The notes under the pieces are model-generated. The model did no database searches, was not told where the DNA came from, and was given only the letters and a program-made list of their open reading frames with translations. Position numbers and translations under genes: made by a program. This document shows positions 1-64,000 of a DNA stretch of 64,000 bases, in pieces; position 1 is the stretch's first letter, and every line of letters begins with the position of its first letter. The DNA is from Diphasiastrum complanatum (lineage: Eukaryota; Streptophyta; Lycopodiopsida; Lycopodiales; Lycopodiaceae): assembly GCA_029204225.1 (NCBI GenBank), contig CM055101.1, positions 43,894,180 through 43,958,179 of the forward strand. The letters are read 5' to 3'.

Positions 1-78
1 ACAAAAGGACAACATCCTATATACCGCAGCACAATGGTGTTGCAGAAAGAAAGAACATGAGTCTCATGGAAGAGGTGC

Positions 79-462
79 ATGATGGCCTATTCGAAGGCTC
101 CAAGAGCGCTGTGGGCTGAAGCAGTAGCTACAACTGCCTACATTCAGAACAGGACAGGAAAATCTGGTGTTCCTCACACAACACCACACGAACTATGGTG
201 GGTTAGAAAACCCAATCTGACTCATGTTCAAATCTTTGGCTGTGCAGCATATGCACATGTTCTTGACAAACTTCGAAAGAAGCTTGATGAGAAAGCAGAA
301 CAAGGATATCTTGTAGGATATGACAATCATTCGTCATACTACAGAATCTATATGCTAGAGACAAACACAGTGAAGACAGTCAGAGACGTCAAGTTCAATG
401 AGACTAGAACAATGGCTAACAATGTTCCTGTCAGTTATGAAGTTCTTGGAAGACAATATTGA
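79..462 (+). pseudogene. copia integrase C-terminal region (remnant)
   Basis: The 127-residue frame carries typical copia integrase C-terminal motifs: an ALWAEAV-type block, IQNR, an HELW-like segment (residues about 37-40) and FGCAAYAH followed by KLDEKAEQGYLVGYD. In the intact family this region follows the DDE catalytic core and contributes to DNA binding during cDNA insertion. The catalytic core is outside the window or just upstream in another frame. The frame ends at 462, and the downstream acidic linker is read in frame 2, so a frameshift separates it from the RT. Confidence 0.85.
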
Positions 463-529
463 TCTACCAACCACGATAGAGGGATCAGAGGACGAACATT
501 CCGACGAAGATGTTCGAGTCACACCTTAG

Positions 530-2464
530 TCAAGCGACGAATCAGAGGAAGAAAGATTCGCAAGCCTGCCCACTGCTACTACACTTGTAAACCGAAATAG
601 TTATGGACCTAGCAGAACAAGTAAAGGCAAGAGCATTGCAGTACCAGAAGGATCTCCCAGAAGATCAACAAAAGAGCGAAGAGCGCCAACAAGATTTGTG
701 CCAGGTAGCTCAGCTTCTACATCTGAAGAGTTTTGTGGATTCAATGGAGAACCACAAATATTCGAGGATGCAATTGAATGTCCAAAGAAGGACAAATGGA
801 TCCAAGCCATGAACGAAGAAATCGAATCCATGAGGAAGAATGAGGTACGGACACTGCAACCAGTGCCAGAGAAGCAAAAAACAGTGCAATGCAAATTGGT
901 TTACAAACTCAAGTATGGACCGAATGGAGATGTTTCGAGATACAAGGCCATACTTGTAGCGAAGGGTTTTTCTCAGAAGTACGACATCGACTACCCTGAG
1001 ACCTTCTCTCCAATGGTAAAGCATGCTTCCTTACGCCTACTATTTGCATATGCAGCTGCATATGACTTCAAGATTCACATCGTTGATGAGAAGACAACAT
1101 TTCTACATGGCGAATTAGACGAAGAGGTCTACATGGATCAACCTCCAGGTTATACCTCCGAATCACTTCCTACCTATGCATGTTGAATGCACAGGAGTAT
1201 CTATGGTCTAAAGCAATCAGCACGACAATGGTATAAGAAGAAAGATCAAGCCCTGAGATCTTTAGGATTCAAGCCATTGATAGTCGATTCCAATGTTTAT
1301 GTGAGAATCACAGATGGGGAGATCATCATTGTTGTTGTGTATGTGGACGACACCCTAATACTATGCAGAAGCGAAGGCCTGATTGCAGGAGTGAAGAATA
1401 AGATCTCGGAACATTTCGAGATTACAAACCTGGGAGAAGCCAGATGTTATCTTGGCTTACAAATTGATAGAGACTATGACGAAGAGAAATTGTACTTTCA
1501 TTAGTCTAGATATACCCAGAAAATCCTTGAAGATTTCGGGATGATGAATTGCAAAGGAGCCAATACTCCAATGCTTGCAGGAACAATCCTAACGAATGAA
1601 GATTGTTCGAAGACTGAAGAGGAAAGAGAATTGATGCAACATATACCATACATGAAGCTAATCGGATCAATAATGTATCTTGCAGATACCACACGCCCTG
1701 ACATTGCTTATGCCGTGTTTAGAATGAGTCAATTCAGTACGAATCCAAGCTCGACTCATTGGAAGATCACGAAGCGAATCTTGCAGTACCTTCAATTAAC
1801 GAAGGATTTTGGGTTGTGTTATTCTCGTGATGCAGGATTTCAGATGCTTTCATACAGTGATGCTAGCTAGGCATCTCTTAAGGACGACTGCAAAAGTGTC
1901 TTAGGAGGATGTACCGTCGCAGCAGGAGCAGCAATTCTCTGGGTCAACAAAAAGTAGGCCATCGTAGCTAAGTCATCCTGCGAAGCAGAATACATAGCAG
2001 CAGTGAAGATGGCCAACAAAATCACTTGGCTCAAACAGTTCCTTGATGAACTAGGTGAAACGAGGAATGAGCCTCTGATTTTGCAGATGGACAATACATC
2101 TGTAATACACCTGACAAAGGATCTCGTGTTTCACTCAAGGACGAAACACATTGCAATCAAGTATCACTTGATAAGGGATCTGATCGAAAAGAAGAAACTA
2201 CAGACTACTTTCATTGGAATGAAGAAGATGGTTGCTGACATCTTCACAAAGGCCTTAGACAAAAGTTTGTTTGAGAAACAGAGGAGCAGTCTTGGAGTCA
2301 TAAAGCTACCACACTTTGAGAGGGAGCTGAAGAAACAAAATGTTTCTGTTACCAAAGCTCTGCTAGCTCTCGACTCCCAACCTCGAAAACAAAGATCTCG
2401 AAGACCTCAAAAACGAAGATCTCGAAGACTTCAAAAACGAAGATCTCAAAGACCTCGAAAATAA
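530..2464 (+). pseudogene. copia reverse transcriptase-RNase H remnant with four in-frame stops
   Basis: One frame runs from 530 to 2464, interrupted only by stops at 1184-1186 (TGA), 1502-1504 (TAG), 1868-1870 (TAG) and about 1957-1959 (TAG). The first part is a Ser/Arg-rich linker. The RT begins near 790 (KWIQAMNEEIESM) and includes RYKAILVAKGFSQ, TTFLHGELDEEVYM, SIYGLKQSARQWY and the catalytic YVDD at about 1339-1350. RNase H follows with SSCEAEYIAA and QMDNTSV and ends with ADIFTKALD near 2257. The frame then reads on into the LTR as a repeated basic peptide. The enzyme would copy element RNA into cDNA; this copy is dead unless the stops are bypassed. Confidence 0.88.
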
Positions 2465-3258
2465 AGATCTTGAAGACCTAAAAAAAAAAAATCTTTAATA
2501 CCTCGAAAATGAAGAACTCGAAGACGAAATGTTCGCAAACAACAGGAGCTCAGCAGAAGGTTGAACGACGCGAAACGAAAATGTTCGAGACACTCGAAGG
2601 TTGAATATTTTTGACTCTTCATGCTCCAAAGAACCAGGAAGATCAGACAAGTGCCGCGAAGTACAGTTTCTTGATATGATATGACGATGTCAGCAGAAGA
2701 ACGTTAGGATGTGCCTAATTCAAGGCTCTTGTAATCTATGATTAGTTTTAGATTGTTTACTCTGAATATATGCAATTGCTAGATGTATCAAAATATACAC
2801 AGATACAGATAGACAGAGATATAGAATAGAGAAGTCTGCCAGTGAGCAAGACATTGTAAGCAAAATCCACAGAGATCCAAGGAGTCCGCTAGTAAGCGAG
2901 ACATTGTTCGTGGGAACATCACTTCTCTTATGCCAATGTGCTGTGTGGGTCTGTCACACAGTGCTTCAACCAAGAGGATCAATAGATGATATTGTAGCCG
3001 TTATGCACATATCATTCTAAATTGTCTGATCTCGATTGAATTATTGTCTGTTTATTGTTCGTGTATCTCATTCGCTTGTTTTATCTATTCCACACATAGA
3101 TTCAATCTTGTTGAATGCTGAATTAACTTAAATGTAGGTTAGTAGTGTCTGTCTACATTCTGGAGGATTGTAAGAATGATATAGCAGGCAGTGACCAGCA
3201 ATCATATTCGAACTCCAACCGAATTTATTCACGTTTGAATTGCTTCCGATTCTCATCA
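2328..3258 (+). repeat. presumed 3' LTR of the first copia element
   Basis: It begins TGAAGAAAC directly after a polypurine tract and ends TCTCATCA, so it is bounded by TG and CA. A TATA-like GAATATATGC near 2765 could be the LTR promoter. A primer-binding-site-like TGGTATCGGAGC follows one base later (3260-3271), which marks the downstream edge. The second LTR is outside the window, so both limits are inferred. Confidence 0.55.
2383..2526 (+). repeat. 24-bp degenerate tandem repeat at the start of the LTR
   Basis: About six units related to CGAAGATCTCGAAGACCTCA follow one another and become A-rich and degenerate toward the right. Because 24 is a multiple of three, the RNase H frame reads through the first units as repeated Arg/Lys/Gln octapeptides (RSRRPQKR-like) up to the stop at 2464. 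Confidence 0.75.
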
Positions 3259-3259
3259 G

Positions 3260-3271
3260 TGGTATCGGAGC
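3260..3271 (+). other. primer-binding-site-like sequence (initiator Met-tRNA type)
   Basis: TGGTATCGGAGC differs by one base from the plant copia primer-binding site TGGTATCAGAGC, which is intact at 14742-14753. It sits one base after a CA that could close an LTR. A PBS belongs after a 5' LTR, but here the LTR is preceded by the 3' end of pol. Confidence 0.55.
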
Positions 3272-4367
3272 GATTCTCAACAGGTTTCTACCACCTCTAG
3301 TTACTATATAATACCTTCAGACATTCGCAATAGCAATGTTTAGTTTTTTATCTTGTAAGAAAGTGTTGTCATTTTGGTTAAACATTGGTTGGCTATTTGG
3401 TGCAAAGTTGGACGTTTTTATTTGAAAAAAGCAAAATATTCATGTACATTATTATGCTCTCTTTATACAATCAAAGAAAAAAAAAAACGGCCCTTTACAA
3501 TGTAAGTTCTTAAGTTTTGAAAAAACAAGCATGCAAGTTGATCTACCAAGATCATAAAATTCGTAACTCTCAAGCTGCTTAGTTGTATAAAAATGATGCC
3601 TTGGCATATGTGTTTAGATGCACTTTGAATTTAGGCACACATATTGATATTAAACTTTTGCCCATTACTCCAAGCCACTACAACTAAAAGCACAAGATTT
3701 AGTTATGAAAGTCTATAATGGCATGACATTGTCCTCTAATTCTAAATCTTTTCATTAGACTTCCATTGACTACTTAAAATGTATTAATGTGGGCCAAAAA
3801 GTTAAATACTTTGTTACAAACATTTAGAGCAAGAGTGTTGAAACAACTTGATGAGTGTAGTATTGGTCCTTATGTGACAATGTAGTGGATGATTAAATTA
3901 AAAAAAAAAAAACAATAACAAATCACCCCCAAGCATGCATTGGCTCTTATTTAAACCACATAAAATGCCGTTTAATTATCAATATAGTAAATTTTTGTTT
4001 CTCATGTGAAAGCTGCACATGATATACATACGTATCTTCTTTCATTGTCATATATAGTGGCGCCGGCAAGGAAGACCGCTCATGCCTGATCTCTGGCTTT
4101 TCCTAAATTATTATTGCTCTTCTTTTGGCAACACGAGTGTGGTGTGGTGTGGTTGATTACCTTGCATGATGATTGATCTAAAAATCTTGTCATGGAAGTA
4201 TCTTCTTGATGAGGGATTATCCACATTAAGTTTCTGCTCATCTCCCACCAGCACCAAAACTTTAGCTTTCAGATGGTAGCTGGTAGCTTATGAGATCTCA
4301 CTACTTGAATAAATCTAAATCAGCATACAGATTGAAACCTGCAGAAATTCAAATTGTTGCCTCTTTT
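3272..4367. other. intergenic stretch, no gene seen
   Basis: AT-rich sequence with short A runs (3475-3487, 3898-3912). I see no conserved coding frame or terminal repeat. The right end should hold the 3' untranslated region of the minus-strand coiled-coil gene, whose stop codon is at 4368-4370; no clear poly(A) signal was identified. Confidence 0.5.
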
Positions 4368-4901
4368 TCAGAGATGGCGGCTTAGCAACCCCACAAAGAC
4401 GGAATATAGATCTTTGTTGTTTGGACCAAAAATGTCATCTGCTATTTTCAAAGTTTCCTGAAGAGACAAGCAACCCATACAAGTGGGGAAATTTAGACCA
4501 TGATTAATAATCTAAATTTTTTTGCTTGCATCCATGTAAGCAATAGCGTGATGTGAAGGAATATCTTCTCAATACTACCTCTCGGCTTCGCCGGTGAGAA
4601 TTCAACTCCTTGATGTTGGCAAGAAATTCCTTAAATTGTTCGTATGACAAACGGTTCCTGAGGATCCAATTGACAAGAAAATTGATTTCTTAGTGAGCAA
4701 CGGTTTCCAGTAGATAGATGAGTGAATATAAAAGCCTAGCTGTCAATTTGAAATCCATCTCTAATGTTAGGAAGAGCTCTTGAACCTGGCTTTGCGGAAA
4801 AATTCTTTGCCATCCACTTTGTTACCATGGACTGCAAGGTGACACAAGGTGTTCAAATTAGAAGCAGCTCATCCCTCATTGATAAAACAGAAACAGATTT
4901 T

Positions 4902-4932
<31 letters not shown>

Positions 4933-7900
4933 CGGTGCATGTTTCAAAGGTTATATCAACGCAGTGTACTTATCAAACAACAATATCACTAAAAAATATG
5001 AGAACATGAGAAACTAGCAAACCTGGCAAAGCACCAGCGGAAGGTGGGGAATTGGGAGCAGTGGATGTCTCGCTTGCAGGAAGTGACAAATGGATAGGTG
5101 CCCTAATCTCACTCATGGTTCTGCGGTTTGGTGAACCAGATCCAGAAAGCGGCCCAGGTGATCCTGCTGCAGATTTCGCTGCTGGAGATCCTATGGTGGG
5201 TGATATTGGAGGAATTTGAGTCCGTGAATTGGTGTACCTGTGGTAGATACCATGCCTTAAAGCTGCACACGATCAAAGAGGGCCATATCTATTTAGTGGG
5301 TATGTAAGAAGCAGATATTGGACCTATCCTAATAACATTGCGATAGCCCATCGACAGTAGTATCTAAATCAAAGAGTACTCTCATATTTTTGGAGTCCCT
5401 CTTTCCTACCACGCTCAAAAAAAATGAGAAAAGTGGATACCATCTGTCTCCACATGACAATCTGTTTCTGAACCATCTATCGTGTACGATTTAAATGAAG
5501 ATGCCCCACCATCTGTATTGCATGGAAGGAAACTTACCACGTGAAAAAAAATGTAGCAGAAGGATTGAGGCAATGTTTGACTTGCTGGTTTGGCAATATC
5601 AACAAGTTTATTGCGACCTCAAGTCTATTAAGAATTGCCTCACCATTAGCAGCTTAACTAAAAGAGTGTGCACACATTTAAAGAATGATTCTCAAGATGT
5701 CTCACCTGAAGCTGCTGATGACTTCTTGAAGGACCTCGTGTGGAGAAAGCTCAGCTTATCTCCACCGTCCACTTGCTGCATTGTCACAATAGTTGAAATC
5801 AAGCAGTTTAATGTTTTTCTTCCTACTTTGTGCTCAAATTATCAGTATCAGCTGCAGTTAACTCGATAGATATGAACTAAGTGGAGAATTGATCTTACTT
5901 TTTTTAAGATAGTAAAATCAAGAAAATCGAGGCGTTAGTCAGAAAACAAACAAAACACTGTACCTAGAACATTCAGAATCTGCATGGAAAAAATGATTAT
6001 GTAATATGAATACATGATCTAGACGCCATAAATGTTTGTGGAAATATTTCAATGCTTACCGAATTCTCGTCATCGTCTTGCAGCGACTGCATAAGAGATC
6101 TCTTAAATGCATCCAACTGTATGAGAAAGATATTCCATCAGAAAACGAACAAGGACTCTCTTGTCATTTATGTAATTTCTCATTGGATATGCAAGTTTGA
6201 ACTTTCCATATGTGAAAGTAAAAGTCTCAAAAGAATAACCCATGTTTCTATACAAAGCCCGCACATTTTTCTTTTCATCAACATCACTCAATAATGAAAA
6301 GGTAAAAGCCACCATATTGCAACAGAAGCTGAATTTTTTCAAATGATCAATATGCTAAATTTGTGAAAGACAATTTTACAATACTTTGCCAGAAAAGAAG
6401 TTGTGCATGGCATATCCAATCTTCTACAAGATCCTAGTAAAACAATTCTCTAAAATGATTTTTATTTGAACAATGAATACTTCTTCAACTTTGTTCATTA
6501 GTTATTTATTTTTCCTCTTTCACTAGAACAACAAGTTTCGTATACTTCACGAACTAGCATATCAAAGAATGCTTTGTCGAAGCTGCAATAAACTCAATTA
6601 AAGCTGTCATACTGAACCCCTTCCAAAATTCTCACTAGATTTTACTCGTGCAAAAAGCAGCTCTTTTGTAGATTCAAGGGCTAAATACCCCCACCACGAC
6701 CTAGTCATCCCCAGTGGATATACGTAAGTCAATATTTAGTCTAGCTAGTTGAAAAATTATACAAAAGAGATAAATTAAAAACATTACTTGAGTACTTCAA
6801 AGCATATTCCTCTAGCAATCATCTACTGTTTTTATAAAATATCTTGTTTGTAGTCTATCACAACCTTGAAGCGAGTTATACAACAATGAGATGGTAATCA
6901 ATTGTAGGAGGCAAGTATATTTTCAATCTTTTCAAATATCAAACAAGATTAGTTGTTGAGTTATCTTGGCCAGTTAGAAAGGTAACATACATTTTTCCCT
7001 TAAGAGCATCTCTGCGTCCTCAAATGGAATATAGATGTTTCAATGCTATTCCAAGAATTGTCCTTTTAAAAATATATTTTCAGCCCAACACAACTACTCA
7101 AATAAAAATGTTCTAGAAAGTTTGCGCATGTGAAGGACCTATGATTCTCTTGAAGTACTAGCTTCTTAGTTTAAATATAACCGTAAATACTTTCGGAGTC
7201 TACGATACACCACACTTAATTTTCTCAAAAATTGAGTATACTACAAAGGTTTTCATAATGCTCCGATCTAGAGTATTCCGACCATCTTCATATGAAAAAT
7301 GTACACTTCAATGTTAAGTACATAGCAAAATTGATCACCACATTTAAGTAACGTATTCTCTTGTTTGTACTATCATATAATCCCTACACATAAAAATTTC
7401 AAAATCTTACGATGACCTGATCTATCAAATTTTCCATCCCATTTGTGATCTTTATGCTAATATGGAAGATTCCAATATTTATCTAAATTTCAAAAAGGCC
7501 CTAGATGCACTCAAGTTTTGAGCTAGTACTGTACATTCTCAAATTTTCAAATATCCATAAAATTTTTATCCCTCCTATTAATACAATATGTCTACTTATA
7601 ATGGAAAACGCAAAGAGAACGTAGAAAATCATACAAGATTTCTCCCAATTTTTCAATTTTCTCGATATCTCAATATCTATCTTAGATTTGATTATTGACA
7701 TAAAAATGATGGAGGCACTCCATCGTCAACATCTACATGGCACATACCGGGTAAAGGTCCCAAGTTATTGTGTGAAATATTAGTCTAAAAAATAGTTAGG
7801 CTCTTCATATTAAAGGGAGGTTTTTGAACTGGCAAGTTGTTGTGATGCTTGATTGTCACCATAAATGCATGGAATTTCTTCGGCCTTGATCACATGAAGC

Positions 7901-10900
7901 TCCTCCAAAAGTCTCTTGAGCCATAGGATCTCGTTGGTGGTTGATGTCAATGCCTTATACTCGAATTCAGTTGAGGATAGAGAGAGGGTATTTTGCCTCT
8001 TTGAAAGCAAGTTATAACTCCTCCACATAAGAATGTAGAAAAAGCACTTGTGGATTTTCTATCCACCTTATCACCCGCAAAATTCGAGTCCAAGTATGCT
8101 CTCAAACACAAGTTAGTCCCTTGATAGATGATGCCAAAATTTCTTGTGGTCGAGATGAATCTTAACACTTTTTTTGGCACTTTTCCAATGACATACTAAA
8201 GGACTTTGCATGTATTGACTCAATTTGCTTACACTAAAGTTTAGATCAGGTCTAGTGACTGCCAAATAGATCAAGGAGCCAATAAGTCTTATATAGAGTG
8301 TGATGTCCTCAAAGGATGCTTCATCACCATCAATAGAAACTTTTACAACTTGCTCCATAGGAGTTTCATGCCCTTACAATATTTCATTACAAAATTTTCT
8401 AAGGTGGAAGTAGCATACTTTGATTGACAAATGAAAGTGAAATCATTGCTTCTAGGGACCTCTATGCCAAGTATGAACTTTAGAAGTCCTAGATCTACCA
8501 TCTTGAATTCACTAGACAATGCTATCTTTATATCTCTTATGCCATCATCAACATATAAAACCAAAATAATGATCTTGTCATCATTACATTTGACATACAA
8601 TGAAGGCTCATAAGAGCTTATTGCAAAACCAATAGAATTGGGATAGATATGCAACCTAGAGTACCAAGCTCTAGGTGTTTGTTTGAGTCCATAAAGACTC
8701 TTCTTCAAGAGGCACACTTTGTCTTCATCTCCTTCCTTGATGAAGCCCTCGAGTTTCCACATGTAGATCTCTTCTTCCAAGAATCCATTTAAGAAAGCAT
8801 TAGTCAGATCAAGTTGGAAAAGCTCCCATTCAAAAGAAGTAGCTACAAGACAAATAACCAATCTTATGGTTACAAGCTTAGCAACATGAGCAAAAGTTTC
8901 ATCATAATCTATACCTTTAGTTTGCAATAATCCTTTTGCTACAAGCTTTGCTTTGTACTTATTAATGGATCCATCTTTATTGTACTTCAATCTAAAATTC
9001 CACTTACAAAAAAGTGGCTTCTTCCCATGTGGAAGATTTACAAGCTCCTAAGTCTGATTTTCCATTAGTGCATCAAACTCAACTTGCATAGCATCTTTCC
9101 AAGATTGTGACTTTATATCATCTTCAAAACAAGATGGTTTTTTAAGCATAGTAGTCAAGAAAGTGTAGGAAGTAATAGGATGATAATCTTCCCTTTGCTT
9201 GCCCTTCTCAATATAGGTGAGCCTTGATGGCCCGACCTTGTGCCTTGTAGATATTCTTGGCACTCTTGGATCTTGAAATAGATTCTCAAGGTCTTCAACT
9301 TCTTGAAGCTCCTCCTCGGTTTTTGCAATATTTTTGACAACATGAGAGTTATATGAAAACTCCTACACTTTGGCATTATGAGATTCATCAAAGAGAACAT
9401 CTCTACATACTTGATTTGGTTTTTTGCCATGCAAAGCTTCAAAGGGTGTGACTCCACCAATGGCACTATTAGGAAGCCTATTACACAAAAAAATTGGCAC
9501 AAGTAATGGCTTCTCCCCAAAATGAAATAGGAAGAGAGACATCTAATCTTAATGCTTTAGCACATTCACATAATGATCTATTTTTTCTCTCGGCCATCCC
9601 ATTTTGTTGGGGGGTGTAAGTACATGTGAACTCTCTCTTAATGCCATTAGCCTCACAAAGATCTCTCATGCTATTGGAGATGTATTCTCCTCCATTATCA
9701 CATCTTAACACTTTAATGCTAGCATTAAGTTGCTTTTCCACAAGAGCTTTGAACTTTACAAAGGAATCATACACTAAGCTTTTCTTAGACAAAATATAGA
9801 TCCATGTGTATCTAGTACAATCATCTATGAAGGTTACATACATAGAAGCTCCACCATTAGATACATGTGAGAATGAGTGTACATCCGAGTGTATGAAGTC
9901 AAGCACAATCACCAGATCCACAATCAAAGAAGAAGATCTTTTGCAGGTATTGCAAGCGCAATAACCATGATATCAATGATTGCCGAATTCTCCAAGCAAA
10001 AAACGCAGCCAAACAACCTGATCAACAAGCAAACACAGTCTCATCATCTCCCCAGGTCGAAGTGGACAAAGGCACATTCATGGTCAAAGATCAAAGCGCA
10101 TTTTTGGATGATTCATGGTTTCTGGATTCTGGAGCAACTCAACATATGACCAATCAATGTGAGATCTTCAACTCCTACATGCCTTACAGCATGAAGAAAT
10201 TTGTTCATCTTGGTGACAATAGTACTCACACTATTGAAGGTGAAGGTACTGTAAAATTGCAATTCTAGCATGATCAATTCAAGCTACTATCAAAGGTCTG
10301 ATATGTTCCTAAACTCTCTACGAATCTGTTATCAGTAAGTAGAATTACATATTTAGGTCATAAGGTAGAATTTGAATCTGATCAATGCAAGGTTATTGAT
10401 AGAAAATAATAAGATCCTTGCACTCGGCAAGAGGCAGGGTTACTTATATAGATTGGCACATTGCTATTCTGAGTCTAGTCAAGCCTTGAAAACCTCTGTT
10501 CTAGTCAATAAAGCATTACTATGGCATCATCGCTTAGGACACTTGAATTATGCATATGTTTCGAACATGTCCAGACAATCCATGGTTTCGTGTCATTCCA
10601 TCCAAAATAGCACTCGGCCACCTATTGCACAAGAAATTGGCACACAACAAAGCTTGATCCCAAAATGGTTTGTCAAGATTAGCACTTAACCTCATAGCTT
10701 TAGCACTTTCACATAAAGTCCTATTCTTCCTTTCAGCCACTCCATTTTGTTGTGGGGTCCTTGATGTTGTATACTCCCTCTTGATCCCATGCTCATCACA
10801 GAAGGCCTTGAACTTGTTAGATATGTACTCACCACCATTGTCACATCTCAAGCACTTGATCTTTGTGGAGAATTGGTTCTCTCTTGCATTCTTGAACTTG

Positions 10901-13900
10901 ACAAAGACATCATACACTTCATCCTTGCTCTTTAGTAGATAGATCCAACAAATCTACTAAAATCATCAATGAATGTTACATACATCTTAGCTCCACTATT
11001 GCTAATTGTAGTAAATCCATGAATATCCGAATGTACAAGTTGAAAAGGCTCTGTAGATCTAGAAATAGATCTAGTATAAGGTAGTCTATGTGACTTAGAC
11101 AAAGCACAAGACTCACAAACATGCTTGTCATTACTTAAGGAACTTGGAAGACCAATCACAACCTTCTTCCTTGCCATTACCTCCAATGACTTGAAGTTGA
11201 GGTATCCCATCCTTTTGTGCCAAACCTCTTGAATAGAAATTTGCTCCCTTGCAACACATCCAACTTGGTTAGCAATAACACAAGCATAAAGTTTGAACAA
11301 CTTCCCTCGCCTTTTGCCTTTTCCAATCAAGACATCCTTCCTTTTGATCAAACAAGCATCTCCATCAAACTCCACCTTGAGGCCCTTACTTAGCATTTGA
11401 CTCACACTAAGCAAATTCTTGGTAATAGATGGAATAAACAAGACATCCCCCAAATGAACATTCCTATTTGTAGAGAGAGAAATATGAATTGTGCCAATCC
11501 CTTTGATTGCACACTCACCATCATTGGCCGTGTAGATCACCCTCTTGTCATCTCCATATGCCAACAAAGAAGTGAAGTACTCTTTGTGAAAGGTCATGTG
11601 TGAATTTGCTCCACTATCAATCCACCAAGGATCTAGATCTCCATCATTAGCAAAATGTGATGAAACTAGTTGAATCTTTCACAGATTTGATGTGATTCAT
11701 CATAGTTCATGAGATATGATTTTTTGATTAAGTGCTTGAAATGCACACTTTTGTGTGCATTTTGAACCAGCTCTAGTGTTAAGAAGAATGAGCACTCCCC
11801 ATGGTGACTTACTTGGTCTAATGTGTCCCATCCTAAGATATTTTTTAATTTGCCTGCCCACTTCTCTCTCTTCCTTTTGACTAAATTGGTAAGGTTGTTC
11901 AGAAATGGGGTAGCTATTAGGCATCAACTCTATCTTATGGTCTACATACCATGCGGGGACCATAAGGTAGTTGCTTAGGGAAAATGTCACTAAATTCTCG
12001 TTTTAAATCTTGCATTAATTGTTGCAAGAATATTCAATGTGACAATTAGAAAACACGTTCACATCAGACTTATGAACACTATCACAATGGAAAAGAGATT
12101 TCAAAACAAAATGAAACATTTCATAATTGGAATCATTTAATTTTTCCATTAATTTTGTAGAGGAAACCATCGACGATGGGAGTACATCAGTCTTTCCAAA
12201 AATAGAGACATTTTTACCATAACTATATTTAAATACCAACGAGTGATTTTTAAAATCTATTTCCAAAGAATTTGATCTACTAAAAAACTACTCATAGCCT
12301 AGAATAACATAAGTGCAATCGAGATTCATGATGAGAAAGTTGAGTTGCTCAACATAGTCTTGCATCTTTAGCTCCAAATCTGGGACTTTGACATTCCAAA
12401 TCTCTGTGTTTGACTCTGAGGCTAAACAGACCACATATATGTGATCACTGGCCATGGTGGGCACTTGAAGCTTCTACATGAGCCGAGAATTTATAAAATT
12501 GAGTAGTACATTTTCCTAAAATTTTGCCTCCAACTCAAAACAATTAATCAAACTTGAAAGATAACATACTGAAATTACAAACACAAGCACAAGTTTCTAA
12601 TAGGTCAACTCCATCATCATGAGAATCTATTATTTCTTCTTCTTCTTGGAACACTATTTCGCACAATGCCCAGACTTATTACACAAAAAAAAAAAAATTT
12701 CTCTACTTGTCAGCTTCCACGCCTTGTCTTTTATTATCGGCTTCTTGTTCTTTTTCTTCTGGTGAGCTATGGCTAAACTATTTTTTTTTTCTTATTCTTA
12801 GGCTTATCAATTTATGGTTTCGGGGCCATTTGGTCCATGCTCTTACGTGAAGCAACCACTGTGCTATCATAGGCTTTTGCCACCCAAATAGCGTCTTCCA
12901 AAGTTTGGACATTACGCTTGCACTCATTTTGATAATTGGCTGGTATTCTGTACACGAAATGCCATTGAGTCAATGTTTGATAAAAAAAGACACCTTGGCA
13001 AAAAAAAAATGATAAACTCTTGGACTTGGGTGTAAGCTCCTGATTGCCCATCCAACAATCTATAAATCAAATATCCATTTTTAAGTCATCTAAGGCAATG
13101 AAGGGGTTTCAAAATTCCTCTACGAATCCAGTCCAGGTTGCCGGTTTCAAAGATAGTTCCCTCCACCAAGAGAAAGCCTTACCTTCTAGGAACAATAATA
13201 TGGATGATTTTCATTTCTCATCTCTTACATTGCGCAAGGTAAAATAGCTTCACCAATGATTTATCCAATCTTTAATAACTTAGGAGCATTTAACTTTTTT
13301 TTTCACTGGTATACATGTCCGAATAGCCCAAGTTGTTGTAGTTAATGGATTGTAACTGATTAAAAAGATATTGCATTTGATTATTGTGTTGTTTCTTGTT
13401 TTGATGAAGTTTCAAAATGGCTTTACTTAAGGTGTGAAGCAATTGGTTCTGGTAGATCAGTCCTCCCACATCGGGAGACATCGGTTGCATTTCGGGAGAG
13501 GATGATAATTCTTCTCCAAGAATTGAAGCTTCCTCATTTGCCATTATGCCTAGGAAATTTTTTTTTCCCCTAATTAGCCAATTTGTGTGAGAAAACTACA
13601 ATGTTCGTCAAAGCAATAATCATAAAAAGTTTCATTTTTATGAAGGCACATGCTAGAAAATGCTCTTACAAAACTGGAATTTTGTTGTCAAATGTGTAAA
13701 CATCAACAAATTCACCATTACCAAATTTATGTCCATTAACTATCTTAATAATTTTAAAAACTAGTAAGCTTGATCAAAATCACATAAGAAGTTAAGACTG
13801 TGACAATTAAAAAAACAACCCTTGGACTAAGAACAACACACACCCCCCCCCCCCCAAATACCCAAAACACAACCAACAAAATAGATTTAAAAATTGTGAA

Positions 13901-16900
13901 ACTATATATTTTTTAAACCAAAATGTCAACGTTTAACCAAAGGGCAACAACCCCTTTTAAGAGCTGAAATTTTGCCTTACATTCAAAAAGCCAAAAAAAC
14001 AAAGGCAAATTGCAAAAGCCTTTGGCAAAGAGTGAATTCTCGCCCCTCCAATGTCACTTTTCAAGACTCTGATTTAAAACTAGTTGCATAATGTGAAAGA
14101 TTCAACTAGTTTCATCACATTTTGCAATATTTCCATATTTGGCATATTGAGGCCAAAACTTGTTTTATACTTAGAGGTTGACTTTTCAAAGTTCATTAGT
14201 CTAAATTTCATTTGAATAAACACTTTTTGAAAGTGTGGGAAAGATAGAATGCGAGTTTGAGTAGATTCAATTTGAATAAGTTGGGTACATTGAATCTAGA
14301 CCCAAAATTGGTAGGGTTAGCATTTTGGTGGGAAAGCCAAGTGGCCAAATAGGGTTTGGACCTGTTATAAAAGGATGTAACTCGTGGAGAGAGTCATCTT
14401 CTCTCTTCTCTATCTCATTTCATGCTTATACATGGTTCTCTTGGGTTCTACTATCCATTGGTGCACTATCTTGGTGATTGCTTGCAATTCTATGTGTAGA
14501 ATGATCTATATTTGCTATTTTTGGATCCACACGTGTGAAATACAGTAGCTTGATGGTTTTGTACGGACAGCAATAGTACATAATCATTTCATTCAAGTTT
14601 GATCAAGTTCTATTAGTGTTTGCATCTCAAATTGTGTGTAGATGCTAATTTTTCTACATTGGTGACATTGATAGTGTATTTCTCTTTCTAACCAAAGATC
14701 ATTCAAGTAGATTGGATCTTAAGGATCTGAAATCTTTCACATGGTATCAGAGCTTGTGTTTCAGGTTATGAAGGAGGAAATCAGATCTATCAATGATTTG
14801 GTGAAGATATCAAGTCTAGAGCATGCTAGAGAGGATTCTACACCAAAATCGGATTTTTTGCTTTTGTAGATTGGATCTTTTGTAGATCAAAACACTAAAT
14901 AGGTCAATATACTTGTTCAATTCCGTTTTTTGAATTCACATGCTGGATTTGGCCGATTTTTGGATCATTGGTTCAGCCTAAGTGGTGGCTTCTAGATTGC
15001 ATATCAAATTTTCAGCATTTGCATATAGATTTGGAATAGTCAAATTTTTGTGATTTTGTCAAAACCCTAATTTTGATTGGATCTCTAGATAGTGAGGTTG
15101 CTGGACTTCATTTGAGTGTGTTTCAATCTTAAGAAGTGGCAAAAGTCATTAGATTGAGGATAGATCATAGATTGATCAAGATTCCATGATTCTATGTGTT
15201 GATTTGCTTGGATAAGTGCTAGAAGAGAATTTGTGAGATAGTTTCAAATCTTGGTGATTTCTTTTGAAAGCATTTGTTGTTGTTCAAAGGAGTGCTTTGT
15301 GCATTGAAACAGGTTGAAAGAGAAGATCAGGTCATTGCTACATGGCAACCTCAATTGGAGTCATGTTGGAAGCCAATGATAGGCTTACCTCAAGTAGCTA
15401 TTCATTATGGAAAGTGAGGATGGAGTCACTTCTTGAGATGAATGATGTTTTGGATATTGTTGTAGGTTTGGAGGAGAGACCAGCAACACAACAAGATCAA
15501 TTGAGGTATGACAAGAGGGCCAAAAAGGCTCTACACATGATAAAGATGAATGTTACCAATGAACTTCTCAAGGAAGTTGGTACTTGCACATCATCTTTGG
15601 AAGCTTGGAATTCATTGAAGAAGCTTTATGAATCCAAGTCTACTTCTAGAGTGTTGACTCTAAGAAGGCAAATCTTTTCTTGTTTGCAAAAGAATGAAGA
15701 AAGTCCAAGTACTTTTGTTTTGAGAATGAAAACATTGAATGATGAGTTAGCTTGCATAGATGAAAGCATTAAGGAAGGAGAGCTTATTCAAGTGATTCTT
15801 AATGGCTTGTTGGATGCTCATGCTAACATTGTTCAAAGTATTTCTATTCAAAAGACTTTGCCAAGTTTGATGGATCTTCAAGAGATCTTGATCAATGAGG
15901 AATATAGGCTTCAAGCAAGAGGTGGATCTACATCGACACTTCAAGAGGATGCTATGTTCACAAAGGGCAAATTCAAGGGCAAAACCAAAAGCAAGTGGTC
16001 TAAAGGGCAAGATCAAGTGGATGCTTCTTCAAGTGGCAAAAAGAAGGATAGACCTAAGCTCAAGTGCTTCTATTGTGGCATCAAAGGACACTTTGCAAGT
16101 GAGTGCTACAAGAAGAAGAGAGATCAAGGAGACAAGCAAGGTAATCTTACTCTTGATGAGGATGGTTTGGATGTGCAAAATGCAAATGATGATGCTTTTG
16201 TGATGTCTTCATGTATGCTTGCTAATAATCCTTGGTGGATTGATAGTGGAGCAAGTTCACACATGACCTCACAAAGAGTACTTCACTTCTTTGTTGGCAT
16301 ATGGAGATGACAAGAGGGTGATCGACACAACCAATGATGGTGAGTGTGCAATCAAATGGATTGGCAAAATTCTTATTTCTCTCTCTACAAATAGGAATGT
16401 TCATTTGGGGGATGTCTTGTTTATTCCATCTATTACCAAGAATTTGCTTAGTGTGAGTCAAATGCTAAGTAAGGGCCTCAAGGTGGAGTTTGATGGAGAT
16501 GCTTGTTTGATCAAAAGGAAGGATGTCTTGATTGGAAAAGGTAAAAGGCAAGGGAAGTTGTTCAAACTTGATGCTTGTGTTATTTTTAACCAAGTTGGAT
16601 GTGTTGCAAGGGAGCAAATTTCTATTCAAGAGGTTTGGCACAAAAGGATGGGACACCTCAACTTCAAGTCATTGGAGGTAATGGCAAGGAAGAAGGTTGT
16701 GATTGGTCTTCCAAGTTCCTTAAGTAATGTCAAGCATGTTTGTGAGTCTTGTGCTTTGTCTAAGTCACATAGACTTATACTAGATCTATTTCTAGACCTA
16801 CAAAGCCTTTTCAACTTGTACATTCGGATATTCTTATATTTACTACAATTAGCAATAGTGGAGCTAAGATGTATGTAACATTCGGTGGATAGAATTCATG

Positions 16901-19900
16901 TAGGAAATTTGACTTTGAAGTGTGGTATATCAAAGGAACCACCAATCATGTGGCTGATGCACTTAGTCAAATTGGTGAAGTGAATGAACTTTCTTTCACT
17001 ACGACCAGCACAGATCTTTATCTCTCCTCAAGGGGACTTTGTGATAAAGACCCGCATTTTGGACCAACCTTGAAGAGAGTACTAGCAGACTTGTCAAGCG
17101 AGACTGATTTACAGGATGATTAGTCTAATAATAGAAAGGATAAAAAGAGTGTTGATGATATTTCTATCTGTAATGGAATTTTTTTCAAGAAAGGAAATAT
17201 ATGAGTTCTCGATGTGGATGCAATTAAAAAGAAAATTATTTATAAATGTCATGACTCACACCTTGTGCGAGGCATTCAGGCTACATCATATTTTAGATTT
17301 GGTATGAAGGGACTTTTATTGGCCAAAATTTAAACCTCTTGTAGAATTTTATGTGGTCAAGTGTGACCAAATATGCCAGTTTGTTAGCTCTTCAATCCGT
17401 ATTGGCTATGGCTCCAACTAGATCGAGTTATGGCTTCTCCCAACTAACCCTCACTAAGGCTTTCCCAGCTAGCTTAGATATGGATACTAAGAAGACAGTT
17501 CAAGCATAGGATGAGTAATCTGAGGGTAAGATCCGCTCTTCTCTCGTTTCTCTACTTAGGAACTGACTCAAATGATGGTTTGACCTATAACTCAAATGAC
17601 GGCTTAACCTAAAACTCAATTTCACAAAGGCTTAACCTACATGTGAAAGGCCCAATGATAAAATAAAACTAATTAACTTGGTTCGCAGAAATTATAATAC
17701 ACAGTGTAACAATTATAAATCGTCACGGAGGAGAACTCTCAATGAAAGAAGATAAAGCTCTATTATGCAAATGAGGTTCTTCCGACAAAATGGACTCTTC
17801 CACTCCTATATATTCTTGGAGTGGTGGTCACTTACAAAAGGGCACTATGAGACAAATAGACCACATAGGCTTAATTTGGTACCATGGGACAAACCCCCAA
17901 TGGACCATAAACAACTGAACTAACTTAAGTTGAACTTATTCAGACTAGTTTAAGTTCCAATCTTCTGGATTTAGGCTTAGAACAACTTTAAGTCGTCACA
18001 ACATGGTGCAAAGGCTAAACTTGACTGATCCAGTTCTAGGCTTAAGTCTGTATTTTTTTCAAGATGGCTCGAATATTCCTTAGAATATCAGCCTACACAG
18101 TTGAATAAGGTCGAACACCTTAAGGCTAGTGGATTGTTGCATCCATTGAGTATCTCTGATAAGAAATGGAACAATATTTCAATGATTTTCATGGTTGGGT
18201 TACCGTGGACAAATAAAAAACATGATGCAATTTGGGTAGTGGTCGACCATCTTACCAAATTGGCTATGTCTATTTTGGTAAAGACCATCGTGAAGGCTTG
18301 TAGTTTGGCTCAAATATTTGTGGATCTAATATTTGCTTTTCTAGATCAAGATCTTGTGACTAGTTTTGCAATTATAGATAGGTGTATCAATCAATCAATC
18401 ACTCTTGGAGCAATATGTAGGTTCATTTATGCTCATTTGTACTATACTTTCAACATGTTGATCATATTCTGCTACTCAATACTGCTAATTTGCTATTTCA
18501 AAATGCCAATATTTTTCTATTCTACAAAACTTTATATGATTGTCCACTAGGTTTTTGGGACACAATTTCATAGGGGATGGTTCAAGATTTGTATTCATCT
18601 TTCTCAAGTAAGATTTTTGAATAACACATTGACAAAAGAGTCACCTGTTCGGTCGAGATCTGATAGAGTGCTTCGGTCTTTTTAGGAACATGTTCGTGTG
18701 ATCAGTTGTGTTCGTAATATTAATTGCACTCCAAATCCATTCTTCATAGTCCATAGTTGTCACAAATCTATTGACTTACATGACTTCTTGAATAGTCTAC
18801 ATAAATACTCTAGTTTTGAACAATCTATAGAAATACTCTACAATTCCACTCTAGTCAATATTGAACAATCTACAGAACTGTAACACATCTTGAACATGTA
18901 CTCTATGCAAGCCATTTTGTTGGCCAATTATTGGCGTTTTGTTCGATGATCAATCCGATTCTAGAGGCCCTAAATGGTTGGTAAGCTATTTTTCAAGAAT
19001 CAGCTTTTATGTAGAATCAATATGGGTTTTTAAAAGAATCCTAGCCACAGGGGGCGATGGTTCTAGTATCAACCCTACATGATATAATCTAAAAAGGAAA
19101 TTTTTCTTACATGCTTGTGGAGAGGAATAACTAATAACTTGTCAATTAGGACAACAACTGGTGGGTGGGCCAACAAATAAGTAGTGTGCAATGAGAATTC
19201 TAGTAATGGTTTTTGTAGAAGTATTTTATTTTGAGTTGTTTGAGTGCGAAGTAAGGTGTGATTTTTGTGCACATTAATAAATGTTAGTCAAAATCTTCAA
19301 ACTTTTCTTGACCTTTATAATCTTTTTAACGTAAATATGTATAATTGCTATAATTATAAATTACCAAAATAATATATGTTATAGCCTAATTTATAGGACC
19401 CAATAGTTTTTGATAGTGTAATAATTGCCAAATCAAGATTTGCCAAGATTATTTAGTAAGATATTATTGAGAACTACTAAGTAGAAGGATTTAAAATCCA
19501 AATGAGCAGCTCTTGCAGGTATTTCAAATATGTGAGAACTGCCCAACATTGATCATAACCTCAACCTTGAACAATCTCAAGTCGACATAGTTACACTAGA
19601 TTTTGAGTAGAAAAGCTAAGCATCTTGTGACATGCAAATTAACATGAGATATTGAACAAGACTAAGTCTTGCATAAACCATGAACATAGTCATCTCAAGG
19701 TCATGCCTTCATCTTGAAAAGAATCTTGCCAATTTGCACGGACCTTAACTTCAAGAAGTGACTTAAATCATTAGGGTTTTTTTTTTTTTAAATGGTCTCT
19801 TTAACTAATTGTTATTTGTGTTAATGCTTCTTGGTTTCCAAGGGAAGTCTCTAACTTGGGACCAATGAAACTTTGGATGCCAAGCTAACCAATCCCCTTT

Positions 19901-21641
19901 AGTTTATTTGTGTTAATGAAAAGAGGTGTAATATTAAAAATCTAATAGTTATATGGAATGGTCCATATAACATGGCACATCCAATGGCTAAAATTAGATC
20001 CAAAATTTAACTCACCCAAGTCCCACTAACCCCAATGTAACTCTACTTCACTAGCCCCTTATCAATGACATGATATTATGCCATGCAATGTCATGCAATG
20101 TGGGATTCCATCATTGAGGGTGTTAGATGCACATCCTATTAGAAGTTTTAAAGTCTCATAATGACATGAACATTCTGTTTCTAGAGGTGGCTACAAGATG
20201 CGCTACGCGACACACAAAAACGAGCACAGCCCGGCTATCAAGTAATATCAGCACTCTTTTAGAAGACACAAAAACAGCATATCTTTCATCTCCTCCAATT
20301 AAATCCCTCCTTTGCAACACCGCACCATGCTATGGGAAGGTGCTCATTGCCTACCTCAAATCTCTCTCTCTCTTCCTTTAGAAAGCAATAGATCAAGCTT
20401 TTATGGACTTGATTGAGAGAGCATGCCTCCATCACAAATTGGATATCCTTAATTTATCTGCATTACTTTCCGTTCCCGACCGGTAATCCCTCCCCCCCCC
20501 CCCCCCCGCCCCAATCTATCGCTTTTGGCCTCCTTTTGTGCATCGGGGATTTAGAGCATTTTTTTTCCCTGCATGTTCAAACGTAGGGGGCGCAGGATGT
20601 TGTAGAGCCATCCTGATCGGGGTGAATACTTTGATTTATACCAGTCGATACTTCTAGATCAGAGTGGGTGTTCACATATTTTGCACTGTGCAGTAAAGGA
20701 GAAGGCTCTGCATGCAGAGATAAGGAACCTGGATATTGATCCCTCTCTTTTTTTATTCTACCAAGAATCGGAATTGGAGCCTGAAGGAATGGTTGTATCA
20801 TACCAGCAATTTGCTTCTAATTTAAGTGTGAATAAACTTGAAACTTGAAGGTACAGCCAGGGCTAGCACTGCTCAGCATAATGTTTCTGCTTTCTCTCGC
20901 CCACAAGGCAAACTCACAAAGAACAATTTGACTCTATGATGCAGGACAAGTCTTTAAGTTTTCAGGTCAAAGTGCCGAATGCATTGAGAGATGGGAAGGC
21001 CAAACAGCAAGCAGTACCTTTGTAACTTCACGGTTCAGTCTCTTGATTGTTGCTAAAAGAACACTTTTTTCATTGGTAAGCTTGACCTGCAAAGACAAAC
21101 TCCATTAATAAGCCATGGCAATCATCCGTTACAATGCTTAATATTCCCAAATTACAAATTTGCAATACACACAAACGGCTAGACGAAATAGCAGAATTTC
21201 TATCAACTCATATGTTTCTTTCCCCTATATTTTGGTGCAACATTAGATCCCTTAGTCTATAAATGCGGATTGAGATCCTCATATTTTACCTCTATTTTGC
21301 TGATTATACATACAACTATCAGCTAATCAGGAATATTTGTATCTTTTGAAATGGGCTGAATGCATTTGAACCTGCTCATCCAAAGCATGATTAAGCCGAG
21401 CCGTAGTTTCCTCGAGGCTACGTTCTATTTCAAACAGCCGATCCCTTTGCTCCGAGATTGTTTTATCCTTCTCAGCAACTTTCTGCACCATTTTCTTCTC
21501 ATCATTCTCTATCTTTGTCACTCGTGCAGCCATGGCCATGGAGGTGATCCGTCTAGCCACATCCAGCAGCTCAAAAGGATCCGATGGCAGAGCTGACAGA
21601 ATATCCTGAGTGAGATCAACGTTATCCCCTCCATTTCCCAT
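4368..21641 (-). CDS. At4g15545/NAIP-family coiled-coil protein, eight exons
   Basis: Coding exons, 5' to 3' on the minus strand, are 21641-21372, 21086-21018, 6116-6060, 5775-5706, 5262-5023, 4831-4786, 4657-4579 and 4457-4368. All seven introns are GT-AG, phases match throughout, and the sum is 921 nt (306 aa plus stop). Exon 1 carries LPSDPFELLDVARRITSMA, the family's N-terminal signature, then a coiled coil (about residues 25-115) ending in KLTNEKSVLLATIKRLNREV. Exon 3 reads SLMQSLQDDDE. Exon 5 is a Pro/Ser-rich spacer. Exons 6-8 give the conserved C-terminus: DGKEFFRKAR, NRLSYEQFKEFLANIKELN, then ADDIFGPNNKDLY and GLLSRHL. Length fits the family (about 300-330 aa). From memory, Arabidopsis members were named NAI2-interacting proteins involved in ER-body formation; biochemical activity is not established. 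An upstream in-frame ATG exists 21 nt before MGNGG, so the start could be 21662. Confidence 0.9.
4898..4932 (+). repeat. T14-G21 homopolymer tract inside intron 5
   Basis: Fourteen T are followed by twenty-one G on the plus strand, within the 191-bp fifth intron (4832-5022) of the coiled-coil gene. On the transcript this reads C21 then A14, about 90 nt after the donor. The G run could form a quadruplex on the non-coding strand. The run length may also be imprecise in the assembly. Confidence 0.85.
7835..8180 (-). pseudogene. copia RNase H remnant, truncated at its end
   Basis: Two overlapping frames give LRAYLDSNFAGDKVDRKSTS and then WLKRLLEELHV and IYGDNQAS, the RNase H blocks of copia. The sequence leaves the family pattern after GDNQAS, so the terminal helix, polypurine tract and LTR are missing or rearranged. 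Confidence 0.8.
8113..8990 (-). pseudogene. copia reverse transcriptase remnant
   Basis: The frame 8990-8343 contains KYKAKLVAKG, QLDLTNAFLNGFLEEEIYM, SLYGLKQTPRAWY and the catalytic LYVDDG. A break near 8350 passes to the 8358-8113 frame, which carries the RT C-terminal block with LIGSLIYLAVTRPDL and SQYMQSP. A shortened ILVLYVDDGIRDIK region suggests a small deletion just after the active-site motif. No full-length protein is possible. Confidence 0.85.
9905..10600 (+). mobile_element. copia gag-protease-pre-integrase fragment, plus strand
   Basis: A CCHC zinc knuckle (CRYCKRNNHDINDC, 9942-9983) is followed by the protease active-site block FLDSGATQHM near 10118 and by the pre-integrase block LWHHRLGHLNY near 10520. 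A stop (TAG, 10267-10269) and frame changes break it. Both ends abut minus-strand copia pieces, so this is an inverted block in a mosaic. The segment 10310-10500 recurs near 42950-43170. Confidence 0.85.
10601..11683 (-). mobile_element. copia protease-integrase fragment with a scrap of its LTR
   Basis: Minus-strand reading gives WWIDSGANSHMT (protease, about 11630-11600), the pre-integrase block VWHKRMGYLNFKSLE, integrase Asp in HSDIHG, second Asp in RCDNGGEY and Glu in QQNGVAERKNR, ending near CNRWPS at 10600. It closely resembles the element at 14092-16883. The extreme right (11650-11683) is identical over 34 bases to the first 34 bases of that element's LTR. The integrase is split by a frame change near 10930. 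Confidence 0.88.
11690..13560 (-). mobile_element. Ty3-gypsy gag-protease-RT remnant, minus strand
   Basis: On the minus strand a gag start (MANEEASILG, ATG at 13544) is followed by a gag core with an AFSWW-type block near 13170, NECKRNVQTLEDAI near 12930, a zinc-knuckle scrap (CNKSGHCAK, near 12680), a protease tail with ILGYE (about 12300) and the RT entry VDHKIELMPNSYPI at about 11940 with IRPSKSPWG. Numerous stops and frameshifts are present and RT stops soon after the entry motif. A second copy of the family lies at 37056-38301. Confidence 0.85.
13561..14091. other. probable gypsy leader/LTR remnant, no gene
   Basis: AT-rich sequence between the gypsy gag start and the copia LTR, with a C14 run near 13843-13856. 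On gypsy orientation this would be leader or 5' LTR, but no PBS or terminal repeat could be matched. Confidence 0.35.
14092..14741 (+). repeat. 5' LTR of copia element, 650 bp
   Basis: It starts TGTGAAAGAT and ends ATCTTTCACA, a perfect 10-bp terminal inverted repeat. The PBS follows with no gap. Promoter-like features (TTATAAAAGG near 14366) lie in the middle, as expected for U3-R. No matching 3' LTR is present, so age cannot be judged. Confidence 0.92.
14742..14753 (+). other. primer binding site, initiator Met-tRNA
   Basis: TGGTATCAGAGC is the standard plant Ty1-copia primer-binding site, complementary to initiator methionine tRNA. It immediately follows the CA that closes the LTR. Confidence 0.93.
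15342..16310 (+). CDS. copia gag (capsid-nucleocapsid) running into protease
   Basis: An uninterrupted 322-codon frame begins with MATSIGVMLEANDRLTSSSY and carries the UBN2-type gag core (LWKVRMESLL; RVLTLRRQIF; FVLRMKTLNDELA). A basic segment then leads to a CCHC zinc knuckle (CFYCGIKGHFASEC, from about residue 242) and the protease motif WWIDSGASSHMT near residue 300. The sequence then shifts frame: compared with the sister copy at 10601-11683, two bases are missing just after the protease motif (about 16266), so the last residues are out of frame. Gag would form the virus-like particle and bind element RNA. Confidence 0.9.
   Translation: MATSIGVMLEANDRLTSSSYSLWKVRMESLLEMNDVLDIVVGLEERPATQQDQLRYDKRAKKALHMIKMNVTNELLKEVGTCTSSLEAWNSLKKLYESKSTSRVLTLRRQIFSCLQKNEESPSTFVLRMKTLNDELACIDESIKEGELIQVILNGLLDAHANIVQSISIQKTLPSLMDLQEILINEEYRLQARGGSTSTLQEDAMFTKGKFKGKTKSKWSKGQDQVDASSSGKKKDRPKLKCFYCGIKGHFASECYKKKRDQGDKQGNLTLDEDGLDVQNANDDAFVMSSCMLANNPWWIDSGASSHMTSQRVLHFFVGIWR
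16291..16883 (+). pseudogene. copia protease tail, pre-integrase and integrase start
   Basis: After the two-base loss, the frame resumes as LLAYGDDKRV, then NLLSVSQML and VWHKRMGHLNFKSLE, and ends in a zinc-binding CESCALSKSHR block. A further shift follows near 16775, and integrase stops before its second catalytic Asp. The break with gypsy DNA is near 16883. Confidence 0.87.
16884..18330 (+). mobile_element. Ty3-gypsy RNase H-integrase fragment, split by a solo LTR
   Basis: The block 16918-17110 reads VWYIKGTTNHVADALSQIG, the end of gypsy RNase H. It is followed by an H-H-C-C integrase zinc-binding region in shifting frames up to ICQ at 17380. After the inserted LTR the pattern resumes with VEHLKASGLLHPL (18112), then MVGLPWTN and WVVVDHLTKLA, the start of the integrase core. 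Similarity is lost near 18320. Several stops make it non-functional. Confidence 0.85.
17382..18097. repeat. solo LTR (716 bp) with 5-bp target-site duplication
   Basis: The insert begins TGTTAGCTC and ends CAGCCTACA and is flanked on both sides by CAGTT (17377-17381 and 18098-18102). Removing the insert and one CAGTT restores continuity of the gypsy integrase reading. A TATA-like CCTATATATTC lies near 17808. No PBS or polypurine tract adjoins it, so it is a solo LTR left by LTR-LTR recombination. The plus-strand TATA suggests plus orientation. Confidence 0.85.
18330..18470 (+). repeat. LTR fragment related to the copia LTR at 49.1-49.9 kb
   Basis: Sequence from CTTTTCTAGATCAAG through the four tandem ATCA units to GTAGGTTCAT matches the reverse complement of about 49750-49850 with few changes. 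It has no partner features here. Confidence 0.75.
18471..20126. other. intron DNA with no assignable gene
   Basis: AT-rich sequence within intron 2. A weak gypsy-integrase-like reading begins near 18550 (VFGTQFHRG) but is too degraded to call. No other conserved frame is seen. Confidence 0.4.
20127..21017. other. exon-proximal part of intron 2, no gene
   Basis: It contains a C run at about 20491-20507 and moderately GC-richer DNA (20180-20360). No coding frame with family resemblance was found on either strand. Confidence 0.4.
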
Positions 21642-21920
21642 ACTCTGAATGTTTTTGATCATTTTTCAGAAGCCTATTGTCAATCGATCATCTACCGCAG
21701 TTCTTCATATGATACCTGATTACCTAGACAACAAGAATAAGTGACGGCAACCCCCGATCCTTGCACATCACCCACAATATTTGTGAAATGAAATGCATTT
21801 GTCTGGGCATGCATATGAGAGAGAGAGAGAGAGAGAGAGAGGTGGGCCAGTTTGCGTGGATGTACTACGTGCTACTTCGCATTGGCGAAGGAAGGAGAGA
21901 GATAGAGAGAGAAATATATT
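21642..21920 (-). promoter_or_regulatory. 5' leader/promoter of the coiled-coil gene with GA/CT repeats
   Basis: A (GA)n tract at 21817-21841 and a second GA-rich stretch at 21893-21916 lie 176 to 275 bases upstream of the MGNGG start; on the gene's sense strand they read CT. CT/GA tracts are common in plant 5' UTRs and core promoters and are bound by BPC-type factors. The transcription start was not located. Confidence 0.4.
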
Positions 21921-22029
21921 TATATATGCTCTATCACGAATCCAGCGGCACGAATCCAGCGGCTGAGAAACAGTTTCACGGCGACGTGGGAATAAAGCAC
22001 ATAAAGCATGCTCTTATAAACTATTGAAT

Positions 22030-22200
22030 ATGTAATGAATGTTCAATGAAGAGTCTGCCACCTGCTGGTGGTAGCATACCACCAGGATGATGTGAGAGGG
22101 GCTGAGGGTGCTCTAGGAGGCTGAGCTGCTAGCGGGCTGAGGTGATATAGGGAGTCTAGCTGCTAGAGGGGTTGAGGTGTTATAATAAAATCCCTTGGTG
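22030..22200 (+). repeat. short GGCTGAGGTG-type direct repeats
   Basis: Several variants of GAGGGGCTGAG and GGCTGAGGTGATATAG recur between about 22095 and 22175. It is a small degenerate minisatellite upstream of the coiled-coil gene. Confidence 0.5.
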
Positions 22201-22355
22201 CATATATTTATAGAAAATTAAGTAGGTACATTGATGAAAAAGATATATACACTCGAAAGTAGAATTTTAAACAAAAGTAAACTCAAACAAGAGGGAAGCT
22301 TGCAGTAAATCTAAGATTAATCCAGACCTTGGCATAAAAAATAAAAGTGCAAAAA

Positions 22356-22772
22356 CTATGATGATGTCAGTGGGAGTCTGCCAATTGACTGCAGCAGATC
22401 AAAAAAGTGAGGAGGTGGTGAGTCAACTAATGAAGGGAGATGAGATGTAGCAGACCCAGCCATCATTGCCCGTTGCAGGATTGATAGGGCCTGAGCACGT
22501 TGCAGGGCAATGGAAATACGTTGTTTGAAAGAAGCCACGAGAATAGAACCATGAATATCTTGACGCTCTGCCGCCTGATGAGAACACATGCGAAGAAAAT
22601 CCTCAAAGTGTCGATGCAAGGTGCCATAAGTCTCAATTGCCAAGGGAATGAGAGAATCAGTAGGGTGTCTGTCGGAGTAGTTTTTTTCCTTCTCTTGTGC
22701 TGCCACGCCTGCCGCTAAACGTGTTACCTGCCGGGTGCTCAGGTTTGATTTATATTTTGAAAGCAACTCCAT
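22356..22772 (-). CDS. unassigned 138-aa ORF, possibly transposon-derived
   Basis: The frame contains a basic N-terminus (TRQVTRLAAGVAAQEKEK), then DSLIPLAIETYGTLHRHF followed by EDFLRMCSHQAAERQ and a Ser/Ala-rich tail. The block with an F/L-x-PLAIE-x-x-G-x-x-H pattern resembles the tail that follows the RT in some non-LTR retrotransposons, but that is recall, not a search. There is no RT upstream; on the minus strand the upstream DNA (above 22772) lacks an RT motif. It could equally be a captured gene fragment. No promoter was identified. Confidence 0.35.
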   Translation of the reverse strand: MELLSKYKSNLSTRQVTRLAAGVAAQEKEKNYSDRHPTDSLIPLAIETYGTLHRHFEDFLRMCSHQAAERQDIHGSILVASFKQRISIALQRAQALSILQRAMMAGSATSHLPSLVDSPPPHFFDLLQSIGRLPLTSS

Positions 22773-23239
22773 GAGGAAAATATTTGTCGACCTTTATCTC
22801 TCCTCGAAAATATGTCATTCTCTTTTTACAATGTGTATTATCTTTTTACGGAATGTGTGTTCTCTCTCTAGGAATCGGGACCTTGTCCTCAGGCTGCCTC
22901 CCTCGGGCAAGGAAGGCCTCCTCAAACATGGCCTTCTAGCATACAAGATGGTAGTCAGTCGTCGGATGAAATATACCTAACATAGAAGTTGCATACGGAC
23001 TGCTCTATACCTGACATAGAAGTTGCTAATGAACAGTGAGATTCAACTTTTTTATAAATCCCTGCCATGGCTGTAATCAGGCTCTTTCTAACCAACCACA
23101 ACATGCCACATGTATGTTTTTAAGCTTCATGAATGCTACAGTAATAAGGTGAGCAAGTGTTGTGACTTTTCCCATAACATATTAACCATAGAGCATTTGT
23201 ACCTTGTTGGCATTTTAGAGGGGCTCTTTTTCAGCCAAC

Positions 23240-24457
23240 TGTAGCACAGGCATCCCAAAGGGAGCCGGGAACCACGACTTAGCTTCCCAGCCTTCAACTC
23301 TTGCCATCCAAACCCACTTGACATACAAGCAGCCAACTCGCCAACAACGATCAGACTTAACCAACTTGAAGTTCCGAAAACCAACATTGAGATCCAACCT
23401 GGCGCCATGCCAGATCGGGGGTCCCGATGTGGGTGACTTCCCTCCAAGCAAGCCGCCCAACATACATCAAACTTAACCAACTCGAAGCTTCGTTACAAAC
23501 GAGTAACATCCATTCCAAGCAAGCGGTCTGACTTACATCAGACTTAACCAACTGAAAGCTTCGTCACGAGCGCTGGAAGCCAACCTGGCGCCACGCCAGA
23601 CTGGACAGCCATGAACAGGTAACATCCACCCAAGCAAGCCATCCAACTCAACCGACAGGTTAGAGCCCGTTCCCCAAGAGCTTAACCCATTCACGTTCAT
23701 GCAAGGAACACTCAGAACCACAAGCCGCGACAGATATGGAAACAACCAGTTCCTGAACCCAATGGTCCTGACAGCATACCGCTGGCGCCACGGACCGAAT
23801 GGTCCCGACGGCATACTGCTAGCGTTCCGGGATACGACCCTCAACTATGTGCCAAGTTAAAAATTTTGAAAGCGACTTTACAACTGGCACTTTTACCGAA
23901 CACTGAAACCCAGAAGGTAATCAGAGTCAGTTTGAGAAAAATCCCACTTTATTGATAAATCTGAGAAGGTTACATTTCAAGTGTGTGACCGACCCTAGTC
24001 TCCGGGGCGCTAGCATGCCAAGGCGAGAGCCAGGACAACATTCCAGCAAGGGAGGCTGAGACTTGGTTGGAGCTCGCCCTGAGTCGCAACCCGCACTCCC
24101 CTATAGTATTGGTGTGATTCGGCACCCCCCCTCATACCAAGCACTCTACCCAAGCTGGTAAAGCACGTTTTTCTCTCTCTAGGATTTTCTCTTTCTAGAA
24201 AGTCATTTTCTTTCTCTAGATTTTATTGATCCCCAGGCTTCCTTTAATCATGCCTAGATCGTGTGAGGTGATTGCACATCGATCTGAGCTCTCTGGACTT
24301 CGCTAGAACCAATCAAAGATTTTCAGCCATAGGAACTTGGCGCCGGCTGGATTCTGGTCACAGTGGCGTCGGGAGCAGCAGGGGCGCTGCTGGCGCCGGG
24401 GACATAGCTGGCGCCGATGGCGCCGGAAGTAAAGCTTGTAAAGGTAGCTTTACAACA
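23240..24457 (-). repeat. 3' LTR of the non-autonomous element
   Basis: Read on the minus strand it runs from TGTTGTAAAGC (24457) to GCTACA (23240). The promoter-proximal part (24340-24430) is rich in GGCGCC palindromes. ORFs inside it duplicate those of the other LTR and show no known domains. Confidence 0.92.
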
Positions 24458-27043
24458 TCCACCCCACCTTTATAAAATCTGATGTCCTCATCAGATGTCA
24501 GATTAAAGTAAAGGTGTCTCCCAATTAAAATAACTATACATTTAAGCTACTTGGCACAGTACTCAATTTACTGGCTACTTTTTATTAACATTGAAGCTGG
24601 CACACCACAAGTCGGAGGCTCAGCTCTTTGTACTAAAAAATTACATAACTTGAAACATATCTTTGTCTGGGAAAAGCGTAGATTTGATATCGCTTTCGTA
24701 AAACCGAAAAACCTTATTAACTGCTGACAGAGGCCTTTCTTTGAAATGTTCGCCCCTGTCGCTTCTGACTTTTGACTTTGGAACTCCTTTGAGCTCCTGA
24801 TTTGTCCTTGATGCACTTTGTGTTGAGCTCCCTGAGCTCCAGATTTGTTCAGTTCCGCACAGGTATCAGGGCTCCCTGAGCCAAAGGATTTATCGTTTGA
24901 TTGCCCACTTTATGGTCCACTTCGTGCCTTGTTGCTTCTGCACCTTGATTTCTCTCCTTGTCCCAGTCTAATCTTGATACTTTTCCATCTTGGCTCTTTA
25001 AGGTAGGCAAAGATTGAGTACTCCGCAATGCACCTCTCACTTAGCTTGAAGTAGCTCTTTGAATCAGCCCAAATGTAACCATTGACCTCGTGGAAAGCCA
25101 AAGGGTCGCACCAGTTTGATCCGCATCCGAACTAACTCTTCGCGTTTGTTTGAAGCACCATGTTCGTCGCGCAAAACTTGACTTTCACAATTCCATCACT
25201 GGTTAGTTGCCTCACAGTCAAAACAAGAAGTGTACATCGAGCTTGGCTTCAAGTAGCTCTCTTTGAATCAGAAACATGCACCCAGAGTTTGCACTAATCC
25301 GATCTCAACGCGAACTGTCCCTTAGCGTCTGTTCGAAATACCAAGTCTCTCATGCAAGACTCAACTTTCACAGTTCCTTCATTGATCAGCTGCCTTACAC
25401 GTAACACAAGCCAACGTACTCATATGTTTCCTCATCATTGCTGGTCCAGAGAAAGCCTATAACAAACTTTCCTTTCCACAACAAAAACTTGTCAACTTAT
25501 TAGGTCCAAAGTTCGCCAGTATCCTCGTGTGAGTATGGCTAGGTCACCTTGAATTTGCCCCCATTTTGATCAACTTTCATTCAAAATTTGCCCCAAGAGA
25601 GAGGTGTGTGTGATAGTTTCCCTCCACTTAATAAATCAGCTGATCGGACTTAGAGTAGAGTTCTTCGGACAAAAAGCCTTTCCAACACTTTGCTTCCCAT
25701 CTACTAGGATTATGGCTCGATCCAACTTGTTGCCAATCTCTAAAGAGGATCCTAGTCTTTTCCCCTTTGAGGAAAAACTCAACTGATACTGGATATCACC
25801 CATGCTCAGTGAGTTTCAGTTCCGAAGGTGGTCGTCCCAAAATGAAGACCAATTGCTATAGAAGATCTCCCCTGAAATTGCCCTTTCCAACTTTTGATTG
25901 CCTGCTTGCGTCTGGTGGGCGTTGTCGCAAATGAAACTAACCCAAGAAACAGGCTAGCCATCCATCCTTTGCAAACATTGAGTTTTCGTTGTCGTTCACG
26001 TGCGAGTACTTGAACTGCAAATCCGCCGCACAGATTTTGGATATCGCCCATGCTCAGTGAGTTTCAGTTCCGAAGGTGGCCGTCCCAAAATGAAGACCAA
26101 CTGCTCCATAGAAGATCTCCCCTGAAATTGCCCTTTCCAACTTTTGACTTCCTGCTTGCGTCTGGTGGGCGTTGTCGCAAATGAAACTAACCCAAGAAAC
26201 AAGCTAGCCATCCATCCTTTGCAAACATTGAGTCATTTCGTTGTCGTTCGCGTGTGAGTACTTGAACTGCAAATCCGCCCCACAGATTCTGTAGTCCTCT
26301 TTGTTTGATGGTATCAGCCTTCAAAAGAAAAGGTTCCTTCTCGAGCCATCAGCTCCTTGTATAACAAGCAATCATGCAAACCAGGCAAAGCACGAGTACT
26401 AAGACTCACCACGAATACGTACAAGTAAGACACTCAGGCAGGTTTACTAACAAGTAACAAAGACAAGGTCCCCCTTTGAGATGGTCCTGCCAACAGACCT
26501 TTGCTTGGCCGCGCTCATATAAATCGATCACGGAATCAGCCCACATAGGACACTCCTCCAACTATCCGTGCTTTCACCATTAAGCAGCACATTGCCTCAG
26601 TCACGCCCCACCACTTTTTGGTCGATAGCCCTTATAGCTAAACGATCGGCAGCTATCCCGCACCGGCAGCTAACCACCCGTGCTTTACACCCGAATTCGA
26701 ACAGCATCTCTGTATCAATGGTTAACCCGTACAGTTCGAATATGTCGCCCCGCACCCCACAAGGTACAGACCGTGCTTTCACCTCCCTAGGCAGCACTTT
26801 GCCTCATTCGTCCTACGTGCAAACAGCGCCAGGCCCGAACCGCGAGAACTGACCGTGCTTACATCTCAAGGGCAGCACCTTGACTCATCAAGTCCCCCGT
26901 TCTGCCGACCACCCCGACCGTGGACGCACCCATGCTTACACTGTGGGCAACACCTTGCACAACAGTTGTCTTGATGAACCCCAAACCGTGGCCATTTTTG
27001 TGAGATCCGCATAGCTGACCGGCCAGTCGGCTCTGATACCACA
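24458..27043 (-). other. non-coding interior of the LTR element with internal duplications
   Basis: There is no long conserved frame. A tandem duplication of about 247 bp occupies 25791-26037 and 26038-26289. A weaker duplication pairs about 25040-25215 with 25240-25400 (both with GAAGTAGCTCT and AACTTTCACA motifs). Between 26566 and 26960 a CCGTGCTT...GGCAGCAC...TTGCCTCA pattern recurs about five times at roughly 80-110 bp spacing. Confidence 0.75.
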
Positions 27044-28261
27044 TGTAGCGCAGGCATCCCAAAGGGAGCCGGGAACCACGACTTAGCTTCCCAGCCTTCA
27101 ACTCTTGCCATCCAAACCCACTTGACATACAAGCAGCCAACTCGCCAACAACGATCAGACTTAACCAACTTGAAGTTCCGAAAACCAACATTGAGATCCA
27201 ACCTGGCGCCATGCCAGATCGGGGGTCCCGATGTGGGTGACTTCCCTCCAAGCAAGCCGCCCGACATACATCAAACTTAACCAACTCGAAGCTTCGTTAC
27301 AAACGAGTAACATCCATTCCAAGCAAGCGGTCTGACTTACATCAGACTTAACCAACTGAAAGCTTCGTCACGAGCGCTGGAAGCCAACCTGGCGCCACGC
27401 CAGACTGGACAGCCATAAACAGGTAACATCCACCCAAGCAAGCCATCCAACTCAGCCGACAGGTTAGAGCCCGTTCCCCAAGAGCTTAACCCATTCACGT
27501 TCATGCAAGGAACACTCAGAACCACAAGCCGCGACAGATATGGAAACAACCAGTTCCTGAACCCAATGGTCCTGACAGCATACCGCTGGCGCCACGGACC
27601 GAATGGTCCCGACGGCATACTGCTGGCATTCCGGGATACGACCCTCAGCTATGTGCCAAGTTAAAAATTTTGAAAGCGGCCTTACAACTGGCGCTTTTAC
27701 CGAACACTGAAACCCAGAAGGTAATCAGAGTCAGTTTGAGAAAAATCCCACTTGATTGATAAATCTGAGAAGGTTACATTTCAAGTGTGTGAACGACCCT
27801 AGTCTCCGGGGCGCTAGCATGCCAAGGCGAGAGCCAGGACAACATTCCAGCAAGGGAGGCTGAGACTTGGTTGGAGCTCGCCCTGAGTCGCAACCCGCAC
27901 TCCCCTATAGTATTGGTGTGATTCAGCACCCCCCCTCATACCAAGCACTCTACCCAAGCTGGTAAAGCACATTTTTCTCTCTCTAGGATTTTCTCTTTCT
28001 AGAAAGTCATTTTCTCTCTCTAGATTTTATTGATCCCCAGGCTTCCTTTAATCATGCCTAGATCGTGTGAGGTGATTGCACATCGATCTGAGCTCTCTGG
28101 ACTTCGCTAGAACCGATCAAAGATTTTCAGCCATAGGAACTTGGCGCCGGCTGGATTCTGGTCACAGTGGCGCGGGGAGCAGCAGGGGCGCTGCTGGCGC
28201 CTGGGACATAGCTGGCGCCGATGGCGCCGGAAGTAAAGCTTGTAAAGGTAGCTTTACAACA
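27044..28261 (-). repeat. 5' LTR of the non-autonomous element
   Basis: Same 1218-bp length as the left copy, with about 19 substitutions and no length change noticed. On the minus strand it precedes the PBS and so is the 5' LTR that would drive transcription. Confidence 0.92.
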
Positions 28262-28266
28262 CCAAC

Positions 28267-28902
28267 CTAGCCCCATGAGTGAAAAGTTACAAAGAAAAGG
28301 CCCTTTATCAAAAGTAAATTTGTTAGCTTGTCGTGATAATGGTAAGCTATTGTGACCATTTGCTAAAAGCTAAGGTGTCACTCATAAGTGAGTTTGTGCA
28401 TTTGAATGAATTTTTTCTTCTTCTTCTAAATTGCAATTTTTGCTTTTTATTATTATTATTTTGCATTGAGTAAGTTATTGAAAGATGGATTTTTTGTGAG
28501 ACCTTTATGCTAGACAAAAATAATTATGGCGAGCCCATTAGATTACATCCTATAAGAAGTTCAAAAAAGAACTTATTCTATACAAGGGGACTCTCTTCTG
28601 ATTTAGAAGAACTTGAACCAATATAGGCTTCTCGTAGTCTTCCAATATCAACATTCATGAAGGCACTATCGCGCTCAGGGGGTGTCAATTAAGACACGGT
28701 TGGTATCCGAGAGAGATGGTTCATGGGCAGAGGAGGCCCGACTCAGCTTGTTCAAAAGATGTTGTTTCAAATCATCTGGTATCTGGAAAATTAGATTAAA
28801 AAAAAAAACCGGTTTGATATTCAATGAATTTGCATTTCTTTTTGCAAGAAATATAGCTTGCGGATTTCTTGAATTGCTTAGAGAGCTTGGTGTACATCCT
28901 AT
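28267..28902. other. intergenic, no gene seen
   Basis: AT-rich DNA to the right of the LTR element. A minus-strand reading near 28690-28610 gives an unbroken run (about PERDSAFMNVDIGRLREAY) that I could not place in any family. Confidence 0.35.
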
Positions 28903-29172
28903 CTAGTCTTTGTTTTGAAGAGGGGAAGACTGCACAAGATCATTCAAATGCATGAATGAGAGGGCATCGAAGGAAACAACATAAATCATGATTAGATCCC
29001 TGAATTTAAGGTAATGCTCATAGAATACCTCTATGTTTTGTTGAGTGGTCTTGAAGACATGAAGATATGGATGAAATAAGGATTTGAAATAATCTATATT
29101 AGTATCAACACCGAACTCATCTATTAATTTGGAAAGTGACTCCTTTGTGTCAAAATAGGAAGAGAAAGCCAT
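28903..29172 (-). CDS. unassigned 89-aa ORF
   Basis: An ATG-initiated frame with FDTKESLSKLIDEFGVD and a helical, Phe/Tyr-rich centre (VFYEHYLKFRDL). The last part resembles the general shape of a gag helix but no family is recognised. Flanking minus-strand frames are broken. It may be a fragment of a longer decayed protein. Confidence 0.25.
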   Translation of the reverse strand: MAFSSYFDTKESLSKLIDEFGVDTNIDYFKSLFHPYLHVFKTTQQNIEVFYEHYLKFRDLIMIYVVSFDALSFMHLNDLVQSSPLQNKD

Positions 29173-29512
29173 ATTGGTGTTGTGATATTGATTCTATGCC
29201 AGGAGATGGGTAGAAACTCACAAGTATAGCAAAGGGCGTGCACAGAATTGATATATGGCTATTCTAGCAAATATCACTTCTATGTGAGTGGGTAGGCTAT
29301 AGTCAAAAGTCATTGAACTAGGCATGCACAGATGCGATATTGTGAAAATCGAGACAAAAAATGAAGAAAATGTCAAAAAGTAACAAGTTTTTTATGATTC
29401 ACCTTGCACAGGCGGCAATTGGCACATGGCACTTTTTTGTTGGTCTATACAAACCATGCATGCAAGTCAACGATCGTTGCCACATGTTGATACCCGATTG
29501 GGTCGGTGGATT

Positions 29513-29655
29513 CCACACGTGTGACATGTGTCACCATGGATTGGGTCAACAATTTCTCACGTGCCATCTGTCGTCACGCAATTGGGCATTTGATTTTTGC
29601 ACGTGTGGCCAATGTGCATTTGCACGTGCAAGCAAAAGATGTATAAAAGTGACAT
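29513..29655 (+). promoter_or_regulatory. cluster of CACGTG boxes upstream of a TATA box
   Basis: Four CACGTG-type cores occur near 29515, 29558, 29601 and 29623, followed by TGTATAAAAG at about 29640. This is the layout of a plant promoter responsive to bZIP or bHLH factors. No gene follows; the next recognisable coding DNA is a gypsy integrase scrap, so it may be an LTR promoter. Confidence 0.45.
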
Positions 29656-29834
29656 CCTGAGGCCATTTGGCAATTATTTTCAAGATTTTGCAGTCGATCG
29701 CTTATGTGCTTGATCAGAGCCACTACCCAATGCCATGCCCGACGTCGCATACAGAAGCGTATGATTTAGCTCTATTTATATAGAGTGTCTATTTAGGTTA
29801 TACGGGTTACAAAGTGACATTGTGAGTGATTATG

Positions 29835-30112
29835 TTCTGAAATTCGTCGGTCACTTTTGGGTATCCATATCCACTAAATTAGAGATGCCTTTGAGCTTTA
29901 GCTCTTTCGATTATCCTGAATGATATGGTAAGACTGAAAAAACTAATCAAACGATGAAGCAAATGTCGTGTGCATCAGTTTCTTGACAACAATCTTAATG
30001 GGAGGAATATTAGCCCTTAATTGAGTTTATCTATAATAGTAGTAAGCATTTGGCTATCAAATATAGCCCATTAATGCTTAGGCAATCAGAGGATCTATCA
30101 GTTGCTTGAAAT
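29835..30112 (+). mobile_element. Ty3-gypsy integrase fragment
   Basis: The reading KFVGHFW, then KTEKTNQTMKQM and an (E)EY...SKHLAIKYSP-type tail matches the second half of a gypsy integrase core (the region around the catalytic Glu). It contains several stops and ends at an AT repeat near 30115. Nothing else of the element is adjacent. Confidence 0.75.
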
Positions 30113-30113
30113 C

Positions 30114-30114
<1 letters not shown>

Positions 30115-30150
<36 letters not shown>
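30115..30150. repeat. (AT)n microsatellite
   Basis: About eighteen AT units at the right end of the gypsy integrase fragment. Confidence 0.9.
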
Positions 30151-30157
<7 letters not shown>

Positions 30158-30335
30158 ATAGGAAGATCAAAAGTTACTAATCCTAGTTTTGTTCATGATT
30201 GGATCAAAAATTAAGCATCGAATAACTAAAAGTAAAATCATGAGGTTAATTGTACTAAGGACTCCTTAGTTTTCATCATCCAAATGCGAGTCTTGTGTGG
30301 AAGCTTGCCCATCACTCTCATTATCAGACACCTCA

Positions 30336-31653
30336 CATTTAGTTGATAGTGAAGCTTTAACAACATAATCAATAATGAATCCTATGAAAAATCCCACATG
30401 TCCTAAATTTTTTCTCTTTCTTAGATTTGTAGGTGGTTGTAAGCTAAAATAATATGTATTGTGTGAAAAAATCAGATCCAATGCTTGTCAAGAAAGTGAT
30501 TTTTGAGGACCTTGAGTAGATCTACCATGACCTACATGCATGAGAGGTTGCACACTACCAAGTTACTCTTGATCAACTCGGACTTTGATGAGCTATCAAA
30601 CACAATTTGGATCTAGGAAAGAGCTCTTGTACACACAAAAAGTAAACATCATCCAAAGTCAAGCAAGTTTCATGCATATCCTTGAAAAAACTAAGTAAAT
30701 CTCATTATGGAAGAGCCAAAGAAGCACCTTGCTCTCGGGTAAAGAGATAAACCAACCAAACTCTTGGGTAGAGAGAGAATAGACCAAAAAATTTCAAATA
30801 AAAAATTGATTAATTCTCAATATTGTTCACAAGTATAATGAAACTCGACATCCATATAGTGGTAGATCGAGATGCCACTCAATAAGGCATGTAGTCACCT
30901 CTAAATATGATTGGATCCATGATTTTCACCTCATAATTTGATCGGACCCCACAAGTCAATGTGATGATAAATTTGACCTATGGTGCACTACCTACCAATT
31001 TGCACTATATGACATGTGTCAACTCCTCATAGGGATCAAGAAGGATGTCTCTTTGCCTATCCTAAACATGCATTTTTATTTGTACAAGTCATGAGGGGAG
31101 TGGGACCCAACCTCATGTCAGAAATGGTGAACTCCTGCAACTTTGCCATGACGCAAAGCGAAGCGACACGAAGCGAAGGTCAAATGGCGAACAATTTGCG
31201 AAAGTCAACGTACCTCAGAAACTCGAGAGCTTGGTTGGTTTATCTCTTTACTCGAGAGCAAGGTGCTTCTTTGGCTCTTCCATAATGAGATTTACTTAGT
31301 TTTTTCAAGGATATGCATGAAACTTGCTTGACTTTGGATGATGATTACTTTTTGTGTGTACAAGATCTCTTTCCTATATCCGAATTGTGTTTGATAGCTC
31401 ATCAAAGTCTGAGTCGATCAAGAGTAACTTGGTAGTGTGCAACCTCATGCATGGAGGTCATGGTAGATCTATTCAAGGTCCTAAAAAATCACTTTTTTGA
31501 CAAGCATTGGATCTGATTTTTTCACACAGTACATATTATTTCAGCTTACAGCCACCTACAAATCTAAGAAAGAGAGAAAAAATTAGGACATGTGGGATAT
31601 TACATAGGATTCATTATTGATTATGTTATTAAAGCTTCACCATCAACTAAATG
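30336..31653. repeat. large inverted repeat: two 432-bp arms, 453-bp spacer
   Basis: The left arm is 30336-30768 and the right arm 31222-31653. The right arm is the reverse complement of the left with scattered mismatches, and inner and outer ends match closely (for example AGCCAAAGAAGCACCTTGCT and its complement). Part of the arm (30490-30780) is related in direct orientation to the copia LTR at 49075-49340. The spacer holds an LTR fragment of the next copia element. Confidence 0.88.
31117..31222 (+). repeat. truncated 5' LTR of the copia element
   Basis: TGTCAGAAATGGTGAACTC through GTCAACGTACCTCA matches the beginning of the LTR at 34228 (TGTCATAAGTGGTGAACTC...) with roughly one change in ten bases. 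It ends abruptly where the inverted-repeat arm starts. Confidence 0.8.
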
Positions 31654-31749
31654 CAAGGTCAAAGGCATCGGGACTCTATAACTGCGAACACTGTCAGGTC
31701 AAGCAGAGCTGCTAGGAGCACTCTACGTGCCTTCACTGAGAAAAGATCT

Positions 31750-32480
31750 GCTATCAATCTCCAAGATGGCAGATCTTGGAATTTGACTTTTGTTCGATGG
31801 CAATACATGCCGCATGATTGAAAAAACTACAAACAAATTGCTAATGGTTGGATGCAGAGAGGGAAACCTCTACCAAGCCAAGATAATTAGCAACTCTGAT
31901 AGCATATTAAATGCATCAGAAAATGAAGATCAGCTCTGGCACAAGAGAATGTATCATTTGAACATGAGGAGCTTGTATGACATGTGTAAGAAAGACATAG
32001 TCACAGTTCTAAAGATATCAAGACCCGATACTGAGTTCTACGAAGCCTGTCAGAAAGGCAAACAACATCGAAATCCATTCACACATGAGGGAAGAAGAGC
32101 CAAAGAAGTTCTTGAGCTCGTCCACTTAGATGTCTGTGGACCAATGAAAATGAATTCGCTCTCAGGATCAACTGACGTTCATAGATGATTACAGCCGGAT
32201 GACTACAATCTACTACCTAAAAAAAAAATCTGAAGTGTTTGATTCCTTCAAGAAGTTTGTGGCATTTGCAAAGCGACACACCTCAAAGAAGATCAAATCA
32301 TCAAATCTAACAATGGAGGTGAGTACAAGAGCAAAGAATTTTCAAAATTCTGCCAAGAACAAGGGATCGAACATCAGTTCACTCCTGCGTACACACCAGA
32401 ATATAATGGTGTCACGGAAAGAAGAAACAAGATGCTAGTTGAAGGAGCCAGATGCATGATGGCACAGGCTCGATTGCCAG
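31750..32480 (+). pseudogene. copia pre-integrase and integrase remnant
   Basis: The frame 31790-32188 contains LWHKRMYHLNMRSLYDM and LVHLDVCGPM (first catalytic Asp of integrase). Frame shifts follow near 32190 and 32300. The core continues as VFDSFKKFVAFAKRHTSKKIK in 32199-32438. The region after the catalytic Glu is largely deleted, and the DNA jumps to the acidic linker before RT. Confidence 0.82.
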
Positions 32481-32723
32481 AATGTTGAGCCACAGACTCC
32501 AGAGCAACAAGAAGCAGAAGATCAACCCCACGAACAAGAAACGTTTGAGCGGTGATGAAACGAACCCAGAAGGTCAACAATACAAAGAAGACCTCCAGAT
32601 CGTTATGTTGACAATATTCAATGGAGCAAAGACACGCAATTCAAGTACTATAGCTTCACTGAAGAGCCAATAACATATCAAGAAGCTGTCTAGAATCTAG
32701 AGGGAAAATTTTGGAAGCATGCG

Positions 32724-33490
32724 ATGTCAGAAGAGATCGAGTCGATGAGGCGAAACGAGGCATGGCTGCTAGAGCCACTGCTAGAAAACAAAAAGATCGT
32801 CGACTGCAAGTGGGTGTACAAGAAGAAAATGAAATCAGATGGTACTGTTGGCCGTTACAAAGCAAGGCTTGAAGGTGTTGATTATTTCGACACATATTCG
32901 TCGAAGGTCAAGATGACAAGCATACAACTACTCCTTGCATATGCTACACAACACAATCTGGAAATTCACCAAATTGATGTGAAGACAACCTTTCTCCATG
33001 GAGATCTAGAGGAAGAAATCTTCATGAAGCAGCCTGAAGGATTTGAAGACTCCGACAATCGACAATATGTATGTCAGTTGCAAAGATGCATTTATGGTCT
33101 AAAGCAGGCATCACGAGCTTGGTACAAGAAGCTCGACAGTCTTCTGAAGTCTCTAGACTTCAATCCTACACAACCAGATTGTAATGTCTATATAAAAAGA
33201 GTAGGAAAACATTTGTGATACTGACGATTTTTGTGGATGATTCCCTTATGACAGGAAATTCCTTGATGCTGATCAAAGACACGAAGAGTCAGATTTCTAA
33301 AAATTATGAAATCACAGATCTAGGAGAAGCAACAAAATGCCTCGGGCTGGAGATCAGAAGAGATCGAATAAAAGGCAAAATGCACTTGAGTCAGTCTGAA
33401 TATGCCAGAAAAGTGCACACGCAGTATCACATGATGGACTGCAAAGAAAAAGCCACACCAATGATAGTTGGGGCCAAGCTAACGAAGTAG
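32724..33490 (+). pseudogene. copia reverse transcriptase remnant
   Basis: The frame 32724-33218 has NEAWLLEP, CKWVYKKKMKSDG, YKARLEGVDYFDTY and CIYGLKQASRAWY. The usual VAKGF-Q block after YKARL is missing, a short in-frame deletion. The next frame (33215-33490) carries the active-site motif as FVDDS rather than YVDD. A stop at 33488 and later shifts break the protein. Confidence 0.85.
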
Positions 33491-33499
33491 GATTGCCCA

Positions 33500-34200
33500 A
33501 AAACAGAAGAAAAAAAATAGAAGATGGCAGGTATACCCTACCAAAACCTAATCGGTAGTCTGACGTACCTTACAATTTGTACCAGACCTGATCTAGCTTT
33601 CTCTGTTTACGCCTTAAGCCAATTCTCTTCCAATCCTGGCATGGCACATTGGCAAATGGCAAAATGAATCCTACAATATCTGAAGGGTACCCAAAATATG
33701 AGATTAACCTACAGAGCAGAAAATGAAAGAAAAGGATTTGAGCTGCACCACTACAGTGGTGCAAGCTGGGTGAGCTGCAAAGATGACAACAAGTCCATGA
33801 TTGAGGATGTTCAATAGCGTGCAGAGCAACAATCAGTTGGACATGCAAAAAGCAAACCTTGGTAGCTCAATCTTCTTGCAAAGCTGAATACATCGCAGCT
33901 TCAAAGGTGGCGAACGAGGTAGTGTGGTTGTAGATGATGTTGGAGGCAATTGGGATACCACAAGGAGGACCATGCACGATGATGATAGATTCTCATAGTG
34001 CCATTTATCTGCCTCAGAATCCTGTCTTCCATTCAAAGACAAAACACATAACTCTGAAGTACCATCACATTCGAGATTTGATCTCGAGAGCAGAGCTCCA
34101 GGTCTAGTACATAAAGTCTGAAGACATGATTGCAAATCTGCTCACGAAGCCGCTCGACAAGCCACTCCTTGCAAAGCAAAGAAAAGTAAGTGGATTAAAC
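33500..34200 (+). pseudogene. copia RT C-terminus and RNase H remnant
   Basis: Broken frames give IPYQNLIGSLTYLTICTRPDLAF, then QSSCKAEYIAASKVA (about 33870) and FHSKTKHITLKYHHIRDL (about 34030), ending with LLTKPLDKPLL. The polypurine tract GAGAGGGAG (34219-34227) follows. Confidence 0.8.
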
Positions 34201-34227
34201 ATGCAAAGCTACAAGGTTTGAGAGGGA

Positions 34228-34650
34228 GTGTCATAAGTGGTGAACTCTTGCAGCTTTGTCGCAACGCGAAGTGAAGGGACACGAAGTGAAGGTCAAATGG
34301 AAAACAATTCACGAAAGTCAACGTACCTCAAAAACTCTAAGACACGAAGTGAAGCAAAACTCGAAGGTCGAATGATTCGCAAAATCTTTTGTGTTGCCAG
34401 CTGGCAGCTCAACAAGCGTGGAGTCTTAAACTTCACACCCAGCTGAAATAGTTAGTAACAACGGAGAGTAACTGATTAGTTGATTAGCGTTAACTACTCT
34501 TGTAATTCCCTGTTTAGCTATCTTGTAAACTCCACACAGTGGAGATATAAACTATTTTCTGGATCAAAAGAACACACAGAGAATGTGCATGAGTAGAGCA
34601 GAAAAGAAAAGAATAGAAACGAAATAGCTATGCATGAAAGTTTGCCAACG
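34228..34650 (+). repeat. 3' LTR of the copia element (right end approximate)
   Basis: It begins TGTCATAAG right after the polypurine tract. A TATA-like GATATAAACTA lies near 34544. The right limit is not closed by a CA with target-site duplication that I could verify. Confidence 0.7.
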
Positions 34651-35230
34651 AGCAGAACACAACGAAAGAGCTCCTGATTTGTACTTAGAGGCTAGGGTAT
34701 GCAGGCCGCATGGCGTAACAATTTCCAGCTTAACTCTCTATTTTTGGTTGTTACGATACCGAAGGATGCTTTCTATCTTTAATATATTGATGCATGATCT
34801 TAGAGGTGCAATCCAAATTGAATAGATTCAAGAAAGCTCAATGATGTGTGTTAGCAGTCTGTGGATCACAGTCATCATGCTAATATGTTAATATGTAGCT
34901 ATAACATTCCTTTTCATGGATTTGGGCTAGCAGCTGTCTGGAATACCGTAGTTCAATTCAGCATGACTGAGATATGTTTTGATGGATAGGGAACACAAAT
35001 ACAATCTCAGCTATAAATTTTCACATTTCTTCATCATCTTTATCTATGCTTTCTAAGCTAGAGTAGCACATTATTCTGCCCGGGGTATAAGCATATAAGT
35101 TTGGGACTCTAGACATATAAGAGTCATCGTTCTACCAAATCATGTGTTTTGTACTAGCCTCACTTGTACGACTTTTGCTTGAGTGTTTAAGCAGTCTACA
35201 CAGAGAAAAACAGGTGTACTCTTTGGGCAG
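34651..35230. other. intergenic, possibly upstream part of the decayed ALY gene
   Basis: No conserved frame is visible. An N-terminal exon of the ALY-like gene might be expected here but was not found. Confidence 0.35.
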
Positions 35231-35670
35231 CTGGAACAAGGCCGTGTAAGTGCAAATACTCCTGCTCAACCATTGGAATTAGAGACCGGGGCCAAACATT
35301 TCATTTTGAACTTGCATTATGGTGTTTTGGCTGAAGACTTTGAGGTAGTGTGACAATATAGTATGCTAGTTAGCCAGACGGCCCAAGCCTTCCTTCATTT
35401 TGTTTTCTTTTCAACAGTGGTTGTACTTTAGCTAGTACATAGCATTTGAATTGTTGTATCTGCTTTTTCAAAATTCATACAGTCTTTGATTCTATATTTG
35501 CATGCAGGCCCTATTTTTTGAAGTTGGTGACATAAAACGATAATGTATCCATCATGACAAGAATGGACGCCCAAAGGTATTGCCTCTAGTTTAATCCATC
35601 CTATGTCAGATATTACTTGTCTTCAACATTGACAGGCATGCGAGTTCACGATATTCGCATCCTAATGTGT
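35231..35670 (+). pseudogene. decayed ALY/REF (THO4-type) mRNA-export adaptor exons
   Basis: Exon a (35231-35344, after GGGCAG, before GTAGTG) encodes ELETGAKHFILNLHYGV then LAEDFE. Exon b (35508-35576, after TGCAG, before GTATTG) encodes ALFFEVGDIKR, a stop, then HHDKNGRPK. Together they match the start of the ALY RRM (RNP2 and the EVGDIKR-DRSGRPKG loop of the family). Exon c (from 35636, after GACAG) reads CEFTIFAS before another stop, where the family has its RNP1-like segment. Both stops and the lost remainder make it a pseudogene. ALY proteins bridge TREX and the mRNA-export receptor in the nucleus. Confidence 0.7.
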
Positions 35671-35679
35671 TTCTTGTAT

Positions 35680-35829
35680 AACTCATTAAAAAATCTGCTC
35701 GGGAACGTGGAAAATTCACTTACCATCGATGGTCTGGTTCAGGCGAAAGGGGGCAGTCTCCAAATGAGATTGTTGAGGAGGTGCAAGCTGCAGTGCAGGA
35801 GACTAATGATTCTGATCAAGACATGTAGC
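35680..35829 (+). other. short open frame of unknown origin
   Basis: From about 35674 a frame reads LIKKSARERGKFTYHRWSG and ends in EIVEEVQAAVQETNDSDQDM before TAG at 35827-35829. The composition looks coding and acidic at the end, but it does not match the ALY C-terminus I know. It might be a terminal exon of another decayed gene. Confidence 0.3.
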
Positions 35830-36147
35830 TAATTTAACTTCAATATATTAGTATGGCTGAAGGAATGGCACGGCCTTTTACTTGTTTGGCGTGGAGAAAG
35901 CAACAGATTTAGTGCATTTGAAATGTAGTATTGCTTAAACGTAGATCAGGTATCACTAGTAAGATAACATATTAAAGATTTAAGTTTAATAGGTTTCCAA
36001 TAGTTTCAACTAGTCCAATTCCAAAACATTTAGATTAGATCTCATTTACAAAAAATGAAATGCATACGTTGTAAATTTCACCCAGCTACCTTCAGCTTGT
36101 ATAAACCTAAATGCAAAATGACATCATACATAGTGAACCAAATAGAA

Positions 36148-36226
36148 CCTTATTGAACCATATCAAATCCTAATGAACCGTAGCAAACCCTAAAAACCAC
36201 AACAAACCATACCAAACCCTAAGAAA
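36148..36226 (+). repeat. degenerate 20-bp minisatellite with CCCTAA cores
   Basis: Units such as GAACCATATCAAATCCTAAT and GAACCGTAGCAAACCCTAAA follow each other, with ACCCTAA-like cores. It resembles a decayed interstitial telomere-like repeat but is too irregular to be certain. Confidence 0.5.
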
Positions 36227-36374
36227 TGCTTGCTTTAGAATGACATAGATGTTGCATAACTCCAATTTATTCTATACAGAAGCAAAAAAATTTAAGAAGA
36301 AATAATTTTTTGTATATATTTATTTCTGTCATTCTCAAAACTTTGTTGCAATGAATTGTGATGTTTGTATGTAC

Positions 36375-36590
36375 TCATCATTTGCTGGAATCGGAAAGTG
36401 CAACAGACCAGATGGCCATCAAATGTATTGTCACCAATATTATTTTGAGTCCCTAATAGTTTCAAGGTTCTGCATGAAATAGACTCACCGTTTGCTGCAT
36501 ATGAGGGTGCAAAAGTCCAGATGGCAATAAATGTATTGCTACCAATATCATTTTGAATCCCTTTACTGGTAATTTTGATGCACATATAAG
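36375..36590. repeat. imperfect tandem duplication of about 110 bp
   Basis: The segment starting TTTGCTGGAATC (about 36380) recurs as TTTGCTGCATATG (about 36489). Both copies contain CCAGATGGC and AAATGTATTG and end in a TTTTGA(A/G)TCCCT block. Minus-strand ORFs here (36292-36671) are shared with the duplication and unassigned. Confidence 0.65.
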
Positions 36591-37055
36591 ATCTTGCCAT
36601 AGTTTTTGTTTTTCTAGGCAAAGCCGCACCTCTGATTCTACTGCCATGATATTCAAAGTATTTTCCTCCATAATGAGATTGTTTTTTTTTTGTTAGGTTT
36701 TTCTTAAGTGGTTATTTTTATACTTTCTTTTTTCATAATTTTTAATCTATGGTTTTCATCAAAAAAAAAAAATTCACTTTTGTTTCACCTTTCTGTTTCA
36801 CATTTTTTAAAAAAAAATCTCGGTTGTGTTTTTTATCATATTGTTTTTAGTCTTCTCATTTTTGAACTATCATTTCCTTGTTGAATGAATGATAAACAGT
36901 AGAACATATATGAATCAACAATGTACAAATTTTGCATCCTAGGAAAAGCAATTATGGTATGTGTATTAACTAACATATCTATAATTCTCTATGTCACTTC
37001 ATCTTCAATATGTCACTTTTGAATGGCTTTCATTCCATGAGGCTTGCCTTCGATT

Positions 37056-38301
37056 CTAGTTTTCTATTTGATTTGAAATCTCTATCTCTTCTTTTTTAGA
37101 GAACCTATAAGGCTGTCTAGAGATAGGTTGACTTCTTGGAATTAGATCTATCTTGTGGTCTACTAACCTAGCTAGTGGTAAACCATGAGGTAATTTTGAT
37201 GGAAAAACATCTTTAAATTCACTTATGATCTGATTTTTTATTGCTTGTTCGTGATCTAAACTTATGGAGTTAAAAATCGTAGAGAATTCACAATTATTTA
37301 GATATACATCAGAAACATCCATAATTGGTATATCAAATACTAAAAAAACTTCATACTAAGAATAATCAAATGCTTCCATCATTTTAATTGTAGAAATTCT
37401 ATCTGACGGATGTACAAAATTACTGCCAAATAAAGTAACTACCTTATCACCTTCCTTGAAAGTGAGAACATGTTTCTCAAAATCAATAGCCAAAGAAGAC
37501 GATTTGCTACATGGTTAACCATTCATATCCAAAAATTAATTCAATGCGAGAACGGGCTAAGTCTAAAACATGAAAACTAACTAATTCTCTATGTCACCTT
37601 GTATCAAAACTAAGAGATTCAGCACTTTCACGTTCCAAGTCTGGAACTCTACCCCTGAAGCAAGATAAACTTTGTATCTATGATTACTGGCTTCAATTTC
37701 CAAGCCGAGTTTTTGCACAAGACGAGAATTAATGAAATTATGAGTAGAACCATTGTCTAATAAAATACTTACTTATTGATCTTTAACTGTGCCTATTAAA
37801 TGAAACGGTTCATTAGGCAAGAAAGAAGCAGTACTAGAAGAACATTCACACTCACAAGTAGATATGCTAGTATTCAAAGTTTTGCCTTTACCTCTTGGGA
37901 TCTCAATCATCTGTGTCGCAGGCTTCTTTCTCTTTAGAAGAAATTTCATTATGTGTCCAAGCTTATTACAAATGAAACAAAGATTTTCTTTTTTAGCCTT
38001 CATCTAGGACATAGATTTCTTCAACTTTTTCTTCTTCAGTTTTTGGGTTTCCGATTATTCGTCAAAATATTTAGTTGCTCGACGACGCTTCTTTCTCTTC
38101 TTGGATTTCAAAGTGGTTGGAATCTGTTGAAGTTGCTTCCTCGACGCCACCACTGTGGAGTCATATGCTTTTGCTATCCGAAAAATATCCTCGAGGCTTT
38201 GAAGCGCATTCCTCCTACATTCATTCTAATAGTCGATAGGTCTGCATGTATGATGGAGCAGCCAGATTTGGCATAGCCTGATTTGTAGCTCCTTCGGGCA
38301 T
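37056..38301 (-). mobile_element. Ty3-gypsy gag-protease-RT entry, minus strand
   Basis: On the minus strand a short start (MPEGATNQAM, ATG at about 38301) is followed by ECRRNALQSLEDI and AKAYDSTVVASRKQ (gag tail), a zinc-knuckle-like CFICNKLGHIMKF whose fourth Cys is Phe (about 37975), a retropepsin motif LLDNGSTHNFI (about 37760) and VWNVKV-like and FGSNF blocks. The RT entry VDHKIDLIPRSQPISRQPYRF ends at 37056. It is the same family as 11690-13560. Gag is shortened and RT is missing after its entry. Confidence 0.85.
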
Positions 38302-39449
38302 CTTGAATTATCTATTTTAGAAAATAACTAACTTTAGTTAATAAATACGTCTATTCTTAACTGTAAGTGAAGTATAGTTGACCAAATCTGACTGAAATGA
38401 ACTCCAGTTTGGTCAATTCACTAACTTTAGTTCATTTCATAGATGACTCGAAAAATTGGAAAAACTAAAAATTTAAATTTTTAGAATTAAATTTTTTTTA
38501 AATTTTTTTTTACGTAATTTGAAATTCAACAAAAAACATTGTCAGTATATACACAATCAAAATCAAAAAATCAACACATTGTCCAATTTCTAATCTTACC
38601 AACATAATGTTAGTCCAACATGCAAAGCACATGACATTAACTACTCTTTGTTCATTACGGAATTTTACGAAATTTGTCAGCCCAAATCACTGATTTGTAA
38701 CCCAATCATCAGAGCACATGCGTATGACCACTCAAAATGACTGTAAATCCCTCATGCATGTCAGAAACACTTTCAAATTCAACATGCAATCAATCCATAC
38801 AAGCACAGTACCACAATTTAGGAAAAACACAGGCATGCAATCAGAACACTTTTGACAATTTTGCTCACAAAACTGCCAAAATTTAGAACGACCATAGCTT
38901 GAGCTACAGTGCCCAAATTAGGTGTTGTAAAGCATAGTACGGAGGGAGACCAAGTGGCCAAGATGGTTGACACATCAACCTGCCACCTCAACTTTACGTG
39001 TTCAAAAATAGAGCGTCTAAAAATCTGTAGTAGGGCGCACTTTTTCTAGGCCATATTGTCTAAAAATGTGCAAACACCTCCCCAAGCTCATAAGTGATAT
39101 TACCAACAGTCTTAAATGGTCTATTAGACTAACGTGAAACATTCATTCAGTTGTTTTTGGCCTTCTACAAGTTCAATTCACTGATATCTTGGCTCTAACT
39201 TTAGGTACAGCTTCAAAAAACTTTTGGCAAGCTCCACAAGGCTGTTACAGCATCCTACTAACTTTATGAAAAAACTTGCAAAAATGATGATTTTTGACAA
39301 TTTTTTGGTTTTTTCTTCACCATAAAGTGGAAATTCATGACATGCAACTCTTTCTCACACGCATGCTCCTTGATCATTCTTGTTTCTTGAGTCCTGGACT
39401 GAATGCTGATCTATAGGCTGAACATTTGATTGCATGTTTGGTTGTGAAT
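38302..39449. other. probable gypsy leader/LTR remnant, no gene
   Basis: AT-rich DNA upstream of the gypsy gag start. It contains an interleaved pair of inverted repeats (38378-38439), listed separately. No PBS or LTR ends were identified. Confidence 0.35.
38378..38439. repeat. interleaved inverted repeats (pseudoknot-like order)
   Basis: TTGACCAAA (38378-38386) pairs with TTTGGTCAA (38408-38416). TGAAATGAACT (38393-38403) pairs with AGTTCATTTCA (38429-38439). The order A-B-A'-B' means the stems interleave. Confidence 0.75.
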
Positions 39450-40193
39450 GCATGTGATACGTTTTCAAGTGTGACCCTCTTGAGTCGTCTTTTGACAGGC
39501 AGGACATATACTACAATGTCCACCTTCCATTTCTATTTGATCTGGGCCACTGAACAAGAACGTTAACATTCAAGAAGCACCCAAGAAACCTGGTAACAAG
39601 CAGAACAGACCTGTAAACTAAGTAAGAAATAAAAAACAGTAAATAGATCCTCCTAAGCAGAATATCTGTCAACACTAGTTTAGGTAAAATCATGAAAAAC
39701 ACAGATTGTATGATAAAATCCAACTACCTACTATCCATGTTCGTACTACAACAATTGCACAATAGTCCTCACACATGTGAAATCATTCCAAGCAAGTTCA
39801 GATGCATTCTATACCCTAAAATCACCAATATGAAGAGAAAAGAGATAGAAGAAAGCTCTCCAAAGATAATGAGAATATTTATTTAGTTTCTCCACACTGG
39901 TCCCTGCTATATATAACAACAATATTTTATTTGGCCACTTGCCAAATATTGCCCTAAGTATTTTCCAAGTACTTACCCAAAAACCTAGTTTTACTTGACT
40001 AGATTCAATGTATCTCAATCAACCAATAGAAATAGTTCAAAATATGACCTTATCACTTCACCTAATTGCTAAAAATAGTAAAGAAACTATTTTTAGGCCT
40101 TATTGACATAAAGAAATAAATTTCTTAGTTGAAATCTAAGTTTGGCCTCCAAATTGCCAAATAGAACCAACAAAACTAGTTGACATTTTCACA
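39450..40193 (-). repeat. 3' LTR of copia element B (left end approximate)
   Basis: Read on the minus strand it starts TGTGAAAATGTCAACTAG just after a GA-rich polypurine tract. A TATA box (GTTATATATAGC, about 39910) lies in the middle, followed by an expected leader region. The downstream CA was not fixed. Confidence 0.65.
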
Positions 40194-40209
40194 CTCTCTC
40201 TTCAACTAG

Positions 40210-41350
40210 TTTTACCACACTACTTTGATCCATCTTACGAATGATCTTTGTCCTAAGAATAGACCTCTCTATGGTTTTTTAATGCTAAAAATAGAAACAT
40301 TCATAATTGATATAGATAATAGTGTCCATATTGGATGCTTCACTATTTCTTACATCAATTTCACATATCAAGATGAAAAACCAACATAAAAAGTAGCATA
40401 AAATCATAATGAATAGATTTCTCCATGCTTCCACCTTTGATATCTCTAGAAAATAATAGCAAACAAGCTGTAAATGTGAGTGATCAATAAATGCTTTCAT
40501 GCCTCCTCCATATTCCACCTCATGAAAAGTGTATGTGTCTAGAACTCCCATATATGAGCCTCCATTGCCGCCTTGCCACAAAGAACTATCAACCCTTGGA
40601 AATCCATGAGTAAAAGATTACAACAATGATGTTAATCCAGTTCCACATGATGCCATATAGCTAGTAGTTAGCACTAGTCCATCTTCAAGATCCATTCGAT
40701 ACAAGAAAATGACCATAGATTTACCAGAAATTGACAATCTCCAAACATTGGCATCACATAGCTCAAACATGATATAGATTTGAGTAAAGTAGGATATAAG
40801 AACAACTCATCTGATCCTTTTCCTTTACACAAGTCTTCAAACACCTGTAGAACCATATCCTTATTGCTTTGACCCTTGAGTTCCATCTTGATGCCTTTTT
40901 CTAGCTCCAAATTGCCAAATTTCACTTGGTTTTGATGAAACAAACAAAGACCAACCATATGCTCTTCCAAAAGTACATCATAACCTATGATCAATTTTGT
41001 TTTTACAAATCCAAACCTCTATAAAACCAGCACCTAAAACATCTAATTGAGATCACAAAAGATTACACCAAAATCCCTTCACTAGCCATAGTGAAAACTA
41101 TGTCACCACCATAAAATATGAGATAGATGCTATGATCCTCCTCCAAAATGAAGTAGAATAGGGGAAGGTGAGTGTCAAACCTGATCCTTTATCCCCCTCT
41201 GAGTCCTTTCCAATCTTCAATAAGCACACAATCAAGAATAATCATGTAAGACTCCATGTTAATGAACAAATTGTAAAAAGTAGAAGACTCCTCTTCTTGA
41301 CTAGCTTGCCTATCAAGCACCTCAATTCTATCCAACATAAAAGCATGTGA
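40210..41350 (-). other. unassigned region between pol remnant and LTR
   Basis: ORFs 40674-40994 and 40285-40581 (minus strand) show no known domain. The second has a hydrophobic stretch (LFIMILCYFLCWFFILI) that could span a membrane. Some copia elements carry an extra ORF in this position; whether this is one is unknown. Confidence 0.3.
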
Positions 41351-41659
41351 TCTACTCTTTTTATTTAAACACGTAACATTACTTGATGTAAAAATACTTT
41401 CATTGGCTCACCAAAAGAATAATTTCCATTTGTAAAGTGCACACTTGAAGAAAACAAGCTTACTAGTTCCATCAAAACTAGAAATGAGCACATGAGAAGA
41501 GAATGAGACTTTCCAATTGATGTCACCTCTTTTGTCATCAAGTACCTTTGATTAGACATCACACAAGCATCAAGATTATAAAGTCCAGCTTGTCTAATGC
41601 CCTTTGCAATCAAGACATCATCACTAATATCTTCATCATTAGTATAGTTGATTTGCTTG

Positions 41660-42169
41660 CTATCTTCTAGTTGCTCGTTTTTTTTTATAACATTCATTAG
41701 CAAAATGACCCTTTTTGTCACAGTAAAAGCACTTGAGTTTAGACTTATTTTTCTTACCACCATAAGAGGATGTTGCGTCACCTTGACATTGATCCATGGT
41801 ACTCTTCTTGTTCCACTTGCCTCCTCCTTTGCCATTGCCTTTGGTGAAGAGTGCCTCTTCATCTCCAACATTGGTAGAAATAGGTTCACTTCTTGACTTG
41901 ATATTGGCAATTCTATCCTCTTCGGCCACCAACACCTCTTGCAATTCTTCAATAGATGGCAAAGTTCTTTGAATAGCAAAATTTTGTACAAGATTAGCAT
42001 AACCCTCTCCAAAGCCATTAAGAAGTACTTGAACAATCTCAATGCTACCAGTAGCATCACCAACACATGCTAAATCACCATTAAGAGATTTAACTCTCAT
42101 CACATAAGAGTTAGCACTTTCACGTTCCTTTTGATAGCTTTGAAGAATTTGCCTTCTTGGAGTGGGCAC
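41660..42169 (-). pseudogene. copia gag remnant with zinc knuckle
   Basis: It contains RRQILQSYQKERESANSY, RVKSLNGDLACVG and VQVLLNGFGEGYANLV, the UBN2-type gag core. A basic spacer and the CCHC knuckle CFYCDKKGHFANEC (about 41735-41694) follow. It begins in mid-gag because the upstream part was replaced by foreign RNase H sequence. Confidence 0.87.
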
Positions 42170-42184
42170 CCTAGATGTGGACTT

Positions 42185-42363
42185 TGACTCATAAGAGTTT
42201 GCTTGCGACTATTCCATGAAATAGGACCATTGTTGAGGAAGAATGTAAATCTTGAAGTGGATTTATGAGTGTTTACATCTCCTACCCAACTTGCATCTAA
42301 AAAAACACTGAGAATATTGAGTTTGTCGTTGTCGACTCTTCCATAACAAATGCAAAATTCCAT
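42185..42363 (-). pseudogene. copia RNase H remnant fused to gag of another element
   Basis: FLDASWVGDVNTHKSTSRF and WNSRKQTLMSQS are the RNase H blocks. Immediately afterwards the minus strand reads mid-gag of element B. No RNase H tail remains. Confidence 0.8.
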
Positions 42364-42369
42364 AGTAGC

Positions 42370-42940
42370 TCAAAGATATCTCATGATTATGATAAGAGCC
42401 TTCCAATGTGTTATACCAGGATTGGTCATATACTGACTCAAGGAACTGATTGCAAAAGCTATGTCTAGTCTAGTACAGATCATCGCGTACATATGAGATC
42501 CTATTATCGAATGATAAGAATACTCATGCATCTGCTCCTTCTCTTTGTCTTCGACATTCATCGGCTCTTGAACAATGTAAGTTACAGACTCATCGATATA
42601 CCTATTAGGTGGTCTGTTGAATCTTATCGATCTTCTAGGTGATAATCGAAGTTGATCTTCATCATGCTGTAGTTGTTGAACTACATACAACATCATCATC
42701 TTCAGCTTTGCCATTGATAAGTTGTTCATTGGGAGTATACAAGCTTGGACCTTCAATAGAAATAGTCGAATTTGGAACTTGAAAGTTTGATGTTCTAGAA
42801 GAGTCTGTAAGTTTGATTATATGAGCTTTGCCTTTACCTTTGAGGTCAATAAACTGATCTTCGATGAAGATGACATCCTGACTAGTGAATATGTTCGACT
42901 CGTCAGGATCAGATTCAAGTGTCCTAATCAATGATGCCAT
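42370..42940 (-). pseudogene. copia linker fused to RT C-terminus, RT core deleted
   Basis: The frame 42940-42662 is acidic linker. The next (42756-42370) has the SPRRSIRFNRPPNRYID linker end and then jumps to YHSIIGSHMYAMICTRLDIAF, the last part of RT. The palm domain with the catalytic aspartates is absent. Confidence 0.8.
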
Positions 42941-42949
42941 AGTAATGCT

Positions 42950-43180
42950 TTATTGACAAGAATAGAGGTTTTCAAGGGTTGACTACTATCAGAAGAACAA
43001 TGTGCCAATCTATATAAGTTTCCATGCTTCTTGCCGAGTGCAAGGATCTAAACTCTCTACAAATATGTTATTAGTAAGTAGAATTAATGATTTAGGTCAT
43101 AGGGTAGAGTTAGAGTCTAATCAATGCCGAATTATTGATAGGACAAGTAAGATCCTTGCTTATGACTGATCTGACATGGG
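42950..43180. repeat. inverted pair of copia pre-integrase fragments
   Basis: The part 42950-43048 is the reverse complement of sequence like 10425-10515, while 43049-43160 is direct sequence like 10310-10425. The two halves meet at CAAGGATC/TAAACTC. The flanking gag and linker of element A are on the minus strand. Confidence 0.75.
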
Positions 43181-43834
43181 CCATCTGTTGCAAGAATTCT
43201 TAAACTGGTTAACGTGATTCTGAATTGAATCACCATTTGACATCTTGAGAGCGAAGAATTTTCTTCGTAGATGCAACTTAGAAGTTACGTCCTTCACATC
43301 ATATAGTGGGTGAGCTCAGGATGTCCCATACTTGTTTCGAAGTTTGAGCTTCGGATATGTGGCCAATGTGAGTGTCTACTATATTGAGAATAATAAGTGC
43401 GAAAGCTTTACCATCCTTTGACTTCCAATTTGAGTCGCCTATGTCGTCTTTAGGCTTCTCTTCTGTACCTGTGACAACATCCCACAACTCATTGGCGATT
43501 AGCAATGTGTTCATCTTAAATTTCCACAAGTAGTAATTGGATCCATTCAGCTTGTCTGTGATACCAGCTTTACTTTGAGAATCTATCTCTACTTTAGTCT
43601 GTCGATATATTGATGATGTTAAGAGAGAGATATTGTGTTGTGCTACAATTGGAAATCAACTATCTGATACTAAAATTTGATACCACAAATTGAAAGAATA
43701 CGATACTGTGAAAAGTATCAAATGATATTGATTTGATATCGTGAAAGATATCAAGTATTAGAGCTCTAATATAACATATCGCTATGATATCATGAAGGTA
43801 CGCTCTCATATTATATATTAAAACTCTGATACCA

Positions 43835-44490
43835 TGTTGGAAAGAGGTGATAATGCAATAACAAAAAGTCAAAGCTTGTGAACGACTTACCGAGCACAGC
43901 GGAATGAGCCTGCTTTCCTAACACATGACTACGCCTATCAATTTTGAACAAAACATAATGACAAGAGTCATGTTCAATTTTTTAGCACCTAACTTTAAAA
44001 TCATCAGAGCTAAAGTGAGATTGTAGCCAAACAATGAAGAATTGAATCATCAGACAAAAGCAATATGAGATCACAGAGATTTTGACATGATACTGAATGC
44101 AATAAAGGATAGATTGATTTAGCAAAATGATGAGCACAAGTCAAGTGTGGATAGAAACCGCGTACTCTAATTTATCTCCAAAAACTTTGTCTGATTTGCC
44201 CTTCCGCTGATAAGCAGTAAGCGTTAATAGCAAAACTCTAAAAGAACTCTAGAGAACTGAGCTAGAATGCTCAAGAGTGTTCAAGCTTGAAAGCTTGAGA
44301 GAGTTGCTAAATTCTACTTCAATGCATTGCATGAATGAATGAAATAATAGACATATGATCAGCTATTTATACTAAGCAAAAATGGGCGTCTAGTAGGACA
44401 ATTGATTAGGTTGTAGATCATAATGACCAGTTGGCCGTAGTGGTGGCATCTGTCCAGTTAGTACTTCCTGGAAATTTACTTGTGGAATCC
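43835..44490 (-). repeat. 5' LTR of copia element A (right end approximate)
   Basis: On the plus strand it starts TGTTGGAAAGAGG right after the PBS complement. A TATA-like motif in complement (GCTATTTATACT, about 44361) is in a suitable position. The far end is placed near 44490 only because a different repeat, shared with 49366-49402, begins at about 44520. Confidence 0.6.
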
Positions 44491-44499
44491 ACCTGTGAG

Positions 44500-46957
44500 C
44501 GATTTTTGTGTACTTCTAATATATACAAAGAGTATGCAAGTAAAAAATTGTCTATCTCTCAAAACTAGAAGCGAAGGCCAACCCCATAAAATAATAGCCA
44601 AATTTTAAAAGAGAAAATACATGCCAATTTTAAAAGAGAGAACACATGATTAAGTAAGATGAAGCATTTGATATGTTGATGAGCACATGCGAGGGCTAAG
44701 AGATCCTCTTCTTGCTTCGAGGCATCGGTCATTGTTTCTTCTAAAGATGTAGCTCTAATAGGAAAAGGCTTGAATTTCAATGACTCTATGTGCATCAAAT
44801 GAAATATTCAGTTGGTACTATATAAAACCACTTTACAATAAGAGTCATCAAAGATATATTGGGCTAGACACATTTCTGAATTGACTATTGACTTTGGCCA
44901 CTAATCTTCTTGCAAAGAGTCACTATTGTCAATCAAAGCTCGAGAAGATTAGCAACAATTAGCCACTATTATTTTCTAGATCATCCTTGCAGAGGAGGGA
45001 TTAGATAGAACCCTAAGTTGCTTCATAGCAAAATAGGCAATGCAACAATACAATTGCTTTACAAATACTCATAAAAAGAATGACTTGAGTTTGGAAGGAA
45101 TCAACAAGAGTTGAATGGGATATTAAAGGACTCAAGTATTGTGAAAAAGATACAGATCTATCATGAAATTTGCTACTTCCTACAGTTGCTGCACAAGGTA
45201 CTCAGCAGGTAAACTTTGTATCAAGAACTCGGTAAATAACACACTCAGGTAGAGATCAACCAAGCACTAAAAGTCAAACTACTTAATGAAGTGCCTAATC
45301 TACCTCATTCGATCCTAATGAAGTACAATACATTCATTCATGAACTGAGCTTGACCACAATGCAGACTATATTGTCCAGATTTGAACTTAAATTGTTGCA
45401 TTGAAATACTAAAAAAAGTGGAGAGGATAAGTTCTCTGAGACAATCAAACATGGATGACATAGTATTTGATTTGTGAGATTTTGAATAATAGGGAAAAAA
45501 AGGAATGTGAACGGTGAAATTGACATTCAAATTGTGTAAGTGTGGTAAGCCGAGTCTCCTCTTCACCCACGTGAAATGAGGGATGAAAGGCACAAGAAAT
45601 CTTAGCTGCAAGAACAATTTGATGCAAAGGATGTCAATTATTTAGCAAGTAGTCCAAGCACACTACTTTAGCATTCATGAATGCATAAAGTGATTTTTCA
45701 ATTTTTATGGCAATCAACAAAATGCAATCTAGTGACCATCAAGAAATCGAAAAGTTGAACGGCAACAGAGGATTTATCAGTTGAGAGGTGCAAATGTAAG
45801 AGAGGAGCACGAGCACACAAAATTGATACAAGCCCATCTTCAAGGCCTCAACTGATCTGGATATGCAGATGTTGCTTAACAGCAAACAACACAGAGCACA
45901 TATTATGATGAAAATGTGGCTGCCAGAAAACTTTGTATAGTTCATGTTGATAAAAACAATTTTTTTGGATTGATTTTGAACTTTAAAAACAACTTGTTGA
46001 TGTTGTTGATATGAACAAACCAGTAATTTGTGCATCCGATCTGAAGACAACAGAAGGTTAGATGCGTTAGCTCTTTAGAGTGCCAATCTACAACAAAGCC
46101 TCCCAACGTATAGCTCCATCTATGTAATAATGGTGCCTTCATGGATCGTGTGAAGCATGATAGCACCCGGATGATCCACGAGAAATAAAATGATGAGTGA
46201 GAAAAATGTGTAGTGGGGTTAGATTTTTATTATTGATATAGGATTCCAATCTAAGGCTGACTGTCTTCTAGAGCTCATGATTGATCACAAATATGAAGTA
46301 TGTTTCACAATCTCTGCGTTCAGTCCAACAGATCATAGATGGCAAAGTATATGGTTAGAATTCTACAACATATCCAATTCATCAGGGCAAAGGGACAAAT
46401 TAAGGTCTAGCAGTGGCAATTTGCAACTAGTAGATTCATATTCTGTACTATAGTGGCTTCGGTGTCAAGAATAACGAATGATCACTCTGGCAGCCGTGAG
46501 GTTCTACCCTCTCTTGTTGCACACTACCAATGGCAAACCATTCAAACAAATTTGGTTGAAAGGTGAGAATGTCTGCTTTCCCTTCGAAAATCTGGTGATT
46601 ATGTGTTTGTAATCATAACTGATGTCATAACATCTCTTGAAGCATGATTTTTCTCTCAATCAAAGTGACGAATGCGGAAGGCGCCCATCTTTGTCATTGT
46701 CTATCCGGCCTCCATAATGGTGCCTGCTTCGTTCTCTGCTACTAAACAAGCTATTGGTCTTATTCCTTGCCCGATAGGCCGTATCATCCTCATATCTTAA
46801 CCTCCTCGTGCTGCACTCAACCATCTGATATCCTCACCATTGTCTGATCTGTATCCATGCCTATGGGCGTCGTCCCCCGCCATCGCCAAAGCTAGTTAGC
46901 TCATTCGCTTGCTCAAGAGAGAGGCCAAATGGTCGTGTCCCAATTAGGAGAGACACC

Positions 46958-46999
<42 letters not shown>

Positions 47000-47260
47000 G
47001 AGAGAGAGAGAACTGCACTTAGTTCCTCTTGAAGTAGAAAGCATACCTTTAGTTTGAATACGATAGCACTTGGTTCGAGTAAGAACCAAGAGTGTAGTAG
47101 AAAAAGATCATAGTAGATGTTGCTACATTATCACATGCACCGATAGTCATTCAGTTTACTAGGATGAGATTTGCAAAATGTAATGAAACAATATTGTGAG
47201 AGTATCAATACATTGTGAGAACAGAGAGCAAAATCATTTCCTAAAAGTAAGCCATCAAAG
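44500..47260. other. intergenic, repeat scraps only
   Basis: A 40-bp copy of the 49366-49402 repeat lies at 44522-44560. A GA microsatellite is at 46961-47011. Minus-strand ORFs at 45315-46166 are Ser/Cys-rich and show no family resemblance. No gene is supported. Confidence 0.4.
46961..47011. repeat. (GA)n microsatellite
   Basis: About 50 bases of AG/GA units with one GTGA interruption near 46997. Confidence 0.9.
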
Positions 47261-47269
47261 CTCCTTCTA

Positions 47270-47589
47270 TCCATCTCTGGATAGTAGAAGGAATGAGTTT
47301 AAAAACCAATAAGCAATTGTAGAGCAAGCTTGTTATCCGTCCATCGTTGGATTGTAAGCCAAGGGTTCACAAAACCGTCAAAGTATAATAAAAAGATACC
47401 ACTACTATCCATCGCTGGGACAGTAGATAAGAATTTTTATAGGATGAAGCAATGTATCCATTGTTGGACTTCCCACACATATCTCTCATAAAAGCTTGCT
47501 CAAAGTCCATCGTTGGACTTCCCACACTTGTCTCTCATAAAAGCTTACTCAAAAAAGAGAGAGAAGGCCAACATATGTCCATCGCTGGA
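47270..47589 (+). repeat. minisatellite with a palindromic TCCATCGYTGGA core
   Basis: The 12-base core (TCCA, four variable bases, TGGA) occurs at 47270, 47340, 47408, 47457, 47506 and 47578. Two units of 49 bp at 47457-47505 and 47506-47554 are nearly identical; the others are spaced about 50-72 bp. Each core is a short imperfect inverted repeat. Confidence 0.8.
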
Positions 47590-47699
47590 TAGATGTACAA
47601 ACTTATGTATGAAATGTAGCCACAAATCCGCTATGGATAGGGCTGCTTCAACACTTTATTTCATAGATAAATATGCTATATGTATAGCCATACTAGCGG

Positions 47700-48168
47700 C
47701 TAATCATCTAGCTTAAGTATCATAATGGATCCAACACCATTTGGTACACTACCGATTCCTTCTATCTTGCATTTACTATCATTAGAAATGGAAATAGACT
47801 TTTTAGAACCTTTGTAAGATGCAAGGTGAGTGAAAGATCTTGAACTAGTCAGATGAGAACTAGCTCCACTATCTATCCACCATGGATTTTCACCTTCAAA
47901 GCTAGAAGAAGAGTACCTCAACATCATGAGAGATCCTTCTCTGTCACTCTCCTCTACCTCACCTCCACTCTCTTTTGTAAGATTAGCTTTCTTGATGAAA
48001 TTTTTCTTCTTGAAAAAACTAGAACCAAGGTGCCCCTTATTACCACAAAAGAAGCACTTCATTTTTTATTTTCAACTTGTTGATGGTTGTGATGAGTCCT
48101 CAACACCCTTCTCCTTGGATTTCTCCTTCTTGGAATGTGCCTTCAATTTGCCTTTGCCTTTGCCATGA
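47700..48168 (-). pseudogene. copia nucleocapsid and protease remnant
   Basis: A Lys-rich segment with a stop leads to KCFFCGNKGHLGSSFFKKK, where the expected fourth knuckle Cys is Phe or Ser. Then come an acidic spacer, WWIDSGASSHLT (protease active site, about 47880) and IEGIGSV. The sequence ends after LKLDD at 47700. Confidence 0.82.
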
Positions 48169-49068
48169 GAGAATAAAGATTCTACAAATTGATTTTTTAA
48201 TTCTCAAGAAACTAGATTTGAACAAATCAATGATCTAGAAAGATCTACAAAGGATCTCAATCACAAATCTTAGAATCAATATGCACCCAAACATTTTCTT
48301 GTACACAAAGTACACACATGTGAAAGGACTCTAATAATGACTTTGTGACCTCCAAACAACTAGATTTGAATAAGATTCAAAATAGTAGCAAGATCTCCCA
48401 AGATCTAGCTCACAAACTCTAAAATGACATCACACCAAAATTTAGTCAATTGGAAATTAGACTTTGATGAAAGCACAACAAATTTGAATCAAATCGCACC
48501 AAAATTAGATCCAATCACCCCTATTAAACTCAAGAAAGACCAATGACTCTATATCTTAGGAGTTGGAATGTATGAAAAGATTTGATTGCAAATGTCGTAG
48601 ATTTCTTTGTCACTTTACTAGCTTGAGAGAAACTTCCAATTTTGGACAAAACTCTTGAGATCAAGGGCATTGAACCATAATGATCTAAAAAACATCAAGT
48701 GAGCATACCTACCTACCCTCAAACATTAAATCCAAGTACCAAAATGATGCATCAACAATTTTTGAACCCTTACCCTTCGCAATCTACCTTCAAGCTCTTT
48801 CCATCAAGTGCTTACTTGGACTCTATGGATAAAAAATGAGAGTGCTACAAAATTACAAAGTGGATGCAACTCACACATGGCCTGCACTTTAGACACAATA
48901 AATGTTCACTATTGATCCAAGAAATCAACCAAATCTAGCAATCATTGGCCAATTTGAAGCTAAGAGTCAATCAAGATCCAAGAGCACTTCCTAATCGAGC
49001 TTTTTTAGATCAAATCTTGCTTTTTGATGAACTAACTTCAAGCATGCATGGATCTAGCTCTGATACCA

Positions 49069-49980
49069 TGTCAAAAATTCAGATTTTAGGATCTTGCAAA
49101 GATCTACGATGGCCTACATGCATGTGAGATTGCATATCTATATACATGGATGGGTCAACTCAGATTTTCAAGAGCTATCTAACACACTTTGAATCTAGGC
49201 AAGAGCTCAATCACTCACAAAGTTATGATCATCCAAATTCAAGCAATTTTTTCACATATTCTTGAAAAAACTAAGTAAAACTCATTATGGAAGAGTCTAC
49301 CAAGCACCTTGCTCTCAGGTAGAGAGAGAAAATCAATATGGTCTCGAGTAGAGAGAGAATGTATACAAAGAGTATGCAAGTCAAAATCTGTCTATCTCTC
49401 AAAAAGATCAATGTAAAATTTTTGCATAACTTTCACAGTTTGTCATGATGGTCAAACTTCTTCAACCTATTCCAATGCGCTTAGCACTCACTTGAATCTT
49501 CAACAAATGAAATCACAAAGATTTGGAACTACGTAAATGTTTTTCTTAATCTCACAACTAGTCAACAACACATAGAATTGGTAAACCTTGATCAACAAAT
49601 GATCCCACCGAAATAGAATGAATCATGAATCTAAAACACTCTTGAAAAGGTTAAGAACCTTTGCCACAAGAGATTCTATTCAAACTTTGAGAATTTATAC
49701 ACATTCATACTATTGATAAGTGTTGGAAGTACACTACAAAGGACCATACATGAACCTACATAAGGCTCCAAGAGTGATTGATTGATTGATACACCTATCT
49801 ATTGCAAAACTAGTCACAAGATCTTGATCTAGAAAAGTAGTATTGGATCCCACAATCAAGAGCAGTCAAAAGCATTGATCAAACATTGAATTCCGACTCC
49901 ACACATGTGTGGTACGGACTCCTCAAAATTATATTCACAATTGTTACCCATCAACCATAAAGATCACTTGGTTTCTAGAT
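49069..49980 (-). repeat. 5' LTR of the copia element (right end approximate)
   Basis: It starts TGTCAAAAATTCAG on the plus strand, directly after the PBS complement. The right end is placed where similarity to the 18330 fragment and LTR-like sequence fades; no target-site duplication was found. Confidence 0.6.
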
Positions 49981-50112
49981 TGAATTAGGATTAGTACTTA
50001 TGCACCTGTTACAACTGTTATACTGTTAAAAAAATTGTGTATCTCAAGTCATAGAAGCTATAATTGATGTGTCCTTTATTTAGTATATGATCAAAAATAC
50101 TTACTGTTAGGC
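49981..50112. other. short intergenic gap
   Basis: AT-rich, no coding signal. Confidence 0.4.
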
Positions 50113-51063
50113 TTGTTAATGTTTCTAAGACTAGCGGCTGACATGACAGAAGCCAATGTCAAGTACAATATAATACGAGCTTATTGGCGGTCAAAATCAG
50201 CATATCCAGATCAGATACCGGCATTGGAAGCATGGTTGTCATGGTGGCACATTAGATACTCCCATTGGGGGAGATATATGTCTACGGTGTGCACAATTTA
50301 TTTTTTATTATTTGAAAGAAAAAACTATTTTGTTGCTTAGGTATTTAATTTGTTTTTGGGAACTTTTTGTTCTTGTGCAGAAGATGATGATAAGGATCTG
50401 GTTCATCTACCTATCGTGAATTTCTCGGAGTCCAGACATGGAAGTTGGCTGGCTGCAGAGGCATATCGTTCACAAATTTCTCTACATGAGGCCTGTGTGG
50501 GCGATATGGTTAATGCGATTTTGTAGAGTACCCGTTATGCATCGTATGCAAAAGGCAGGCATGTCAGAATGGGACCAAGCTTGGAAAAACTCATTAATAG
50601 AGTGATTTCAAATAAGGCAACTGTTGTGCAAGGTCGACCATTTGTCAATCTAGTTCGTGATACTGTCGATTTTGCATCTTTAACATCTAGTGTTTTAGAT
50701 CCTAGTGGCAATGAAAAAAGTATTTCCAAAAAATGTCTGATGTCTGATTGGAAAAAAAATGTAGCAAACGTGTCTCATAGGCTTGACATTATGTATGTGA
50801 ACATACCCAGGCATAAAGTATATACTACAAGAGGACCACATCAAGAGCGTGATGTCAAGAGACATCTAAAGTTGTCAAGTGCAATCGTGGAAAGAGAAAT
50901 TCACAAGACCATGTGGACCATTAGGCGCATACCAACAGGGAGTAGAGTTACTTGTATGGGTATGCTTGATGGTCGAAAAAAAATGTGCTGTAATGCTTGC
51001 AACATGGAAAATTACAAAAACACATGTTGCTGCAAGTTTTGTTGGCAAAAGAAAATACAATAA
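50113..51063 (+). pseudogene. unassigned protein remnant, transposase-like composition, Cys-rich end
   Basis: The frame 50113-50340 has ALEAWLSWWHIRYSHWGRYM. A second stretch (about 50380-50526) has HGSWLAAEAYRSQISLHEACVG before a stop. The third (50569-51063) encodes RMGPSLEKLINRV, a basic centre and a Cys/His-poor, Cys-rich end (MCCNACNMENYKNTCCCKFCW). They look like consecutive parts of one protein, separated by a possible intron (about 50290-50380, phase not clean) and a stop at 50524-50526. Trp-rich WWHIRY plus a terminal Cys cluster suggests a mobile-element protein, but I recognise no family. Confidence 0.4.
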
Positions 51064-51149
51064 CGGGTTTTAATTTATAGAATTAGTAGGTGGGCACATT
51101 ATTAAAATTGAGTCTCCTTCCATGCCTAATCAAATACCAAATGGAGCCA

Positions 51150-51310
51150 ATGTTCGATACCCAAAATTTTCGATTCCCAAATTTTATTACACACATTTTT
51201 GATACCCAAAATTCGATGCCCAAAATTTTTTATTCCCAAAATTTGATACCCAAAGGTTTCGATACCCAATTTTTTTTTTTTCCCAAAATTTGATATCCAA
51301 AAGCTTGATG
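51150..51310 (+). repeat. degenerate GATACCCAAAATTT tandem array
   Basis: About nine variants of GATACCCAAAATTT (with GATTCCCAAA, GATGCCCAAA and TTCCCAAA forms) follow at 12-30 bp spacing. It lies between the unknown ORF and a copia fragment. Confidence 0.8.
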
Positions 51311-51330
51311 CTAATGTATTTCTTGGAAGT

Positions 51331-51997
51331 GTGAACATGGCTAAGGAGGAGCTTAATCAAGTGGAGCTCTGGCATAAGAGGTTGGGCCATCCCAACTTCA
51401 AATCGATGGAGATGCTATGCACAAAGGATCTTGCTCTCGGCCTTCCAAAGTCATTCTCAAAGTGTGGAAAGAGTTGTGAGGCTTGTAGCCTCTCAAAGGC
51501 ACACAAGCTACCATTTGCTAACTCTTCCACTAGATCTTCTAAGGCATTAGATCTCATTCATAGTGTTGTGCACTCTTTTTCTCAAGCATCTAATGGAGGT
51601 GCATCAATGTATGTATTTTTTATTGATGACTACTCTAGATACTTGGATTGAACTTTTGGATTCCAAAAGTAAAGTGTTTGAGTCTTTTGTAAAGTTCAAA
51701 ACTCTAGTAGGAAATCAACTTGATGCTAAAGTAAAAGTATTGAGGAGTGATAATGGTGGAGAGTATATCTTCACTAGGATGATAGAGTTTTGTAAATCCA
51801 ATGGTATTAAAAGAGATCTTACATATACATATAGTCCTCAACAAAATCGTATAGCCGAGAGAATGAATAGAACTTTTTGTGAGTGTGCAAAAGCTTTAAC
51901 GCTAGATTCATCTCTACCTAAGTCATTTTGGGGAGAGGCCATTATTTATGCAAATTACTTATGTAATAGATTGCCATGTAAGCCATTGGAGGCATAA
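51331..51997 (+). pseudogene. copia pre-integrase and integrase remnant
   Basis: LWHKRLGHPNFKSMEML and the CEACSLSKAH zinc-binding block are followed by SVVHSFSQASNGGASMYVFF, where the first catalytic Asp is replaced by Val (HSVVH). A shift near 51645 leads to the second Asp in RSDNGGEY and the Glu in QQNRIAERMNR. The C-terminal part has NYLCNRLPCKPLEA. Confidence 0.85.
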
Positions 51998-52111
51998 CAT
52001 CTTATGAGGCTCTATTTGGTAAGAAGCCGAATCTCAAAGATTTTAGAATCTTTGGATCTACTTGCTATGTTTTTCAATCATTAGATACAAACTATCACTA
52101 AAAATATTTTA

Positions 52112-52994
52112 GTGAGTAGAGATGTTACATATGATGAAAGTAATTACTACAAGATGAATGAAAATGCTACTAATCCCTCTTATGTCAAGGATCTTGCAAG
52201 ATTTGAGGAGGAGCCTTCATGTGATCAAGATCTTGAAGATCCACCTCAAGACCCAAGAGATCTGAGAAAATTTACAAGAAGGAAGACCGAGCCATCAAGG
52301 CTCGCCTATGTTGACAAAGGTGAACAAAGGGAAGATCTTCATTCTCTTACCTCGTATACTTTTCTAACATCTATGCTTGATGAGCCAAGTTGCTTTGAAG
52401 ATGCTATGGAGTTACTTGCATGGAGGGATGCCATGCAAAAGGAGTATGATGTTCGTATGGAGAATCATACATGGATGCTTGTGGATCTTCCTCACGGAAG
52501 AAGACCACTTGAGTGAAAGTGGATCTATAGATTGAAGTACAACCAAGATGGAAGCATCAACAAATATAAAGCAAGGCTAGTGGCAAAGGGGTTCTTGCAA
52601 ACCAATAGGGAGTAGATTTTGATGAAACCTTTGCTCCTGTTGCTGAACTAGTTTCTATAAGGTTGATCATTTCTCTTGCAACTACTTTCACTTGGCCTCT
52701 TTTTCAACTTGATGTGACTAATGCCTTTCTAAATGGCTATTTGGAAGAGGAGATCTTCATGAGGCAACCCGAGGGCTTCATCAAGGAAGATCAAGAAGAA
52801 AAAGTATGTTTGTTGCTAAGAAGCTTTTATGGGCTTAAGCAAGCACCTAGAGCTTGGTACTCTAGGTTGAATGCCTTCTTAAACTCTATTAATTTTGTTG
52901 TAAGCGGCTTATGATCCTTCTTTGTACTTAAGATTTAATGATGGTAAAGTCATCATTCTTATTTTGTATGTAGATGACATTATCCTTAGTGGTA
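52112..52994 (+). pseudogene. copia linker and RT remnant
   Basis: The linker (52112-52516) ends with AMQKEYDVRMENHTWMLVDLP. The RT fingers follow in broken frames, with YKARLVAKG near 52570 and QLDVTNAFLNGYLEEEIFM (52663-52914). SFYGLKQAPRAWYSRL and then, after a shift, LYVDDI near 52970 mark the active site. Similarity ends at 52994. Confidence 0.83.
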
Positions 52995-52999
52995 TGAGT

Positions 53000-53262
53000 G
53001 CTTGATGGAAGGTCAATGATAAAAATGCCAACTGTGTCAAGTGATTGGAAGGCTTAGGAAAACCATGATTATTATAGCCTTGACTATGAGGGTGTTCAAA
53101 TTAGATAAGTGATGTTTATGGGTATCTTTGTTGAGCTGTGGGAAACAACTTGACTCGTTGAACATATGTGATAAGCAAAAAGATGGCGTCATGTTGTAAA
53201 GGTAAAGCAGCAAACTTTGCCAAAATGATCTGGTGTCGGTTGGAGGGCTTAGCCCGCATTAC

Positions 53263-53346
<84 letters not shown>

Positions 53347-54299
53347 CCTTGCCACTTGCACAAGACACACTCTCATGATTATTGTCTTGTGTTGATAGGA
53401 ACTACTGATTGGGTGTTAGGCTAGTTGGGCTAGCCTAGCTTTTTTGGCCCCCATCCTCGATTTCCCTTAGCCCAAGCCTCCGGACCCCTTACATCTTGCA
53501 GGTAATGTCGTGTTGAAACTAATATCTCTTGCTTTGATTATTGAAGAAGGATGGGAAAACCCATCAATGTACAAATAGATGAAAGTAGATAGAATGATAA
53601 TGCCAATTTGCAAAGAGTAATTAAGCTCAGCTAGAAAACAACCAAACACACATGCATGTGAACTGATGTCGTAGGTCATCCACACAAATTTCATTTGAAC
53701 CCCTTGCCATGCGCGATTGTTTTTGTATGCATTTCACTTAAATAAAAGTTTTTGTGTGTGTGTGTGTGCAAAGCTATAAGTAATTGTCATAATGTGTCCT
53801 TGTGTATGGCTAGGTGCCAACTTGAATGTGATGTATGGTTCGAAGGTGTACATAGTTGCAAATTTCCAGCAATTCACATTTGTCACATGGCAAAAGTTGA
53901 TTGATCTAGATCCAAATATAAAGCACAATGTCTTTGCACTTGGACTCTTGAGAAAAGCTTATTCCTGAACTTGATTGGGCGTGTAGGCCCACCCTCGTGT
54001 AAAGATCCATGAGCCTTGAAGTATTTCAATATACATCATGAATATGGATTCAGTGCTCGTAAAAAAATTTCAAACTAACCTTATGAAAAACCCACAAAAC
54101 TATTATGAAATCGATAAAACATTAAAATAAGACTTAAAACTTAAGATTTATAACTAAGACCAACTGATTTTGAGCCATATTAAAAACCTATAAATCTAAG
54201 ATGAAGTGATAAAAAATAAATTTCAACCATTGAGCTCTTTGTATTTGTAAATTTTTTGCGAGCACTTATATGGATGAATAGTTCATCATGGGTGGCATT
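53000..54299. other. intergenic with a GA microsatellite, no gene
   Basis: Contains (GA)40 at 53265-53344 and a short (TG)n at 53753-53767. No conserved coding frame was seen on either strand. Confidence 0.45.
53265..53344. repeat. (GA)40 microsatellite
   Basis: Eighty uninterrupted bases of GA. It creates long spurious ORFs on both strands. Confidence 0.95.
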
Positions 54300-56524
54300 G
54301 CATGCAATCTGATGACCCGGGTCACAAGCCGGGTAAGCGTGCGTGGTACCTCCTCTTAGAGTCTGGCTGTCAATGTGACCTTCTCTCTCATCCCCCGATG
54401 GTCTCTCTTCTTCCTGTTCTCTTCAGAGCTTCCTTCCCCGTTTCTCCCTTCTCCCTCCCTTTCTTGTTTTGCGATCGATCGATCGATCCATTGCCGTTGA
54501 TCTCATCAGGTTTTCAAGCTACGAAACTGCAAATTTAAGTTCATCTTCTTTTGTATATTTCGATCTGCGCTCAGCCAGCAGCTTCGCTCTCCGATCTTAA
54601 GTATTTTACTAGAACCTGTTTGGCTTCGTTGCAGTTTTGATCCCATCGATCTGTCTATCTTTTTCTGTTTCAAATTCTTCGGTCTGTTTCGTTGCTACCG
54701 AGCATAGGTTTTGATTGGAGACATTTTCCTTGGATTTGTGTCTTTTCGAGTGTTTTTCCTTTGCTGATGATTTCTCAAATAGATCTGATAATATTTTCTT
54801 CAAACATTCTGGGCTATTTCTGAATGTTTTGCATGATCGCGTGGAGAGGCCGTTGTCCATGCCGCGAGCCTTTTTGTGTTCGAAATATTTAGCTTAAAAT
54901 CTACACATGCATCGATGATGATGATCAACGCTGTCCCTGCCTCGAAGGGCGTGCTATTGGAGGCTGAAAGATCTCGGTTCGGAAAGCGTGGAAGTTGCAA
55001 AAGAGGTATGTGTAGCTGCCGTAAAGATATGGCAAATGTTTTTTTGCTCTATTTTGACGGGGTATTATCGTGCGTAATCTCCCTCTTTGACTTAAGACTG
55101 GCCATTTCACACAAGGCGTTCCGGCGTAATTCCCTTGATGCTGGGCTTTCCAGCATTCTGGGGCATTGCGGCTGGCATACACAAACAGGAAATGCATTGT
55201 TTTTGGAAAAGGAAAACGTCATTGTGATCTATATGCAGCACTAAAGCCCTCGACCTCGAGGGCTTCACAGGGTTTGAGCACCCCTGTTCGAGGGCAGAGC
55301 GGGACTATGAAATCTGTAAAAGTCCTCGAGGGCTTCAGAACCCTAGCCGCCCTTGCTGTGCCCTCCTGCAGGGTTCCTAAAACCCCTAAAGCCCTTGGCC
55401 GAGAACGTCATGCTACACTTCTGACAAATTGACTTGTGATATATGTGATTTATTGGGCTTTTTCAGCGCTCCGCAGGTTAGTTTGGCATTTTAAAATTTT
55501 ACCATAGCATTAATTTTAGATTTGCTGATACCCTTTTCCATTGTTGCGATGCTATTGGTTCGCTACAACTTTTGAAATCTTGGTTTAATTTGATTTATGC
55601 TATATTTAAGATAAAAAAAAAAGCTCCTGTATTGTTGGGCAATGGATTTTTCAGTAACCTTTCCACCAGGTAAAACGGCCATAAATTCTGGTGAGGCCGG
55701 CAGGCTAAGCCATAGTCGATTGGCTGTTGAACTTGGTGGAAATGTCACGAATTTTTTCCCCCAGGTGTCAAGGATTGGCAAAGCATTCTACTTTAAGCTT
55801 GAAGTTTTTTATGGGTCAGTGTTTGGTTTTTTCTAAGTTGTAATATTCTCCAATTTCTTTACAGACTTTTTTGTGGGCCATTATCTGCTTTTGAAATTCT
55901 CATGGAGTTCAAGATTTTCATAGTCTGCCAGAGTGTCAATCTCAAAACTAATCGAAGATCTGGTTCACATCTCTTTCAAATGCTACACAGTTTTTTTCCT
56001 AGTAAATATGTGAATTGCATGATGTTTGTGTATGCTTGAATCACTTGTTGGATGGTGCAGAATGCTTCACACTGGTTAGATACTACTGAACCTGAATTAC
56101 CAGGATGCAAATTGGCTCCAGAACAAATCAGTCATACCAAAACAGCATGCTGATTATATACAAAGTTGCTGGGATCTTCATGGACATTGTATGTTTCATG
56201 TGTAATGGATAAATCTGATCTAAAGGCAAGTCAATTCATGTAAAAGGAAATCCTAGGTATTTGCATAAGCAAAGAAGTGAACTTGGTGTCCTAAATCCCG
56301 ATAGCAGCTTGCACTGTTATTTAAGAGTAAAACTATGGCTTGAGCAAGTTTTCATACTTTTTCCTCAACGTATTCTTCAAGAAATTATCAGGGAAATGTG
56401 GCACACATATATCTGATTAGCTTTTCATTTAATGTTGAGATAATCTATCCCCAGAGCAAAAAAACGGTGCAGTTTCGATTTTCTTAAAGCTTTCTAGGTC
56501 AAGCTGTTCAATATATATGCAAGA
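54300..56524 (+). promoter_or_regulatory. promoter and probable spliced 5' leader of the kinase gene
   Basis: The stretch 54350-54500 is CT-rich and typical of a plant 5' UTR. A GATC tandem follows at 54475-54487. A plausible donor is AAAGAG|GTATGT (exon end 55005) and a plausible acceptor is CTATCCCCAG|AGC (exon start 56455). If used, they place a short upstream ORF before the kinase start (see findings). A TAG at about 56496 stops the main frame upstream of the ATG and supports 56525 as the start. Confidence 0.5.
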
Positions 56525-58215
56525 ATGAATTGTGAGAGTCCTGTTGCTCTTGGTAGTAAGCTTAGTGCTAGCAGTAGTGTTGATACGAGCACCAAGAGTA
56601 GTCTGAGCAGCACAATTACTGGTTCCAGCAGTGGCGATGCTAGCATCATTGGAAAGCTCAGTGACGGAATCATGAGTGATGTGAAGATTTATAAGGTGAG
56701 TGATATTGCAAAAACTGTTGGCTTGGGTGGGAGTGGTGATAGTGCCACTAATAGCAACAGCCGCGCTAGCAATGGCAGCAACCTCAGTGATAGCAATGAA
56801 AGCAGTTGTAGCAGCTTCAGCAGCAATAGTAACAAGCCTCATAAGGCCAATGACAAAAGATGGGAGGCTATTCAAAAGATTCGAATGCGAGATGGGGCCC
56901 TGGGTTTGAGTCACTTCAGATTGCTGAAACGCCTCGGTTGCGGTGATATAGGTAGTGTGTATCTGGCAGAATTAAGGGGCAGCAGTAGCTGTTTTGCAAT
57001 GAAAGTGATGGATAAAGGATCACTGGCCAGTCGTAAGAAACTGTTAAGAGCTCAGACGGAGAGGGAAATATTGTCGTCATTGGATCATCCATTTTTGCCG
57101 ACTCTTTACACGCATTTTGAGACTGAAAAGTTTTCATGCTTGGTCATGGAATTTTGTATGGGAGGAGACCTGCATACCCTTCGCCAACGCCAGCCTGGGA
57201 AACATTTCACCGAACAAGCTGCCAGGTATGCAATTTATCAAAAAGTTTTTGCTCTCCTTCATTGCGTTGTCCCATGTTTGACTAATAAGGTTCCCAAGTC
57301 ATCAAGCAGGTTACCTTGTATTGTATGTCGTTATTCTCAGATCTTGGCTGAAGCCTTTCCTAGGAAAGAAGATACTTGTTAGGTTGAAGTAGGGTTCGCA
57401 CTTTGTGTTGTGATCTAGGAAAGTTGGCATGCTACTTAATACGTGTCATCAAGACCATCGTCGACATTCTTCGTTTGTGCTAGTGCAAAAATGACACCAA
57501 GATTTTAATTGAGTGCTTAAATGGTTAAGAGGCTTGTCATATAAGAAATTCACCTCAATTTTCCCTCTTACTGTTATATATTCTTTAGTTATAGAAAAGT
57601 TTGGAGTATTGACTTTGGTATTCCCACATAGAAAGGGCTTATCTACCGGCTATTCTTTTAAAGTCTAGGGTTCAAGATTGTTCAATTTGCTAAAATGGAT
57701 GTGGGCTATTGATACTAATAATACTATTAAGAAAGTTGAGGTTGTTTTTTTGGTTTCCTTTGCGTTTCCTTTTCAATGATGTATGTTTCTCTGTTTGTTG
57801 TTCTGTCTGGGTTATCCAAAAGTCAAAACCATGTGGTTTAGTTTATAGGTACCTCTTCGTATGAACCTTTTCTTGCATTCTCCTCTTTGTAGAAGCTTGC
57901 ATGGCCTGTTTAATGTTTCTTGTGTGTCAATGTATAGGAAGTTTGTAATGTGCTTTTAATTTTATGAATTTAGTGGTTAATTGCTTTTTTAATCAAGGTG
58001 TAAAATCTTTATCATAGATATATTTACCAAACTAGAGAGATTAGGCTCCATGTACATTGGTTTATGGTGTCATTTTCACCACGTTGCTTCAACATGTCGA
58101 TGCTTCTAGCTCATTTTAAGTGGGCTTTATGGCCTAGCACTTCGATGACATTCTGAATATGGAGTATTGTGTATTAGATAGAGTTTACATTTGATGCTGT
58201 TTTTGGAACATTTTC

Positions 58216-58250
<35 letters not shown>

Positions 58251-58677
58251 CACGCAAAACAAATTTATAAAGATTGGGATCAAAGGTAGTTCTTACCAGC
58301 CCTTATACATAAAGTAGTCATCTATGCGACGGTACCTACCTCTTGGATCTGGTTTGAGGCTGTAAACTTTAAAGTGCTTTTATGAGCTTACAAACCAAAA
58401 CAAGCAACTAGAGCAATAACAATATAGCATCAACTTAACTATAAACACTCTTTACTTGTGAAAGAAGAACTCAATAAATGTTCAGAAGTATATATTGGTT
58501 ATCTTGTTCTCAACAGTGAATGGGTTTTATCATGCACATTGCAAAGTGATTAGTTCCTTCCTTTCTTATTTAAGTGTTTTCTTTATGCAATCTAGTGTCT
58601 CCTAATGTCATATTTCTAGGCTTCACTTAAAAAAGATAGACCTGACACTTTTAACTGACATGGACGAGCTGTTCTGG

Positions 58678-58729
<52 letters not shown>

Positions 58730-61700
58730 GAAACAGATTCCACTGCTGCAACCATTTTGTGCCAATCTGCTTCATTGTGTGTGCACAGAGAACCGCATGG
58801 TTTTACATACACTTTGTGAAGCAATCTATTGTATCTACCAACCATAAGAATGAAGATCATGAAAATATAGAGTACATGAAGGACAAATGGTAACCTCGCG
58901 TTGTCCAAAAGTGGACTTTGCAATGTCTCCCTGACACTATTCGAACTTTATGTGAGGCCCCTCTGTGTCCACCAGCTGGAGAACATGATACATTGGCTGC
59001 AAGACCTGTACTAATTCTTCTACCTGCCTCCGGAAACTCTCGACAAATACGATACTCAGTTCTTGAGTACAATGCCATTGCACATCTTCAGAACTGGCTA
59101 CCATCTTGTACAACTCATGTTCTCATCTTGTACTAGTTAAAATCTCTCAAGCACAAGAAAATGCCAAGTGAACCTGATGGGTGCATGCTTCTTCGGATCC
59201 AGCTGGCTTGTGTACGTGTCAAACATGGTCAAAGTGCAATGTTTCCTCATGACAGACAAAGTTCACACTGGGAAGAGCCTTGGAATCCGTTCATGATACC
59301 CATGAAAAGCTTGCGATGTCCTGCATGAGGTCAATAGAGTGGCCCACACATGAAGCCCAAACTATGCTGGGAAAATTTCGATTTATCATCACCCCCATGG
59401 ATCTATAGATTGTAGTATTGTTTGTGACAACTTGAACGACGGCATCACTTGAACCACATGGGCAACGCCAACATATCCCAAATACTTTATCAATAAATTC
59501 AGTGGATTGTGCTGCTGCACTCTGAGATTCATTCACTACTTTTAAGGAACATGATATCCATGCAAGAAGATACCAAAATATTGATGATGGGCCTCTGTCA
59601 TATGTTTATCTACCAATCTGACATGATGGAACACCTATTAGTAGCCCAAGATATCCCTTCTGATGTACACCTCCCTTCTTAGTTAAGTAGTGCATAAAGC
59701 ATCCCTCACGGGGGCTTTCCACAATACATCACACGACCCAAGCTCAGTTGGTTAGCTTGACATCCAAAGTTTCTTCGGTCTCAAGTTCGAGCCTCCCCTT
59801 GGAAACCAAGAAGCACAATACATCACATGTGATAATCTCGTCTTCCATTTCTTCTGAAAATGGCAGTGTCAGTCAATGCAAGTGGGAGGTTGCCAGGGTA
59901 GAACTCACAAACCAACCGTGTAACATGATCAAGGTGTGTTCTTTGTTAGATGCCTGAAATGGATTATGGTATGCCCCGTATCATTTTAGTGGTCTGGCAT
60001 GTAGATTAGGCTATCGTGCATGCACTGTAGATCCATGGTGCTTTACAGGCATTGTCCCTTTGTATGTACACGTTTGTGGCTCCTCAAAGTTCTCCCTCAC
60101 AGGTGGGAGCTGCTGTTTGTGCTCTTGACGACCCTGCACCTGAAGGATACACCTGACGTCTCACACACCTGGATGGTTCTCTTCTTCATGTAGTATCATG
60201 AGAGAGGTCCGTTGCTGCTGGATGAGGCCAAGAATGCCTTGCATCTGATGGTGATGGCCTGGAGGGCCCTTCAAAAGTGCTGGGAGCTGCTGCACTAGTG
60301 CGAGAGCCTCGTGAAGTACCAGAGCCTCCAGGTGTCCGCTGTAGTTTTGTTGTAGCTACTGTGTATGACCACTAGCACACGTGGCCATTTTGTCTGAAGT
60401 CTCTAAGAGCATACCCCTCTCTGCCAGAGTGACATGTGCATACAAGGCAATGCCCTGCGTCCTACCATCTGGCAATGCACCGGACGCTCATGAGAGTGCT
60501 AGAGTACGTGTATCTCCCAATGAAGGGAGTGCCATCTCCGTGCTCTTAATCAGGGCACCTCCTCTCCATTCACTATTCCAACCTCCTCCCACATACCTTG
60601 CCCACCCTTCGATTGACATGGCTGAAAACTGTGCTAGATTCAAACACTACACTGGCTGAAAAGGATGCCAGTGGTTTATAGGCCAAAGTTTGTTGCTTTA
60701 CTGTAGTGAATTTTAGCAACTGAAATGGATACTTGTAGCAATCCTAGCGTTGATTCAAGCCCTCAATCACTGATTGTCGTGTCTTCTAGGCTCCACTATC
60801 TGCAAAGACTATAAAGCCGTCTACAAGTTGCCCAAAATTGAGAATTGCTGATTTCCCTCTCTACACCTACCAAACCCCAGTGTGATGCTCACGATCGCTC
60901 TCTTGTTGCATTTAGCTTCGATTTACGATCTTTGTCGCCAACTTTTGCCTCCCGTAGCCTCTTCCACATTTTCCTTCCAAAAACACTTTTTGCAAAAGAG
61001 GGGCATGAGGGGCTTGGGCCCTTTTCAAAAATCTCTTACAGTTTTATTTGTGTTCCACAGTACAGAACACACTCGTTCCTGAACAAGCATTCCAGAATGC
61101 TCACAAATTTGGAACTCAATCTGATGTATCTATGATGTCACTTGATGTCAACAATCATGTATATGCTCTTGAATGAAAGGAAAATACTAGCTATCAGCTG
61201 CAATCCTTGTTACATTGCTATTTTACTTCTAAGGTGACAGTTTCCTGTCCCAGCTGCTGACTTGCCTTTCTAGCATTCAGAAGTAAAACAGCTGTTATTT
61301 CCATGTTTCAAGTTTTATGGACTGAATGTTCTTACTATTTGCAGGCGGGACTGTTTGCTCATCTGTAATCCTAAAGAGCTGAGTACTTACTAGTAGTTTT
61401 TATAAGCCAAAATCTTAGCTGCCTGCCAAATTAACACAATATTTAAATGCATGTATAGGTAATTTGGCGATGCTGTGTTTTCTGTGCAGGTTCTATGCAT
61501 CTGAAGTACTTTTGGCTTTAGAGTATTTGCACATGCTGGGAGTGGTGTACAGAGATCTGAAGCCTGAAAATGTCCTTGTTAGAGAGGATGGCCATATTAT
61601 GCTATCAGATTTTGATTTGTCATTGAGATGCATTGTTAGTCCAACCCTAGTGAAATCTGCTTCAGTAGTAGATCCAGATTTTTCGAAAAGAGGCCCTGCA

Positions 61701-62375
61701 TATTGTGTTCAGCCGGCTTGTGTCGAGCCATCTTGCACTCAACCTGCATGCGTCCAGCCTTCGTGTGTACAACCATCGTGTTTTGTTCCGCGCTTACTTC
61801 CTCAGAAGTCCAAGAAGAATAGGAAACCTAAGAGTGAGATTGGTAATCAAGTAACACCCCTTCCGGAGCTTGTTGCTGAGCCCACAGATGCTCGATCGAT
61901 GTCCTTTGTTGGGACACACGAGTACCTTGCCCCTGAAATTATCAAAGGTGAAGGCCATGGCAGTGCTGTTGACTGGTGGACCTTTGGGATTTTCTTATAT
62001 GAGCTTCTTCATGGGAAAACGCCTTTCAAGGGATCAGGAAACAGGGCAACGTTGTTTAATGTAGTTGGACAACCGTTAAAATTTCCTGAGACATCTGGTG
62101 TAAGTTTTGCTGCTAGGGATCTCATAAGAGGCTTGCTGGTTAAAGATCCTCAGCATAGACTAGCATCAAAGCGTGGGGCAACAGAAATAAAGCAGCATCC
62201 ATTCTTTGATGGTGTAAATTGGGCTTTGATCCGGTCTGCTATGCCGCCAGAGATACCCAAGTCTTTGGAGTCTGAAGTACCTACAACTAAAGCAGCTCTC
62301 CCTTCAGCTGAAAAACAAGGTGCGAATGGGGACTCAAATTCCTCGGGATCTTACTTGGATTTTGATTTCTTTTAG
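56525..62375 (+). CDS. D6PK-like AGC VIII protein kinase, two coding exons
   Basis: Exons 56525-57225 and 61490-62375 join through AG|G (phase 2) with GT-AG borders and give 528 aa. Residues 1-125 are Ser-rich and probably disordered. The kinase domain starts near 130: glycine loop GCGDIG (138-143), ATP-binding Lys160, catalytic Asp256 in YRDLKPEN, and DFD (274-276) in place of DFG, the mark of plant AGC VIII kinases. An insert before the APE motif (about 300-365) carries repeated QPxC units and a basic KSKKNRKPK patch, as in D6PK. The end is LDFDFF, a PDK1-docking hydrophobic motif. D6PK kinases phosphorylate PIN auxin exporters at the plasma membrane; that role is inferred from family. The length fits (about 500 aa). 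All catalytic residues are present. Confidence 0.93.
58217..58247. repeat. (GA)n microsatellite in the kinase intron
   Basis: About fifteen units of GA. Confidence 0.9.
58681..58727. repeat. (CT)n microsatellite in the kinase intron
   Basis: Forty-seven bases of CT units. It lies about 430 bp from the GA tract at 58217-58247 and is complementary to it, so the two could pair in the unspliced transcript. Confidence 0.92.
58930..59690 (-). mobile_element. hAT-family transposase remnant (DUF659 region)
   Basis: The minus-strand frame 59536-59291 reads [16 protein letters not shown] and [20 protein letters not shown], the DUF659 catalytic-core block of plant hAT transposases. Further on, in other frames, [13 protein letters not shown] and [26 protein letters not shown] match the helical insertion that follows in the family. 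Several shifts and stops are present. The right end is uncertain: minus-strand sequence up to about 60660 may be its N-terminal region. Confidence 0.75.
59740..60660 (-). other. possible N-terminal region of the hAT remnant, unassigned
   Basis: The minus strand has long stretches with few stops (for example [19 protein letters not shown] near 60240) upstream of the DUF659 block. No BED zinc finger was recognised. Assignment to the hAT element rests only on position and orientation. Confidence 0.3.
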
Positions 62376-62720
62376 TTGTTGGTGTACATCACCTTACATT
62401 GATCAGCATGACGATGAAAGTCTGCTTGCAACTCTTGTAATATTATCAAACCTGGTGCAGATGCACTATTAAGGTAGAGACCGTTTCTCCTTGGGCTGAA
62501 AAATTTCGCTTTCCTGCAGTTTTCTATCCATCGTGACCCTTTTGATGGGTGGTGTTTTTTTGGTAATATTCTGCACAAGACACATCAAGAAAGTTGTATT
62601 ATATTTCCTTTGAGTGGGTAGAGCGGGTAAGTATACCTCATTGCCTTTGAGATACAAATGCTCTATTTTTATTAGCATGGACAGTTTCTTCAGTCAATAA
62701 ATTTCCATTCAGTTTCACAT
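62376..62720 (+). terminator. 3' UTR of the kinase gene with AATAAA signal
   Basis: An AATAAA at 62696-62701 lies 321 bases after the stop codon and is a plausible polyadenylation signal. The DNA between is T-rich and non-coding. Confidence 0.45.
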
Positions 62721-64000
62721 GGCAGCTCTGGAATAATTCAAATACTAAGATCAAGTTTTTTCATGCTCATCTTTCTTATGTAAATGTTCCCATTGTATTT
62801 ATGTTTGTATGCTGCTTGTTACAAATACACAGTATTTTGATTTGTTGCCCTCTATTACATAATAATCATTTGATTGCAATCTTATGCGGTAGTCATTTGT
62901 GTGAAATAATACGTAGTAGTCATGTATGTTATATTTGGCCCATGTTTCTTTGTTCTATCTCAACAATTGATAACTCATTATCCAGCATACTTCAAAGAAT
63001 CTTATTGTTGATGAATGGCGGTTTATGTAAATACTGCTCATTGTTGATGAAATGGTGGTTATTTACAGACTGCTCATTATTTGGAATCTTGTTACACTTT
63101 GGACATTCTATTGCACAAACACTGTGTAGTGGCCCGTGGATAGGTCATAGAGTATGCTTTTGACACACATCGCCAAAACCCTTCCAGTGAGTCATGTAAT
63201 GTGTTAATTGTAGTTGCATAATATGCTAATCATATGAGAACACTTTTCGCCAATTCTTTAGGTATAGTGCAACCTTTTACCTTTAATTACTGATTTTTAA
63301 AATTCTTGTCACAAAAAAATCATAATCACCTAAAAATACACTTCAATTTCATGGAAGAAAAGAAAAAAAATGACTGCTCGTTGCCATTACATTTGTCAAT
63401 GCTACTGGGTTAGCATTGCTTCCCTGCCAATGCATGTCAGTGGTGGGCCTCCTCTACACCCCTTGGTGTAGGACTGACTTGCTAAGAACATAATGTAAGC
63501 AGCCTCATGTAGCGAGGGAAAGGCACTATTGGATACATTGTCGCACAAGGCAATATGTTTACTTCTGTGATTCTGGACGGTACATTGGTCTGTGTGTTTT
63601 CTCAAGCTATCTTTGAAATGAAACATGCAAGATCTCTCACGTCCTTCCATAGGCATATCATCTCCAGCACCATAAAGTATCTCTACGCACTGCCGCCCAA
63701 TTGGCCTCAGCCTCATTTGCCATAAATCCTCGAAAGTGAACAGTTTCCAGGGCATTTTTTTTCATTTATAGCATTCAACATCTCCCAAAACTTGATTTGC
63801 GCCTTTGTATCTTCAACTTTCATCTCACAAATTGCTAATGTTTGTAAGCTTTGAATGCTGCAGAATCACAGTGCCAATTGAAACCAAGCAAATATTCGGT
63901 TAGAGACAAGCAACACACAACTTATCAAAACAAAGCCCAAATTAGGTTAATTGACCTGGGATCGTAGACATGTGATGCCATTGTAGTCCAACCACGTATT
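62721..64000. other. downstream intergenic, one unassigned ORF
   Basis: AT-rich DNA with no recognisable gene apart from the minus-strand ORF at 63402-63755, which is listed separately. Confidence 0.4.
63402..63755 (-). CDS. unassigned 117-aa ORF, transposase-like
   Basis: It contains PMEGRERSCMFHFKDSLRKHT, then HIALCDNVSN and an alanine/methionine-rich helix (EAAYIMFLA). The pattern of Cys-x-FHF...L-KHT followed by a short helix recalls MULE-type transposases but is not diagnostic. No start context or neighbouring domain supports a gene. Confidence 0.3.
   Translation of the reverse strand: MPWKLFTFEDLWQMRLRPIGRQCVEILYGAGDDMPMEGRERSCMFHFKDSLRKHTDQCTVQNHRSKHIALCDNVSNSAFPSLHEAAYIMFLASQSYTKGCRGGPPLTCIGREAMLTQ

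Follow-up and report, generated by a model that had tools for sequence, protein, structure and literature searches.

The window, a 64,000-nucleotide stretch of Diphasiastrum complanatum DNA (contig CM055101.1, positions 43,894,180 to 43,958,179), carries a minus-strand gene that runs from position 21641 to 4368. Its nine exons can be joined in phase across eight introns with GT-AG at every border, and the resulting 993 coding nucleotides hold 330 codons (330 aa) without a premature stop or a frameshift. A preliminary description of this locus had reported eight exons with matching phases and GT-AG borders and a product of 306 aa; the phases and borders stand, whereas the exon count and the product length do not. 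As exon 5 adds exactly 24 aa, the difference between 330 and 306, it was probably the exon missed earlier.

Exon structure and product of the gene

The first exon (21372..21641, 270 nt) encodes an N-terminal conserved block and the start of a coiled coil. It is an open frame that ends in the donor CAG|gttcaa, and its translation is 49-59% identical to its counterparts in three near-full-length paralogs. By eye, a second in-frame ATG is seen 21 nt 5′ of the exon 1 start. The coiled coil continues through exon 2 (21018..21086, 69 nt, phase 0/0), the boundaries of which are equal in the three paralogs, and ends in exon 3 (6060..6116, 57 nt, phase 0/0), the paralog version of which (LETFKR...) begins at the identical phase-0 acceptor. 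Exon 4 (5706..5775, 70 nt, GT-AG, phase 0/1) has weak matches in the paralogs. Exon 5 (5441..5512, 72 nt, phase 1/1) is in frame with GT-AG borders and, since it has no firm location in the paralogs, we infer its use. These two exons are poorly conserved. The SP-rich middle of the protein is encoded by exon 6 (5023..5262, 240 nt), with paralog matches of 43-48% amino acid identity. Exon 7 (4786..4831, 46 nt) is identical at 12/12 and 11/12 aligned residues in the two paralogs on C1, and no counterpart was found in the C8 paralog. The C-terminal domain is shared between exon 8 (4579..4657, 79 nt), with 17-22 of 26 residues identical to the paralogs, and exon 9 (4368..4457, 90 nt, stop TGA), with 18/28, 23/29 and 21/29 identical residues. 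The GTTCAA donors of introns 1 and 7 look atypical, in an unscored judgement.

The gene is probably a NAIP-like member of a small family, with an N-terminal coiled coil, an SP-rich middle and a conserved C-terminal domain. Its product probably resembles the Arabidopsis NAIP (At4g15545-type) sequence. A simple count of a/d periodicity, made without a coiled-coil predictor, favoured register 2 in 21-residue windows across residues 33-131, except for starts 78-84, and the heptad register continues across the exon 2/exon 3 junction. The middle part contains five SP motifs between residues 200 and 251 and no TP motif, and the C-terminus is well conserved among the paralogs. Pfam returned nothing significant for the gene product, and a PDB sequence search with the C-terminus, the part that in NAIPs is homologous to the harmonin homology domain, gave no significant match (best E = 0.15). 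The assignment is based on this probable resemblance and on the architecture described in PMC9314129, according to which the NAI2-interacting proteins NAIP1-3 likewise combine an N-terminal coiled coil, an SP-containing middle and a conserved C-terminal region; in either case the family is small, with three to four members. The likeness is thus one of architecture. NAIP1 appears as At4g15545 in the accession list of PMC9252503, the main text of which prints another locus number.

Paralogs in the same genome

A search of the 1.745-Gb assembly, in which 121 of 132 candidates were scored, identified three diverged near-full-length paralogs, giving a family of four near-full-length members, in addition to fragments and retrocopies. 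The exon 2/exon 3 junction was found at the same position, in phase 0 and with GT-AG borders in all three paralogs; 16-17 of 23 residues of exon 2 and 11-13 of 18 residues of exon 3 are identical to theirs. The common site and phase of intron 2 support the gene model. Intron 2 of the paralogs, however, measures 645, 862 and 2,434 bp as compared to 14,901 bp here, and only the copy in the window, one of the four members, has an intron 2 of this size. Two of the three paralogs carry a long stretch elsewhere, namely an 8.6-kb intron 1 with Copia pieces in one case and, in the other, about 11 kb that separate exon 3 from exon 6; the C8 paralog is compact. In Pfam, two reading frames taken from the long stretch in the C1 paralog at 47.6 Mb had no significant match. 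Since all four members share the intron-2 site, while long stretches are differently placed in three of them, the family provides natural controls for the effect of large TE-filled introns on splicing and expression.

Composition of intron 2

Intron 2 (6117..21017, minus strand) has GT...AG borders and is filled with retroelement pieces. Its length of 14,901 bp confirms the reported 14.9-kb spacing between exons 2 and 3, and an unassembled gap within it was rejected, as the window is free of N bases. The remaining seven introns measure 121-285 bp each, which replaces the earlier count of six out of seven introns under 450 bp. The adjoining kinase gene has one 4.3-kb intron. Element-assigned blocks total about 10.1 of the 14.9 kb of intron 2 (our own sum over the parts), and the intron is thus made largely of identifiable TE sequence. 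At least eight pieces were recognized, where at least seven blocks had been noted before: Copia B, Copia C, two inverted partial Copia D copies, three Gypsy pieces and a solo LTR.

Part A of the intron (6117..7829) is without an assigned retroelement; no retroelement match was found for it among 40 scored of 14,076 candidates, which is a weak negative. The matches of the adjacent Copia B fragment (7830..9903, minus strand) end in a sharp border at 7830. This fragment encodes integrase and reverse transcriptase (rve, E = 6.3e-13; RVT_2, E = 4.7e-54), is truncated at both ends and lacks about 155 bp at 9412/9413. Among the 40 scored of 14,076 candidates, its 69 non-self rows showed 75-94% identity, or 80-88% in rows of at least 1 kb. 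An RNase H part of Copia B was named by eye only. The Copia C fragment (9904..10589, plus strand) carries Pol_BBD and gag_pre-integrs, and shows a local inversion near 10412, marked by two oppositely oriented matches to 42913-43159. Copia D1 (10590..11683, minus strand) consists of a 1,064-bp internal fragment and the first 34 nt of the LTR, which are joined at a 4-bp microhomology. Its Pfam matches were Pol_BBD, gag_pre-integrs and rve, below cut-off, and 39 of 40 non-self rows matched the block at 96-98% (40 scored of 25,517 candidates). The second Copia D copy, D2 (14092..16883, plus strand), starts with a 5′ LTR (14092-14741) and proceeds from gag to GAG-pre-integrase (Retrotran_gag_2, Pol_BBD, gag_pre-integrs) before it is truncated. 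Its primer-binding site is presumably 14742-14753, judged by the motif. The 12 nt directly upstream of the D2 LTR match the 3′ inner end of Copia D. Compared with each other, the Copia D fragments at 10971-11632 and 16228-16883 are inverted and 96% alike.

The three Gypsy pieces represent two inverted halves of one family, named Gypsy E by their match to the genomic copy L043, since the window's own pieces had no significant Pfam match. By this match, the first half (11779..13793, minus strand) extends from gag to the start of the reverse transcriptase; L043 6525-8271 matches 11779-13444, and the L043 frames in this region contain Retrotrans_gag, RVP_2 and RVT_1. The best long match of this half in the genome is 76%. 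Part 1 of the second half (16891..17381, plus strand; 79% to L043, 74% to L041) covers the end of the RNase H region and the zinc-binding part of the integrase, the matching L043 frame carrying RT_RNaseH and Integrase_H2C2. Part 2 (18098..18324, plus strand; 81.5% to L043, 82.6% to L041) corresponds to the integrase core, for which the L043 frame gave rve with E = 4.5e-6, below its cut-off. Between the two parts lies the solo LTR (17382..18097), defined by empty-site comparison with L043 as a 716-bp element with TG...CA ends and a 5-bp target duplication, CAGTT. In the remainder of the intron (part F/G, 18325..21017), the shared pieces recognized are short, at 18318-18455 and 19825-19892.

The seemingly scrambled intron is partly readable as the outcome of insertion, truncation, solo-LTR formation and inversion. 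Relative to L041 and L043, two of the five copies fetched, which are collinear, the Gypsy E halves are inverted. Genomic matches of at least 1 kb range from 67-76% for Gypsy E, through the values given above for Copia B, to 96-98% for Copia D1, which suggests that the pieces differ in age; with long matches spanning 67% to 98%, the retroelements probably accumulated in intron 2 in a stepwise manner. Against L034-L036, the inverted-repeat part of Copia D2 shows 96.5-96.8% identity and the rest 94.6-98.0%. These values are suggestive at most of an inversion that ran through the two Copia D copies.

Constraint on the coding sequence

Comparisons with the paralogs covered 258 (C8), 257 (C1a) and 274 (C1b) of the 330 codons, with exons 4 and 5 excluded. 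Changes unique to the gene's own branch fell on 11 of 171 second positions, whereas at third positions the count was 16 of 49 (Fisher p = 8e-6), a distribution that shows constraint on this branch. Unique first-position changes numbered 22/159 in the gene, 21/158 in the C8 paralog, and 12/149 and 8/145 in the two C1 paralogs, which are each other's closest relatives and therefore have shorter branches. Because synonymous differences from the paralogs have reached saturation (pS 0.71-0.75), a dN/dS ratio was abandoned, and the constraint applies to the long term rather than to the period after the most recent insertions. The earlier impression of a functional gene is upheld as regards its intact structure, conserved C-terminus and third-position-biased change, the last of which shows long-term constraint. 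The description as a coiled-coil gene with a retroelement-packed intron was borne out by an intact family member with an intron 2 enlarged by retroelements.

Interpretation of the enlarged intron

Very probably, the locus is a normal nuclear gene, likely a functional one, with a TE-grown intron 2 that would be spliced as one ordinary intron. Intron 2 would have started from a size like the 0.6-2.4 kb seen in the paralogs and would have reached 14.9 kb as LTR retrotransposons inserted step by step and were then reshaped by truncation, solo-LTR formation, microhomology-mediated deletion and, probably, an inversion. Transcription would run through the intron, which would be removed as a single GT-AG unit. 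The gene anatomy, the conserved intron site, the excess length over the paralogs, the element types and their junctions are direct observations, while we infer in what order the events took place, that the gene is transcribed and spliced, and that its protein functions. Points against this reading are the higher number of unique first-position changes than in the C1 paralogs, the poor conservation of exons 4 and 5, and the atypical donors of introns 1 and 7. Retrotransposon-swollen introns are a well-known kind in plants and, for a plant genome of large size, this one appears unremarkable, making the case useful rather than surprising. In Chloranthus, which has long LTR-rich introns, and in magnoliids with their long introns (PMC8626473), as well as in the large TE-rich introns of grapevine (PMC3058033), LTR elements are likewise a main cause of growth, and across species intron length tracks genome size (PMC8626473). 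Here, in contrast, a single intron of a single paralog has grown in this way, and two other paralogs are enlarged elsewhere. In Chloranthus, long-intron genes tend to higher expression, which declines only beyond 40 kb (PMC8626473).

The earlier statement that the intron requires epigenetic control of the IBM2 type is not supported. It is conceivable, though rather doubtful, that readthrough of intronic heterochromatin in this gene depends on an IBM2/EDM2-type complex, which would be compatible with ordinary splicing of a TE-grown intron. Heterochromatic introns of transcribed rice genes are typically TE-rich, long and promoter-proximal (PMC7145194); the present intron resembles them in its length, its place near the 5′ end and its TE filling within a structurally intact gene. 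Genes with such introns are over-represented among the genes affected in OsIBM2 lines, yet rice has 4,227 gene models with heterochromatic introns (11% of 37,866), and 93 genes of this type are found among 454 that changed in each of the three lines, with the authors' caveat that the mutants were partial and the tissue limited (PMC7145194). The CpG observed/expected ratio of the intronic Copia D pieces is low (0.10-0.11), but so is that of a full-length copy elsewhere (0.12). The depletion is thus common to the element family, probably inherited and uninformative on this locus, and was rejected as a sign of local methylation.

A recent pseudogene or split locus, in which insertions in intron 2 block transcription or splicing and the frame is intact because too little time has passed, appears improbable. 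The youngest pieces, those of Copia D, are about 97-98% identical to other copies and recent enough for neutral survival of the frame; in simulations of neutral decay (4,000 runs per setting, 0.1 indels per substitution assumed), an intact frame was kept by 33% of copies at 1% change and by 11% of copies at 2%. Intron 2 also contains nine AATAAA motifs on the gene-sense strand, and likewise nine on the opposite strand, and the three further near-full-length family members could cover the function. Against this stand the uninterrupted coding sequence, the GT-AG borders of all eight introns, and the older Copia B and Gypsy E pieces, which suggest that the gene had tolerated a long intron for some time when the youngest elements inserted. 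Survival dropped to 0.15% at 6% substitutions per site, half of the Copia B divergence from its closest long copies, a setting that presumes Copia B to have been resident in the intron throughout and that may be too high, as shorter Copia B pieces match at up to 94%. A misassembled or single-haplotype interval is very unlikely: high-copy repeats and rearranged pieces can mislead assemblers, but the N-free interval lies within a 64-Mb contig and contains several old pieces and one clean solo-LTR junction with its target duplication.

On the reading of a functional gene with a transcribed intron 2, the inverted Copia D pair might form a hairpin in the pre-mRNA, from which small RNAs would silence the 96-98% identical copies genome-wide. 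We regard this as highly speculative and the least probable of the ideas raised here; if true, it would be an intronic counterpart of Mu killer of maize. A difference is that the arms here, of about 660 bp, lie within an intron at a distance of 4.6 kb. What the two have in common is transposon coding sequence duplicated in part and in inverted orientation, from which read-through transcription from a gene could give hairpin RNA (PMC3440606).

Gene model and paralogs

The NAIP-like coiled-coil gene of the window (C10:43894180-43958179), a putative match of At4g15545, was resolved into nine minus-strand exons, whose stop-free join of 993 nt (including the stop codon) encodes 330 aa. Exons 1 (21641-21372), 2 (21086-21018), 3 (6116-6060), 4 (5775-5706), 6 (5262-5023), 7 (4831-4786), 8 (4657-4579) and 9 (4457-4368) were placed by open-frame joining, and exon 5 (5512-5441) adds 24 aa in phase at both ends. 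GT-AG borders were found in all eight introns, which from the first to the eighth measure 285, 14,901, 284, 193, 178, 191, 128 and 121 bp, and no N bases were present within the 64-kb window. The preliminary description had proposed eight exons and 306 aa; its stop-free GT-AG joins held, as did the 14.9 kb between exons 2 and 3, while the exon number and product length had to be revised. The shorter product equals the 330-aa product minus exon 5 and, because this exon is in phase on both sides, an isoform that skips it is possible.

A protein query against the 1.745-Gb assembly (5,176 contigs; E ≤ 1, with 121 of the 132 candidates scored) returned 33 matches. Nine were the gene itself, and 16 represented three near-full-length paralogs, located on C8 (five), on C1 at 26.9 Mb (five) and on C1 at 47.6 Mb (six). 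Four more were exon-1-like and lay on C16, and C6, C21, C2260 and C12 carried one each. No near-identical second copy was found among the matches from these scored candidates, so that within this scope the genome did not yield the other complete copy that the preliminary description had named as a possible objection. The paralogs are old and share 58-62% amino acid identity with the window gene.

In each of the three, AAG closes exon 2 and is followed by a GT donor, and exon 3 opens directly after AG with LETFK, where the window gene has LDAFK. The window gene shares 16-17 of 23 exon 2 residues and 11-13 of 18 exon 3 residues with these paralogs, and the heptad register continues unchanged across the junction, as judged by a simple count of a/d periodicity. 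Intron 2 of the C8, C1 (26.9 Mb) and C1 (47.6 Mb) paralogs spans 862, 2,434 and 645 bp, respectively. Judged from sequence, the 14,901-bp intron would be an ordinary spliceosomal intron that was enlarged over time.

PMC9314129 describes NAIPs as having an N-terminal coiled coil, a middle part with SP/TP motifs and a conserved C-terminus, usually with three to four paralogs, and the architecture of the window gene agrees with this. If the gene is a NAIP, the NAIP literature would suggest a role in ER-derived vesicles.

Constraint on the coding sequence

Comparison with the three paralogs (258, 257 and 274 codons) gave a pN of 0.22-0.245 and a pS of 0.71-0.75. At sites on which the three paralogs agree, changes unique to the window gene fall at 22/159 first, 11/171 second and 16/49 third codon positions (second versus third, p = 8e-6, Fisher). 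At the level of sequence, these codon-position differences show long-term constraint. With 1% neutral change, 33% of simulated copies stayed intact, compared with 0.15% at 6%; the evidence for constraint in the recent past is weaker than for the long term.

Retroelements in intron 2

The preliminary description's count of at least seven retroelement blocks was borne out by the location of Copia B, C, D1 and D2, the Gypsy E pieces and a solo LTR. Copia B (7830-9903, minus strand), identified by genomic matches and sharply bordered at 7830, lacks about 155 bp at 9412/9413; among the genomic matches listed, those at least 1 kb long are 80-88% identical to it. Copia C (9904-10589, plus) was recognized by its Pol_BBD and gag_pre-integrs domains. 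Copia D1 (10590-11653, minus), delimited by genomic copies with identical sharp borders, is 96-98% identical to many copies (39 of 40 non-self rows scored). Its inverted counterpart D2 (14092-16883, plus) carries an LTR, the primer-binding site, gag and part of pol. Immediately before this LTR, at 14075-14091, about 12 nt correspond to the inner 3′ terminus of Copia D; the element end is otherwise missing.

The single complete Copia D LTR in the intron is antisense to the gene, and D1, in gene-sense orientation, retains only 34 nt of its LTR, joined through a TTGC microhomology. As regards the Copia D copies, such an arrangement would keep a sense terminator out of the transcript, but the LTRs are too few to argue for selection. 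In the pre-mRNA, the inverted Copia D arms might pair into a long hairpin.

The first half of Gypsy E (11779-13793, minus) matches genomic relatives at 64-82% identity, save one 57-bp piece at 96%. The second half (16891-17381 and 18098-18324, plus), delimited by genomic copies, is split by the solo LTR (17382-18097), which has TG...CA ends and a CAGTT target duplication. Pfam gave no significant match for the window's own Gypsy E pieces, because they are too decayed. Their assignment to Gypsy is based on a relative elsewhere (L043) with two LTRs 98.6% alike, the frames of which match Retrotrans_gag, RVP_2, RVT_1, RT_RNaseH and Integrase_H2C2; the integrase core scored under its cut-off. Among the five copies fetched, the halves are collinear in L041 and L043, about 1 kb apart, and L040, L042 and L044 match the first half only. 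On the simplest reading, a single Gypsy element was split and part of it inverted, with breakpoints near the Copia D copies; two separate insertions are possible. The elements assigned here lie within 7830-18324, between intron flanks of 6117-7829 and 18325-21017.

Outside the gene, a direct repeat of 1,224 bp (23240-28267; 98.3% identical, about 3.8 kb start-to-start) probably marks the two LTRs of a young element that sits some 1.6 kb upstream of the start codon. An inverted pair of about 435 bp (30330-31659; 94% alike) is related to 49069-49360, and inverted repeat pieces therefore also occur beyond the gene.

Long introns and further family copies

Intron 1 of the C1 (26.9 Mb) paralog measures 8.6 kb: in the merged stretch it runs from the end of exon 1 (~911) to the start of exon 2 (9519), and matches to Copia gag and pre-integrase fall inside it (L023 912-9518). 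By these matches, a long intron carries retroelement sequence in a second member of the family, at another site than in the window gene. In the C1 (47.6 Mb) paralog, exons 3 and 6 lie about 11 kb apart; exons 4 and 5 are not firmly placed, and Pfam searches of two frames from this stretch found no TE domains. The C8 paralog is the sole compact member. A neighbouring gene with a Pkinase match (56498-62375, plus), presumably an AGC-type kinase, has a 4,264-bp intron (57226-61489; acceptor placed by eye), making it a second long-intron gene in the window.

Heterochromatic introns occur in 11% of rice gene models, enriched toward the 5′ end (PMC7145194); long introns are common in Chloranthus and magnoliids, with LTRs as the major contributor in Chloranthus and an R2 of 0.89 between genome size and intron length (PMC8626473); and grapevine has 2,697 large introns with >80% repetitive content (PMC3058033). 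Given these cases, the paralogs and the neighbouring gene, the TE-swollen intron 2 is a sound observation of a kind already known.

On C16, several exon-1-like copies (L028, L029, L030) lack the other exons in the fetched stretch; L030 contains a tandem pair with stops. L027 1975-2414 (C6), L031, L032 and L033 carry intronless copies derived from the 3′ end of the C1 (47.6 Mb) paralog that are 85-95% alike. In L027 exons 6 to 9 are fused, as in a retrocopy of spliced RNA, and it is therefore probable that the paralog was transcribed in the germ line, with introns 6 to 8 spliced out.
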